Positions 1 through 64,000 of a stretch of 64,000 bases of DNA are shown here, in pieces; within the stretch, counting starts at the first letter, position 1; every line of letters starts with the position of its first letter. The stretch covers positions 1 through 64,000 of the forward strand of contig RWJK01001453.1 in the NCBI GenBank assembly GCA_004335835.1, in the 5' to 3' direction. The notes beneath the pieces are model-generated. The model had not been told where the DNA came from, searched no databases, and saw nothing but the letters and a program-made list of their open reading frames with translations. This DNA comes from Scenedesmus sp. ARA3 (lineage: Eukaryota; Chlorophyta; Chlorophyceae; Sphaeropleales; Scenedesmaceae). A program made the position numbers and the translations under genes.

Positions 1-25
1 TGATCGCACTGTATCTGGCATGCAG

Positions 26-907
26 GTACCGCACGCTTGCGGAGGAGTGCAGCAGCGATGCAGCAGCAGCGCGCGGCGCCAGCCTGGCTGCTGCCCTGTC
101 TGAGGAAGGCAGCGCAGCCAACGCCAACCTGTACCTGCTGCTGCGGGCCTGTGACAGGTGGGCAATGGTGCTGTTTGTGTACTTACGTATGTGTCTGCAA
201 GGCCGTGGTTTGGTCACAAGGCAGCTGCAACTTTGTTTGGTTAGTAGGGAGATGTGAGATGTAGGTGTGAGATGTGTGTCGAGGATGGGATTGTACTGAC
301 AGTACAATTTTGAGCAAAGCTTCATTGTCTGCAGTTGCACCAGCAGGCAACAGCGCCAAGTCACCAACAGCGCCTGGCGTGCTGCCGCCGCTGCTGCTGC
401 TGCTGCTGCTGCTGCTGCAGGTTTGCGGCCACGCACGGGCGCTACCCCGGGGCGCATGACAGCACTGTTGAGGATGACGTGCCGCTGCTGAAGCAGGCCG
501 CGCAGCAGCTGCTGGGCGAGCTTGGGGCATCATCGGGGCAGGTGCAGGACGACTACGTGGCGGAGATGTGCAGGTGAGCAGGATGACATGTTACAAAGTT
601 GTCATTTGTTATACTATGTGGTGTGTGAACTGGTGTTGGAAGCCTACCCACTACCTTTCTGCGCTGCGCTGTTTGAACCTATGACATGCACGCTTCCTGC
701 CCAACCCTGCTCTGCTGCTGCCTTTGATCTATCTTCTATTGAATGCTGTGCAGGCTGGGTGCTGCGGAGCTTCATGTGGTGGCATCAGTCATGGGAGGCA
801 TGGCTGCTCAGGAAGCCATCAAGCTGCTCACTCAGCAGTTTGTGCCATTCAGCGGCAGCCTCATCTACAACGCCATGGCCAGCACCACCAGCATTTTTGC
901 GCTGTAG
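26..907 (+). CDS. AXR1: NEDD8-activating enzyme E1 regulatory subunit (AXR1/ULA1), C-terminal exons only
   Basis: The product is the regulatory half of the heterodimeric E1 that adenylates NEDD8/RUB1 for cullin modification. Three exons are visible: 26-157, 421-573 and 754-907, all joined in phase 2 and ending in TAG at 905-907. The middle exon reads RFAATHGRYPG, then DDVPLLK, then DDYVAEMCR. The last reads LGAAELHVVASVMGGMAAQE, then AIKLLTQQFVPFSGSLIYNA. This is the conserved AXR1/APP-BP1 C-terminus (in plants AELHAVAAFVGGIASQEVIKL and QFVP.TGTFIYN). The N-terminal two thirds lie left of the window. Introns end in TGCAG and start GTGGGC or GTGAGC. The intron before exon 421 ends in a CTG tract. 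Family assignment is firm; the exon edges are read by eye. Confidence 0.93.
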
Positions 908-1250
908 CAAGCTGCTGCCGCAGCGGCTGCATAGTATGCATGTAGCTTTGCGGCAGCAGTTTTACTTTGTGACTTTAGGCAGCTGCAGCTGCCAGCTACT
1001 GCGCAACTTCTGCGCTTTTGACAGCCTGATCTTCAGCGCCATGGCCAGCACCCGCATCTGAGCGTTGTAGCAATTGCTGCTGCAGTGCCTGAGTATGTAT
1101 GTGGCTGCGCTGCAGCCTGCAGATGCTGTATAGCGCTGGCACGGTCGGCTGTATTGCCATCGCCAGCACCAGCAGCATCTTTGCGCTGTTGCAATTGCTG
1201 CTGCTGCATAGTATGTATGTACAGTTGTGCGGCAGCTGCAGTGCGGGCTG
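870..1250 (+). repeat. Degenerate copies of the AXR1 last-exon tail
   Basis: The end of the last AXR1 exon plus its flank (GCCATGGCCAGCACC, then TTTGCGCTG, then GCTGCTG and AGTATGTATGT-like sequence) recurs at about 1036 and about 1154. Both copies are diverged and the second lacks the stop codon context. They are non-coding remnants in the 3' flank. Confidence 0.7.
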
Positions 1251-2913
1251 CAGCAGCTGCATAGCGCTTGCATGTGCACAGCTGGCAGCCGCAGCGGCTG
1301 ATTTGCCAGGGTCGCAGGAGTCCTGTTGTGCAACTGGCTGTAGCACGTGTCAGGGTTGCTATTGCTGCTGCTGCAGCAGCAGGGTATGGTTATGTCCATT
1401 GATCTTGTACAGCTGCAAAGGGATGTTGTGTCTATGGAGGTGTCAGGATGGATCTGTTACATGTGTCACTGATCATCTATTTTTTCCTATCATATATGTA
1501 GAGGACACCAAGCTAACTTAGCAGGCTGCCTGCCCTACCCGCCACAACAGTGCAACAACATGTCAGCGTTATAAGCAATTTGCAAAGGCACGCAGTGTCC
1601 CCTTTGCACTACGTGGTGCCGCCCCTCCCTGCAGATCAGGGCAGCCTGGTTTCCCAGCCACCAAAACATTGCTGTACATTGCGCTGCCAAACGTGCACAT
1701 GATGCTCAAAAAGCTGCCATGCCGTCACTGCGTTACTGACTAAAGTTGCCTTTTCGCATACTGCCCAATCACGGGCATTGACTGCGTCGATGAGGTCAAC
1801 CCTGAAGGCACAGGCCAAAGTAACGTCGACGCTGACGTCAGCAGCCTGAGATGCAAGGAGCAAGCACGATCAGGCACCCAACACATGACCCAATCAGACG
1901 ATGAGCAACTACGTAGTAGTTGTATGCATGCAGCCTCCAGCACAGTTTGCAGTTGATTAAACAAACACAAGAGAACATGTGCAGCCAACACAGCGCGCAG
2001 CTGCAGCATTGGCACCAATCATTCCCTACCGTGGCAGGTCACCTGCAGCACGGTGCTGCCGGCCTGCTGGATGCGCCGCGCAGCTGTCCTTAGCACAAAT
2101 GTGTATCTGGCTGGTAAAAACAGAACGCTACTAGCCATAGTATGGGCCCGCGGCACTGCATTTTGTGAGCGTCTGGCGCAGGGGTCAGTAAAGACGCACA
2201 TGCATGGTGTTTGCAGAACAGATCCTGTTCATGCACAGTGCAGGGTTTATGCTATGCCTGTGCGGTACATCAGGCAAGTGTAAAGTCATGCCTTGCATTG
2301 TCAAATGTGTTGCACATGCACATGATCACATCACTTGCCCTGGTAACAAAAAATATATATATCCAAAGACCCTGCCAGCGCTGCCTGGTGAACAAAAAGG
2401 GAACTGCCAGGCACATGCACACATTATCCACATGCACATGCACTATCTGCATGCGTGTGCACACACTATCTGCATGTACGTGCATGTACACGCGCACGTC
2501 ACCTGGCATGTACTGCCTACTGCACACAGGCTCAAGCAGTTTGTTCAGCACACTGCCATACGACAGGCTACATGCAGCAGCAGCGACCACGATGAAGAGT
2601 GCTGCTGCTGGTCTTGGCAGCACTGCAGTGCATATGCAACACCAGCAGACGCAAAACATGCAAATGCTGCTGTGTACAATCCTTGCTGACCGGCTCTGTC
2701 ACAGTATTCAGAACACAAGATCAGCCTGCTGCGCTCTCACAAGCAGCACCTGTTCAAACACTGTCACAGCATGGCCTCTGCCACCACCGTACCCGTGTGC
2801 ACCCTGATATCAGCGCATAGTGCACACCCATCCTTGTGCTTGCATGAGCTATTAGCATGCGAGATTGTGGCCACAAGAAAGGCGAATGTTGGATGACGCA
2901 CGACGCTTTGCTT
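908..2913. other. Intergenic, no supported gene
   Basis: This stretch lies between AXR1 and the convergent minus-strand membrane-protein gene. Apart from the AXR1 tail copies it is TGCTGC- and TGCATG-rich. No open frame has exon-like edges or recognisable peptide content. Confidence 0.6.
2403..2505. repeat. ATGCAC/TGCATG-rich simple sequence
   Basis: Imperfect repeats of CACATGCAC and CTATCTGCATG-type words occur here, alternating purine and pyrimidine. It is intergenic. Confidence 0.6.
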
Positions 2914-5102
2914 TCAACAAGCTAGCGCCAAACCAAACACGTCCAGCAACGCCCGGCGGCTAAACACCCATCCGCTGCTGCTGTTCCCAACAGAGTCTCC
3001 TGTAATGTGTTTTACTACATCAGCCAGGATGCATACCGCTTCAAAAAGTTCCTCAGACGTTCCAAACACAGCTACAAGTTTGCCACCACCTTGACTGACA
3101 CACACTCGTATCACCCGCCACGTGGCTGACCTCGCACCAAACTCGCCCTGGCCATCAATCCTGCGCATGTCGCTAAGTACAAAACTTCCCCTGCAGGATA
3201 CGATGTCACGCGTCATAGACCTGGGCCGCTATCAGAAACGGCACTCATATGACTCCCCCCCTCCCCTCCCTCTTGTGTAGAAGAGGGGTAGTAACTACGT
3301 TGCAAAACCCCTGCAGGATCCTGTCATGCGCATGTCGCTAAGTACAAAACCTCCCCTGGTTCCCTCCACATGCAGCACGGCATTTGACTGACCAGCATAC
3401 AGCGTGTACTGCAGCAGCAGAGCAGAAACAAACAGAGCTGCAGGCTACGATGTCACGCGTCATACACCTGGGCAGCTATTAGGAATGGCACTCTGGGGCC
3501 ACGCGGGCACAGGTATTCAAGCTGAGCAGATGTCAGGGAATGCCGGAGCAACTCCGTGCCGAGGGTGGCAATGCACCAACACAGCAACAGCCCCGCAATC
3601 AGTACCAGCAGGTGCAGCGTCCACCTTGTGAGAAGGCTGCCTTTTTGAGCATCTTGCTGCAGAGCATCTGTCAGCTGCTGCGGCAGCTGCAGATGCGGCG
3701 GCAGGACGTCCGAAAAGTCATGTGCTGGAAGTGACGTGAAGCAATGCCACCAGCATCGGCTGCCGCCCTGCTGCTGCTGCTGCTGCTGCTGTTGGGGATT
3801 TGCTTGTAATGCTGCAGCGTTGCTGTGCCGCTGCTGCTCCTGCTGCTCTGCATTGCCGGAGGGCGCGTCCAAAGCTACTTGCTGCGCGCCGCTGCCCAGG
3901 CTTTGAGTTTGCTGCTGCGGCGGCTGCTGTGTTGTGCTGCGCGTTGTTGTGTAGCGGGCATATGCTGCCTGCTCCAAAACAAATAACACGTACAGTGGCA
4001 TGACTGCGCCAGACCACAGCAGCACTGTAATGTACAGGCTGACTCCGGGGCAGCTGCAGCACAGTAATGCAGCACAGCGCAGACAGAGATAGATAGACAG
4101 GATTAGAATGCTTGTAGTCAACGCTTTGATCAGCTGCAGGCACAGCAACCAAGCACTGCATATGCATGCATGATTGGTCCTTACAGCGTTCAGCATGTAT
4201 AATGGTGCTGAGGGTATCTGCAAACTACTACAGGGCCGCCAACGCACCACAGCTGCTGCGGCTGCAGCTGCTAACACTGCCAAAGGCCTCACACCTGTTG
4301 CATGTAGCTTGGGGCCGTGTCGGCAGCAGCACGAGCCAGTCCAGCAGTGTATCAACCAGCGAGGTAACCCCATCAAACCCCTCGTGCACCAAAAAAAAGA
4401 GCCCGTTTGCGTAGCCCATGCGGAAGCCATGCATGCCTGCAAAGAGCTGGATTGCGATGTAGTAGCAGGTGATGATGGCGTTGCTGCGCACTGACTGCTG
4501 AAGCCCAAGCATCTCTAGCAGGCGGTGAGATCCTCCTGCAAGCAAAAAAGGGAATGCCGGCAGCAAAGGCAGCGGCGGTTGGATGGCCAGTCGTGGAGCA
4601 GAGAGGATGCTGCAGGCAGGGCCTGCTCATGATGTGATTGGGAAGGCAGCAGCAGCATGTGACATTGTCCTGCAAGCACATGCGCCAATCAGCAGATAGG
4701 TTGTTGAGCAGAGGGAACGCTGCGGACAGCGCATGCTCATGATGTGTTTGGCAAGGCAGCAGCAGCATGTGATCTTGTCCTGCAAGCACATGCGCGGATC
4801 ACCAAAGAGGTTGTTGAGAGGGACGGATATCAATAAAGTTCCTGAGCCCCCAGGGGCCTGCTGGCTGTGGGTTTTTTTTAAAGGGGGATGCTGTCATCCT
4901 TGAAGCAGAGGGGATGCTGCGCACGGTGAGGTGCTGATCATGTGTGGTAGGGGAGACAGAAGCAGGGGTATTAGGCTGCAGCAATTCATTCAAACCACGT
5001 CAGCATTGGGGCTGCAGCAGGAGTGCGTTTGGCGGCTGCCGCACCTGTGGTGCCCAGCATTGTAGAGAGGTAGAACATCAGCGTGTCCTGCTTGCCCACC
5101 TG

Positions 5103-5148
<46 letters not shown>

Positions 5149-5399
5149 GTGTCAGCTGCGCATCTGTCGCAATGTGTGCGCTGCTACCTCGCTGCCCACC
5201 ATCCCACCCGCAGGCTCCACTGTCGGGCGAGCTGCAGCCAACATACCAGCGCTGGGCTGGCTCACTGTCCTGCATGCTGCACCAAACACGCTACAGCTAT
5301 GCTGGCTCACTGCCCTGCGTGGAGCATGCTGCCTCACCTCAGTGGCATGCCTGAAGGGCCTGCTGCTGCTGCTGCTGCTGCTGCTGCCGCTGCTGCTGC

Positions 5400-5452
<53 letters not shown>

Positions 5453-5540
5453 ATGATGCTGACAATGAATACACTTGAGCATGCTGCCTCACCTCAGTGG
5501 CATGCCTGAAGGGCCTGCTGCTGCCGCTGCCGCTGCCGCT

Positions 5541-5571
<31 letters not shown>

Positions 5572-6656
5572 CTGACAATGCATACACCTGAGCATGCTGC
5601 CTCACCTCAGTGGCATGCCTGAAGGGCCGCCAGTGCACAGCCTGCCTCGGGGCCATGCTGAACACAGCCATGCTGGGTTTAGGGTTTTGGGTTTGCAGGG
5701 TACAGCAGCAGGGTTGAAACACAGTGTCAGGCAGCAGCGAGCCGGGCGTGATGCCAGTGTGAGTGGCACGTGCCAGCAGTGGTTGAGCGCAAATGGGCTG
5801 CCAGCAAAGCAATATACATTGCACCGCCTGCTGCTGTGTGGTGTGCAGAGTCTGCAAGCGGTTGCACTGCCACTAGGTGCTGCTGAGGCGGGAGCAAAGT
5901 GAGCACCCTGGCCGCTTGGCGGCTTGCGTTGCTGGTGCTTTGTGCCACAAACTTGCCGGCTTTGCAGTTTGACGGTGCAAAACTGGCGGCAGCGGGTGTT
6001 TCTTAGCGTCGAGGGACTGCAGCTGATCTGGAGTGCGGCAAGCAGGCTAGTTACAAACATGCAACAACTATGCGGCTGCCGTTTAAGTTAGCCGGCATGT
6101 CTGCTGATGGAACTCACGCGCGTAGCGTTGTGAGAATCAGGTGGAAGACGAAGACGATTGCTGCCCGCCACTGTGCATACACACGCGGCAGGCACAGCTT
6201 CACAAACAGAAGCAGCAGCGCAACGACAATGGCCGCGTCGAAGATGCCCTGTTCGTTTTCTGTCACTAGCACCCTGCAAAGCAGCAGACCAGCAGCAGCA
6301 GCATCTTGTGGTGTCGGGATACAACGAAGTTGCTGCAGATGATTGCACTGTAAGTGCAGGATCTTGAATGTCCGTGCTCAGTTTAGCAGGCTACTGTCTC
6401 TGGGCTGTCTGCATGCCATTTTGCTGCTCAGCTCAGCTGCAAAAGCAAGCAGATGTCTGCCACTACACGTTGTGTTAATTAGTATGTAGTTGTTGGCAGT
6501 GCAGCCTCATATGCAAACTGCCTGGTACGCTGTGACCGCAATGACTTACCACTTGCCCACAACAGTCATCACGGTGTACAGCACCCACCACGCACTGTCC
6601 AGCTGCGAAAGCCGGTTCGCGCTGTACTGATGGCTGACAAACTCTAGTCTATACAT
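2914..6656 (-). CDS. Hypothetical multi-pass membrane protein (intron-rich)
   Basis: I do not recognise the family. A phase-consistent exon chain is seen on the minus strand: 6656-6550 (start MYRLEFVSHQYSANRLSQLD), 6273-6118, 6016-5907, 4535-4295 and 4155-3468. Hydrophobic segments are clear: FDAAIVVALLLLFVKLCL in the second exon, ITCYYIAIQLFAG in the fourth, and two stretches (VLLWSGAVMPLYVLFVL and LHLLVLIAGLLLCWCIA) in the fifth, separated by a Gln-rich loop. The 3' end is unresolved. A downstream open segment at 3190-2914 is probably the last exon, but its frame does not join simply to 3468. Another possible exon lies at about 5607-5673. The exon starts and ends are inferred from GT/AG and phase only. 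Confidence 0.55.
3174..3495. repeat. Two copies of a splice-junction segment
   Basis: Sequence around CTAAGTACAAAAC, then CCCTGCAGGATACGATGTCA, occurs at 3174-3249 and again in parts at 3342-3360 and 3441-3495. The second part contains the donor of the 4155-3468 exon. It is a decayed direct duplication of about 245 bp offset. Confidence 0.65.
4520..4830 (-). repeat. Acceptor-side copies of exon 4535-4295
   Basis: On the minus strand the real acceptor reads TGCTTGCAG|GAGGATCTCA. Diverged copies with TGCTTGCAG|GACAA or GACAATG start at about 4669 and 4789, about 120-134 bp apart, inside the upstream intron. The flanking words GCTCATGATGTG and GTTGTTGAG also repeat. Confidence 0.6.
5106..5640. 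repeat. CAG/CTG tracts and a three-copy array with donor-like edges
   Basis: A (CAG)n tract lies at 5106-5147 and a long (CTG)n/(GATG)n tract at about 5358-5460, with a shorter one at about 5515-5575. Three copies of a 35-40 bp segment (CATGCTGCCTCACCTCAGTG, then GCATGCCTGAAGGGC) sit at about 5324, 5475 and 5593. On the minus strand each carries CACTGAG|GTGAGG, a good donor. They look like donor-side copies of an exon near 5607-5673, spread apart by trinucleotide tracts. Confidence 0.7.
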
Positions 6657-7750
6657 GGCTGCCTTGCTCTGCATCAATCAGCCACGTGCTACTAGTTGCT
6701 GCTGCTGCTAGTCTGCTGCTGCTGTTGTGCCTCCTTGACAGCGCGCAGACATCAGCAAGTGTGCAGCTCAAGTCGTGTTCATGAATTCTGCTGCATGAAC
6801 GTTGGCACGAGGCCCGCGGTGAGTTGGAGAATTTTTGCTTTCGACGAACTCCTTATGACGGGGACGAGATCAAAGGCACATCCAGTTGCATTGAGACACC
6901 AAAGCCGTTGCAGAGTTCATACTTCTCATCGTCTCATCAATGCCCACCCTTGAAACCTCTGGCTGGGGCCTGAAGTGTTGGCGGTCACTGACAGCATGCA
7001 CCGGGTGACACCTACATATGTGCTGAAACATCGTGCATCTTGCACGGGCACACAAAAAGATGGTATCATCCAAGCCTCAAAATGCTAAGTGCTTTGATTT
7101 GGTGTACGAAGCCACGCAGAGAGCAGCGGATTGCTCCTGGGCCCTGTTCCAATCAGCGATGAGCGGCAGTGGCACAGGTCTACTGGCTGCTGCTGCTGGT
7201 AGGCCCAGCCCGACAACCTGTTTCTTTTTAAATAGGGTGAAGATGAGCTGCTGCAAGCAATGTTGCGATCAAGATCATGTGTTGGTGCTCTGTTGTTGAC
7301 ATTGTCTGCCCCTGTACAGCGCCTGTGCTGGCCATTCGGATTGCGTGTCTGGCATGTTGAACTAGCCGCTCGTAATCTTGAAGAACTGCGTTGCAATACT
7401 TAGAGCAGCTTCTGGTCGCCGTAGGTGAGCATTTAAGGCCAGTGACGACCCTTTGACCTTTATAGGTCAAGCGATGACTCCCGACCTTGATCACGCGGCA
7501 GCCGTGAATGGTCACGTATGGCAAGGTCGGGGCTGTTAAAGGTCACTGCAAGTCAGGAAGAGTGCAGGCAGGGACAAGCCAACGTAGATCGGGCAGGGAC
7601 CAACACGCAACTCCTTTTCAAAGATAGACTGTACCGCAAGTCAGCTAATCCGTGCAATCAATGTTTCGATTTGCCTGCAAATAAACGCATCCTAGAGGCG
7701 TCTCGCACGTCCAGGAGCTAGGCTAGGCCAGCGTGGGCAGCGGAGCCCCT
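6657..7750. other. Divergent intergenic region (promoters of the membrane protein and the cyclin)
   Basis: This stretch separates two divergent starts, 6656 on minus and 7751 on plus. It holds a short palindrome around GACCTTTATAGGTC near 7453-7468 and related AAGGTCA words at about 7523-7541. No coding frame is supported. Confidence 0.5.
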
Positions 7751-9881
7751 ATGGAGACTGACAAGGCGTGCGAGAGCTGCATCAATGAAGAGCTCAAAGC
7801 AAACGGTGCTTGCGACCAGGTGCGGGGCTGAGATCACAAGATAGCGCCGGAGATACAGGGTGCGTCCGTCAGCAGACCACTCATGAGGCCATGCATCGTG
7901 CTCAAGCGCGCTCTGTCAGCTGACGGCTCTAAAACGTCAAAAATGGCTGTCGTATGATCTCATCGCAGCCTCCTGATGCCGGTGATCGCCCCCATTGTTG
8001 TGAATCACTTGCGCGCCAGTTTGTATCTGTAACAGAGGCAAGCAGCAGCGCGCATGTTACACATAAATATTCAGGCGTCGTGTCTTAGAAACGGTTTTGG
8101 TCTGTTGCTGCTCGCAATGGTTTGCAGGCGTGCACCCCTCAGGGGCGCTTTCCTGCCGACCTGTCCTGCCAAGAGTCTGGTTGCTTCTCATCGGGTTCAT
8201 CCGAGGCGTCCATTCTTACAAGTAAGCATTTATTTGCACCCTGAACTAGCACTGTCGGGCCCGCTGTACTTGTACACGTGCAGTACAGAGTGCAAGCACC
8301 AGCAGCCTGGATTGCTGAAGGTTGGGTGCACACACATGCGCACCATACAAGAGCCTGCACTCAGGACTGTATAACAGTACAACATGCGCTGCCTGTGGCT
8401 TGTTGCTGCTGCTGCAGGCCATGTGCCTGCAACGCCTGTGGGGATGGACGTGAAGCACGGCCACCTTGCAGCGAGTTCCGACAAGGAGCTTGATGCGCAC
8501 ATGTTTGGCATGCAGGTGATGCGGCAGGCTGCTGCAATTGATTACACCAAGCATTTTTTTTGTTTAATTGGATTTTATTTGTTTTATTTGTTTTATTTGC
8601 ATTTTATTTGTTTAATTGGATTGGAACCAAACGCACGCCACGATATGGTCGGCGCAAGGGCGCAGCAGCAGCACCTAGGATGCATTGCACTGGCAGCCAG
8701 AGGGTGCACCAGCAGACCAGTCAGGCATAAGTAGCCAGCTGGCATACAAAAGCAGCAGCACGGGCTTCTAATGCCGTTGTCTTCTAGCATGCATCTGCAT
8801 GTGTGTCTTGTGCTGTCAGCCGCCTGTCGCACCAGCCTGCATCCACCCTCACACCACCCCTGCACCAGCCTCCGTACACAACCCACACCCCAGCGGCTAG
8901 AATGCTTGCAGTCAGTATACATAAAGCCTGACTGCTACCTGCCTGCTGCTGCCCTGCACTTGCGTCCTCCAGGAAAACCAGCCTGGCCGCTGCTTCTACC
9001 TTGAATCCACACAAGCGCACAGCGGCATGACTCCTGAGCAGCGCGCAGCAGCCATCGACACTATGGTGGCAGCAGCAGCAGCGCTTGGCCTCCACTCAGA
9101 GTCCCTGTTCACAGCTGTAGCATGCTTTGATGCGTACCTTGCTGCGCAGCCAACACACGTGCTGCTGCTGCAGCCACTGGGCGTCGCCTGCCTGTGGCTT
9201 GCAGCAAAGTACGAGCAGCTGTGTGTGCCGTCGGTGCACTGCTTCGCGCAGTTTGTGCGCATGCCGAGCGATGCACCCCCAGAGCTACAGCACAATGCAT
9301 CAGCGCCGCAGCAGCTGCTCGTGCTGCTGGAGGTCCGCGTGCTGCGCACATTAGACTACAATCTGGCTCGCATTGTGACAGCCAAGGCCTTCGTGCATCG
9401 AAGCATGCAGCTACTGGCGGCTGCAATGCAGGACTCAGCAGAAGCAGAAGCAGAAGCAGCCGCTGGCGCAGCAGACCCCGCGGCTGCCGCCGACATGCAG
9501 CAGCAGCAGCAGCAACAGCAGCGGCGGCAGCAGTACCGTCAGTTGTACTGGCTGACAGCTTACCTGGCAGAGGCAAGCCTGTTGGAATACAACCTGCTGC
9601 CGTTCAAGCCGAGCGAGCTCGCTGCTGCTGCGTTTGCGGCAGCGCAGCTGCTGCTGGGCCTCAAAAGCAGCGAAGCAGCGCTGCAATGCCTCATCGGCCA
9701 CAGCGTGGCATCTCTGAAGCTGCCAATGCAGTGGCTGCTGGCGCTGCAGTCTGCGCTGGCGGCGGCTCGAGCCGCCGGCCGGCCGTATGCAGTGAGTGAG
9801 ATCTACGCGAGCCCTGCTGCGCTGTATGCTGCTGACGTGGCGCCTCTGCAGAGCTTGAACGACCCGCGGCTGCTTGCGTGA
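7751..9881 (+). CDS. Cyclin (A/B/F-type cyclin-box protein)
   Basis: It probably activates a cyclin-dependent kinase. Exons are 7751-7819 (start METDKACES), a probable small one at 7969-8028, then 8128-8221, 8418-8515 and 8973-9881. All phases agree, giving about 409 aa. The last exon carries two cyclin folds. The N-terminal box contains SLFTAVACFDAYLAAQP and GVACLWLAAKYEQLCVP, the latter a standard LAAKYE helix. The C-terminal fold contains YWLTAYLAEASLLEYNLLPF and then PSELAAAAFAAAQLLLGL, the typical SLLEY/PS.iAaAA pattern. A Gln/Ala-rich insert of about 45 residues separates the folds. I see no clear N-terminal destruction box. The class is uncertain; cyclin membership is firm. An AT-rich, T-tract sequence occupies the last intron. 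Confidence 0.9.
8550..8625. repeat. TTTTATTTG/TTTAATTGGA low-complexity tract in a cyclin intron
   Basis: The TTTTATTTG word is repeated several times, with flanking TTTAATTGGATT copies on both sides. It is a T-rich island in otherwise GC-balanced sequence. Confidence 0.7.
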
Positions 9882-11325
9882 GTGTGCTGCTGCTGGTGCA
9901 AGCATGGAGGGTCCAGTCATGGGCTGTTGTTGAGCTGTTGCAGAGGCGTGTGTTGAGATGAGATAAACCAATGTGTGCGTGTGTATGTTACAGCATTTTG
10001 GAGCATGCGGATTTCTCTCGCAGGCAGTGAGTTCCTGCCTGGGGGGCTGTTACCGCTGTGCTCATGAGGCGGTGAGGATAATCACTGGAAGTATGAATTA
10101 CTATCTGCATGGAAAACAAATTACACGGCCCAAGGTGCTCGACGCATCTCAATCCATCCACAGCATGCGAATAACTGTCTGGGTGCAGGGAGTGGTGTGC
10201 AGCACTCTTTCAGGTCGAGCTGGGGTAGCGGGCTTTTTTGTTTTGGCTGCAGCGCTTGCTGGTTGCACACAGGTGTATGCATTGAGGCGTTGGTGCGCGT
10301 GTGGTGCATTCAGGGCAGCCGCATGTGCGAGCCTGTGAGCACCTGTGCCTGCTGTGCTTCTGCGGCTGGCTCTGGAAACATGGGAAAGTGGTCACTGGGC
10401 TGTGTGCTGCAGTGCATTCTGGGCGTATGTGGGGGTTGGTTGTGTTAGATTACCTTTTCTGCAGATGCAGGAAGGGACGGTTGTACATGATACTGGTGGC
10501 AACCATGCATGGATACGGAGGCAAGGGGTTTGGGGTTTTGGGCACGCGACGCGGCTGTGGTGGCAGGAGATTCTGCAGTTTTCGCATGGTAGGGGTCGCA
10601 TGTTGCTCCCTGCGCACCAGCGCAGTGTGGCAGCCTGCAAGTGGTCAAGTACTTTGCAAACTGATCTGGGCTGCGTGCATGTTTCGCTGATGGTCTGCTG
10701 CATGTGGGCAATGAGTAGCAGCGTGGTGTGCAACTACTGTTGGCGATTACGCCTCGGGGCACCATTGTCTGCGTCACTGGCACATCTGCTGCTGGCTGCC
10801 GCGGATTGTGATCACACCGCATTCATTGGCAGCGTGCATTTGTTTTTTGCATCTGCGCACCAAGCAAGTGCAAAGACTGGGGCACGCTATGTTCTGGGGC
10901 AAGGCGTCTGCAGGGTGGGTAGTGATGCAGATTGTTGACTAGTTGTTGTTGTGCTGCTGCTGGTGTGACGTAAAACAGGTTTAGGGCAACTGTTTCGGCA
11001 TGCACGCCACAGTTCTGCATTGCGTGTTGCGCTGCAGAGCCGTAGGCTGCATGGCCGCCCCAGTTGAGTGGTTGTGTGTTGGGCTAGATGCTTGGTGAAA
11101 AGTGGGGCTTGGGGACGTTGTTGGGTTGTCTGCAGGTGTATGTCTGTATGCCAGTTCTGCTTGCGTACCTGCTACTGGCTAGCGCTTGTCACGCGCGGGT
11201 CGTTTGCAGGTCATACGCAAGGCAGCAGGGCATACATGGCAGCTGGGGGGTTGTTTGAGCTGGGAAGGCTTTGCACGTACATGTACAGGGATGGTTCGAC
11301 AAGAAGAGAAGCGGTGTCCGCATCG
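9882..11325. other. Convergent intergenic region, no supported gene
   Basis: This is 3' flank of the cyclin and of the tentative minus-strand gene that ends at 11326. Open frames here lack splice-like edges and protein-like composition. Confidence 0.5.
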
Positions 11326-14300
11326 TCATTCACACTTCTTGCATGCCTCACAGACTTCATCGCTGCGCACGGGTACCATCTCATTCCATGACTCGGCATC
11401 ATCACCGCTACACATCATAATTTCAAGTGGGGGCATTGGGGTATAGGGGTACATCACAGCATGCAGCGCGGGTGCGTTCAACTCGCTGCACTGGGGTGCG
11501 CGGTGTTGGTGGATGCATGTCACTTCGATTGGCGGGTATGCCTACCCGTCATTGGTGCTGCCTGCATGCTTGTTGTCACGTGACCAGCTGTATTGTATCC
11601 TATGTGACCTGCTGGCATGCTGCTCTGTGTATGATATAATACTTTTGTTGCTGGTGGAAAGTTTCTGTGCTTTTGGAACCTGCATCTGCGGTCAGGGTTT
11701 GAATCAGGCGTGTGTGTGAATCCCGGAATGCGCATGCACACTTTACTATGCGTGTCACACCATGCGCGTAACCATTGAAACCTGCAGGCACTGCGGAGAA
11801 GTTCTGCTGCTAAGGGCTTGCGCGGAGACTTTTGCAAGCCTTGTTGCACTCGCAGGCTGCACCACTTCTGTGGCTGTTGTGCATTGTAAACATAGAGGGC
11901 ATTGAGTATGCTTGCCTGCCTGCCTGCAGCATGCTTTTGGCATTCATTCATGCCACAACCATGGCAGTGCGCTTGGTGCGGGTCACATTGCACTGGCAAC
12001 ACGCGGGGGGCGCAATTGCGCAGCAGTATGCGCTGGCGTCCCCTGTGTGCACTGTCTACCAGGTAGAGCGCTGCTCTGTTTGCCGGTAGCTGCCAAAACC
12101 TTTCAGTTTGAGGTCGAGTGTTGTTGGCTGTTTCACATCCAGATGTTGTCCTGTTATGTTATGTTATATTATGTTACATTATGTGTGTGTTACAGAGGTG
12201 TACACGCAGCATCCTCTGTGCAGCTGTGACTGCAGAGCACGCATTGGCAGCAGCCAGGGGTGCTGTGTAGGAGCAAACAGGCTAGCCACACGCACCGGAG
12301 CAGCGTTGTGTCGACTTGCAGCTCTGCGGTGTGTTGTGAGTTATTTGTGAAAGTTTGGGCTGAGTCAGCCACCTTGCTGCTGCTTCAGCGCTACCAGCAC
12401 TGCACTACTGTGCAGCGAGCTGCGAGTGCCGTTGCTGTGTACCTGCAAAGGCGGCAGCAGCAGCACCACCAGCGGCCAGACTGCAATTTCAAGTGCGGGT
12501 GCACTTCCTGTTGACGCGCTACATCTGCCAGCAATGATTGAAACAGTGAGGCATCATTGCAAGCGCATAACTGCTCCAGGTCCGTTGAATCCAAAATGTG
12601 CTGGCAAACTTCCAGCGTGCTGAGTAGTTGAGGCATGTTTCTGTTTTGCCTTTGTTCAGCAGGCATGTTGCTGCTGCAGGGCTCCGCCCAGCTCCATGTT
12701 TGGCTGTTTGGCTAATGCATGATGGTGATGACACAGTCCACTTTGGATGCTTGCTTCCCGTGGCGTGCAAGCAGTGCAGCAGCAGATGCTGTGGCAGATG
12801 CTTCTGGCATTCCGCAAGCAGCATGTGCACACACACTGCTTGCAAAGAGTTTGATGCACTGGCGTATCATAGTATCTTGCCGCTGTTCCGCAAACTCAGC
12901 AATGCTTTGAAGTGCCTTATCTTCCTGGAAACTACAAAGTAGGATGGAGGCGGATGGCTCATTGTGAGTAGTACCAGACTCAGTGTTGGTTTTGGCTTGT
13001 CCAGAGCAGATGTTGCGCCTGACACTGCCTTCTTTGTGTTGGTGATTCAATGGTACGGTGTGTGCTTTATGCAGGACAGCTAGGCAAAGGGCAACCTGTG
13101 CTTCTGCTAATTGAGTGGTGCAGTAAGCGCACCGCCACCTGTCGCTCTGTATGTGTGTGTATGTGTCGAGTGTCATTGGCAGCAGGGAGTCTGGGAGCTT
13201 TGTCAGACCTGCTTGCTGACGCATCTTGTGGCATGTGTTACAACGGCAAAATGCTGGCAGTGCTGAGTATCCAATGCCCGCCTGCTTGATGCTTGATGTC
13301 TGCGGCAGACGAGGCATCAGGGCAATGTATGTATATAGCGCAAGGCGGCAAGTCTGTGCAGTTTGCACTTGGTGCTGTTCTGCAGCATGCTGCACTGCAC
13401 ACAGCCAAATGTAGAGCTCGAGTAGCCTGCCTATTGGCCATGTTTGCTCCTTTGTCACTGTACCTGAAGTGTTTGCAACTATTAGGCTCAGAGACAACAG
13501 CAATTAGGCTCTCGGGTATTATCATGTGAAGCCTGCAGTTGTGGTGACTTGGAAGGCGGGACGAGGGCACCCGGGCAACATTTCAAGTGGTCTGCCTGTA
13601 CACAGCGCCAGCGAGTTGCTTGTGCGCTGTTGCAGCGAATTGCATGCCTCAAAGCGGCTCGTGCAAAAAAACTCTGCAGCATGTCTAGGTGGCTGGTTGG
13701 GAGGGTGGGTTGCTGGCCTGACCTGACGCTTAGGCAGTTTTGCATCGAGCCGTGACACGCGTTGTTGATGTATGCTATTACTAATACTATTTGAAGCACA
13801 TGGAATCTGTCGGTACCGGGCATCGATTGTGTTGCTGGCAGGGCATCCTTGCACCTCCAGCATAGATGCTTGTGACACAGAATCTGGCAGGTTGTGATCT
13901 TCCGAGATTCTTGCTGGCTGCCTGCGGCTGATGGGCACAGGCAGCCGCTGCGCATGCTACTGTCATCATAATACTGTCATCATAATACTGTCATCATAAT
14001 ACTGTCATCATGCTACTGTTATCACGAGCATGCATTCAGCGGCAGGCGGCAACAGCAGGCCGGCTGATTGATGCCAAAAGCCTGCTTTGCTGTGACCCGC
14101 TTGCTTGGGGTTTGTCATATGCATGTGCGGCAATTTTGCCCAGCACAGCAGCACAGTTTACGGTGCCTGCCGGCAACTTGGGAGCAAGCACAGTTGTGCT
14201 GATATAATCCTGCTGCATTTGGCGCTCTGCTGCACCTGCCTGAAGATCGATATCATTGCTGTTCTGACTTGTGTGCCAATCAGCAGTTCATGCATTGCCT

Positions 14301-15806
14301 CCGCTGCTGCACTACACAAATTCAAAACGCCGTGACCCGTCTTGCAGCCAGCTGCATTTGCATTGCTGGCATGCGCTGCTAGTTGCTGCCGGCAGTGCCC
14401 AACAGCAATCATGCATTCAGTAGACCACAAATATTATCGTGCATGCCACAACGCAGCAGGCCACCCTGCTGTCAATTTGCCTGGTTTGGTTTTGAGCCGG
14501 GCGTGGCGTGGCGTGGCATCTGTTGCACCTTCAAAACATGTTTGACCTCTTTGGAACATGTTTGACCTTCATTTGCAGGCGACCGGCAAATCGCCCGTGC
14601 TCCACACTCGTCCTCAGCATGTGTAGCAACCCATTGGCAGTGGTCAGTTCTGTATGTGGCCTTGTATGCATATTGACAGGCTAGATGCTCTGCGAGGCTG
14701 CAGTGTGATGCGTACAGGTTTAGTACATGACAGATGGCATCGTTATAAGCAGCCGGGTGTATGGTATATTTTGCTTTTTAGGGCCAGCTGCACGCCTTTC
14801 CTGTGACAGCTGCTGCTTGTTTGGCTAGCTGTTGCACAAGGACTAGTTGGGATGCTTCAGGTGTTGCTTTGCGTGGCAAAGGGCGCAGGCTGATTAGCAG
14901 CCTGATGCGTTCCCTCGGCTGTTTCTATGTTGCGCGTTGTACATGCGTTCAGGTGATGGATCAAAAGCGGCAGCAGCCAGACGATTGGTGCGGCGGCCGC
15001 TGCCTTGGAGCTTCAGAGTTGGATGCTCCGCTCCACTGCTGGCATGCTGTAGCAGCCACCAGGCAACACAGCTGCCAGGGGCAGCTGCACACTGCGGCTG
15101 ACTCCATAAACTGTTCAGGGAATGGGTTGATTCGTGATTTTAGCTGCTGGGCACCTGCTGCCAAGCATGCATCTGCATAGAAGGGTGCATGCAGCAGCAG
15201 GTTGTCTTATCACTGCAAGCCAGAGCTGTCAGTTGCCTTGCTTGATTTGAGGGCGTGTGCAGAATGCAGAGTGCACATGCAATGCGCATCTGCTGCTGCT
15301 TTTGTTTCGCTATGGTGGCCTGTGTTGACTCCTGGTTGCCGTTGCTTTTCTTGCATCATGGTGGGTGCTGCTGGCCTGGCGAGTGCCGTTACATTAGGCA
15401 GAGCAAAACCGACCGAGCGAGGTTTGGCTGTGTTTGAAGTGTGTATGTGTGTGTGGTTGCTGAGTGATCAGTCTGCAACGCTGCTGGCAGCTGCACCGCT
15501 TGCGGCGTATCCTGAAAGTGAGAACATGCAACACAACGTGCCTGTGTGGCCTCTCAATCGGGCCTTCCACACAGAGCTCGTTCGAGTGTCAGCCTGCACG
15601 TCGCCGTTGTTTTCTGGCCTTGTGCTCTTCTGATGATTCCACAGGGCAGCACGTGCAGACAAAGTTTTCATCGTCGTGGATGTGATCAGGGAGCTGCGCG
15701 CTTGGCAGGAAGCTATACTTCCTGCCAGGTGCACAGATTGCACCCTGAGGGATTGTTCTGCTGCATACAAAAGGCTTGGCGCATCTGATACGACTGGTGC
15801 GGCCAT
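11326..15806 (-). CDS. Tentative multi-exon gene with a CW-like zinc finger
   Basis: This is a set of exon-like minus-strand pieces, not a finished model. A possible start exon at 15806 reads MAAPVVSDAPSLLYAAEQSL. A helical piece lies near 14330-14240. At 13503-12712 a 263-codon frame stays open. Within it, 13251-13120 encodes F-C-R-CNTCHKMR and, after about 28 residues, DRWRCAYC. The spacing (aromatic, two residues, CxxCxKxR, then WxC) matches the CW zinc finger of chromatin proteins. The same frame continues into EDKALQSIAEFAEQRQD. A final exon ends SWNEMVPVRSDEVCEACKKC at the 11326-11328 TGA. Joins between pieces are not established; two genes or partly non-coding sequence remain possible. 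Confidence 0.35.
13957..14023. repeat. 15-bp tandem repeat
   Basis: Four to five copies of ATACTGTCATCATA occur here, with slight drift in the outer units. Confidence 0.85.
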
Positions 15807-17987
15807 GTCACGCTGTATGGGCCTGCTGTGAGAGCTTTACATGTGCGCATTCACATTGCCTGCTGCTTGCTACGGTTTGCTGTATGGCTGGTGCAAGCTC
15901 CGGTCTGCATTTCGAGAATCTTGATTGATTGTTTGCTTGGCACATGTTGCACCGGCGTGCTTCCAGATCATGCTGTGCTGATTCAGGTTTGTGTGCTCGT
16001 CGAGACCTTGTTTGTGGTGAGTTTGTTTGCTCGTCAGGACCTAGATTATGGCGCGCGCAGCGTTGTGAGCGCCTCAAGTTGTGTTTGAAACCTGGAGTTG
16101 GCTTTGTGCACCAGTAACGGCTGATACAGCGCTGGCCGCACAAGCGTGGTGTCCTGGTTTGGTGTGTTCCTCCTCACGGCTGCCTTTGATGGTCACCGGC
16201 CTTGTTTGGTTGTGCCTGTGCCATGTGCCTCTCTCACGGCTGCTTTTGACAGCTTGTTTCAGCTGCAGAATCGCCTGCTGCACTGCTTACATGCCCATCC
16301 TTTCCCCACGCGCTGTGGCAGACGCTGCGGCTGTTGTCGTGTCTTCTCCTCTCACGGCTGGCTGGCTTTCCTCTTTCACAGTTGGCAGTGACCAGCAGCT
16401 GGTGTGTGCTGCAGGATCGCCTGCTTTGTTGTATACATGCTGCTGTCGTCGACAGGCCCGGTCGTGCGTGTTGAGTCTTCACTCTCTCACAGCAGCTGCC
16501 AACAGCCAACAACAGCCTCTGCACGATGCAGGCTGTCCTGCTGCGCTGCATACTATGCAATTAGTATGTGGTGATTGTCCACAGGTTTTACGGCACATGT
16601 AGGGTTTTACCTCCCTCACGGCTGCGTCTGGCATTCACCAGTAGCATCCATCTGCAATTGCTGCAGGCTCGCCTGCTGCGCGTGCACTTGCTGCCATTTT
16701 TGCAATTTTGTTCAAGAATGGTGTGGTGTGCAATGGCATGCTGCCTGGTCAGCCTGTCGCTGGCTTCCAAATCAGGCGAAGTAGAACTTGAATACTTATG
16801 AGGATGTATTCATGTAACTGCTTCCCACAAACGAGCCTCAAACAACGTGTTGATCGTGCAGCACTGTCTGAGCCGCTGAGGTGGCAGCAGCACACCTGCG
16901 GCAGTGCCGCAACTGGGTCTCCAAAGTGAAAGCGTTTCAAAAAGGCAGCTGGACTTCTTGTGCGTGCAACAACACACAGGGGTCTCCTGGACAAGCAATG
17001 CTTGAAGGTGCACAGCTTTGCATTTTTCATGCTAGACTGTCCATCTTTACACAGAATGTAGGCCCCGGTGCACGTGCCCCAAACACTGCAGCTGAATGTA
17101 AACAGTCAGCTGGTAGGAATCTGCCTCCCTGTCAAACGCATCAAGCCACCAAAGTGTCACGTGATGGCAACAGTGGCTGTGCCTGCATACATGTGCACTC
17201 ACTGAGTGCTGGCAGCAGGCTGCTAACATTCTGTTACGAGTGCCGCGCAACAACCCAAGCCTGGTGTCCTGAGTCCAGCTTTAAAAGCAAGCCAGTCACT
17301 TCAAGCGGCGGCTGGGCACCCACATTCCAACAAGAGCAAGAAAGGAGTGACACACCCTTCATCCACCTGGTGACAACAACATCGACAGAACATCAAAGGC
17401 TGGCCAATCACGAAGGCCTGCACCAATGGGAATTATGCATGCATGCCCAGACTCAAGATCGTACACAAAGATTGTACACAGAGATCGCACACACCACTAG
17501 TGCCAGCTGCTCTGTGTCTGTCCCTGTCGCTATAGCTAGGCCACAGCTCGCACTGTGCATCACACTGTCCAGCTCTCTGTGCAGATCACTGTGCAGTGTG
17601 CAGATCACTGTCCAGATCACTGTCCAGATCTCTGTGTAGATGACTGTGCAGGCTACAGCTCACACTGTGCTGCTGTGAGCCCCGGCACCGCACCTGCGGC
17701 TGGCGCAGGGCACCACGCTCCACGCCTGCAAGCGGCATAAACACATGCCCGCAGGCGGACACAACCACCCACATGCCATGGCTGTCCGAGCATCTCTGGT
17801 GCAGCAGCACGTCCCACAGAGTGCAGGCTGCCTCCTAACACACAGTGCATAACTTGCTAGCAGCCACCTTGTGCATCTGCAGCGCAGCACATGCAGAGAT
17901 GTATCCGCGTGCAGTGCCGCGGCGTCAGTGGCGCCAGCACATGCGCCACGTATGCGTAGCATAGCAGTGACACCACTGCTGCCCCTC
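15807..17987. other. Intergenic, no supported gene
   Basis: It lies downstream of POLE3 (minus) and upstream of the tentative 11.3-15.8 kb gene. A 252-codon plus-strand frame at 16881-17639 has irregular composition, no splice edges and no recognisable motifs, so I do not call it. The CTCACGGCTG word recurs at about 16175, 16234, 16355 and 16615. Confidence 0.45.
17576..17652. repeat. Short tandem repeat (CAGATCACTGT units)
   Basis: Five to six imperfect copies of an 11-13 bp unit (CAGATCACTGTC) lie downstream of POLE3. Confidence 0.8.
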
Positions 17988-19312
17988 TTACTCTGCTTCA
18001 TCCTCACCATCTGCTTCTTGCTCAGCATCTGCCATGTCCTCATCCTCTGCTGCTGCTGCTGCTGCGGCCCCGTCCTCTTGCTGCTCGTCTGCCGCATCAG
18101 CAGCATCAGCAGGCGACTTGTCTGCAGCTGCTTTGGTGTCTGCACCTTCGCCTTCGCCAGCTGCTGCTGCTGCTGTGTCGCCATCTGGACCATCGCCAGC
18201 CTGGCCTGCTGACTTTCGCTTCCTGCTGACCTCGGCCTTTTTGTCCTTCTTCTCTTTCAAGCTCTGCTTGTAGGCTGCAAGGCAAGTTGGCGGCATTGGC
18301 ACAGAATACACACATTGTTACTATTTTGCCAGGCGGCATGCAGCAGCATCGGCAGCAAAAGCATGCGAGTAAAAGCCCACGCGTGCAACTATCCTCTCTT
18401 ACTAAAAAGCATGTGAATGAGCTGTGCATGGGGCACCTGCGCAAGATGCACACCAAACGAGGCTTGCTGCCGCAGGCCTGCAGCCTATGGCTGGCTACGC
18501 TGCTGCATCTATCGTCCTTTGGTTCGGTGTGTTACGTGCTTGGCGGTCCCTGCTCTGTGTGTGAACTCAGGGCCTGGCATCACCCTACTGAGTCTTCAGG
18601 GGATGGGCATTTGAGTGCTGCTGGTGGTGGTGCAACGGGTGGTGCTGGTGCTGGTGCTGGTGCTGGTGCTGGTGCAGCTGCGTCATACAGAGGCTGCCGA
18701 CAATGCTGCCTGCACTGCTCACGCCACTGGCTGTGTTGCTGCGACTGTTTCGCCATCACCGGTCAGCTGCTGCCGCCGCCGCCACCGCCACCATTGCTGC
18801 TGATAATGTTAACGATACTTGAGTAATACAGCCAGACATGTTTGGGTGGTGCTGCTCACCTTCATATGCCTCTCTCAGTGGTGGCAGCAGCTCAGCAAAG
18901 TCTGTCTCCTCAAGCGCTGTCAGCACATCATCTGCGCTGAGTGTGGCCCGCTTCTTGTCCTTGCACACGTCGTTTGCTGTCGCCGTCACATAACTAATGA
19001 ACACCTGCGGATGGCAGATTAAAGAAATGAATTGCAGTAGATGCATATGCAAGGGTGTCAGACAGCATGGCTGGTGCTGCAATGTGGTCTTGGGCTGGGC
19101 ATGGCAGAGCATAGACAGGCACAGGCAGCAACAAGGAGAGTAGTACAACTGTTGATCACCTTAGCACTCTCTCCAATTGCTAGCAGCGCCTCTTTGTTTA
19201 GCTGGATATCTGCTTTAGTGCCCTCACTGCTGCCTGCAGCAGCAGCAAGCTTCTCCTTAACTATACGCTTGATCGTGGGCTTTGGGATGTCAAGTTGCGC
19301 CTCGGAGGCCAT
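17988..19312 (-). CDS. POLE3: DNA polymerase epsilon subunit 3 (POLE3/DPB4/CHRAC17-like histone-fold protein)
   Basis: This histone-fold protein pairs with POLE4/DPB3 in the Pol epsilon holoenzyme and in CHRAC-type remodellers, binding DNA and H3-H4 in the nucleus. Three exons are seen: 19312-19160, 19004-18860 and 18274-17988. Phases agree, giving 194 aa with TAA at 17988-17990. Residues about 9-96 form the fold: IPKPTIKRIVKEKL, then NKEALLAIGESAKV, then FISYVTATANDVCKDKKRAT, then LSADDVLTALEETDFAELL. These are POLE3 signatures rather than NF-YB or DR1. The C-terminal about 75 residues are Lys-rich, then a very acidic Ala/Glu/Asp tail, as in animal and plant POLE3. The length is slightly over the usual 140-190. 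Confidence 0.95.
18637..18680. repeat. (GGTGCT)n repeat in POLE3 intron 2
   Basis: Six or more perfect GGTGCT units occur in the intron between 18860 and 18274. Confidence 0.85.
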
Positions 19313-21908
19313 GATGAAAGTGAAAGACAACAGGAAAAGGGATCAAGTTGAGCACAGCAGCGAACGTCGGATCAAAGAAGCGCAGGAGTGCAGGTAGGAG
19401 TGCAGCTAGGTGTGCAAGACAGCAGGGATGCAAAGGGTCTTGTTTTTTGAAACTAGGCTTCAACCATTAGGATTGTTATCGGCGAAGGTCTTAGAATCAC
19501 GAGCAGTGTCACAACAATATTCAAACCGGGCGCCACACTACGTGCATACGTTGCACAAGAGCTTGATAGAGCTTGAGAGGGCCGTTCATATGCCTTTTTG
19601 AAGTAGACTATACACGGTTGACCGCAAACGCCACGCAGCGGGTTGTGCATGGCCTTCAGCGATTACCATTCAGTGGCCAATGATTGGCCAGGCTGCCAAT
19701 CTCGTCCCCCAAATCCCTACGGCACATTGAGAGTGATGCAAAGAAACGATACACGATGGGTGGTTGAACAACATGCATGGCACTGCTTCACACCAGCAGC
19801 AATGGTATCATGCTGCACGGCAGGCGGTGCAATCAAATCCAGTTCAAATCAAGCACAACACGGCATGAGCAGCCAGATGCTACAAGACGCGGTAGCTCCA
19901 CAAAAGGGTCAGGGTTGATAGGTAAGCAACAAGACGCATAAGCAGATGTGCTGCAGCTGCCACGCTACAGCGTATCAGAGAACACAGCCAGGCCACAAAG
20001 CTGAGTCAGCAGTCGAGACTGACGCTTCAACTTGAAGGGGCAAGGCAATGTCGAATCCGTGCAATGCCCACTTCAAATCCTGTACAAGGTGTGCACATTT
20101 TGACTTGTCAGGGTTGTGCTGCATGCACGTGTTGAGCCAGCATGCAAGCAGGTTGCATGCACTATGCATGCATGCAACATGCACGGCCATTCCCACAACC
20201 CCTTGTGCAGTACTAGTGTGTCATCCTCTGTTGCATGAGCGCCTGGTGAAAAGTCGACAAGAAAAAACACAGAAGAGCCGAGCACACCAGGCAGCTGGCG
20301 TTCAGCTCAACACCTAGCCCATGCAGCAATTGTGCAATGCCTGCGATACACGTGCAAGCAACACAGCCCAAGCATACAGTCGCGCTGAAGCGCTGCTGCG
20401 CTTTCTACAGTGTCCCCATCCTCCAGCCGCATACACATACATCACTCGTTCGACAGTGCTCATGAAGGGACCACCGTGGCTGTAACAGCCACAAAACTGC
20501 GCGGCAACAGCCGCAACCCACATGACTATATGACTAGCCTTGGCGGCTCAGATCTTCGCACACCACGCAGCAGCTGCAAGCACCAGCTGCAGCTGCAACT
20601 GCCGCTCTAACTCACCGCCATCTAGCCGCTGCTGCGCCTACTGGCTGCAATTTACACAGCACGACGCATTCACACGCCAGCCACTAGCACACAGTGGGTT
20701 ATGTCCACCAGTGGTGGTGGCTTGCCTGCTTGCATGCAACTTTATGCAAGCACACAGCTGACATTCACTGCAACAGACACCCAATCGGGACGCTGGGAGT
20801 CATGCAGGTGTCCTACCTGCAGTAGATGAGTACTGCCATTATGAGTTCCACAGGGACCACCTGGGACGGGCATAAACAGAGCAGCACAGCCACCAAGCAA
20901 GCACCTACGCAACACGCACACTCTGCCGTGGTTCCACTGCTGTCAAGTCTTGCACCAATGCCCTCGCTACCAGGCGATGCCCAGCCGATGCAATGCTGCA
21001 CAAAAGCGGCGCTGCACACACCGCTGCGCGGACCAGGAAAGCTGCAGTCACGCCACTCACAAGCGAAACAGCCACATCCTGGCAATGCGCAAGCCACCCA
21101 CACGCAGCAAGCTGCAATTGCCGGCTCCACACAGAGCGCACGGCAGGCACCACTGCACACATCGCGCAAAGCCCACTGCAGTACAGCAGCGAAGTGCACG
21201 CAGTGCCACAGGGCAACACAACAGAGGGCCTTGTCAGCTGCATCGCTATCATAGATGATGATCATCCCGCTTGCATGCATTTGAGGCAATCTCTATGTTA
21301 TCCACAGCACAACAAGTTCTTGCAGGCATGCAGCGCTCACATGTTGGCTGCTGGTGACCATACAGCACTGGCAAGCAGGCGGCTACGCACCAGGCCTGAG
21401 GCGTAGCGATCGCGCACACTTTGGGTGCAGCAGCTGTACATGCTACCGGCACGAATCTGCATGCCACATACAAGCAGTGCAGCAGTCATCCTTGCTGCTG
21501 CAAGCAAACAGCAGCCACTAGCTGCGGGTCTCGCCACATGCGGCAGACGCCTGAAAACCACACACAAGAATGAACAATCGACGCGATTACGAAGCATGCA
21601 GTACGTAGGTCAGCGCTGCTTGCTGACGCCTGGACTGAGCGCTGCGAAAAGCTGCCACATGACATGCAAACATTGGCAGTTCAAACATGTCATAGAGCCA
21701 ACACACATAACACAACATACCCAAGGTCAAGCAAGCAATCCCACTTGCACATGTTACAAGCCCAACACACTGCAGCACAGCTGCTGCTGCTGCTATTCTT
21801 ATCCTTGCTCAGCAAGTGCGGTCATTCAAAACACCCTTGCCAGCCCAACCAACCCACCAACCCAACCCACACCACCACACATGCTTGCAGCCCTCAGCCC
21901 TGCAGCTG
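19313..21908. other. Intergenic between POLE3 promoter and 3' end of the giant STAND gene
   Basis: This stretch holds the POLE3 upstream region and the 3' untranslated flank of the gene ending at 21909. I see no exon-like segment. TGCATGCA-rich words occur near 20115-20190. Confidence 0.5.
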
Positions 21909-24900
21909 TCACTGCTGCTGCTGCTGCTCGGCCTCGTGCGCAAGCTCGCTGCTGCTGCGGGACCGCGGCAGGCCTGTCCTGCCCAGCGAGCCTGCAGAGC
22001 CAGCCGCAGCAGCATGTGCCGCAACGCCTTCAAGGTTACTGAAGCTGTTGCTGCGCCGCCCCTCCCAGTACTGCCCTCCCCCGGGAGCGATGAAGCTGCG
22101 GGAGAAGCTGCCAGCACCCCTGCTGCCGCCAGGCTGCTGGTTGGATGAGCCCACTCCGCTGCTTGTTGCCATGTTGCTGGCGTTGCCTCCATAATCAGGA
22201 GGTGCAGCCCACATGTCGTAATCTTCACTGCCCGGCGGCGGCTGCTCGTGCTGCTGCAGCAGCTGCTGCTGCTGCTGCTGGAGCTGCTGCTGCAGCTGCT
22301 GCAGCCCGTACGCGTCCATGCCCTGTGCGGCAGCGTAGTACTCGTGCTGCAGCTGCTGCAGCTGCTGCTGCTGCTGCTGCCAGCCTGCGGCCGCCGCTGC
22401 AGGGTGGTGGCTGGGGAAGCTCGGGTGTGCCATCTGCTGCTGCTGCTGCAGCTGCTGCAGCTCCATCCTTGACAGTGGCCCACTGCCAGCAAACCCGGAA
22501 TGGCCCCGCATTGCAGGGCCGTTGCCTGCTGCTGCTGCTGCCATGCTAGGATGCATGCCTGCGCCTGCCATGGGTCGGCCCAGCGGCCCAGAGTAGCCAA
22601 CTGCAGGCTGGCCCACAAAGCCGCTGCCAGGAGTGCGCATGCCACCCAGGGGGCCCGAGGCACTGCCAGCAGCAGCGCCCCCCGGCTGCATGCCACCTCG
22701 CCACGCAACAGCAGGGCCTGCTGCTGCAACGCCCATCGGCGGGTACATCTGGCGGCCCGGGGCGCGGCCAGGCATCTGCTGCTGCTGCTGCATGGCGAGC
22801 TGCTGCATTGCGAGCTGCTGCTGCAGCGCTTGCTGCTGCCCCTGCGCACCAGGCCAGCCAACATGCTGCTGCTGCATGTGTGGCGGCCCTGCAGTATGGC
22901 TTGGTGTGCCAGACAGCATCTCAGGCTCCTCATAGCTGCGCTGGCTATGCAGCCTGTGCTGCTGCTGCTGCTGCCTGCTGCCAGGTCCTACACCGCTGCC
23001 GCTGCTGACGCGCTTGCCGAACCCTGGCGACCCCGGCCGCTGCTGCTGCTGCTGCTGCGCAGGGCGTGCAGCGCCCATGTGTGCTGCCATTGCAGCCGCA
23101 ACTTGCGCTTCTTGGTTGTCCGAGGCTCCTCGTGACAGCGCAGGCTTTGATGACAAGCTGCTGCTGGCAGATGGGCTGGACGGGATGTAGCTGCTGCCAG
23201 TGTGCATGCTGCTCTGCGGGGAAGGACCCGTCAGGATCTGCGGCAGACCATAGCCTGTTTGCTGCTGCTGCTGCTGCCCAGGTGCAGCTGCGGCAGCTGC
23301 TGCTGAGCTGTCCAGCACCTGCTCTAGCACGCCACCCCGAGGCATCTGCATGTGCTGCTGCTGCTGCTGCTGCATGGTGCTGGTTGGGCTGCTGATGCTC
23401 ATTGTGCTGGCACTGCTGGTAGCTGGCTGCAGCGGGTAGCCTGCTGGGTTAGGGTACCCTGCCGCTGCACCACCAAAGCCTTGCTGCTGCTGCTGCTGGT
23501 AGTATTGCGGCTGTGCCGGCGTGCGCTGCTGCTGCGGCATAGGCAGCATGTTTGCTGCAGGCGACATCGGGGTACCCATGCTATGCGCCATGGACATAGC
23601 CGGCCACTGCCCCGAGTTTGCGGCCTGCTGCTCCTGCTGCTGCTGGTTCAGCAGCTGCTCGATCTCCAGCTGCTGCTTCTGCAGCTCCAGCCGCGCCGCC
23701 TGCACCTGCAGCACCTGCTGCTGCAGCAGCAGCTGCTGGTGCGTGCGCGCGGGATCCCCGGCATCCCAGCTGGCAGTTGCGCTGCCCGGCTGCGGGCCAT
23801 TGTTGAAGGACCGGTTGCGGCCGGCGCTGGGCGGGCCGCGCAGCGGCGCGAGCGCGGCGTTGCGCTGCTGCTGCTGCATGCCGAGCATGCTGCCAGCGCC
23901 GGCTGTGTGCGGGCGCGGCATTCCTGGCATGCCATACCCTGCCATGCCTGGCGACACGCGGGCCTCAGAACCCGAGTAATAATACGCCTCCAAGTTATCG
24001 GCCTCGATCGAGTCTGGCAGCATGGGTTGCGACGCGAACGAGGCGTGCGGGCTGTGCTGCGCAAAGCCCACATGGCCGAACATGGCAGCTGCAGCCGCCT
24101 CATCCATGCTGTGCATCAGCGGCGAGCGCGGCCGGCCGCCGGCAGAGCGGCCGCCAGAACTCGGCACGCGCTGCTGCTGCTGCTGCTGCTGCAAGCCGGC
24201 CATGCCCTGCCTGCCAGAGCCAGCGCCAAACATTGCCACTGCTGCTGCTGCACTCCTGGGGCTGCCCATCTCCAGCGAGTCCGCTGTCTCGTCCTCCATC
24301 TGCTGCTGGTGCTGCATTGCGGCGTGCAGCTGGTGCTTGTTCAGCTTGAACGACACGTTGCGCTTGGCGGGACGGTGGTGGCCCGACCTGCCGCTTGATG
24401 CAGCTGCAAAGCCTGTCGGCGGTGACACAGTGCTGTCGCCGCGTGCTGAGGGGCCTGCAGAAGCACTGCCAGCACCACCTGCTGCTGCTGCTGCTGCATC
24501 GCTAGGAACACCTGTTGAGCCCTGCCTTGCCATGCCGAGGGCGCTGCGTGCCTTCATTGCCATGTTTGGCTGCTCATCAGGCGCCTGCGCTGCTTGCTGC
24601 TGCTGCTGCTCAGCAGCTGCAGCGTCGGCGGCAGCCGCATGCTCCTGCTGCCCAGCCGGCAGCGACCTCGCAGAGCCAGCCGAGTAGCTGGAGATGTTGC
24701 TCGGGTGCTTCAGCAGCGTGCCAGGCGCACCCGCTGCTGCTGCCGCTGCGCCATGCCCGGCCGGCCTGCCAGGCAGCTCTGCCTGCAAGCTGCCTGCTGG
24801 CGACAGCGAGCCATACTGCTGTGCGCTGCTGGTGCCGCGCAGCTGCTGCTGCGTCGGCAGCTGCATGCTGGCTGGCAGCTGCGCTGACTGTGCACGCGCA

Positions 24901-27235
24901 AAGCCTTGGCCGCCAGATCCGGGCAGCGCAGCGCTGAACGAGCTTTGCAAGGGCTCGAGGTTTGCCTGCGCCATCATATACTCCTGCTGCTGCTGCTGCT
25001 GCGGGTGCCAGGCGCCAGCCTGCTGCTGAGCCAGCAGCATCTGCTGCTGCAGCGCCTCGAAGCGCGCCCGCAGGTCGGCTTCATCCTCGGCACTGCTCAC
25101 ATTGTACTCGCACGCTGCAGCCGCCGCTGCTGCTGCTGCTGCCATGGGGTGTGTCGGGCCGTATGATGCATCCCAGGAGTCCCTCCGCCGCCGCCCGCGC
25201 GGCTGCCCAGGCTGCCAGCCTTGCTGCCTGGCGTAACCTGGCAGCTGCTGCTGCAGGCTCAGCATGATGTCCTCCTCGCTGAACGCTGCATCTGGGCCAA
25301 ACTGCTGCCGCAGCTGCCGCACATGGCCCGAGAGCTCCGCAGCACTCATCGTGCTCGCGCCACGGCCCTGCGGGAAGCGCCGCATCTGCTGCTGCTGCTG
25401 CTGCTGCTGCGAGTTCATCCAGCCCTGCTCGGCCCGCAGCCGCGCAATCACCTCCTCAGATTCGGCCTGCGCGATCTGCTGGTACATCAAGTCTGCTGCC
25501 GCTGCTGCCGCCGCCTCCTCCTCTTCCTCATTAATCGTGCCATCCTGGCCCGGCCAGCCGGTTCCCCAGGGCATCTCAGGCAAGCTGTGCTGCATGTACT
25601 GCGCGGCCCGCAGCTGCTGGTCAAGCGCCGGCACGCTGTGCAGCATCCTGTTGCTGCCCTGGCCTGCTTTCTGCGCTGCGCCCTGCGGTTGCGCCAGCTG
25701 GCTCGCCTGCAGCGCGCGCAGCTCCGCTGAATTCAGCGCCAGCTGCTGCAACGCGCCGGATGATAGCTCCTGCACTGACGCCAGGCCCAGAGCATCGCCA
25801 GCAGCACCTTGCTGGCCCTGGCCTAGGAAGCTGTAGTGCCGCGCCGGCGGCCGCCGCTGCTGTCCGTCCGCGCGGCTCCCCGCTGCTGCGCCGCGCGCGA
25901 TCTGCTGGCCCAGCTCCTCGCCGTGGCTGCCAGTCCTGCCGGGCGGCGCTGCTGCTGCTGCGGATGCGCTGCCGCTGCCGCTGAACGCCCCGGCCGCGAT
26001 TGCGCTACGTGCAGCCTGCCAGCCGCCGCCTGCCACATCCTTGTCATCAGCTTTGCTCAGCCTGCTGAGCTGCCAGCCGTGCTCGCGCAGGAACTGCCGC
26101 AGCTGATCAATATCACCCACACCAGCCTGGTGGAGCTTCGCCAGCTTATCATCCTCCTCTGCCATTGCAACAGCCTCCAGCTCTGCTGCCACATCCTCCG
26201 CAACAGCCTGCCGCCCAAGCATGCCGCTAACGCTGCCCGAGCTATCCCTATCCCTCATCGCCGCCCCGCGCGCCGCAGCAGGCGCTGCTGCTGCCGCCGG
26301 CGGTTCCGGCACGACTGGCGGCGCCAGCACCACCCCGACAGACTCGTCTGCCGCTGCTGCTGCTACTGCTGCTGCGTCTGAGTTTGCCGTCACGAGCGTA
26401 TCCCTCGCGCCATCATGCGAGCCGAGAGAGGTCCTGCGAGTAAGCTCATGCAGCACCTTGGTGTATGCTCGCTGGCCCGCATCAGCATCATCCACGCCTG
26501 TAGCCGCAAGCGGCGCCGTCTGGCCAAACTGCCGCCCCAGCTCCCATTCCGAGGGGTCTGCCGGCGCTGCTGCATCGCCAGACGCCATGCTGCTGTCTGC
26601 GCGCGCAAGCTGCTGCCCGTTGCTGTCATCCTGCGCGGCCGCAGCTGCTGCCGGCGCTGCATGCGGCTGCAGCACAACCTCCTCTGCATCCTCCTTCACA
26701 GGAGCTACAGGGCTTGCATCCATGCTCATGTAGCCGCCATACGCGCTGCCAGCTGCTGCGGCGCCGCCAGCAGCAGCAGCAAAGTTGTTGATCTTTGACG
26801 CGATGCTGATGTTGGCAGGCTGGCTCAAGCTGCGGTGCGACGGCGATGCCGCGCCAGAGGCTGCTGCCGCAGCGCCGCCTGCAAATGCTGCAGCAGTAAC
26901 CTCCACTGCTGCGCCAGCGCTGCTCAAGCCGCCTGCTGTAACCGCCTGGCCGTCAGCATCGTCAGCAGCAAGCTCAGTGCGGTCTGTCACTGGCACAGTG
27001 ACGTCGCGCGCCTGCTGCTGCTGCTCCTCCGGCTGCTGCACCGCAACAGTGCCGAATGACGGCATCTCTGCCGTAGACCCGGTCTTGTCTGCTGCTGGAG
27101 CCGCTGCTGCTGCTGCTGGCGCCGCCGGCGCAGCTGCCTGCCTGCTCTCCACGCCCTGCAGCCTGCTGCTGCTGGCTTCGTGCAGCGCGCCTGACATGCG
27201 CATGCCGAGGCTCATGCTGCTTGCTGTGGATGTGC
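21909..27235 (-). other. About 1,770-residue Gln/Ala/Ser/Gly-rich C-terminal tail in one exon
   Basis: The frame stays open for 5.3 kb and directly continues the last TPR. It is dominated by Gln runs (up to about ten), Ala runs, and Met/Gly/Pro-rich spacers. One predicted helical island is IDQLRQFLREHGWQLSRL and another is KRNVSFKLNKHQLHAAM. I see no enzymatic domain. The length and lack of stops argue for real coding. Confidence 0.85.
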
Positions 27236-27382
27236 GTGGATTGGTGGCCTGCTTGAGCAGCGTGTGTGTGCGCTGCGTGGCTGGGTGGCTGCTGCCCAGC
27301 TGCCCGATGAATATCTGCACAGCTAGGGATAGCAGCGGCTCTGCCTCGTGGTGCTTGTCCTGCATCAGCAGCACCTCGGACA

Positions 27383-27418
<36 letters not shown>

Positions 27419-30400
27419 GGGCGGTGACCGCTTGTTAGCAGCAGGCTGGGCAGGATGTGGTAGAACACGGCATGCTTGAACATCCTAATAGGTAGGGCCA
27501 TGCGATTAGATCCACTATTGCTCAAGCAACACCACATTCTCTCATGCAACGCGTGAGAGACATCACGCATCTCTCCACGCACCTGTAAGGCTGTGCGCTA
27601 GGTCTGGGTGCTCGTTGTGCAGCACCTTCTGCCTGATGGACAGCGCCGCCTGGCCTGCCGCCAGCGCCTCCTCAACCTTGCCCATGTCCAGGTAGATCAG
27701 CGCCTGCAGCAGCAGCAGTAGCAACAGTAGGAACAGCGTCAGCAGCAGCAGCAGCAGCAGCACCGTGTCAACATACGCTGCTGCGGCAGCTGTGCGGCTG
27801 CTACTCAACAGGGCATCGCTTGCCAAAGAAACTCCTCGAACACTCGCACGCGTGGCACCCTTTGACAGAAAAACTGAACACCTTAGAACCAAATCATCCA
27901 AACATCGCAATACAATCGCACTACCCCAGCCAGCCTCTTCCTCACCTGCAGGTGCAGCGCTGCCGCCATCTGCAGGCCCTGCGGCTGCGAGGCCCTCAGC
28001 GCCTGGCAGCGCTGCGCCACCTCCAGCGCTGGCTCTAGCTGCTGCCGCATGCGCAGGATGTGGCCCAGCGTCTGCAGCGAGATGGCCACGATGGGGTGGC
28101 TGGCGCCCAGGTCCTGCGGCGACAGAATGCAACAAGCACGGCATGCAGCAGCACGCGTCAGGCTAGTGTGGCATGCGCAGGATGTGGCCCAGCGTCTGCA
28201 GTGAGATGGCAACGATGCGGTGGCTGGCACCCAGGTCCTGCGGCCACAAGGCGCAGCAACAAGCCATCATGTTTAATGCAGCACAGGCGAAGCCCCCTAA
28301 TCAGCGAAGTGTTTCAATGCCCATGTGCTCCTGTAGTGTTCATTGCTGCTCGAGCGCCGCCAGCACAGGCACAGCACCTTTAGAGCAGCGGACGGCTGGC
28401 ATGTGGCCAATTGGTCAATAAATCATTGCATAGTGGCCTATTGGTCAACAGCCATCGCTGCATCATCGCCGCCACAACAAGCATCTTAAAGACAGCAGCC
28501 ACAAGCCACACTGCCGCACCTTCTCGCGCATGGCCAGGCCCTCGCGTGCTGCTGCCTCAGCATCTGGCAGCCGCCCCATCTCACGCAGCACCTCCCCCAG
28601 GCAGTTGTGGCAGCTGGCCACAAAGCTGTTGCGCTCCGCAGCAGGCCCAGACATGTGCCGCGCTGCTTCCAGGCAATCCGTCGCAAGCTTCTCCGCCTCG
28701 TTTGCACGGCCTAATAGCACGAGCGCTAGGGCCTGCATGGTTGTCGCCACGATAACGGGCTTGCTGCTGGCGGGCTGGTTGAGCTGCTGGTACACCCACA
28801 CGGCGCGGCTGCAGTGCGACTCTACCTCAGCATACCTGCGCAGCAGCAGCAGCGCCAAGGACAAGAGCAGCGGGCAGCGGCTGAGTGCACTGCTATTGTG
28901 CACAGTATGTGCCGAATAACTGCGCCAAAAACAAGAGCAGCGGGCAGCAGCTAAGTGCACTTCTGCCATGCACAGTGTGTGCCGAACAACTGCGGCAGGA
29001 ACGTGCGGCTGTGCCGAGCGGCAGCGCGCGCGGTCCTTGCACAGCATCTGCTGCCATTCAGTCTTCGACTGCCGTTCTCCTGTGTCGTTGCACCGCTCAC
29101 ACGCATCTACATTTGCCAACACTTGATACATATACTACATATACTCACTTGCCCAGGTCCAGCATGACGTCCGCCACCACTTGCATCGAGGCAGCAGTGT
29201 CTGGGTGCAGCTCCCCGAGGCTCTTCTTCTTGACCGCCATGCAGCGCTGCGCCAGCGGCAGCGCATGTGCGGCCTTGCCCGCGCCGCGCAGCAGCGAAAC
29301 TAGCGAAGTGAGGCAGTTGAAGGTGTCCGGGTGGTGCAGGCCGGACACAGACTGGTACACCTGCGGGCGGAAGCAGTGAATGAGGAGCCGCCGCAGCAGA
29401 CAGCAGACGATGGTGGATGACTCAGCAACTCAGCAATGGACGGCTGGAGAGACTGACAGGAGGCAAAACACAAGCAACTGCAGATGCACACAACATCCCA
29501 TGTCATGCATGCATTCTTTGCGGCCCACAATCACGCCACCGTGCCAAAACACAGCTGAGCGGACTCAACATAACACGCCACCAGCCACCAGCAGCACACA
29601 CCTGCAGCGCCTTGCGGTACGTCTGCTCCGCCGCCGCCTGCTTGCCCTGCTGCGCGGCCAGCTGCCCCAGCATCATCAGCTGCGCAGCCACGCGCGGGTG
29701 CTCGCTGCCCAGCTGGCCCTGCAGCAGCGCCAGCACCTCCTGCGCCAGGCTCTGCGCCTCGTCCAGCCGGCCTGCCTGGCGCACCACCTGCACAGAATGC
29801 ACAAAATCAAACAACAAACATTCCTTGTGAGCACGAACTGAGAATGCACAAAAGGTTGTATACAGTTTTCAGCATGCGGCTTCTACAACTGCAGACTTTG
29901 CGCCTCGTCCAGCCTGCCGCCTGGCGCACCACCTGCACAACAAACCGTACACATTCACTGTGAGCATGAGCTGACCTGATGATGCACAACAGACTGCACA
30001 GGTTTTGCACAGTTTTTTTTGCACAGGTTTTGCACATAAATACATTCATTGTGAGCGTGAACTGGTTGAGCATGCACAGCAACGTGTATACATTTTGACC
30101 ACGGATTGATGTCCAGCCTCCAACAGTCCAGCCGCCGCGCCTGGCGCGCCACCTACACAACAGGTACACAATTATCACGACCCACATATAACATGAGCAT
30201 GTTGATCACACAGCCGCACGCTATGTGCAATCACGGTTGTCAGTCAAGCCATAATTGACTTGCCTGAGTGTAACTGGCAGAGGCACCTGCTACAAGCAAC
30301 TGGCGCAATTGAAGCCATGCGTGCCTATTACGCCACAGATGGCAGCCACAGTCCCCCACGGCCCCACGCACCTGCGCCAGCTGGTTCTTCCACACCGCGA

Positions 30401-33400
30401 CCTGCACGTCGTTGGGGCCGTACGCGGCGCCGCAGATGCCCAGCGCGCGCGTGACCACGCCCTCAGCCTCCACATACTTGCGGCTGCGGCGCAGCAGCTC
30501 AACCTGCAGCTGCAGCACTGCCAGCAGCTCCGCGCTGGCGCCGCCATACAGCGTCTCCTGCAGGGGCAGCGACGCACCAGGTTGCATAACATTCTCAATA
30601 CCTGTCAATTCACGTATAGCAACACAACACTTGTCTGATCCTGATGTGAACATAGAGAGCAAAAGGCGAGCGTTCGCATGCAGCGCCTACTGGGAGATAG
30701 CATGCTCTACGCAAGTCACCAGCCGCGACAGACCACACCAAGCACCACACGAAGCATCCCGCATGCTGCTGCTGCCAGCTGCCACGCACCAGCATCTCCA
30801 GCCCCTGCGCCAAGTGCTTGCTCGCTTCCGATGGCTTGCCGGCCTTGAGCATGAGCGCGCCCAGCTCCTGCAGGGCAGCAATGCAGACAGCAATTACAGG
30901 AGCGGTCAACCTTTGTCAACATTTATCATGTATGATATTTGATATTTTCTGGCTGAAGACTGCCTGACCTCAGCATGCCATGCCGTGCTGCCAAGGGTTT
31001 GTCACACTTGCCAGTTGCACTAGGGCTGTCGGCAACTCTTCTCCACCCGTGCCACGCGAGCAAGCCGCGCCCCGCTGCACAGCATCACGCACCTTGTAGC
31101 AGCGCGCCACCGCCTGGTGTGGGCCCTTGAGCTCGCGCCAGAAGTACTCCAGCGCCTGGCGCAGCATTGCGTCCGCGCGCTTGAGTGCTGCTGACTCAGC
31201 CAGCAGGCCGCCCAGCACCATCATCAGCTCCGCACTGTCCAGCGTCATGTCCAGGAACTGCGCGCGCTCCAGCACCACCTGACAGAAGCCTGCAGCGGCA
31301 GCAGCAGCGCAGCAACAGCAGAGGGACAGGCGGTCCGTCAGACACACATGTCCAGGAACTGCGCGCGCTCGAGGGCCACTTGGCAGAAGCCTGCAGATGG
31401 CAGCAGCAGGGCAGTATCGCAGCAGCGCAGCCGAGAGAATGGCGAACATGAAGTCAGTCAGACTGGCACATCTAAGAACTGCGGCCGCTCCAGCACCACC
31501 TGGCAGAAGCCTTCGGCAGCAGCAGCGCATCGCCAGGACAATGCAGCGTGCTTATAGAATCTGGCACATGCCACCATCTGCAGCACAACTCACGCACTAA
31601 ACAAATCGAGAGGCAAACAGCCCTCGCCTTTCCAGGCCAAACCCGTTACACCCCCCACACCACACCCCACGCACCCTGCAGCGTGTAGGAGCTGACGCTG
31701 CTGCTCAGCAGCGGCATGAGGTCCCACGCCATGCTGACATACAGCGGCAGCATGTCCTCCCGCACTTCTGTGAAGGCCCAGTTCACCAGCTGCACCACGT
31801 GCACAGACAGCCGGCTCCATGCCAGCCGCGCAGACAGCATGCGGTTCTTGGCAATCAGCGGCAGCACTAGCCGCCGCGCTGAGGACACCAGCAGCTCAGC
31901 AAAGCGACGACGCGTCTCGTTGTACGGCAGGCCTGCACAGTGCAACACATAAACAACACATCCATTGAGTGAAGTTACACACAGTTGGACAAGCCACAGT
32001 GGTGCAGAGCAGTCATACGTGCATATAAGAGTGCATGTATGCCCTGAGTCGCGGCTACAGCGTCACATCTGCACATGTACAACCACTAGCAGAGCACAAC
32101 ATGTGCTTGCCCGTGGCTGCTACTTTGTACAACGCTGCATCTTATGCCACAAAGCAGCCTGAAGCAGCAGCTGCACACGTTCTTGCGCTTCACCCACAAA
32201 CACACGGACCAGCTGGACAGCCAGCCCCTCAACCAAATGGTGCACCAGCAGCCATGCAGCGTCCCGGACCAGCTTGTGCATCTATAACAGCAGCTGCATG
32301 CCTTGCCTACAGCGCAGACAAACAAATATGCTGCCCATCGAGCCACGCTCCTCCTCCTCACCTAGGTTGTGCACCAGCACCCGCGCAGCGTCCCGCACAA
32401 GCTTGTGCATTGTAAATAACTGCAGCGACGCATTGTAGCTCAGCAGGCCCAGGTTTACTAGCCGCCGCATGATTGCGCGCCGCTCGTTGTTGGTGAGCGG
32501 CAGCGCTAGCAGCGGAGCCGCCATCTCAAAGCTGAACGGCGCCGGCAGCAGCGACAGCACCAGCAGCCCTGTCACGAGATCATCTGGCAGCGCAATCGCA
32601 GCTGCAACCAGCACCCTGCAGCCATCACGGCGGCAGCAGCAGCAGCAACCAAGACTGTCAGGACTGCCGAAGTGTTGTAGCAGTCCTGCACACCACGCAA
32701 GCAGATGCGAACAGAGGCAGTGTGCAGAACTTTGCAGAAGACAGGTGTACTCTGGTGTCGAGAGACAGACAAGCTGCTGCTGCCTGCTAGAGCTTGCATG
32801 TTGGGCAACATACCTGAGCACCCGCTCGTGCGTCTGCCTGCTCTCAAATGGCAGGTAGCTGCTGGTGTTGCCGTCGCTGCCGCCATGATCAATCGGCAGC
32901 GCGCGGTCGCTGTAGATGCGCAGGAAGTCGGCCGCGCTGCAGTAGCCGCAGCGCATGAGCCCGCACACCACAGCCAGAGCCAGCGGAGTGCCCTGGCACG
33001 CCTCTACCACGCACTGCACGTGCTCCTGCAGGGCAGACACGCAGCAGATGCACATATGTGCACGTCAGCCACTGCTGCATTACTCATGCTGTTAGTAAGC
33101 AACATCAGGCAGAGCAAGGCAGCGTGCAAGTTGACCACGAAGCAGGCAAGACACATAAGCAAAGTGTGTGACCTCAGCACTTGAGCTTGGATCATGAGTT
33201 CAGCCTGAACTCACCTGCTTCACGTTGGCCTGCGCCTGCTGCACCATCTGCCCCGCCACCTCTGCTGACAGCGGCTCCACTTGCACTGCGCGCGCAAGGT
33301 ACGTGATGCGCGACAGCGGCTCCTCACACACCACCACCACCTGCAGCTTGTGTGAAGACTGCAGCAACAGCAGACAGGGCCGCAGGCAGAGCAGCAGGTT

Positions 33401-36400
33401 GCGGATGGAAACAGCATAGCACCACCTGGCAGGCCAACCAAGGTACCGTACATGGCATGTTATCATGCTTATGGCCACTGCCTGCTGCCACATTGAAGTG
33501 GCGAGATGTTCATGCTCAATACCAGCAGGATCACACAAGCTTGCTGTTGGTTTCTTGGATGCGACAGGCAGGAATACATGCCAGTCACGCAACACGCGCG
33601 CATGCTATCCACACTGCAAACCCGCCGTCCCTCCAGCCAGCTTCAGAATGCCATCCAGCGGTCTGCTCTGATACTATACAGCAAGCATGCTAATGTGACT
33701 CACGTGCAAGATGTTATCCAGCAGGTCCAGGAAGCCCTGCTGCTCATCTCTGCAGCCAGCTTCACCCTGATCAACGCTGCTTTGGAACATGATCTTAAAC
33801 ATCCGCCAGAATGCCAAAGCCTCACACTCACATGCAGTATGTTATCCAGCAGGTCCAGGAAGCCCTGTTGCTCCTCAGCCGGCGCGCTCAGCAGCTCCTG
33901 CACGTGGCTCAGCACGATGCCAAAGCGCTCCCGGGGACGGCCCTCCAGCCACGCCAGCAGCTGCTGCGTGTCTGGGACATCACTGGTCAGGCCCAGCCCA
34001 GTCATCAGCTGCTGGCCTGCAGGATAAAGTACAGTGCAGTGTGCAGCAGTGTGTTGGAAGTGTGGATGCACAGCAAGCCAGCAGCTGCTGAGTGTTTGGC
34101 ACATCGCTGGTCAGGCCCAGCCCAGTCATCAGCTGCTGGCCTGCAGGATAAAGTACAGTTGACATGCAGCAGTGGGTTGGGTGCAATGCACAGCAAGTTA
34201 GCAGCTGCTGAGTGTCTGGGACATCACTGGTCAGGCCCAGCCCAGTCATCAGCTGCTTGACTGCACGACAATACATTGCAGTAAGCAGCAGTGTGTTGGG
34301 TGCAATGCACAGCAAGTTAGCAGCTGCTGCGTGTCTGGCACATCGCTGGTCAGGCCCAGCCCTGTCATCAGCTGCTGGCCTGCAGGATGAAGTACAGCTG
34401 ACATGCAGCAGTGTGTTACAATTGTGGATGCACAGCAAATTAGCAGCTGCTGCGTGTCTGGCACACGCTGGTCAGGCCCAGCCCAGTCATCAGCTGCTGG
34501 CCTGCACGATAAAGTACAGTCGGCATGCAGCAGTGTCTCGAGTGTGGATGCACATGCACAGCCGGCCTGCAGAGCCTCCTTCAGTAGCCATGACGTGCGC
34601 ACAAGCTGAATGCTTTGCTACTGCTGATTACCAAAACTACTAGCTGCACCAGCACGGCCATGCGGGTTCAAATCAGAACGCGCAACAATCAGCAAGCAAG
34701 CACTGCTGCCCTGCTGGCCACATCGCCTCGCACGCTCGCAGCCTCGCGGCCCCGCACCTGCCAGCACCACATTGCTCACGCCCTGCAGGTCAATCCAGTA
34801 CGCATCTGTCCAGTGGTGAGATACCACCAGCTCCTGTGCCATGCTGGCTGCCAGCATGCTGCGGCCCACCCCATGGGACCCGGTCAGCATGACCAGGTTG
34901 GTGCTGACGTCAGCCATGCCCAGCACCAGCTCAGCAACCTCCTCCTCACGAGGCACGTGGTACACAGGGAACTGCAGCAGCAGACATGTGGAAGCAGCAG
35001 CGCAGCACAGCAGCGCAGCACAGTAGCACAACAGGCAGGAGGTTGGGACACGCCTGCACGCAGTCACGCGGTCCAAGCGCAGCTGCGGAAACAGATAAAG
35101 CAGCACAGCAGAGCAGCTGAGCAGCCAACCAGTGAGGCGCGCCATCAACTGCCACTGCTTCGTCTCGCAGCTTGCACCGGGCAGCAGTGCACACGCCGAT
35201 CGAACCACCCAGCCTCAAGCCTAGCCTCAGCCCCAGCCCTGCCTGCACCTCTGGAATGAGCTGTGATTGAAGGTCACATTTCAATCAAATGTCAGCGCTA
35301 GCTAGCCGCACCTCTGGGAAGTTGTGCAGCCTCGGAATCGGCTCCTGCAGCACCCGCAGGTCCCGCAGCCAGCCAGCCGCCCCCTGCGGCCGCTTTGCCG
35401 ACAAGTTGCCTGCGCTGGATCCGAATGTGGGCAGCGCGCTGCCTGTGGTACTGTGCTCCTTGAGCTTCGCCTGGATGACCATAGCCGGGCTAGAGTTTGG
35501 CGGGAACGCAAAGTCCAGCTCAGCTATTGTTAGCAGGCCGTGGCTGCCGCACTGCAGGTGCTGCTGCACGTAGTCTGTCGTGAACTTGTCCAGCTGCTGG
35601 TCCAGGCCCCAGATGTGCGCCTGCGGCGCGATGGACACAACAGCAGGCAGCCGCAGTAAAGCATCAGGCAGTGTCAGCACACGCCCCTGAACCATCCCAA
35701 GCTGCTGCTGCAACATCACATCAACAGCCAAATTCAAACAATTTGCCCGCATGCATGCCATGCCAATGCCACTAGAGCAGCAGCCAACAGCACACTGCAG
35801 GCCTGCTGCACCCAGCCCACCTGCGGCTGCACCAGCTTGTACCAAAACTCCCGCCACGTCACGCGCTCCCGCCCGCCAAACGCGCCGCGCCACTCGCTGC
35901 GCACTGTGTCATTGCGCAGCACCATGAACGGCTCAACCACAGACAGCGTGGCCGGCCGCCGGCCAGGCCCCAACGACCTCTGCCGCCGCAGCATGCCGCC
36001 ACCACTGCCGCCGCCGCTGCCTGCGCGCCCGACGCCGCCGCTGCCGCTGCCGCTGGCGGTGCTGGACACGTAGAAGCTGCTCTCCCTGCTGCCTGGCCTG
36101 CTGTCGCTGTCGCTGAACCACAGCTGGCTGGACAGGTAGTGGTCGATCTCCTGCTGCAGCAGCGTGTCGATGTTCGAGCCAGACGGCAGGTGGTGCAGCA
36201 GCGACTGCAACCGAATTGTGGCTGACAGCGGGTCGCGCAGCAGCTTGGTGATGCCGCCCAAATGCTTTAGCGCAGCCTCCAGCTGCTGCTGCTGCGGCGC
36301 GTACGTGTGCGGCCTGCGCAGGTCTGCAATGGGCTGCTCTGATGTGTCAGCGCCTGCAGCCTCCATCGCATTCACCAGCAGCTGGTCTAGCCTGTTAAAG

Positions 36401-38793
36401 TCGTCCTGGTCACGCACGCTGTTCAGCAGCCGCAGCAGCCAGCCACTGCAGGGCGCAGACACGAGACCGCACACAAAGAGACATGTTTGATTGGCGACAC
36501 AGGCTTCACACTGCTCCTGCAAGAGCTGCGCAAGTGCTGTACGCCCAGAACTTCAAGATATGATAAGCCAAGCCAGCAACTACAAGTCATGACGCCGCTG
36601 TCACAGCAGCAAACTATTGCAATTGCTCACCGCTCGGAAAACTGGCTGAACACGTCGTACGCATCCTGCACCAGCAGCGACAGCTGTGACAGCATCACCG
36701 TCTGCCGCTGCAGCGCTGCATGCGGCAGCGCCAGCAGGTAGTCCTGCACCAGCACGCAGCGCTGCAGCAGCTGGTGGCAGTTGTCGTAGTGGTAGTGCGC
36801 GCCGCGCCGCAGGTCATGCAGCAGGCACAGCGCCTGGCAGTAGGGCACCAGCGACATCGGCACCGGCCTGCTGTGCCTGCGCAGCAACGAAACATGCGGA
36901 ACGGGCGAAACAGGCAGAACACAAAGGCGGGTCACACTTCAATCCTCATGTGCAGTACCATGTGCGGTAGCACGCAAGCATCAGAATGGCTGGCAGCAGC
37001 TGCAGCCTATTTGCTGGAGGGTGTGACTTGCACTGTTGAGGCATGTCACGCTGCTGCTGTGGTTGGGCAAGCGAGGCCTCTCTGCCAACACTGCCGAACA
37101 AGCAGCAGCAGCAACTGCAGCGGACACGGCCACTGTTGCACAGCATCACAAATGCTTCCACGGCCACTGCAGGTGTATGCTCTGCACCAGCACTCAAGCT
37201 GTTGCTGCAGGCATTCGATGTTTGCTCTGTTGCTATTTATAAAACTTCTGCTCCCTTCTGCATGTACGCCTGCTCATCATCTGTGCTGCTGGCCAGCTGC
37301 GCACCTGAACAGCCGCCCGTTTGCTGTGATGCGCAGCACCTGCATCCCCTTCATCTCCTCGAGAATCACGTTGCTATCAGCAGCTGCCTCCGGCGCAGCC
37401 GCATCATCGTCCAGCGGCTGATGCATGCCAGCAAACGACACACCCAGCTGCAGCGGACCTGACAAGTCGCCTGAGCGGCTGCCCTGCCGTGGCGTGACAG
37501 TCGCATACCTACACAGCACCGCAGCATCAGAGGAGCAGAGAGGGCGCACATGCCATCAGCAAGCAGTCAAGTGCACGCGCCTGGACACACGTGATGGTGC
37601 TGGCTGTGATGAGCTTGCAGGAATGTTTGGCTGGCCGCAAGCCAACCTGCCTGCTGCTGCTTATTTGAGCTCAAGACTCATCAGTTGCTGGCAGCAGCAG
37701 GCATGCTGCACGCTGCTGAGCTCCCATGCGCGACATCCCATAGCTGCTGCACCTGTTCAAGAAAGCACAACTGCTTGCAGGACAGCTGCAGGACATATGC
37801 GCATGCTGCAGGCACAAGCTCAAATCACTTGCGCGCACAAGCACTGGTGCAGCCAACTGCATCTTGCGAGTAATGCCAGCGGAGGCCGCTGCTGCAGCTA
37901 CGTACGCTGCTGCATCCGCATACGCACCGGCTGAGAGTGTTAGCACTGGGCGTGTCGGGTTGAGCATCAACAGTCAGCCCTGCTTCCTCTGGCCTGCTGC
38001 CAGCACCCGCCCATGGCAGCGCCCCAGATGACGAGCGCTCAGTGATGGTAGGCATGCTGCTCTTGGTAGCTGCCTGTGTGCTGCTGCTCGGCTGCTGCGC
38101 AGCTGGCACCGTATCAGGCGCATGCTCCTGCTGCAGCTGTGTCCTGGTGGCCAGCAGAGCATGGCGCTCTGCTGCATCCAGCACGCCCAGCTGCAGCAGC
38201 CTGTGATCACTCAACTGCAGCAGCTGCTGGCCTGTAACCCCCTGCAGGACAGGTTGCAGCAGCAGCAGGTGCGATGAGGGCGCAGGCACTGCATCACAGG
38301 CCCATCAGCAGTGGCATAAGGACAGCAGCAGGTGACCTGTAGAAGTTCAGCTGGCTACAGCAGACACAGGAGCCTACGCCTTGCAGCAGAAAGTGGTAAT
38401 ACGTAGGCGTCTTGATATCCTTGACCCGGCTTGCCTACCTGCAGTGCGGTGAGGGATGCCTTCGGAAGCCCAAGCGTGGCAGCCCAGCTGGAGACATCCC
38501 CAGGCGCCCATGATGCAATGTCTGCCGGAAGCTCCGGGCTCACTTGGTCCCTTTCAACTGCGGGTGCAGCCTTTGCCGGTGCAGCAGGCTCTGTGGCAGA
38601 GAGTGGCACGCTCTGAGTCGGTGAAGGCGACCACCAAGCACATCAGCAGGTCTCCTCATCACACGTCTAGACACGCACCTGCTCTTTCGACGCGCAATGA
38701 TGCGCTGTTGACCTTTTTCCCCTGAGCAAAGCTCGGCTGATCAGCTGCTGCTGCTGCTGCACCATCGGGCCCTTTGCTCAGGCAGGCTCCCAT
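21909..38793 (-). CDS. Giant STAND/NLR-like protein: acylation motif, SAM, four-helix bundle, NB-ARC, TPRs, Gln-rich tail
   Basis: This is probably a signal-sensing switch ATPase of the NB-ARC class. I chained 22 exons: 38793-38713, 38612-38439, 38241-37928, 37508-37305, 36876-36631, 36445-35821, 35707-35312, 34971-34758, 34016-33832, 33358-33215, 33025-32814, 32615-32362, 31932-31675, 31289-31093, 30867-30790, 30557-30372, 29787-29602, 29360-29149, 28835-28520, 28113-27946, 27703-27583 and 27385-21909. Every phase matches, the lengths sum to 10,248 nt, and a single stop ends 3,415 aa. Order: MGACLSKG start, SAM (about 61-120), helical bundle (about 265-375), Ser/Gly linker, NB-ARC (about 681-1017), TPRs (about 1100-1640), low-complexity tail. 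The start is the least certain part. Exon 2 could instead join the upstream membrane-protein exon through a donor at 38805/38804, also in phase. Domain calls come from motifs read by eye; transcript data would settle both ends. Confidence 0.82.
28113..28245 (-). repeat. Acceptor-side copy of STAND exon 20
   Basis: The exon start GACCTGGGCGCCAGCCACCC recurs with few changes starting at 28237, 124 bp upstream of the real exon start at 28113. Confidence 0.88.
29775..30155 (-). repeat. Acceptor-side copies of STAND exon 17
   Basis: GCAGGTGGTGCGCCAGGC occurs at the real start (29787), at 29932 and, with TAG in place of CAG, at about 30151. The copies carry the exon sequence for LDEAQSL-like residues before diverging. 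Confidence 0.82.
31275..31515 (-). repeat. Acceptor-side copies of STAND exon 14
   Basis: The GGCTTCTGTCAGGTGGTGCT segment, followed by GGAGCGCGCGCAGTTCCTGG, starts at 31289 and is copied near 31390 and 31510. Divergence follows after the FLDM-equivalent codons. Confidence 0.85.
32362..34971 (-). other. NB-ARC ATPase module of the STAND protein
   Basis: Five exons encode the module. The P-loop is MLTGSHGVGRSMLA (residues about 708-721), with Arg where Lys is normal. Then comes YWIDLQGV (RNBS-A-like), FLDLLDNI as a likely Walker B (about 803-810), LQVVVVCEEPLSRI (RNBS-B/sensor region), CQGTPLALAVVCGLM (the GLPLA helix), a winged-helix-like stretch, and LFTMHKLVRDAARVL at about 999-1012, the MHD position with MHK. 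Confidence 0.88.
33700..34505 (-). repeat. Edge-copy array around STAND exon 9 (Walker B exon)
   Basis: The 5' edge of the exon (TGCAG|GCCAGCAGCTGATGACTG) starts at 34016. It is copied at about 34140, 34260, 34379 and 34501, spacing 119-124 bp. Each copy has about 60 bp of exon-like sequence and then diverges after CAGCAGCTGCTAAC. The 3' edge with its donor (CTGGATAACATACTGCAT|GT) is copied once downstream at about 33705-33745, offset about 129 bp. Confidence 0.92.
36340..36876 (-). other. Four-helix bundle, HeLo/MLKL/MCAfunc-like, in the STAND protein
   Basis: Exon 5 and the start of exon 6 give YHYDNCHQLLQRCVLVQDYL, then a helix with LSLLVQDAYDVFSQFSERGW, then LLRLLNSVRDQDDFNRLDQL. The pattern NC..L..R.......L, a middle helix ending in a polar turn, and RGWL.R.l.s.rD...F..Ld..L is typical of MLKL-type and plant MCAfunc N-terminal bundles. 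Assignment is by pattern only. Confidence 0.6.
38130..38515 (-). other. SAM domain of the STAND protein, split by an intron
   Basis: Exon 2 ends with DIASWAPGDVSSWAATLGLP and exon 3 begins GVTGQQLLQL, then SDHRLLQLGVLDAAERHALL. The W..xdV..Wl..lgl start and the G..LL.Ls...L..lGv...g.R..ll end are the SAM pattern. SAM domains usually oligomerise or recruit partners, which would suit clustering of a STAND switch. Confidence 0.8.
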
Positions 38794-41700
38794 GGCTGCT
38801 TTACGGAGCCTCCCCTGTCCATGAGCTTGCTGTACACATCATTCGCCGTTGCTTGCACAGCGATCAGCGGCACAGTCACCACGTTCCTGTCTGTAAAGCA
38901 TTCATGTGAACAACATTTCAATTATATTACACATTCTTAATGCGGTGCATGCTGCACTGGCAAAAAAAACCTGGATGCACTTGAAGTGCACTGGAGCAGA
39001 ACCACGAAGTGTGGCATCGCCAACAATTTCACAGCTGGTGTTGATGCCTGTGTTCGGGATGCTAGAAAACTTTGATAGGAGGCAAACCAGATAGTATTGC
39101 TGTACAGCAGCAGATGCACTTCGCTGTTAGGGATATGGCAGCAGTGCTGCCGCAGCACACAGACGACATGAGGGCTCCAAGGAGCGCATGTCACGTACTT
39201 CGGTGGTAAAGAGGCTCATCTCGTCCATGAAGAATGTGTTACAGATTGTCGGCAGGCAGGGAGCAGCAAGCTGAGATACAGAAAGCAGAGTAGGGTATGG
39301 CCTGATGCCAGGCTGGCACTACTAGTGCAGGTGCTGGAAGCAGTGACATGACATGCCATTCTTGTGTACACCAACGAGCTCCCTGAAGAGCTTCACCCAG
39401 ATGATAATTGATACATTCCGTGATAGAAATTGCAGCTTGTTGTGTGACATGAACAGAAGAAAGAGGTTGTGCGTCACGCAGTGCAAGCAGCTACACCAAA
39501 GTAGGTGGCTCTGAAACAGGAAGCCGCAAGCTGCCTCACAGTGCATGACAGTGCTTTGCTTTCTTCCTTCTAATTTGTTGTTACCTGCGTTGCTGCCAGC
39601 TTGGGGCAGACCAGTTTGAAAAGGCTGCGAAGCATGGATCTGAAACAGGCAACGAACTGGCTGCCGGGATAGGCATGCGGCCGCGCAGTTACTGCCTGAT
39701 AGTACTGCCGCCACATGAAGAAAGGGCTTCATGCACCAGCAACACAAGCAGTCACGTGAGAGCTCAAGCGGCTTCACGTTTTAAGGTTGTAAGCATACGT
39801 GTTACACGACGGGAACACAGCCCGTGTCTCACTGCAGCGCAAGATAACACCGTCCTTTCCACACACCAAAAGGCACGAGAACCAGTCAGCAATGCTGGCC
39901 CCCTTCTGTCTAGCCATGCATGTACGACGCCGCACTGCGTACCTGCAAATGCATGTGGCATCCCCACCTGCCAATGCATACCAACTGCCAATGTGAACCA
40001 CCTGCCAATGCAGACCATCCAGGTTGGTGTCCTCGGAGGTTGGTAAGACATAGTACAACATGAAGCAGCTGATGGCACGATCCACATGACCACGTGCCAC
40101 AGCACACACAGACCTGCAATAGATCATCCATCACAATGCATCAACTGCACATCAACCAAAATAATATGTATGTAATGCGGCAACGTTGTGCAGCCCAAAT
40201 AACACAATATTCAACTTCCATGTCTGCAGGAAAGCACACAGAACCCAACACCTGCCATCCACCTGACCTGCTCCCGCTAGCCAGGAATGTGCTCAACACT
40301 GCCCTGCTGGCAACACAGCAACCCGCTGGCATCCGTTGTACCTTGCAATGCGAGGTAATGTCTAAATCCTGCCCATTATGCAACACTCGCACAAACGTGC
40401 AAACTAATGCTGCCAAAATGGCAACAACAGGCCCGCCCACTGGCACGACTGAGCAGTGTGCCTAGTGAAGGGTGCCGGTTGCTGCATGTGCACTATGCAT
40501 GGCAAAGAAGTCCCTGCAGGATCAGCCACCATCGCCTCACCACTGGCACACAGCAAGTAGGCTCAACACAGCATCATTGGTGAGCTCAGCACAGCATATC
40601 CAAAGCTCGCCATTAGCCCAGCACAGCATATCCAAAGCAATAACCCCAGTCTGCTTGCGGCCCTGGTGCAAACAGCACGACGCTCCCAAGCAACAGGCTC
40701 TGCAGCGGAAGCACAACAACTAGCGGCAGCTGCAGAGCAGCATCATGTGCATGCAAGCACCCGACAGTGCGTTTGGGCCGTAGCAGCAATGCAACGAGGG
40801 CCAAGAACATTCAAACATGTGCAACTGCAGTCCAGCAACAGCACAGAAAGGGTAGTAGTGACTGTGGAAAGAACCCATGGAAAAGCAGCTACTGTCAGGC
40901 ATGGAGTCAGTATCTGACGTTGCTGCTCAAAGCACACAGTAACTCGGGCAAGCAGAGTGCAGCAGCAGCTCGTGCGGATGCCGCTGTGGTCTCTAGCAGT
41001 TCCTTCATGTGCGCTAGCTGTTGCAACTGGCCTTTTCTTCTGGCCAGCTGCGCTGTAATGCACGTGCCCAGAGGCTGGGGCTGCATGCGCCTGTAGAAAT
41101 CGTGTTGCGAGGACACTCCGCAATGATCAATGCGTGGCCTACCACTGCAAAGCAGCGGCAGGGAAACTGTGTGCAGCTGAGGCAGCACGACCCCACACAC
41201 TGCGTGTCTCAACAAACCTGGCAAGCCAGAGCTGCCTGGGATCAACCAAGCGCTGCGGCCCAGCAGCCACAAGGCGAAAGCGCATATGCTGCATGTTAAA
41301 TACACAAAGTACAATGCTCCTGTGATGCGACGCAGAATGCGTAACCCACATTTGAGATAGGGAGGGCGCAAGGTAGCCCTCCCACGCCACGAGGAAACAG
41401 CCTGTGGCCAGCTGACTGCATGCAAACAACGGCGGAGGGCGGGTTGAAGTGCAACCACAGCCCGCGATGCAATCCCAACCCAATGTCAAGCACCCATGTG
41501 ACCTCATGTCTCCTGTGTGCCTCATACATACGAGAAAAGCTAGACTTTCAGCCGCGGAAGCTCAAAAACTCAGCGCACAAGCAAGACATGCATTCAAACA
41601 GCCCCATGCTCTGCCACTCTCAAACCCGCACAAAGCATCTGCTGATAAGAAACTGCAAGGAGCTGGCCGACATGCTGCCAGCTGTTGACTGGTGTCACCC

Positions 41701-44467
41701 CACGAATCATGGGGGCTCACTCGCGCACCAGCACAAACGCACATGTGCCCCGGTCCCCGGTTGCAGCAAAATCATCGCTAGCACAGCACACTTGCCCTGG
41801 CGAGCCACAATGCATATGCCAGAGGCCGGCACAGCATGGGGTGAAATGCACCACCTGTTCTGACAAGCACGAAAGCTTCCAAACACCCTAATAAGCCATG
41901 GCGCGGGTCTCCTGAACCTCTGACCGTGACTGAAACACTGAAACTGCAGGGATGCACGACGGACGATGGTGAAAGGCTAGGAAGCCGCTTGAAAGCTGGC
42001 GGGCAGTGCACAGTAAAAGCAGATAGCAGTGTGCAAGCATGAGTGCGCTGCTGGACTCCACAGCACCCAACAGGGGTGACGCGTAACAGGAACCGCAGCT
42101 CAACTCCAGCCTAACACATCAGATAATGCAAGTGTTCGCAGGTGCTGCACAAACAAGCAACACTCCCCGCATGGATTGTGCAACCCGCGACAGCATGGTC
42201 AAGCAAAATAATACGCACGGAACAGCCGCATGCGCCTCGCGGCTGTGCCACATCACAACCTGCATTACTGCATGGCACTGCATTGCTATGTTTGCTCCTG
42301 CCACAATACCCCAAAGGATGTTGACGTGCACTCCGCCGCCTTGGCAGCTGGCACAAGAAGAGGAGGGTGGATGGTGGATGGGAAGCATGCCTGCTTGGGG
42401 CCAGGATCAAACGATTAGGCGGGCCTGCATGCTCAAGCAAGCTGCACTCAAAATGGATGCGGTGAACGCCGCTGTAGCAGCCCCCAATAGGGCACCACAG
42501 CAACGAAATCCTGGCACGCTCCTCGTCAGCAGGAAGCTGGCACTGGTTGCACAGCTGTTGCTACAGCATATGCGGCTGTAGCGGGCCGAAGCAGCGTGAG
42601 CAGGAGGAAGGATGGAAGATCAGTGCAAGGTGTGCTAGACGGCAGACATGCGTGCCAACAAATACTTGTGCACTGCCGCGGCAAGCAAGCACGCAGTGCA
42701 CATACATTCACAGGACTACTACTGCCGTACAAGACAAGACAAGTGCACGCAACGAGCGCTCTCAGCCAAAAATGCATGCACACATGACACACGCATGTCC
42801 GGTCATACTACCAAAGTGCCACGGCCGGAAATTGCCGTGCTAAAATGCATCACCCACAAATGTACTACCGCGTTGTGTGGCGCACGCTCTGTTGTGCTGG
42901 CGTATCCCTGCACAGCAGAGGCTGACAGCGCAACCGTGTGCCACAGCATGTGCGAATCATGCGCAAACTGCCACACAACAGCATGAGCCACCCAATGCGC
43001 CGTGCATGATAGTAGGAGTGAAGAGGGAAGCAGTGGAGTACTGTACTAACAAGTGCAGGAAAGCACGCCACTGATGGACAGCTGAGGCCATCACGACAGC
43101 AGCAGGAAGAAGCAGCAAAGCACAAGCCGCGGAAAGATGACGCAGGAAAGCACACAGGCTGCTGTGCTTGCATCACCAGAAAGCCCATCCACAATGCATC
43201 AGCTAGCAACCGCTCAGTGACCTCTAAAGAAGTAGATGTACGTACACACAGCGCAGCCCACACGCCGCCGTTGAGAACAGCGTGTGCGCACACATATGTG
43301 GGTGTTGGTTGCAACTGATGCAGAACTGAAACCCACATGTGTGTGTGCACTGCATCAAGCTGTTGCTGCAGCTGACGGCGCAGCGCTCAGCATGCAGCAG
43401 CAGCCGGCACCCACACACCCATACAACATTACTACAGTCCCCGCCTCCAAAGCATAGCAGCGAAACCAAAATGCTTGGCTTGCATGCAGGCCCAAGCACC
43501 CCAACATTCTGACCGTCCACAACTGCAGATTCCCAACGTCCCAACGCCGCTAATTTCTTTCATTCCTTTCATTCCTTACGGGTATACCCTAAGCCCGCCT
43601 CGTGCAATATATACACCAAAGTAAGTGCCCCAGGGACGATTTATGACCCGCGGCGCTGCACAATGTGTTGCGCAGCATCTGGCACGTGCACACCAGCCTA
43701 AACACCAAATTAAAGTGACGATTGGAGCTTCACAGAACCTTTGCTCAAAGGGAAGCCAATGCGGGCATCCTCATGTAGCATGAACGCAACCATGCGTGGC
43801 GCAAACCCATGCGTGGCGCAAATCCTGCACCACGCCACAAGCATACTAGGCCATGCAACGAGCAAAGATGAAAGGGCATGGCGCCACACACAACGCTGGA
43901 CTCGGTGGTACATGCACACACAGAATGGCAGTGCAGCATACTGTCGCTGCTAGCGTCCCACTGTATGACGCGATTACTCCCAACGGCAGTTGTTGCACAT
44001 GAAACCTGATCCATTTCTATCCAAGTTCTCCCTGCCTGCCAATCAATCAGGCGTAGCTCAGCGCAGCAGGGGCTGAGGCTGGTCATCCCTTGCATCTGAA
44101 AATAGGTGCATTCAAGGGAAAGGAGCGTGCACGTGCCGCGAGGACAGCACCTTGCAAGCCCGCCTGAGTACCCCTGCGCAGCCCCGGACCACAAAACCAA
44201 GACGAGGCAAATCCTGCTGTCAAGGAACATCCTGCTGAGGAACATCCCTTGCGCTTCAGCTGCGCACCAGCCTGCCATCGATTGCACAGGCATGAACGCA
44301 CCTCAGCTTGATGTACCACCACACTGAACAAGCCGCCTTGCATCCATACGGTCAAACACAAAGTCAAACATGCGGTCAATGTAACGCACACAGGTCCGCC
44401 ACGCATGGGGGCCGCACCCAAAGCTGCCATGCTCCACCAAAGCAGCCCCCAGCTCCTTCCACAATCC
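38778..44467 (-). CDS. Tentative polytopic membrane protein, unknown family
   Basis: I do not recognise it. The 3' half is well supported by phase: an exon with SMLRSLFKLVCPKLAATQ (about 39640-39589), 39271-39197 (LAAPCLPTICNTFFMDEMSL), a small exon near 39110 (EVHLLLYSNTI), one at about 39063-38960 (IPNTGINTSCEIVGDATLRG), and 38890-38778 (NVVTVPLIAVQATANDVYSK) ending in TGA. Further up are 40113-40002 (SCFMLYYVLPTSEDTNLDG) and hydrophobic pieces near 40445-40380 and 42335-42170. A 5' piece at 44467-44320 starts LWKELGAALVEHGSFGCGP. Joins above 40.1 kb are not resolved. Its stop overlaps the start codon of the STAND gene by 16 nt. Confidence 0.45.
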
Positions 44468-44694
44468 TATACACAAATTACTTTGCACCGGTCACTGACC
44501 AGCCCATGCAACGAACATAATAACATGCAGCATCTCAGCGTCACAACAGCTCTTTGCATGCCAAGCAAGCGCTCGACATGCAACCTCCCCACTCCCATGC
44601 CTGCAAACTCAATGAAACCGGATTACGAAGCGTCCTGCAAGCCCACATCAAACCGTCCTGCAAACACGCCTTGCAGGACACATTTCCTGCAAGC

Positions 44695-47593
44695 TCAGGC
44701 CGCCAGCTGCTGGTGCTGCAGCTGCTGCATCAGCAGCCCAATCACTCCAGTCAGCACCTGGCTGCCACACTCTCCAAGCTCCCCGCGGTTCACAGAGTCC
44801 ACGAGGTCAGCCACATCACCGAGGTTTAGCTGGTCACCCAAACCCTGCTGCTGCGCGTTCTGCTGCTGCTGCTGCTGCGCCTGCATCATCTGCTGCTGCG
44901 CAGCATACTGCGGGGACGCGCACATGCCCATGCTGCCTGCAGGCGGCGCGTAGCCGCCATGCACTGCCATCATGGCCTGCGCACGCGCCTGCGGCGAGTA
45001 GCGCAGCATCTCCGCCTGCTGCAGCTGCTTTGAGCGCATCGCAGCAACCTCGGCAGCCGAGCCAGGCATAGCTGATGCAGCCGCAGCGGCAGCAGATACA
45101 CCGGAATCCAGGCTCTGGTACCTGAAAGCTGGCGACTGCGCATTGCATTGAGCTGCCTGCGGGCTGTAGCTTGTAAAGCCAGACAGCGTCCTCGGCAGCG
45201 GCCGGCGCTGCCAGCTCATGCTGCTGCCACCTGCATAGGGTGACACATAGCTGCAGGAGGATGAGCCGTAGGAGGTGTAACCGCCCATGCTGCTGTTGGC
45301 GTCATCCGGGCCCACCGATGACAGCAAGCTCGCAGAGTCGGGTGACAGCGGTGGGCTCGCAGATGACATCACACTGCCATACTCGCTGCTGAAGCCTGCT
45401 GCAGCCGCTGCATTGGCTGCAGCGCCGTAGCCCGCCCATGCGGCGGCGGCCTGCTGCTGCTTGATCTGCTGCTGCTGCTGCTGCAGCATGAGCAGCTGCT
45501 GCAGGTTCATGTTGTGCTCGTACATCGCCTGTGCAGCTGCTGCAGTGATGGACGCCTCGGCCAGGTGCTGCTGCTGCTGCTGCTCGCGCAGCGCGAGCAT
45601 CTGCTGCTGCTGCTGGGCTGTTGCCATTGCTGCAGCGCGCTGCGGGGAAGGCAGCGGCTCAGGGACCTCAGGGTCACCTGGCATGGCGCAACTGAACATG
45701 CCGCCAGCAGCAGCAGCCTCGCTGCCGCTGCCAAAGCCTCCAGAGGCCATGCGAGCCAGTGTGCTGCTGCTGCCGCCAGCATTGCCGTTGCGCACACCCA
45801 CATCAACAGACAGGCTGCGGCACAGCACCTGGTGCTCTGCGCATGGCACAGGCAGCGAGGGGTGGCGGCTCAGGCTGCCAGTCCCTGCAGCGTGCACTGG
45901 GGAGCCAGCGGCATGCCAGTCTTTGGCAGCAGCAGGCGCCTTGCCAGCGCTGCTCTTGCCGCCGCGGCGGTCCTTGTGTGCCTTGTGGCTGGGGCTGCTG
46001 CTGCCGCTGGCCGGTGCTGCTGCTGCTGCTGCTGTGGCGGTCTTGGGGCTGCTGCCGCCGCTGCTCTGCTGCTTCAGCTCATCAGGGATGTTGAGGTGGC
46101 TGTGGTCCGGCACGCGCAGCTCGTCAATGCTGCAGGAAAGGAAGAAACCAAACCGAATTGTGTGCAAAGCAGGTGGTGAGGAAGCAGGTGAGCACATCAC
46201 ACAGCAGCAGATGCATTGGATGGCGCAGCACGCAGCAAACAAGATGAGAGATGCACAAGGCTTGCCACAAGTTGCAAAGGTGAAGCAGCAGAGCGCCCAG
46301 GACGGATGTAACATGTTACTATGGAAGCCTCTTGAAGTGCCAGTCCACAGCAGCTGTGGCCCCGGCGGCTGCTCACCTGTGTGCGAAGAAGCAGATCTGC
46401 CGCTTGCAGTGGCTGCCGTCATTGTTGCGGCACAGCTGCGTGCGGTAGCGGCTGGGGTGCAGCCAGTACTCAAACAGGCTGCAGGAAAGTAAGCACAGGC
46501 AGGCGACAGTGCAATTGTCAGTGGCAGAAGGATCATGTAGGCAGGAACAGATGCAGAGCAACTGCGGGAGCACCGTTGCAGGTGCTAACCGCGCACTTGC
46601 TGGCAGCTGTAGATCAGGCGAGCACAATGCAGCCATCACACGTTGTGCCGGCACAGCTACGACAGATGTGCTCATGCATGCGACCGCTGCATGCTAAGGT
46701 TGCTGCATTCAGGTGCGACAGCCTCGGGGAGCATTGGCTGGGGCGCAGTTGCTGGCTCGCCGTCCAAGTATGTGAAAGAAGGCTGTGCTGGCGTGCTGTG
46801 ATTCACCAACCTGTGGCAGTTGGGGCAGTCATCCCCTCGGGGGCACTCCTTGCCCTGCAGGCGCACGCAAAGTGTGAAGGTCATGACTGCCTCGGGGACA
46901 ACAGCACCGGCCCGTGACGGCAGCTTCCGAAAACAGCAACCTCTGGCTAAGCAGGCAGGAAACTGCAAAAATTGCAATGTGTAGTCGTAATAACTATAGC
47001 AGAAAAGTAAAAGCGTAGGGTAGAGAGCTGCACGTATCGAGAGTGTCCATCGCAGCCGTGGCTCTCACCTCCTTTGTGTCTGGGCACGGGATGGCCAGGT
47101 AGGAATACACACGAGGGTCCCTGCGACGAGCCTTTTCTCCTGTAAACAAGAACGCGGCAGTCGGGCGTGAGCAGGCACGATGCCAGCTACAGACTCCTGC
47201 ATATACGACAGTGCTGAGCGCCTGGCCGCTCACCTGGGTGTGCCCAAGGACAGGTTGTCCATTCATGTGCAGCACGCTTAGCGCAGGGCAGCACCTTGTA
47301 GCAGTACCTGGATGCAAGCAAGACGAAAAAGTGTTGAGACTTCGACATGCAGTAAGGTTTGGAGTGCTCACAGCTAATGATACTCACATCCTGAACTCAT
47401 CGCTGTCGAAAAGCGCTGCCTGATCGTCCAGAGCATCTTGTGCCGTAGCTGCAGACGCCTGCAGACACGATGGTGTTGAAAGTCAGTTCAGCACGCCAAT
47501 TACTGGATGCCCGCGCCGCAGCTGCGTGTCACGCACCATCACTAAGTTCTTTTGCTCCAATCCAGGCCTAGGCGCCTCTGCCAGCGATACCAT
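44695..47593 (-). CDS. Arginine-rich tandem zinc-finger (RR-TZF) CCCH protein
   Basis: This is a plant-type TZF protein that binds mRNA in cytoplasmic granules and controls stability or translation. Seven exons are seen: 47593-47537, 47458-47388, 47307-47234, 47139-47069, 46854-46811, 46478-46377 and 46129-44695, giving 617 aa. The arginine-rich region gives [11 protein letters not shown], then an additional C-H-C-H finger (C-x5-H-x4-C-x3-H) ending [19 protein letters not shown]-1 is [20 protein letters not shown] (C-x8-C-x5-C-x3-H). CCCH-2 is C-x7-C-x4-C-x3-H ending [10 protein letters not shown], preceded by [13 protein letters not shown]. The last exon is a Ser/Ala/Gln-rich tail with [17 protein letters not shown]-2 has two more residues than the usual C-x5. 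No ankyrin repeats precede the fingers. Confidence 0.94.
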
Positions 47594-48757
47594 GCTGCGA
47601 GATGGCCTAAGAATGCTTGAAACTATCACGGCAACTCAATCCCAAACGATCTCTCTTGTTTATAGATGATGAACGTTTCTGAATATCGAATCCCACTCTC
47701 CCTCAATGAAGAGAGGCCTTGCTGGTTGCCGCTATAAAGTGGGGCCTCGTCACCACTGCAGGGTGCAAGTCTGTTGGGTTTTTTCAGAAACTCTTTTCGG
47801 ACAAGGTGCGCATCAATGATGTTGTTTGTGAATCGAAATTAATGGACTGTGCTACGAGACCTGCTGGACCACGTGGCCTGCCTTTACGTCTGTTTAAAAG
47901 GCAGTCCTCGCCAGCATCACCTGGTGCGTTGCTGCGGCTGCACAGTTAGATCTCAGGCAGGAGGAAAACGATGTATAAACTGTCTATAAAGCCTCAGTAG
48001 CTTTCGTTCAAGTCACACCACAACCCCATCAATCGGCATGCCAAGTTGTGCCGTACAACCGCCTTCGCAACGGAAGTACAGCCCCAGCTTAGCTCATACT
48101 CTGGTGACGAGAACCCTTCTCGCTTATCAAGCAACCACAAAAAAAACGCACAGACGTGCCAGGAGCCATAGGCTGCATCTCAAGCTCAGTCTGACAGCTG
48201 ATCCATGAAGCAATCATTACATGGGGGCCCCAGCAAGGCTGGACAGATTCTTCCCCCGTTCTGTGCTGGAACAGACAACTGACAGTGTGATTTGTGCTGC
48301 TCTATCCCCCAAACTAGCATCAATAAGCGCAACCTGCACAATCGTATCGGATTCCTTGAAGCAATACAGGCAATGGCCAATTGGCTTGCAAGCGGCCCAG
48401 TGCAGTAAAACATGGGGAGCATAAGCTGCATCAGAGTGCAGCAACACCATGACAGCTGCTGCCCTGACTTTGAGTGCATGGCTGCTGTTGTTACTGCTGC
48501 TGCTGCTGCTGTTGGCTGCCTTTTGCTGTTGCACCTGTTGTTGTAAGCTGCAGCAGCACAGGCATGCAGAATGAGGCGGCGTTGCTCTGGATGTAAAGTA
48601 GGCATGTCGCATGTCGTTGGAACACCACGTGATGCTACAACACACGCAGGAACACGACCAGTACTGTGGCAAGTGCTGCCCTGTTATACACAGCACTGCT
48701 GCAGTCACATCAAGTGCTGCATATTGTATCGCAGCAGCATCTACAGCAGCAGCAGGC
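47594..48757. other. Intergenic, no supported gene
   Basis: It lies between the TZF start and the end of the KHE1-like gene. A 163-codon minus-strand frame (48708-48217) could be a further exon or 3' UTR of the gene to the right, because AC-AG|GTGAGC at the proposed stop (48758) also reads as a donor. I cannot confirm it. Confidence 0.4.
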
Positions 48758-50943
48758 TCACCTGTCAGCCTCTGCTGCCAGATGCTCCGCCCAGCTGCCC
48801 CGCTGCAGCTGCACGCCCTGCTGCTGCAGCTGCCGCAGCTGCTGCGCCAGCTTCAGCCGCTGTGCATCGCTGGCCAGCTCAAGCGCAGCGGCAAGCGAAG
48901 CAGCACCTGCATGCAATGCAGCACCAATTTGCACAGATGGCAGCTGAAGAGGAATGGCATGCATTGCATGCAGATAGTAGCAGCAAAACGTCACTTGGCA
49001 GCTGAAGAGGAATGGCATGCATTGCAACACAGCCCATGCTGCCCATTACTTCTGCAGCAGCAGCGCAGGCAGCTTGCCATTACATGCGGCTGCCCACGTG
49101 TGAACACGCCACCAGAAACCAACACCTCAGCAATATAGACAGCATAAGGCATACAGAGCACCCGGGCATTGGCGTGCACTGGCCGCACGCCGCACCTCTG
49201 CCTGCCGATCTGTTGGATGCGATGCGCCAGATGGTGTAATATATCGTCACATTCGGCAGCGGCAGCGGGATCAGAGGGATCTGCGGCAGCAGGATGGCGA
49301 TCCACATCCGAAACCTGCTGGCATGGAACGGCTGCGCCTTGGCAGCCAGCAGCCGCAGCCGCCGCCGCACCAACCGCTCTGGTAAGCTGGCCTGCGTAGC
49401 ACGCCACAGCGACACGGGTGGCGCAAGAGTGTTGCAGGAGGTTGGGAGGCAAGCGAGCAGGCATGCATTGCGGGTGAGAAAGGGTGCTCTGCTCTGGTTA
49501 GCTGGCTTGCACAGCACGCCATGGCACTGTATACAATGGTGTGCTCAAACACTCAAGCAGCAGCTGCATCATTTGTGCCCCGCAGGCGCTATCAGGCTGT
49601 CCAAAAACATTCTCCCTTGTGCTTCCAATCACTGTGCTCACCGGGTACAGGATGTCCAGGCTGTCGGCCTGCTGCGGCAGCGCCTTGAGTATGCATCCAT
49701 CACAAGGACGCCTCAGGCATGTTTCCACTATGCTGCAAGAGACGCTAACTTAGTGGAACTGGCACTTTCATGCTTGCCCGCCCAGCTGGTGCCACTTATC
49801 AGTAGTAAGAACCACACAATCAAGAACCAGCTGCCTTAAGCCATGCCTTTCATGCCTTACAGCTGCTGTTAGGCTGGCCAAACGCCTTATCTCCCCTTAG
49901 CAACTCACCGGGTACAGTATGTCCAGGCTGTCGGCCTGCTGCGGCAGCGCCTTGAGGAAGCTCTCCGAGGGGTCAACCTTGGACAGCACATACTGGCCAA
50001 ACCTGCGGCGTGCAAAAGGATCCAAAATTGGTCTTGGATGGGCTGGCGTTGAACACAAGCAGCAGGGCACTGTTGGCTAGTGCTGATGAACGTGGCAGCT
50101 GGTGGGAGGGCAGCAGCTGTATTGCCACTGGCAATCTGGCAGATAGCCGTGCGAAGTTCAGTGCCACTGGCAGCTGCCACTACATGCTCCTTATGTACTA
50201 CCGTTGTGCTATGCCCTGTGTATCTCAACAGTCAAGATGAAAAGCAGTGCATTTCGCTGCTCTTGCAGGCAGCAGCAGCCAGTTCTAGTCACCATCCGTT
50301 TAGCTGTCTCGCTTGAAGAGCCTGTGGCTGCTGACGCGAAGCAATGAAAAGCAATGGTTGTGAACTGCTCTCGCAAGCAGCAGCATCCAGTTCTAGTCAC
50401 CATCAGTCTGTCTGTCTTACTTGAAGAGCCGGTGGTTCAGTGTGCCCTGTGGCGCTGCCTCCAGCTTGGTCCACTGGCTCTGGAAGCTGGCTACCACCTG
50501 CCATGACACGTCAGCAGCAGCACAGCCAGCCCAGCACGTGGTGACCTTTGGTGCCCTTACCGTTTGCTACTGCTGCTGCTGCCGCCGCTGCTACTGGAGT
50601 GTGTCTATAGAGCTTGTGCAAGCTGCTGCGGTTGCCACACATGTACAGCTTGCTGTTTTCTGCAGCGTATGGCTGGCTGGAATGCTTTACTGTCTCCTCT
50701 CCTGCAAGCACATGGACAGACTGGTGCTCCAACTGACAGCAGGACTCCAGCCATTATGACAGCAACCTGGGCCCAAGGTTTGCTGCAGTGCAGCATGTGA
50801 CCTGGCAGTACCTTTGACTGCACCGTGTCCCTCCAGCTTGGTTTGACGCCTGGAGGCTGTGGTGGCACCTCTTTCCACGCATGGAACAGCCAGTAGCGCC
50901 GCAGCACTGGCAGCACCAGCACTTTGACTTGTGGTGATGCCAT
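48758..50943 (-). CDS. Mitochondrial K+/H+ exchange-related protein (Mit_KHE1 family)
   Basis: The family is linked to mitochondrial potassium/proton exchange; direct function is poorly defined. Five exons are seen: 50943-50812, 50497-50421, 50002-49909, 49391-49196 and 48906-48758, giving 215 aa. The order is that of the family: KVLVLPVLRRYWLFHAWKE, then SQWTKLEAAPQGTLNHRLFK, then FGQYVLSKVDPSESFLKALP, then LDILYP, then LVRRRLRLL, then a membrane-type segment MWIAILLPQIPLIPLPLPNV (about 130-149) followed by TIYYTIWRIASNR. The 3' end is slightly open, because the TGA overlaps a good donor. It is divergent from HACD with 419 bp between starts. Confidence 0.85.
49640..49912 (-). repeat. Donor-side copy of Mit_KHE1 exon 3
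   Basis: The exon end around GACAGCCTGGACATACTGTA CCCG|GTGAG (49909) is copied at about 49641-49690, downstream on the gene's strand, with CCAGGCTGTCGGCCTGCTGC intact in plus orientation. Confidence 0.85.
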
Positions 50944-51362
50944 AGGCGTGTTGTGCTCAGCTCCTGCTGCTGCTGTCGCTGCTGGCTTCGCTAGTGGTGC
51001 TGCTGTGGAGCTGGTGAGCGTGGTTTATAGCACGTCTCTAGATGAACGAGGCGTGAGGAGCAGCTCCAGGTTCCGGGTACCAGAATCAAGAAGTTGGATT
51101 CCTGGCAGGACGTGTGCAGTGCTACACATCACGTGGCATAGGCGGTTTGCGGGAACCTGAAGTTGTTGACGAAGTTAAGCAGGTGCACCTACCCTCAGTA
51201 GGCGGACGAGGCAAGCGTGTGTCATATGACAGGCCGATGCGCAGGGGTAAAACGCAGTACGAGTGTTGCTGCCAGCTGTGTGCTTTCTTTTGTATGCGTT
51301 GATCACCGTTTTCCGCTCCTCACTTACGTTGTTGTAAGCATTGAAATTCAATTATCGACAAA
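50944..51362. promoter_or_regulatory. Shared upstream region of the divergent Mit_KHE1 and HACD genes
   Basis: There are 419 bp between opposite start codons. It contains no exon-like sequence. TATA-like elements are not obvious. It could act as a bidirectional promoter; inference from arrangement only. Confidence 0.45.
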
Positions 51363-53601
51363 ATGACGAAGCATCGAGACCACAACAATGCCCATCCTGC
51401 CATCAGGGGCTACCTGGTGCTGTACAATGCAGTGCAAGGCATTGGGTGGTCCCTGTGCCTAGCAGCTTGCCTGTCAGCTGCACAGAAGGGGCCAGACCGC
51501 CAGTCTATCTTCCTGGCAGGCAGCGTGTATGCCAGTGAGTGGATTGCTGCAGCAGTTGCTGCTGCTGACGCTGCTGCCAACTGCATACAGACAGGGTCAG
51601 GCTGAAAGGCGAGAGAAAGTGGCAGAACATGAAAGCTCTTGTTGAACATGCAGGGTGGCTTCAGTTTGCAGCTTTTGCAGAGATCCTGCATGCAGGCACA
51701 GGTGAGGTTTAGCAGCAGCCACACCCTGCTGATAGCAGCAGCACTGGCAATGCAGTGCTTGCTTGAATGGCACCCCAGCACGCCAACTTGAGGATGTTAC
51801 CTGTTACTGTCATTTGGCATATCATTATCCCAGTCATTAGCCCTGCCTCTGCCAGCACTCGTCGGCAATCATTTCAGCGTTTGCAGCTAAACGCGTTGCG
51901 CTGCATCTCAGATGGGGTTGGTGGAAGCTGCCCTGCCCTACAGACAAGACCCAACCACGGCCCATACCGGCTGTCCCAAACACTCTCAAGCATCAGACCT
52001 TTGCTTTGCTAACATTTGCCACCCTATGATTAAATCCATCCACCCCATGCAGGCATCGTGCCTAGCAGCCCTGTCACAAATTTTCTGCAGTGGCTGGGGC
52101 GTGCTAATGCACTGTTCATGTTCGCGGTCGGCATCCCTGAGGTGTGCTTTTGCCAGGCAGCAGCGGCGGCGGCAGCAGCAGCGGCGGCAGCAGCAGCGGC
52201 AGCAGCAGCAGCAGCGAGGAAGCGGCAGCAGAGGAGCCAGGACGAACTCCAGCAGCATCAGGCAGCAATAGACGAGACGAGTTTGTTCGACAAATTGTGA
52301 GCTAGCTACACCTGACACACATGTTGCATACACAGCTGCAATCCCGGATCTTTCAACACGCCTGTTTGCGATCAAGCAAGGCTTGTTGCCGCAGCTGCTC
52401 ACACCGCCTGTTGCTGGCGTGCCCTGCAGCTGCAGCACCTGTCATGCGCACCGCTGATGCTCATCGTCTGGTCCCTTGGGGAGGTGCGTATCTACAGGCA
52501 GTAAACACCACGAGTTGTGCTGCAGCGCCCAATCTGTTCTCCGTACGTATACGCATCCCATACTGGTGCAGCAGCAGCCAGCAGCAGCAACTCATGCCAG
52601 GTATAGGCCCTGCACGCTGAGTCAAAGGCTGGCATGGCTGGTCAACGCGCACTGGAGATTCAGAAATTAAATCACAGACCTGCAGTGACACCAGGTGCTG
52701 CTGTTGTACACGTCCTTGTAGACATCGCAAGACATCACCACACAGTCGTCACATATGGCTGGCAATGCAGCAGCTCTTGTTTGCTCCTGCACTCAACCAG
52801 CTGTAGCTGATGGCTGCGCTCGGCTGTGGTGAACCCTGGCTGCTGCTGCTGCTGCTGCTGAACCCTGCCGGGCCTGCAGATGATCCGCTACCCTTGGTAT
52901 GGCCTGCAGCTGCTGCACGCCTGCCCAGCCTGGCTGACATGGCTCAGGTGAGCACACATGTCATTGTCATTGTTACAATCTGGTGTGCCATTGTCCGCCC
53001 TAGTTTAATAACAGGCATTGTATTAGCTTAATGCGGTTTGGCATCAGGTCATGCTGCAGTGCACCCTTGTCACACCCAAGCACTCCTGTCTACGCTCCCA
53101 ACACACCGCCAAAGCGGCGCATCCATCAAGGCCAGTATCCCAAACCTGCTTAGCCTGCTGCATGCCTTCTTGCAGGTAGAACGCGTTCCTGCTGCCGTAC
53201 CCCACCAGTGTGGTCAGCGTGATATCACACTATCGATGCTGCTGCCGTATCACAATGTGTGCTTGCTGTTGCCCTCCTGCCTTGCTGTTGGTGTCACTCC
53301 TCAAGGTACAATGCATTCCTGCTGCTGTACCCAACTGGCGTGGTCAGTGAGATGCTGCTGCTGTGGAAGGGCCTGCCTTACCTGCGCAGCCGCGACCTGT
53401 ACAGCATCCACATGCCCAACAAGTACAACTTTGCTTGGGACTACGCCATATTTATTCAGGTGAGGCGATTCACCCAAATATAAAGAACAAGCTCTCGCTC
53501 ACTTAAAAATAGAGTTTGGGGCGAGTATGCAGTGTGCTGTACAGCATTCGCCGTTACCTCTGAGCTGGCTTGTGCTGCTGCTGACAATGACCCTGCTGTT
53601 G

Positions 53602-53641
<40 letters not shown>

Positions 53642-53775
53642 AGATCATGCTGGTGCTGTACCCCTACCTGTGGTGGGGCAACTTCAGCAGCCTGCTGCGC
53701 CAGCGCAGCAAGAAGCTGAAGGCACCAGTGGCAGCAGGCGGCCAGCGGGCGGCAGCAGCAGGCAAGGAGGACTGA
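51363..53775 (+). CDS. HACD: Very-long-chain (3R)-3-hydroxyacyl-CoA dehydratase (HACD/PHS1/PAS2)
   Basis: It removes water from 3-hydroxyacyl-CoA, the third step of the ER fatty acid elongation cycle. Seven exons are seen: 51363-51534, 51654-51701, 52053-52141, 52436-52483, 52880-52947, 53306-53459 and 53644-53775, giving 236 aa. Motifs are YLVLYNAVQGIGWSLCLAAC, RWLQFAAFAEILHAGTGIVP (the FQ..A.LE.LH..iG.V.S family block), PLMLIVWSLGEMIRYPWY, and RYNAFLLLYPTGVVSEMLLL. Tyr150 and Glu157 keep the spacing of the catalytic Tyr/Glu pair known in yeast Phs1. Several hydrophobic helices fit a six-pass protein. The C-terminus is Lys-rich, without a clear KKXX. The exact acceptor of exon 4 (52430 or 52436) is ambiguous. 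Confidence 0.93.
53169..53352 (+). repeat. Decayed acceptor-side copy of HACD exon 6
   Basis: GTAGAACGCGTTCCTGCTGC, then CGTACCCCACCAGTGTGGTC at about 53176-53223 mirrors the real exon start at 53306 (GTACAATGCATTCCTGCTGC), offset about 130 bp. It has substitutions and loses the frame. Confidence 0.8.
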
Positions 53776-55478
53776 GCAGCAGCAACAGCAGCAGCAGCAG
53801 CAGCAGCACCAAGCTGCCATAGCGCAGCAGTTGCTGATTGGCAGCTCCAGCAGCAATAACGAGGAGGCAGCCATGGCAGCATGTAGTGTAGCTCAACAGC
53901 TGCGGCGGTAGCGCTCCATGAGACGAGTGAGAATAGCAGCAGGCGATGGAGCTTCGGAAGCATGCACACAGGCTGCTCAGGATGAGTCAGATGCAGCTGC
54001 CTGCGTGCACACAGCCTAAGCTGCGCCAGCGCGGCTGTGGTGCCTGAAACTCTTATGTGCGCGATGCATGACCTGCAACTCGAGGTCAGCGGGCCAGGTG
54101 TTGACAGAGAGTTGTGTTGCTGGCTGCGGACATGAGGTGCATGGAGGTTGTGCAAAGCGGTGTAACATGAACACCCTCAGTCAGTCATGCATACACTCAG
54201 TGAATGCAGCTGCAGTGCAGTGTGACCATACTGCTTCTAGGCCAGCTGGTTACAAGCACTCGGTGCAGTTGTAAAGGGAGAGTTTGTTGTGGGCACTTGA
54301 AGATCTGGAAAGATCACGATGACCAGTACTACTCAGCCAGGCTGGCTGAGATCAACAACAGGTTGTACCAGTTTGTTACCCGAAGCAACGCACAAAACGC
54401 GTGCTCAAACAGATGATGTGGCAGACCTAGCAGGGACTGGATCCTGGCACGCTCCAATGTTCCGCCAAGCGCAGGTCACAGAAGTGCACACGCGGCGCGG
54501 CGGCCGTGTGCTGCTGCTTGACCAGCGTGCCGCCACAACAACTTGATGAATGGGCCTCGATTGAGGTCGCAACCTCATGCAAGCAACCCAGACGAGTCCT
54601 TCAAGGCGCCGCAAACCTGAGCAAACAGGCTGGTGTTGTGGCACCAGGCAGCCTCAGGCGCAGTGTCACACCGTAGTTCAGAACAACTATTTGTAGTGCG
54701 CATCATCTTTCTCGATGATCAAATTCAGAGTTCCTTTCTGCTGACGCGCGCACACAATCAGCGAAGCTATTGTACACACTGGACGCGCCCCAGACACAAC
54801 TTCACACAGCACATGCTGGGTGCGCTTCAATGCACAACCCCAGCACCGGCTGTGCAACTTGCTGCACAAAAGGAACCCCAAGCATTGAGCAGAGCCTTGC
54901 AGTACCCTGAACAGAGCATATCTGTCTGAAACCAAACTACCTCAGCCGCCTTAAGGCGGTGCCACCAGCAGACCACAACAGACATAAGATGGTTGGAGAC
55001 TGCTTTTGGAATGGAAACGCATCGACCTCTGGCCTATCAAGCGAGGCACAGCGCGGAGGCTTGCCCTGCTGCCAACAACCCGCAGCAGCGCCTGCCCAGA
55101 AAACTCAGCGCTATTGCAGAACAACAAAAGCTGTTGTGCACAGCTGATGCGCTGGCATCGCTTGAGCCCGTGCGCGCTTGCTGCTGACGGTCATGGCATC
55201 TTGCTGCAACGCGCACAGCACAGCAGCTGCCTGCGGCATTGCAGAGAGCCTCCGCTGTACAAGCAACACCACAAGAGGATCTGCTGGCACAACCAGAGTG
55301 GACCACCCTCCTGTGCTACGCGGCCGCTGCCGCCACAGCTGCTGCTGCCGCAGCAATCGCGTTCGTTGTAGCTGGTTCTACGGCATTCCGCGTCGCATGT
55401 GCGCTGCCAAACCCATACACCAAACCCCTCTCAATCCTCACAACGCCGACAATACTCAAACACCATCATATCATTACT
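53776..55478. other. Convergent intergenic region between HACD and dapA
   Basis: Mostly non-coding. One protein-like fragment near 54290-54540 is listed separately. An AGC/CAG-rich tract follows the HACD stop (53776-53820). Confidence 0.5.
54290..54545 (+). pseudogene. Possible orphan exon or gene fragment
   Basis: A plus-strand frame gives LKIWKDHDDQYYSARLAEIN, then NRLYQFVTRSN, and stops at 54416. Another frame continues with DLAGTGSWHAPMFRQAQ, then GGRVLLLDQRA, to TGA at 54544-54546. The composition is protein-like, but there is no start, no matching partner exons, and the frame shifts. I cannot name it. Confidence 0.25.
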
Positions 55479-58400
55479 CTACTTGTGTGCGCTGCCCACC
55501 AGCAGAAACTCGTCATCCTCCATCACCCGCACCTCGCTGCAGCCGGGTATGTGCTCCTGCACCGCCCGCAGCAGCTTCGCTCCCTTCTCCCGCTCTTCCC
55601 GGCTCAGCGGCACATACGGCAGCCGGAACACGGGCCGCACGAGGCCGCACATCATGAGCGCGGTATTGAGCGGGATGGGGTTGGGCTCGCAGAAGAGCCA
55701 GCCGATGAGGTCCTGCAGCTTGGCGTTGAGCTCGGGGTCTGGCGAGCCATGCATCATCTTGGCAAACAGGCCTGCAGGGTGGCAGCCAAGCACAGAGGTA
55801 TGTCAGATTTACAGCACGGTTGTGGAGATGGTGAGGGGTACTGCTGCCTTGAGCTCGGGGTCCTGTGTACCATGCATCATCTTGGCAAACAAGCCTGCAA
55901 GGAATAGAGACACACGTGCACAGGTGCTATTCAGTTTTATCGCTGGGTTGTAGGGATCGTGTGGGCTGCCATTTCTGTACTGAGCTCGGGGTCTGGTGAG
56001 CCGTGTGTCATCTTGGCAAACAGGCATGCAGAGACGAACCAAGCACGCACGCACAGCAGCAAACAGGTCTACTGCTGCAGTGTTGCACGTTGTGTGCTAG
56101 GCTGCGCAACCACAAGCGTGCGCGTGGGCGCACTGCAGCACTACAAGCAAGCCTTTGACTGCTGCTGCTGCCTGCTGGAATTCCTACACCTCCACGTGCC
56201 GCCAGACCACGCACCAGGGATGACGTTGGCTGTCACGGAGATTACGCCCGCGCTGCCAAACTGGTGGCGGCCATCATGCGCCTCATCATCATTGCCGCTC
56301 CAGCAGTTGATGCCCTGTTGGGAGGCAGTGAGTAAGCGGCAGGCGGCACAGCGATGCCTGATGACTGCTGCTGAAGCTGGTTGTTTGGCAGCCCTACCAC
56401 ACCACTGTGAACATGTCTGATGCCAGGCCCCTCATCTGCCACTGCCGCTGCAAAAACATCAGACAACCTCCCTGCCACACACATCAGCACAAATCCAAAG
56501 TTCCCTGTCACCCAATCCATCGCACACACCCCTCCGCCTGCTGCGTGCTCAAAGTGTTCGACAGCCACACCACGCACCTGCTGTGTGTAGTTGCCGGTGC
56601 GCTTGTTGCCTGTGCACTCCTTCATGCCCAGGAAGTTACAGTTCCCTGCTGCTACAGCTTAATGATGTTAGACAACCACATCACAATTACAACACACACC
56701 TGCTGCGTGTGGTCGCCGATGCGCTTGTTGCCTGTGCACTCCTTCATGCCCAGGCAGTTAAGTCGCCCTGCTGCTACAGCTCAAGAGCCTGCTGCTACAG
56801 CTGATTGATGTTCGACAGCCACACCACGCACCTGCTGCGTGTAGTTGCCGATGCGCTTGTTTCCTGTGCACTCCTTCATGCCCAGAAGCTTAGGATTCCC
56901 TGCTGCTGCTAAAGCTTTCCAAGTTAATATAACCACACCACGCACCTGCTGTGTGTAGTTGCCAATGCGCTTGTTGCCTGTGCACTCCTTCATGCCCAGG
57001 AAGTTGGGGTGGCCAGCCATCTCCTGCACCAGCGCATCCGGGATGTCCTGGCCGGTGCGGCCCGGCACGTTGTAGATGATGGCTGGACCTTCCTTGAGCA
57101 GTGCCTGGAAGTGTGCACGCAGGCCGCTCATGCTGGTCTTGCCATAGTACGGGTTGATCTGCGGGTTGGCAAGCATATTGAGACATACTCGTTGAGAAGT
57201 GTATGTGTTGCAGGCCGCTCATGCTGGTTTTGCCATAGTAGGGGTTAATATGCGGGGTGGGAAGTAGAAAGGTGAAGCAGGTGTTGTCTTTGGCAGCGCT
57301 CTCGGTTGACAAGCATGTGTGCCATTGAGGTGGCAGCCAAAGCTGGTCTTGCTGTGGTAAGGGTGTAAGGCTTGTTGAGGATCAATGCATTGTCGACGTT
57401 GGCAGCGTGCGCGAGAGCAAGTGAGGCGGATGATGGCGGGGCCCTCCTTGAGCAATTACTCTGCAGCCAAAACTAGCTGGCTTACTCTGCAGCCAAAACT
57501 GTGCTAAACTGGCTTGAAAGCTCTTGATTCATATGTGTGCCAGCCGCCAGCTACCACTGCTGCTGCTGCTGCTGACGCACCTGCAGTGCTGCGTGCATGC
57601 CCACAGCAAAGCCCTGCTCCGTTGCGTGCAGCGCCTCTCCCGTTGAGTTGGAGCCTGTGTTGCCAATCACTTTGAGCTTGTCGCCGTACGCGTTGACCGT
57701 GTGTGCAATGAGCATGATGTGCTCATCCCAGGACATGAGGTGGCCCTCGCCTGCAATTTGAAAATTTGGAATTGATTTGGGGTTTGAAATGGAATGCAAA
57801 GGATATAGGCATGTGCATTGCGTTTCAACTATGCAGCAGACCCCTGCAACCAGCAACAGACAGCTGCTACTGTACTAGCATATAAGCCGAGGCACGCGCG
57901 GCTCGGCGCCTGGCATTGCCGCCACAATTTGCTGCGGCACTGGTGACGCGCTGCTGCAATGTACAATGCAAGCTGCCGCGCCGCAAGCAAGCTCAAATGC
58001 AAGCTGTGCTTGTGTTGCTACGGGTGCTGCTGGTGCGTGTTTAAGCACACGAGACTGCTGCTTCTGCGCTGCTGCTGCCGCTGCTGTTGCCTTTTTAAAA
58101 TGCTGCTGCACACACCTGTTGTGCCGCCAACAATGACGCCATCCACGCCGTTGGCTATCTGCAGCTCAATCAGCCTGTCATATGCACGCAGGTCAAACTT
58201 GCCATTGGGCAGGTACCTGCATATGAGTCAGCAACAGTAGATGTTTATAAAACAATGAGGGCGGGAGCTCAGATGGTAGCAGTGGTGTCACCCATCAGCA
58301 TGGCGGGAGTGTGGCAGCCATATGCATGCAGGGTGACATGCAAAGCACCTGAGGACTACATGCAGGGTGCAACTGGCCTAAGCAGGCTGGATCAGATAGA

Positions 58401-58754
58401 ACAATCAGCTGCAGATGCACATGCACTACGAGCCAGCACAGTCTGCTGCAACTGGCTCAACAGCTGCCAGCTGGGGTTATTTCTGAAGTGAGGCCTCAGC
58501 AGGCCGTAAAAGAGTGCACAAAACATTAAGATGATGATAGTGAGACAAGCAGCGCCAAAGGCAAAGACGGCAGTGTGATCAAGTGCTCACGGAGTCTTGA
58601 CAGCAGTGATTAGTGCCGCCTTCTTCAGCGCCTCCACTCCCTGCTGCTTTTGTGTTTCGGGCAGAGGTGTTGCTAGAACAGCATTCACCCGCAGAGGGCG
58701 CCTGCTGCTACACTGCCGCGCGGGTGCTGGGCGCTGTGTGATTTGCAGCTGCAT
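55479..58754 (-). CDS. dapA: 4-hydroxy-tetrahydrodipicolinate synthase (DHDPS), plastid-type
   Basis: It condenses pyruvate with aspartate semialdehyde, the first committed step of lysine synthesis, in the plastid. Six exons are seen: 58754-58591, 58216-58116, 57750-57581, 57158-56946, 56314-56215 and 55771-55479, giving 346 aa with all phases consistent. The N-terminal about 45 residues are Gln/Arg/Ser-rich, as a transit peptide. Landmarks are [67 protein letters not shown] (catalytic Tyr174 and the substrate Arg) and [15 protein letters not shown] (Schiff-base Lys202). The C-terminus has [11 protein letters not shown] and [21 protein letters not shown] chose the ATG at 58754; upstream in-frame codons are not ATG. 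It is divergent from PDAT. Confidence 0.95.
55735..56035 (-). repeat. Acceptor-side copies of DHDPS exon 6
   Basis: The exon start with GCAGGCCTGTTTGCCAAGAT, then GATGCATGG and CCCCGAGCTC starts at 55771. Copies start at about 55893 and 56025, spacing about 122 and 132 bp. All keep GAGCTC and the acceptor neighbourhood in part. Confidence 0.9.
56574..57005 (-). repeat. Donor-side copies of DHDPS exon 4
   Basis: The exon end GGCATGAAGGAGTGCACAGG, then CAACTACACACAGCAG|GTGCG ends at 56946. It is copied downstream with ends at about 56832, 56700 and 56578, spacing about 114-132 bp. Each copy carries the catalytic-Lys region [11 protein letters not shown] and a GT donor. Confidence 0.93.
57110..57365 (-). 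repeat. Acceptor-side copies of DHDPS exon 4
   Basis: The exon start encoding [12 protein letters not shown] (real start 57158) is copied at about 57250 and, more decayed, at about 57360, inside the preceding intron. Confidence 0.8.
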
Positions 58755-59077
58755 TTTGCTCAGGCGGCTCAAACTCCCGAAAGATTGGAAGTGTGCAAAT
58801 CAAGTTGATCGAAGTATCCACACACCATGTATGTGTTCAAACTGCATGGTTGTCATAACCGGTCTGGCTGGGGTTGTGTGAAAGCTTGAAAGCCACGAGC
58901 TGCTGGAAATTCCATTCCAGCAGGAAAGGAAGCATTTCACTGGGTTGGCGAAGCTGTCCGTTCGATCGCAGTTGAGCCGTTGACGCAACAGTCCAAGGGT
59001 GCGACTGCACAGCTACTACTGCTGGTGCTCAGCAATAAGCACAGCATCGGCTCTTTGAGGAGCCCAGGTGACGTGCT
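58755..59077. promoter_or_regulatory. Shared upstream region of the divergent DHDPS and PDAT genes
   Basis: There are 323 bp between opposite ATGs. No coding segment was seen. A bidirectional promoter is inferred from the arrangement. Confidence 0.45.
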
Positions 59078-62000
59078 ATGACAGCAGTTGAGGCACCAGC
59101 AGCACCTGTGGAGGCCAAAGCCAGCGCCGCAGGGAGAACAAAGCACAAGAACAACCATCAGCGCCCGCAGGAGCAGGAGAAGCGGCAGCAAGAGCACCAG
59201 GAAGCTAAGCAGCAGCATGCACATCCTGCAGACTCCGTCTTCAGTCAAGCTGCAGAGGACGATGAGGCGAGGACTGCAGAACAGCGTCCTGCAAGCAAGC
59301 CGGCCGCAGGAAAGAAACACAAGCAGCACAAGCAGAAGCAGGACAAGCAGCAGCAGCTGCACCAGAAGCAGGAAAAGCCACGCAAGGGCAGGAAGCGGCG
59401 AGTGTTTGGCGTTACGCTGCTGGTGTTTGCTGTGGTGGCAGTGACCCTTGGGTTTGGGGTCCCAAAGGCTGCGCAGGTGAGGCTGTTGACTTGTGACTTT
59501 GGCACCTACTGAAGCACAAGGCAGCTGCTTGGTTCAGCAGCAGTTGGCAGCCGGGATGCCGCCGTATCTCTTAGTAGAATGCAGCCGGACAGCAGGTGAA
59601 CCGTGCGCATGCTAGCGTGCGTCCTGCAAGCAAAGTTGATTGGCAGCCCAGCAGCGAAGTACTTCCTGCAGTGCCGCTGTACACAGTACACACGGTGGTC
59701 TGCCGGTGATGGTGCGCCTGGAGTCTGACATGCATGCTTGTTGTGTGCTTGGGCTGGGGTTGAGTACGACGCTTTCCACCTCTCACCAGCTGTGCATGCA
59801 CACACAGCAACATGCCCTGTTGTTTAGCTGCATGCTTGCGGTGTAAATTGCGTGCTCTGACGCATGCCTGCCCAATGTTACGCTGCTGCTCCTGCAGGAT
59901 GAGCGGGTACGTGCGGCAGTCAACGACAGCGTCTCGCGGCTTAACACCACACTGGTAGGTCTGCTGAGCAGGCTTCTTATTTGCTAACAAGGCTTGCCCG
60001 CTACAAGCAGCGGCATGCAGTGTAGCAGCAGCCTTCTGCGCTGGCTCCACTCTGCGTGCTGCGTTCCACAGCAGTGCCAGCTGCTAGGTTACATGCAACA
60101 GGCTTCGACCAGCAGCAGCAGCAGCAGCAGCAGCCACCCAAAGAGCAGGCTCCCCGCTGGCTGGCGTCCTGACTAGGGAATTGAAACTTGTTAGAGTGCA
60201 GGGCTGAACGTAACAGGACACCGCACGAGCCCGACTGGATAGCAGCCGTCAATCGTTGACGTATCTGGTGACTGATGTCCTTGCAGAGTGATGACAGCAG
60301 TGTTGAGTGCAATGATATGCTCATCGCCTGTGCCTTGCAGGTGGAGCAGTTTGACGTGAGCCTGGACGGCTTTCTTGAAAAGTTGGCCAACCTGAGTGAC
60401 ACAGTCAGCAGCATCATTGGGGACGACGGCCCGCGGCCGGGGCAGATGGCAGCGAAGCAGGGCCTCAAGGCACACCACCCTGTTGTTATTGTGCCAGGTG
60501 TGTGTCAGTCTCTGCAACGCATAGATTCAAACAGGCTGCCACTCGCAGACTGATGCTGCGGTTTGCTTGGATGTTGCTGTTTGCCTCACATGGTTGCTTG
60601 GCGTGACCAGCAAGGGTGTGCATGCACAGCACCATTGCAGGCAGCCAGCCACCAGCCCGCAGGTAACAGGTAAGGGGAGAAACCTAGAGACACCGAGAGT
60701 CAGGGCCCGACACAACCAATGTGAGTGATCAAGACCCTGGTTATCCATCCTGCGTGCTGTCCTTGATCTGCTGCTACTGTACCGCAGGCTTTGTCACCTC
60801 TGGGCTGGAGCTGTGGCAGGGCGAGGAGAGCGCATGCATGACGCAGTTTCAGCCCCATCAGGCCCCATCATGGCAACCTGCTGCTGCTGCTGTGCTGCAG
60901 GCTTTGTCACTGGAAGAACGCAGGGATGCATGAGGCAGAAACCCTGAAACCATGCTGCGCACATAACCCATTTCCTGCTGTGCCGCAGGCTTTGTCACCT
61001 CTGGGCTGGAGCTGTGGCAGGGCGAGGAGTGTGCGCAGAGCTACTTCCGTCAGCGGCTGTGGGGCACGCTGAGCATGGCGCAGACGCTGCTGGCGGACCG
61101 CGGCTGCTGGATGCGGCACATGAAGCTGGACCCAGTCACAGGTGGGCACAGGTGTCTGAAACGCGCACGTGGCGCATGATCATTTGTCATTTGTCAAATT
61201 TGCCGTCCATGCTGGCTAGTAGCGGCTGCTGGATGCGGCACATGAAGCTGGACCCAGTCACAGGTGGGCACAGGTGTCTGAAACGCGCACGTGGCGCATG
61301 ATCATTTGTCATTTGTCAAATTTGCCGTCCATGCTGGCTAGTAGCGGCTGCTGGATGCGGCACATGAAGCTGGACCCAGTCACAGGTGGGCACAGGTGTC
61401 TGAAATGCACACGTGGCGCATGATCACACGTTGCATGATGTGCTGTCCATGCTGGCTTGTAGCGGCTGCTGGATGCGGCACATGAAGCTGTACCCGGTCA
61501 CAGGTGGGCACATACTGTGGTTGAATGCACACATGCCTCAGGCTTTTGGTTTCTGGATGTATTGCGTGTGGGAGGGCAGGTGCTTAATGTGCTGCTGGCG
61601 GACCGCGGCTGCTGGATGCGGCACATGAAGCTGGACCCAGTCACAGGTGTGGTGATCACCACAGCACAGCACAGCACATACATGATGCATTGTTGGTTAC
61701 TTTAGTTGATTGTTGGCGGTTCATAATAAAAAAATTGCAAGATGCAGCACTGCAGGATACATGCACGGCACACCAGCTGTGTCTTCTTTGCATCCAAGCA
61801 CACTGGCTGTATGGCTGCTTCCTTGCCTCAGGTTCTGACCCCCCTGGCATCAAGCTGCGCGCCGCCAAGGCGCTGGAGGCGGTGGACTACTTTGTGCCGG
61901 GCTACTGGGTGTTCAGCAAGCTGGTGCAGTCGCTGGCTGACATCGGCTACGACAACAACAATCTGGTGGGTTGGGGGGGGCTGATGGTGATGCAACACAG

Positions 62001-63929
62001 CATCTTTTGAAGAAGTTGTTTGAGAAGATTTTGATCATACAGTGCCACAGTGTGTTTGAACTTTGTCGGTTACATGCATGGCTGCCGGTGCAATCCCGCC
62101 TTGCGGTTCCCTTCCGTCATCATGCAGCAGCAGCCGCGCCAGGTTGACGACAGCTTGACAGTTTGATTTTATTGATGAAAAATACATAAAAACATCGACG
62201 TTAATTGATAAAGTTGTTGGTGCAAAGGCCCTGGTCAGCCATTGCTTGTGGCTGTGCTCAGGGCAGCAGCCAGAGGCATGTCGCTGAAGCACGTTTCTCT
62301 GTGATCACTGTGCATGCTGCGTCTCCATCAAGTGTGCAGGTCGCAGTGCCGTACGACCGGCGCCTGCCCATCCCCATGATGTGCGTGCAACCATCTGCGA
62401 TGCTAAAGTCTGACCTCAGCCGTCACAAACATGTGTATCTGGTGCTGATGCTGCGCTTCCTGCATGTGTGCAGGTGGCTGTGCCGTACGACTGGCGCCTG
62501 CCCATCCCCGTGATGTGCGTGCAAACATCTACAATCCCTAGCGCTGACCACAATAACTACACATTTTGTTATGGTGCTGATGCTGCGTCTCCTGCATCTG
62601 TGCAGGTGGCTGTGCCGTACGACTGGCGCCTGCCCATCCCAGTTGTGTGCGTGCAAACATCTGCGATCCCTGATGCTGACTTCAACAGTCTTCAACATCT
62701 GTATCTGGTGCTGATGCTGCACCTTCTGCCTTGTGCAGGTGGCTGTGCCGTACGACTGGCGCCTGCCCATCCCTGTGATGTGTGTGCACATCTGCAATCC
62801 CTAATGGTGACTTCAACAGTTTCCAACAATTGTATGTGATGCTGGTGCTGCACCTTCTGCCTTGTGCAGGTTGCTGTGCCGTACGACTGGCGCCTGCCCA
62901 TCCCCGTGATGTGCGTGCAAACACCTGTGACTCCTAACGCTGCCTTCAGTGGTCACAAATATGTTGTATGATGCTGGTGCTGCACCTTCTGCCTGCACGC
63001 AGGTGGCTGTGCCGTACGACTGGCGCCTGCCCATCCCCGTGATGCAAACACGCGACGGCTACTTCACGCGCCTCAAAACCGAAGTCGAGATGCAACTGCA
63101 GCAGCAGCGCATCAAGCCGGTGCTCGTGTCGCACTCGTACGGCGCACTGGTCACGATGGCATTCATGAATTGGGTGGAGGGACAGCAGCCAGGCTGGGTG
63201 GACAAGCATCTGCACGGCTATTTGAATCTAGCAGGGCCGCTGCTGGGCTTACCAAAAGCTGTGTCGCCGCTGCTGTCTGGTGAGCAGAGCTGCTGCTTGT
63301 GCATGCATGCATACCTGGCTCACATACTATGTGCCACAGTGTTTTGTATGCGCAAGTGATGTATGTGGCAACCATCCCAAACAGGCATGCATGTTGATCA
63401 ACCTCACTCCAAACGCTCCCACCTGTTCACCACCCCTGCTCATCTTGAGCCTGTCAGTTGCGTTGCGTCATCTCATCTGACACCTGCCGCACCCCTGCAG
63501 GCGAGACGCGTGAGACTGTGGACATGATGGCAGGCCTGGCTGTGCTGGTGGAGCAGTACCTGGGCAAGCAGAGCAGGGCAGCGGTGAGCGTCTGTGTGTT
63601 ATGTTAGGTTGAAAGACAGGCAGTACATCTTGTATACTGTTGCGAGACTGCTGTGCAGTGATCGGCAGGGTTGGCAGATGGACAAGGGTGTGTGCACTTC
63701 CAAGACCGTTCCTCAGTATGCTATGGGGATTGCTGCTGTCAATTTCTCTGTGCCGGCAGTGGCTTACTAGCTTGCTTGCTGCTGCTGCTGCTGCTGCCCG
63801 CCGCCAGATGTTCCGCACGTGGGGCTCAGTGCTGGCGATGCTGCCTGTGGGTGGCCCACAGGTGTGGGGCAACGCCACGCATGCGCCAGATGACGATGAG
63901 AAGGTCACTGCGGCTGGCAGGTCGTACGG
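59078..63929 (+). CDS. PDAT: Phospholipid:diacylglycerol acyltransferase (PDAT), 5' part
   Basis: It transfers an acyl chain from a membrane phospholipid to diacylglycerol, making triacylglycerol; LCAT-like alpha/beta hydrolase on ER membranes. Exons are 59078-59476, 59898-59954, 60341-60497, 60989-61141, 61832-61965, 63003-63279, 63501-63583 and 63808-63929. All are in phase and continue past the window (about 460 aa seen; plant PDATs have about 650-690). The first exon gives a basic Gln/Lys-rich cytosolic tail and a membrane anchor RRVFGVTLLVFAVVAVTLGF (about 108-127). The lipase core has HPVVIVPGFVTSGLELWQGE (oxyanion region), RQRLWGT, GCWMRHMKLDPVTGSDPPGI, VAVPYDWRLP, and the nucleophile elbow VLVSHSYGALVTMAF with Ser345. 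GNATHAPDD is the last conserved stretch. Asp and His of the triad lie to the right. Confidence 0.96.
60787..61010 (+). repeat. Acceptor-side copies of PDAT exon 4
   Basis: GCAG|GCTTTGTCACCTCTGGGC, then TGGAGCTGTGGCAGGGCGAG starts at 60787. A short copy starts at 60901, and the real exon at 60989. The first copy is nearly perfect for about 45 bp. Confidence 0.92.
61095..61645 (+). repeat. Donor-side five-copy array of the PDAT exon 4 end
   Basis: CGGCTGCTGGATGCGGCACA, then TGAAGCTGGACCCAGTCACAG|GT occurs at 61101 (real), 61223, 61345, 61463 and 61606. Spacing is 122, 122, 118 and 143 bp. The first three units are almost identical through 120 bp, including CGCATGATCATTTGTCATTT. The last has a longer exon piece (LLADRGCWMRH) but a different downstream flank. 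Confidence 0.97.
62337..63040 (+). repeat. Acceptor-side six-copy array of the PDAT exon 6 start
   Basis: GCAG|GTGGCTGTGCCGTACGAC, then TGGCGCCTGCCCATCCC starts at 62340, 62474, 62606, 62739, 62870 and 63003 (real). Spacing is 134, 132, 133, 131 and 133 bp. All six have an AG acceptor. Only the last continues into the open catalytic exon; the others diverge after GATGTGCGTGCAA. Confidence 0.97.
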
Positions 63930-64000
63930 GTGAGCTGAGCTGTGCAGCAAGTGGCAGTTAAAGCTGCATGCAGAAGAGGTGATGGGTTTTTGCATTTGCA

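Follow-up and report, generated by a model that had tools for sequence, protein, structure and literature searches.

A predicted STAND-TPR protein of a green alga in which the residues of the NB-ARC nucleotide switch are replaced

The textbook view of NLRs and Apaf-1 is that of nucleotide switches, and a lysine-to-arginine change is otherwise used to break receptors of this type. A gene on the minus strand of the window (the whole stretch of 64,000 nucleotides of Scenedesmus sp. ARA3 DNA analyzed here) belongs to a conserved family in which the fold is predicted to be kept and this change is fixed, and would let one ask what an NB-ARC body does without nucleotide. Its protein also adds an architecture of SAM, EF-hand-like, NB-ARC and TPR domains to a sparse chlorophyte NB-ARC record.

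Rebuilding the gene from the sequence gave a model that runs from 38793 to 21909 in 22 exons: exons 1-8 at 38793-38679, 38590-38439, 38241-37928, 37508-37305, 36876-36631, 36445-35821, 35620-35312 and 34971-34758; exons 9-16 at 34016-33832, 33358-33215, 33025-32814, 32615-32362, 31932-31675, 31289-31093, 30867-30790 and 30557-30372; and exons 17-22 at 29787-29602, 29360-29149, 28835-28520, 28113-27946, 27703-27583 and 27385-21909. All 21 introns have GT..AG borders. The phases are compatible and the sole stop is the last codon, as an earlier sequence-only reading had claimed; that reading gave the product as 3,415 residues, which our model corrects to a predicted 3390 aa. A public Tetradesmus obliquus protein (T. 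obliquus OEZ86_007890, NCBI, 1635 aa; hereafter P0001) aligns with residues 1-1629 at 99.57% identity, with seven substitutions and no gaps, and diverges beyond that point. This near-identity points to T. obliquus or a very close relative (order Sphaeropleales) as the source species, and it means that a second annotation agrees with our splice sites as far as the beginning of exon 22. Genome protein searches with the NB-ARC region and with the N-terminal part returned matches at this locus only (7/7 and 3/3), so the gene is single-copy as far as those searches see. PADLOC returned one generic TPR model.

The P0001 model omits the C-terminal tail, and its final residues, RLQQAA, are located at 26944 in the window. 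This endpoint ahead of the tail would fit an alternative in which two products, a tail-less protein of 1635 aa and a separate tail product, have been read as one. Exon 22, however, stays open through the last TPRs and the whole tail, with 1824 open codons (300 dinucleotide shuffles gave a mean of 292 and at most 535), and in a related protein from EukProt (P0002, 2716 aa) a single model holds both the TPRs and a tail, which has five collinear islands in common with the tail here; a reversed-tail control gave none. We therefore consider two products improbable, and a single gene model spanning SAM to tail is supported. The tail itself (residues 1640-3390, 21909..27164 with the stop codon, minus strand, exon 22) is Ala/Gln-rich, and the giant Gln-rich tail of the sequence-only reading stands, in an open frame and with its islands kept in P0002. 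A Pfam scan to E 0.1 gave no family for it, and outside the islands it is poorly conserved relative to P0002. Two islands near the tail end, DYDMWAAPPDYG (22223-22188, minus strand) and SFIAPGGGQYWEGRRSNSFSNLE (22097-22029, minus strand), show few changes in P0002.

P0002 is 73% identical to P0001 and has the same domain order from SAM to tail, tail islands included. On the minus strand of the window, pieces at 47306-46379 match P0002 residues 20-115 and represent a neighboring gene on the same strand; most of a CCCH zinc finger at P0002 residues 16-49 (zf-CCCH_AtC3H23, 63.8 bits) lies inside this segment. Because residues 20-115 match the neighboring gene, the P0002 model probably joins two neighbors, and it also shows an apparently conserved gene order. 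Two further homologs, P0003 (Monoraphidium minutum, Sphaeropleales, 1215 aa) and P0005 (ENA, 1129 aa), have models that start at or inside the EF-hand-like domain, so only two sequences back the SAM domain and the helical bundle. Our conservation comparison comprises four sequences (the window protein, P0002, P0003 and P0005). All three homolog searches reached their candidate cap (7994, 7982 and 7996 scored), so the known range of the family is a lower bound; the first of them gave P0001 and P0002 alone and missed P0003, although its length was in range, probably because low-complexity words had taken up the candidate list. On the sequence, the domain order is SAM, helical region, EF-hand-like domain, NB-ARC-WHD, TPR array and tail.

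The core of the protein is a degenerate NB-ARC fold (residues 656-880, 32894..34971, minus strand, exons 8-11). Pfam NB-ARC scores 24.8 bits in the window protein, over its cut-off of 23.5; for P0002, P0003 and P0005 the listing at E <= 0.001 has AAA_16 but no NB-ARC, and AAA_16 exceeds its cut-off in P0005 alone (36.2 versus 32.6 bits). An AlphaFold model with its Foldseek and VIA matches predicts an NLR-like STAND core, and this predicted NB-ARC-WHD fold together with the Pfam score places the window protein within the STAND/NB-ARC fold. Among the closest known systems are the STAND NB-ARC/NLR proteins Apaf-1 and plant NRC1 and NRC2, and the STAND-TPR structure 6mfv. The window protein differs from these in lacking the Walker A lysine, the Walker B acid and the MHD motif, in carrying a SAM and an EF-hand-like domain in front, and in having no LRR family in Pfam scans.

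At the Walker A position (34858..34881, minus strand) the window protein reads GSHGVGRS, with Arg692 (34861-34863) in place of lysine; P0002, P0003 and P0005 read GAPGVGRS, GPAGSGRS and GAPGSGRS, so that GxxGxGRS is found in four of four, and the separate P0001 record (GSQGVGRS) also has arginine. The Walker B position (33901..33924, minus strand) reads FGIVLSHV in the window protein and FGIVLTHI, FGVVVAHT and FGIVVAHT in the same three homologs; none has an Asp or Glu at the acidic position and the histidine is invariant, with P0003 alone carrying an Asp two residues past it. In the ARC2/winged-helix region (residues 900-992, 31931..32836, minus strand), MHK (32402-32410) replaces MHD, and the homologs have MHK, VPG and VPG. 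The P-loop, GLPLA-like and MHD-like motifs of the sequence-only reading are to be corrected to GSHGVGRS with lysine changed to arginine, GTPLA, and MHK, accompanied by a Walker B without its acid. Since the nucleotide-switch residues (Walker A Lys, Walker B Asp/Glu, MHD) are absent in all four sequences, the "switch" proposed in that reading is unsupported. According to PMC6713354, replacing the Walker A lysine by Ala or Arg abolishes nucleotide binding, and in PMC11467418 the P-loop mutant is K74R. Despite its degeneration, the pocket of the window protein may retain nucleotide binding. Two of the seven substitutions relative to P0001 fall near these motifs: H688Q (codon 34875-34873, minus strand) inside the P-loop, and E844G (codon 33004-33002, minus strand) just before CQGTPLAL.

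A six-frame search of the same genome with PF00931, in which genes match exon by exon, gave five matches, with the window gene outside them. The canonical NB-ARC loci show three distinct P-loops, all GKS or GKT and followed by VIDN or VVDN; two loci (L002 and L004) share an identical P-loop, and the fifth match (L001) has no such motif in the stretch examined.

Because the P-loop lysine is arginine in all four compared sequences, a fixed docking platform seems likelier than an ATP-driven immune switch. Our preferred reading, which we hold tentatively and at slightly less than an even chance, is that the gene encodes a STAND (NLR/Apaf-1-like) core without ATP-switch residues that acts as a membrane-tethered, ligand-binding scaffold.

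Tethering is suggested by the N-terminus, where the start codon is followed by the remainder of MGACLSKG (38770..38793, minus strand), with predicted N-myristoylation at G2 and Cys4 as a possible S-acylation site. The sequence fits the PROSITE PS00008 myristoylation pattern, in which MG is combined with permissive residues at positions 3 and 6. P0001 has the same MGACLSKG start, while that of P0002 is hidden by the fusion to the neighboring gene; the MGACLS start was found in one species only. Next in order is the SAM domain (residues 61-125, 38134..38525, minus strand, exons 2-3). Pfam SAM_2, with a cut-off of 20.5 bits, scores 20.1 in the window protein, just under, and 29.6 and 23.2 in the P0002 piece and whole P0002, so that the orthologue upholds the SAM domain named in the sequence-only reading.

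A predicted helical bundle follows (residues 267-392, 36301..36863, minus strand, exons 5-6), with helices in the AlphaFold model and with residues 286-392 79% identical in P0002. The model containing it has a mean pLDDT of 43.4, with the bundle itself at about 50-60. Pfam MLKL_N scores 16.4 bits for a fragment, in which it matches a 52-residue stretch, and 12.5 bits for a longer piece, against a cut-off of 27, and the P0002 bundle fragment matches NopRA1 instead, at 18.4 bits and also under the family cut-off; no Pfam family matches the bundle over its curated cut-off. A Foldseek search with the low-confidence model (pLDDT 43) gave a best E of 1.3. PDB sequence searches with the bundle gave non-significant matches only, namely ANTH-type clathrin-assembly proteins from E 0.73 with a profile and a lipoprotein at E 1.8 with a single sequence. 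The predicted helices and the 52-residue MLKL_N stretch resemble MLKL/HeLo four-helix bundles, but the score is under cut-off, MLKL_N is not repeated in P0002, and no fold match was found. For these reasons, we rejected an MLKL-like membrane bundle as a fact for now. The sequence-only reading had posited a membrane-acting N-terminal bundle: the helices are predicted here too, and "membrane-acting" is unsupported because MLKL_N is under cut-off (16.4 versus 27), the P0002 bundle matches another family, and the model has a pLDDT of 43. The absence of MLKL and CBL among the VIA and Foldseek matches listed for the tested models carries no weight.

Behind the bundle we identified a predicted EF-hand-like domain that the sequence-only reading did not name (residues 513-597, 35486..35940, minus strand, exons 6-7). 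It is 85, 54 and 57% identical over 85, 84 and 49 aligned residues of P0002, P0003 and P0005, and in a low-confidence AlphaFold model it appears as two helix-loop-strand-helix units in an EF-hand-like pattern; a Pfam scan of the domain returned no family. A four-sequence profile searched against the PDB at E <= 10 matched CBL only (17 of 17 distinct sequences, best E 0.1, non-significant); these rows count as one event, since all are chains of one protein. All of them fall at the start of the EF-hand-like domain of CBL, behind its helical bundle. The reversed profile gave three unrelated matches (best E 0.7) and no CBL. With a profile of the whole front end, 7eoy came out on top (E 0.45) and CBL next (E 0.63), CBL making up 17 of 19 rows; in single-sequence searches P0002 matched CBL at E 0.47 (17 of 21 rows), and the window sequence and P0003 gave no match. 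No match came from genome searches with Cbl_N2, MLKL_N or Cbl_N, which is a weak test, as Cbl_N2 matched none of the control genomes and MLKL_N and Cbl_N each matched one, under cut-off. The protein resembles the CBL tyrosine-kinase-binding domain and Cbl-N-type NLRs in that an EF-hand-like domain is predicted behind a predicted helical bundle, with CBL the best PDB match of the former at E 0.1; unlike CBL, it shows no SH2 or RING among its Pfam hits, and the match is non-significant. We regard the link to CBL as a weak lead rather than a result.

These features of the front end bear on a second reading, a non-canonical NLR-type receptor for defense or cell death whose bundle would act on membranes once a pathogen is sensed by the TPRs and which would need no nucleotide, like a degenerate sensor or helper partner. 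Consistent with it are the predicted STAND-NLR fold, the sub-threshold MLKL_N match of 16.4 bits, an acyl start like that of the acylated plant CNLs described in PMC11467418, and the NLRs with a Cbl-N four-helix bundle that PMC11218826 describes from non-flowering plants. Against it, the identity of the bundle is unproven, the switch residues are absent, and genome searches found one copy; the sensor array, described below, also argues against it. Overall we judge this reading rather unlikely, though a defense role for the protein is possible.

The TPR array is of kinesin-light-chain (KLC) type (residues 1078-1612, 27246..31675, minus strand, exons 13-22). TPR_12 (191.5 bits) and TPR_10 (138 bits) each cover seven stretches over cut-off, in keeping with the many TPRs of the sequence-only reading. 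All 14 PDB sequence hits of the array at E <= 0.001 are kinesin light chain (best E 8e-22), and VIA superposes the TPR model on KLC2 with an rmsd of 1.3 over 135 residues, although here the array is part of a STAND protein. TPRs stand where plant NLRs (NBS-LRR) have a C-terminal LRR; Pfam scans of residues 656-1626 (to E 1) and of residues 1647-3390 (to E 0.1) gave no LRR family. Identity over aligned residues of P0002, P0003 and P0005 is 83, 55 and 50% for the TPRs, 77, 43 and 45% for NB-ARC, and 78, 50 and 51% for ARC2-WHD, a comparison made within this family. A receptor in an arms race would be expected to vary most at its sensor array. Here the TPRs evolve no faster than the core, which speaks against the defense receptor, and because they are at least as conserved as NB-ARC, the alignment suggests a conserved partner; this is a rough guide, as the WHD and EF-hand-like domain are about equally conserved.

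The same array raises a third reading, an NPHP3-like acylated STAND-TPR scaffold for cilia or membrane traffic. Nephrocystin-3 has a myristoyl start, a STAND core and KLC-type TPRs in that order, as does the window protein, and TPR_NPHP3 scores 127.4 bits against a cut-off of 100, with 118-126 bits in three orthologues. This tag looks unspecific, however, because it is listed for 24 of 25 proteins, including 21 of 22 non-orthologues (the listing being silent on cut-offs); the three tagged non-orthologues that name an organism are all bacterial. NPHP3 is not known to have a SAM domain, an EF-hand-like domain or such a tail. We rejected orthology based on TPR_NPHP3, and consider the NPHP3-like reading very unlikely.

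Under the preferred scaffold reading, Gly2 myristoylation, perhaps with Cys4 S-acylation, would hold the protein at the membrane, and the SAM domain would favor assembly. An endogenous partner, itself conserved, would be the ligand of the conserved KLC-type TPR superhelix. Its binding would shift or expose the N-terminal module by way of a rigid NB-ARC-WHD block, with no exchange of nucleotide. Partners of the tail would be recruited by its short conserved islands, one of which, RRSNSFSNL, resembles a basic-directed kinase site. Docking of Trp-acidic stretches of the tail in the KLC-like TPRs was also considered and dropped, as the asparagines of the KLC binding site were not seen by eye in the TPR sequence. 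A bolder version, which is possible but on the unlikely side, is that Sphaeropleales algae have a lipid-anchored STAND receptor without an ATP/ADP cycle, for which assembly driven by ligand would be the sole means of signaling. Such a nucleotide-blind relative of NLRs would combine an NLR body with a CBL-like head of bundle plus EF-hand, and the lysine-to-arginine change known from "dead" laboratory mutants would be fixed as its working state.

Proteins with NB followed by TPR, as here, are recorded in bacteria, brown algae and Klebsormidium (PMC7145615) and in Ulva (UM014_0006.1; PMC8891106). The accessible descriptions in these sources set them apart, with no mention of a SAM and EF-hand-like front, an acyl start or a long tail, and with a transmembrane signature in the brown algal proteins. 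Bacterial FxSxx_TPR reaches 217.5 bits in P0001, under its cut-off of 300. In the literature covered, which excludes most subscription journals, we found no description of this protein or domain order.

Six of the 21 introns (34757-34017, 33831-33359, 32361-31933, 31674-31290, 30371-29788 and 28519-28114) contain copies of the ends of neighboring exons at 83-98% identity: eight copies of downstream exon starts, each after AG, and two of upstream exon ends, of which one precedes a GT. The copies score 27.5-57, whereas mismatched exon-intron pairs reach no more than 17.5 (downstream) and 13.5 (upstream). In appearance they are tandem duplications spanning splice borders, with decoy splice sites left behind. 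Elsewhere in the window, tandem arrays at 61100-61512 (about 122 bases, 3.4 copies) and 62314-63044 (about 132 bases, 5.5 copies) have consensus units that by eye hold splice-border-like letters, perhaps because a further gene has undergone duplications of this kind. On the plus strand, 8925-9878 is a 318-aa open frame with Cyclin_N and Cyclin_C over cut-off.
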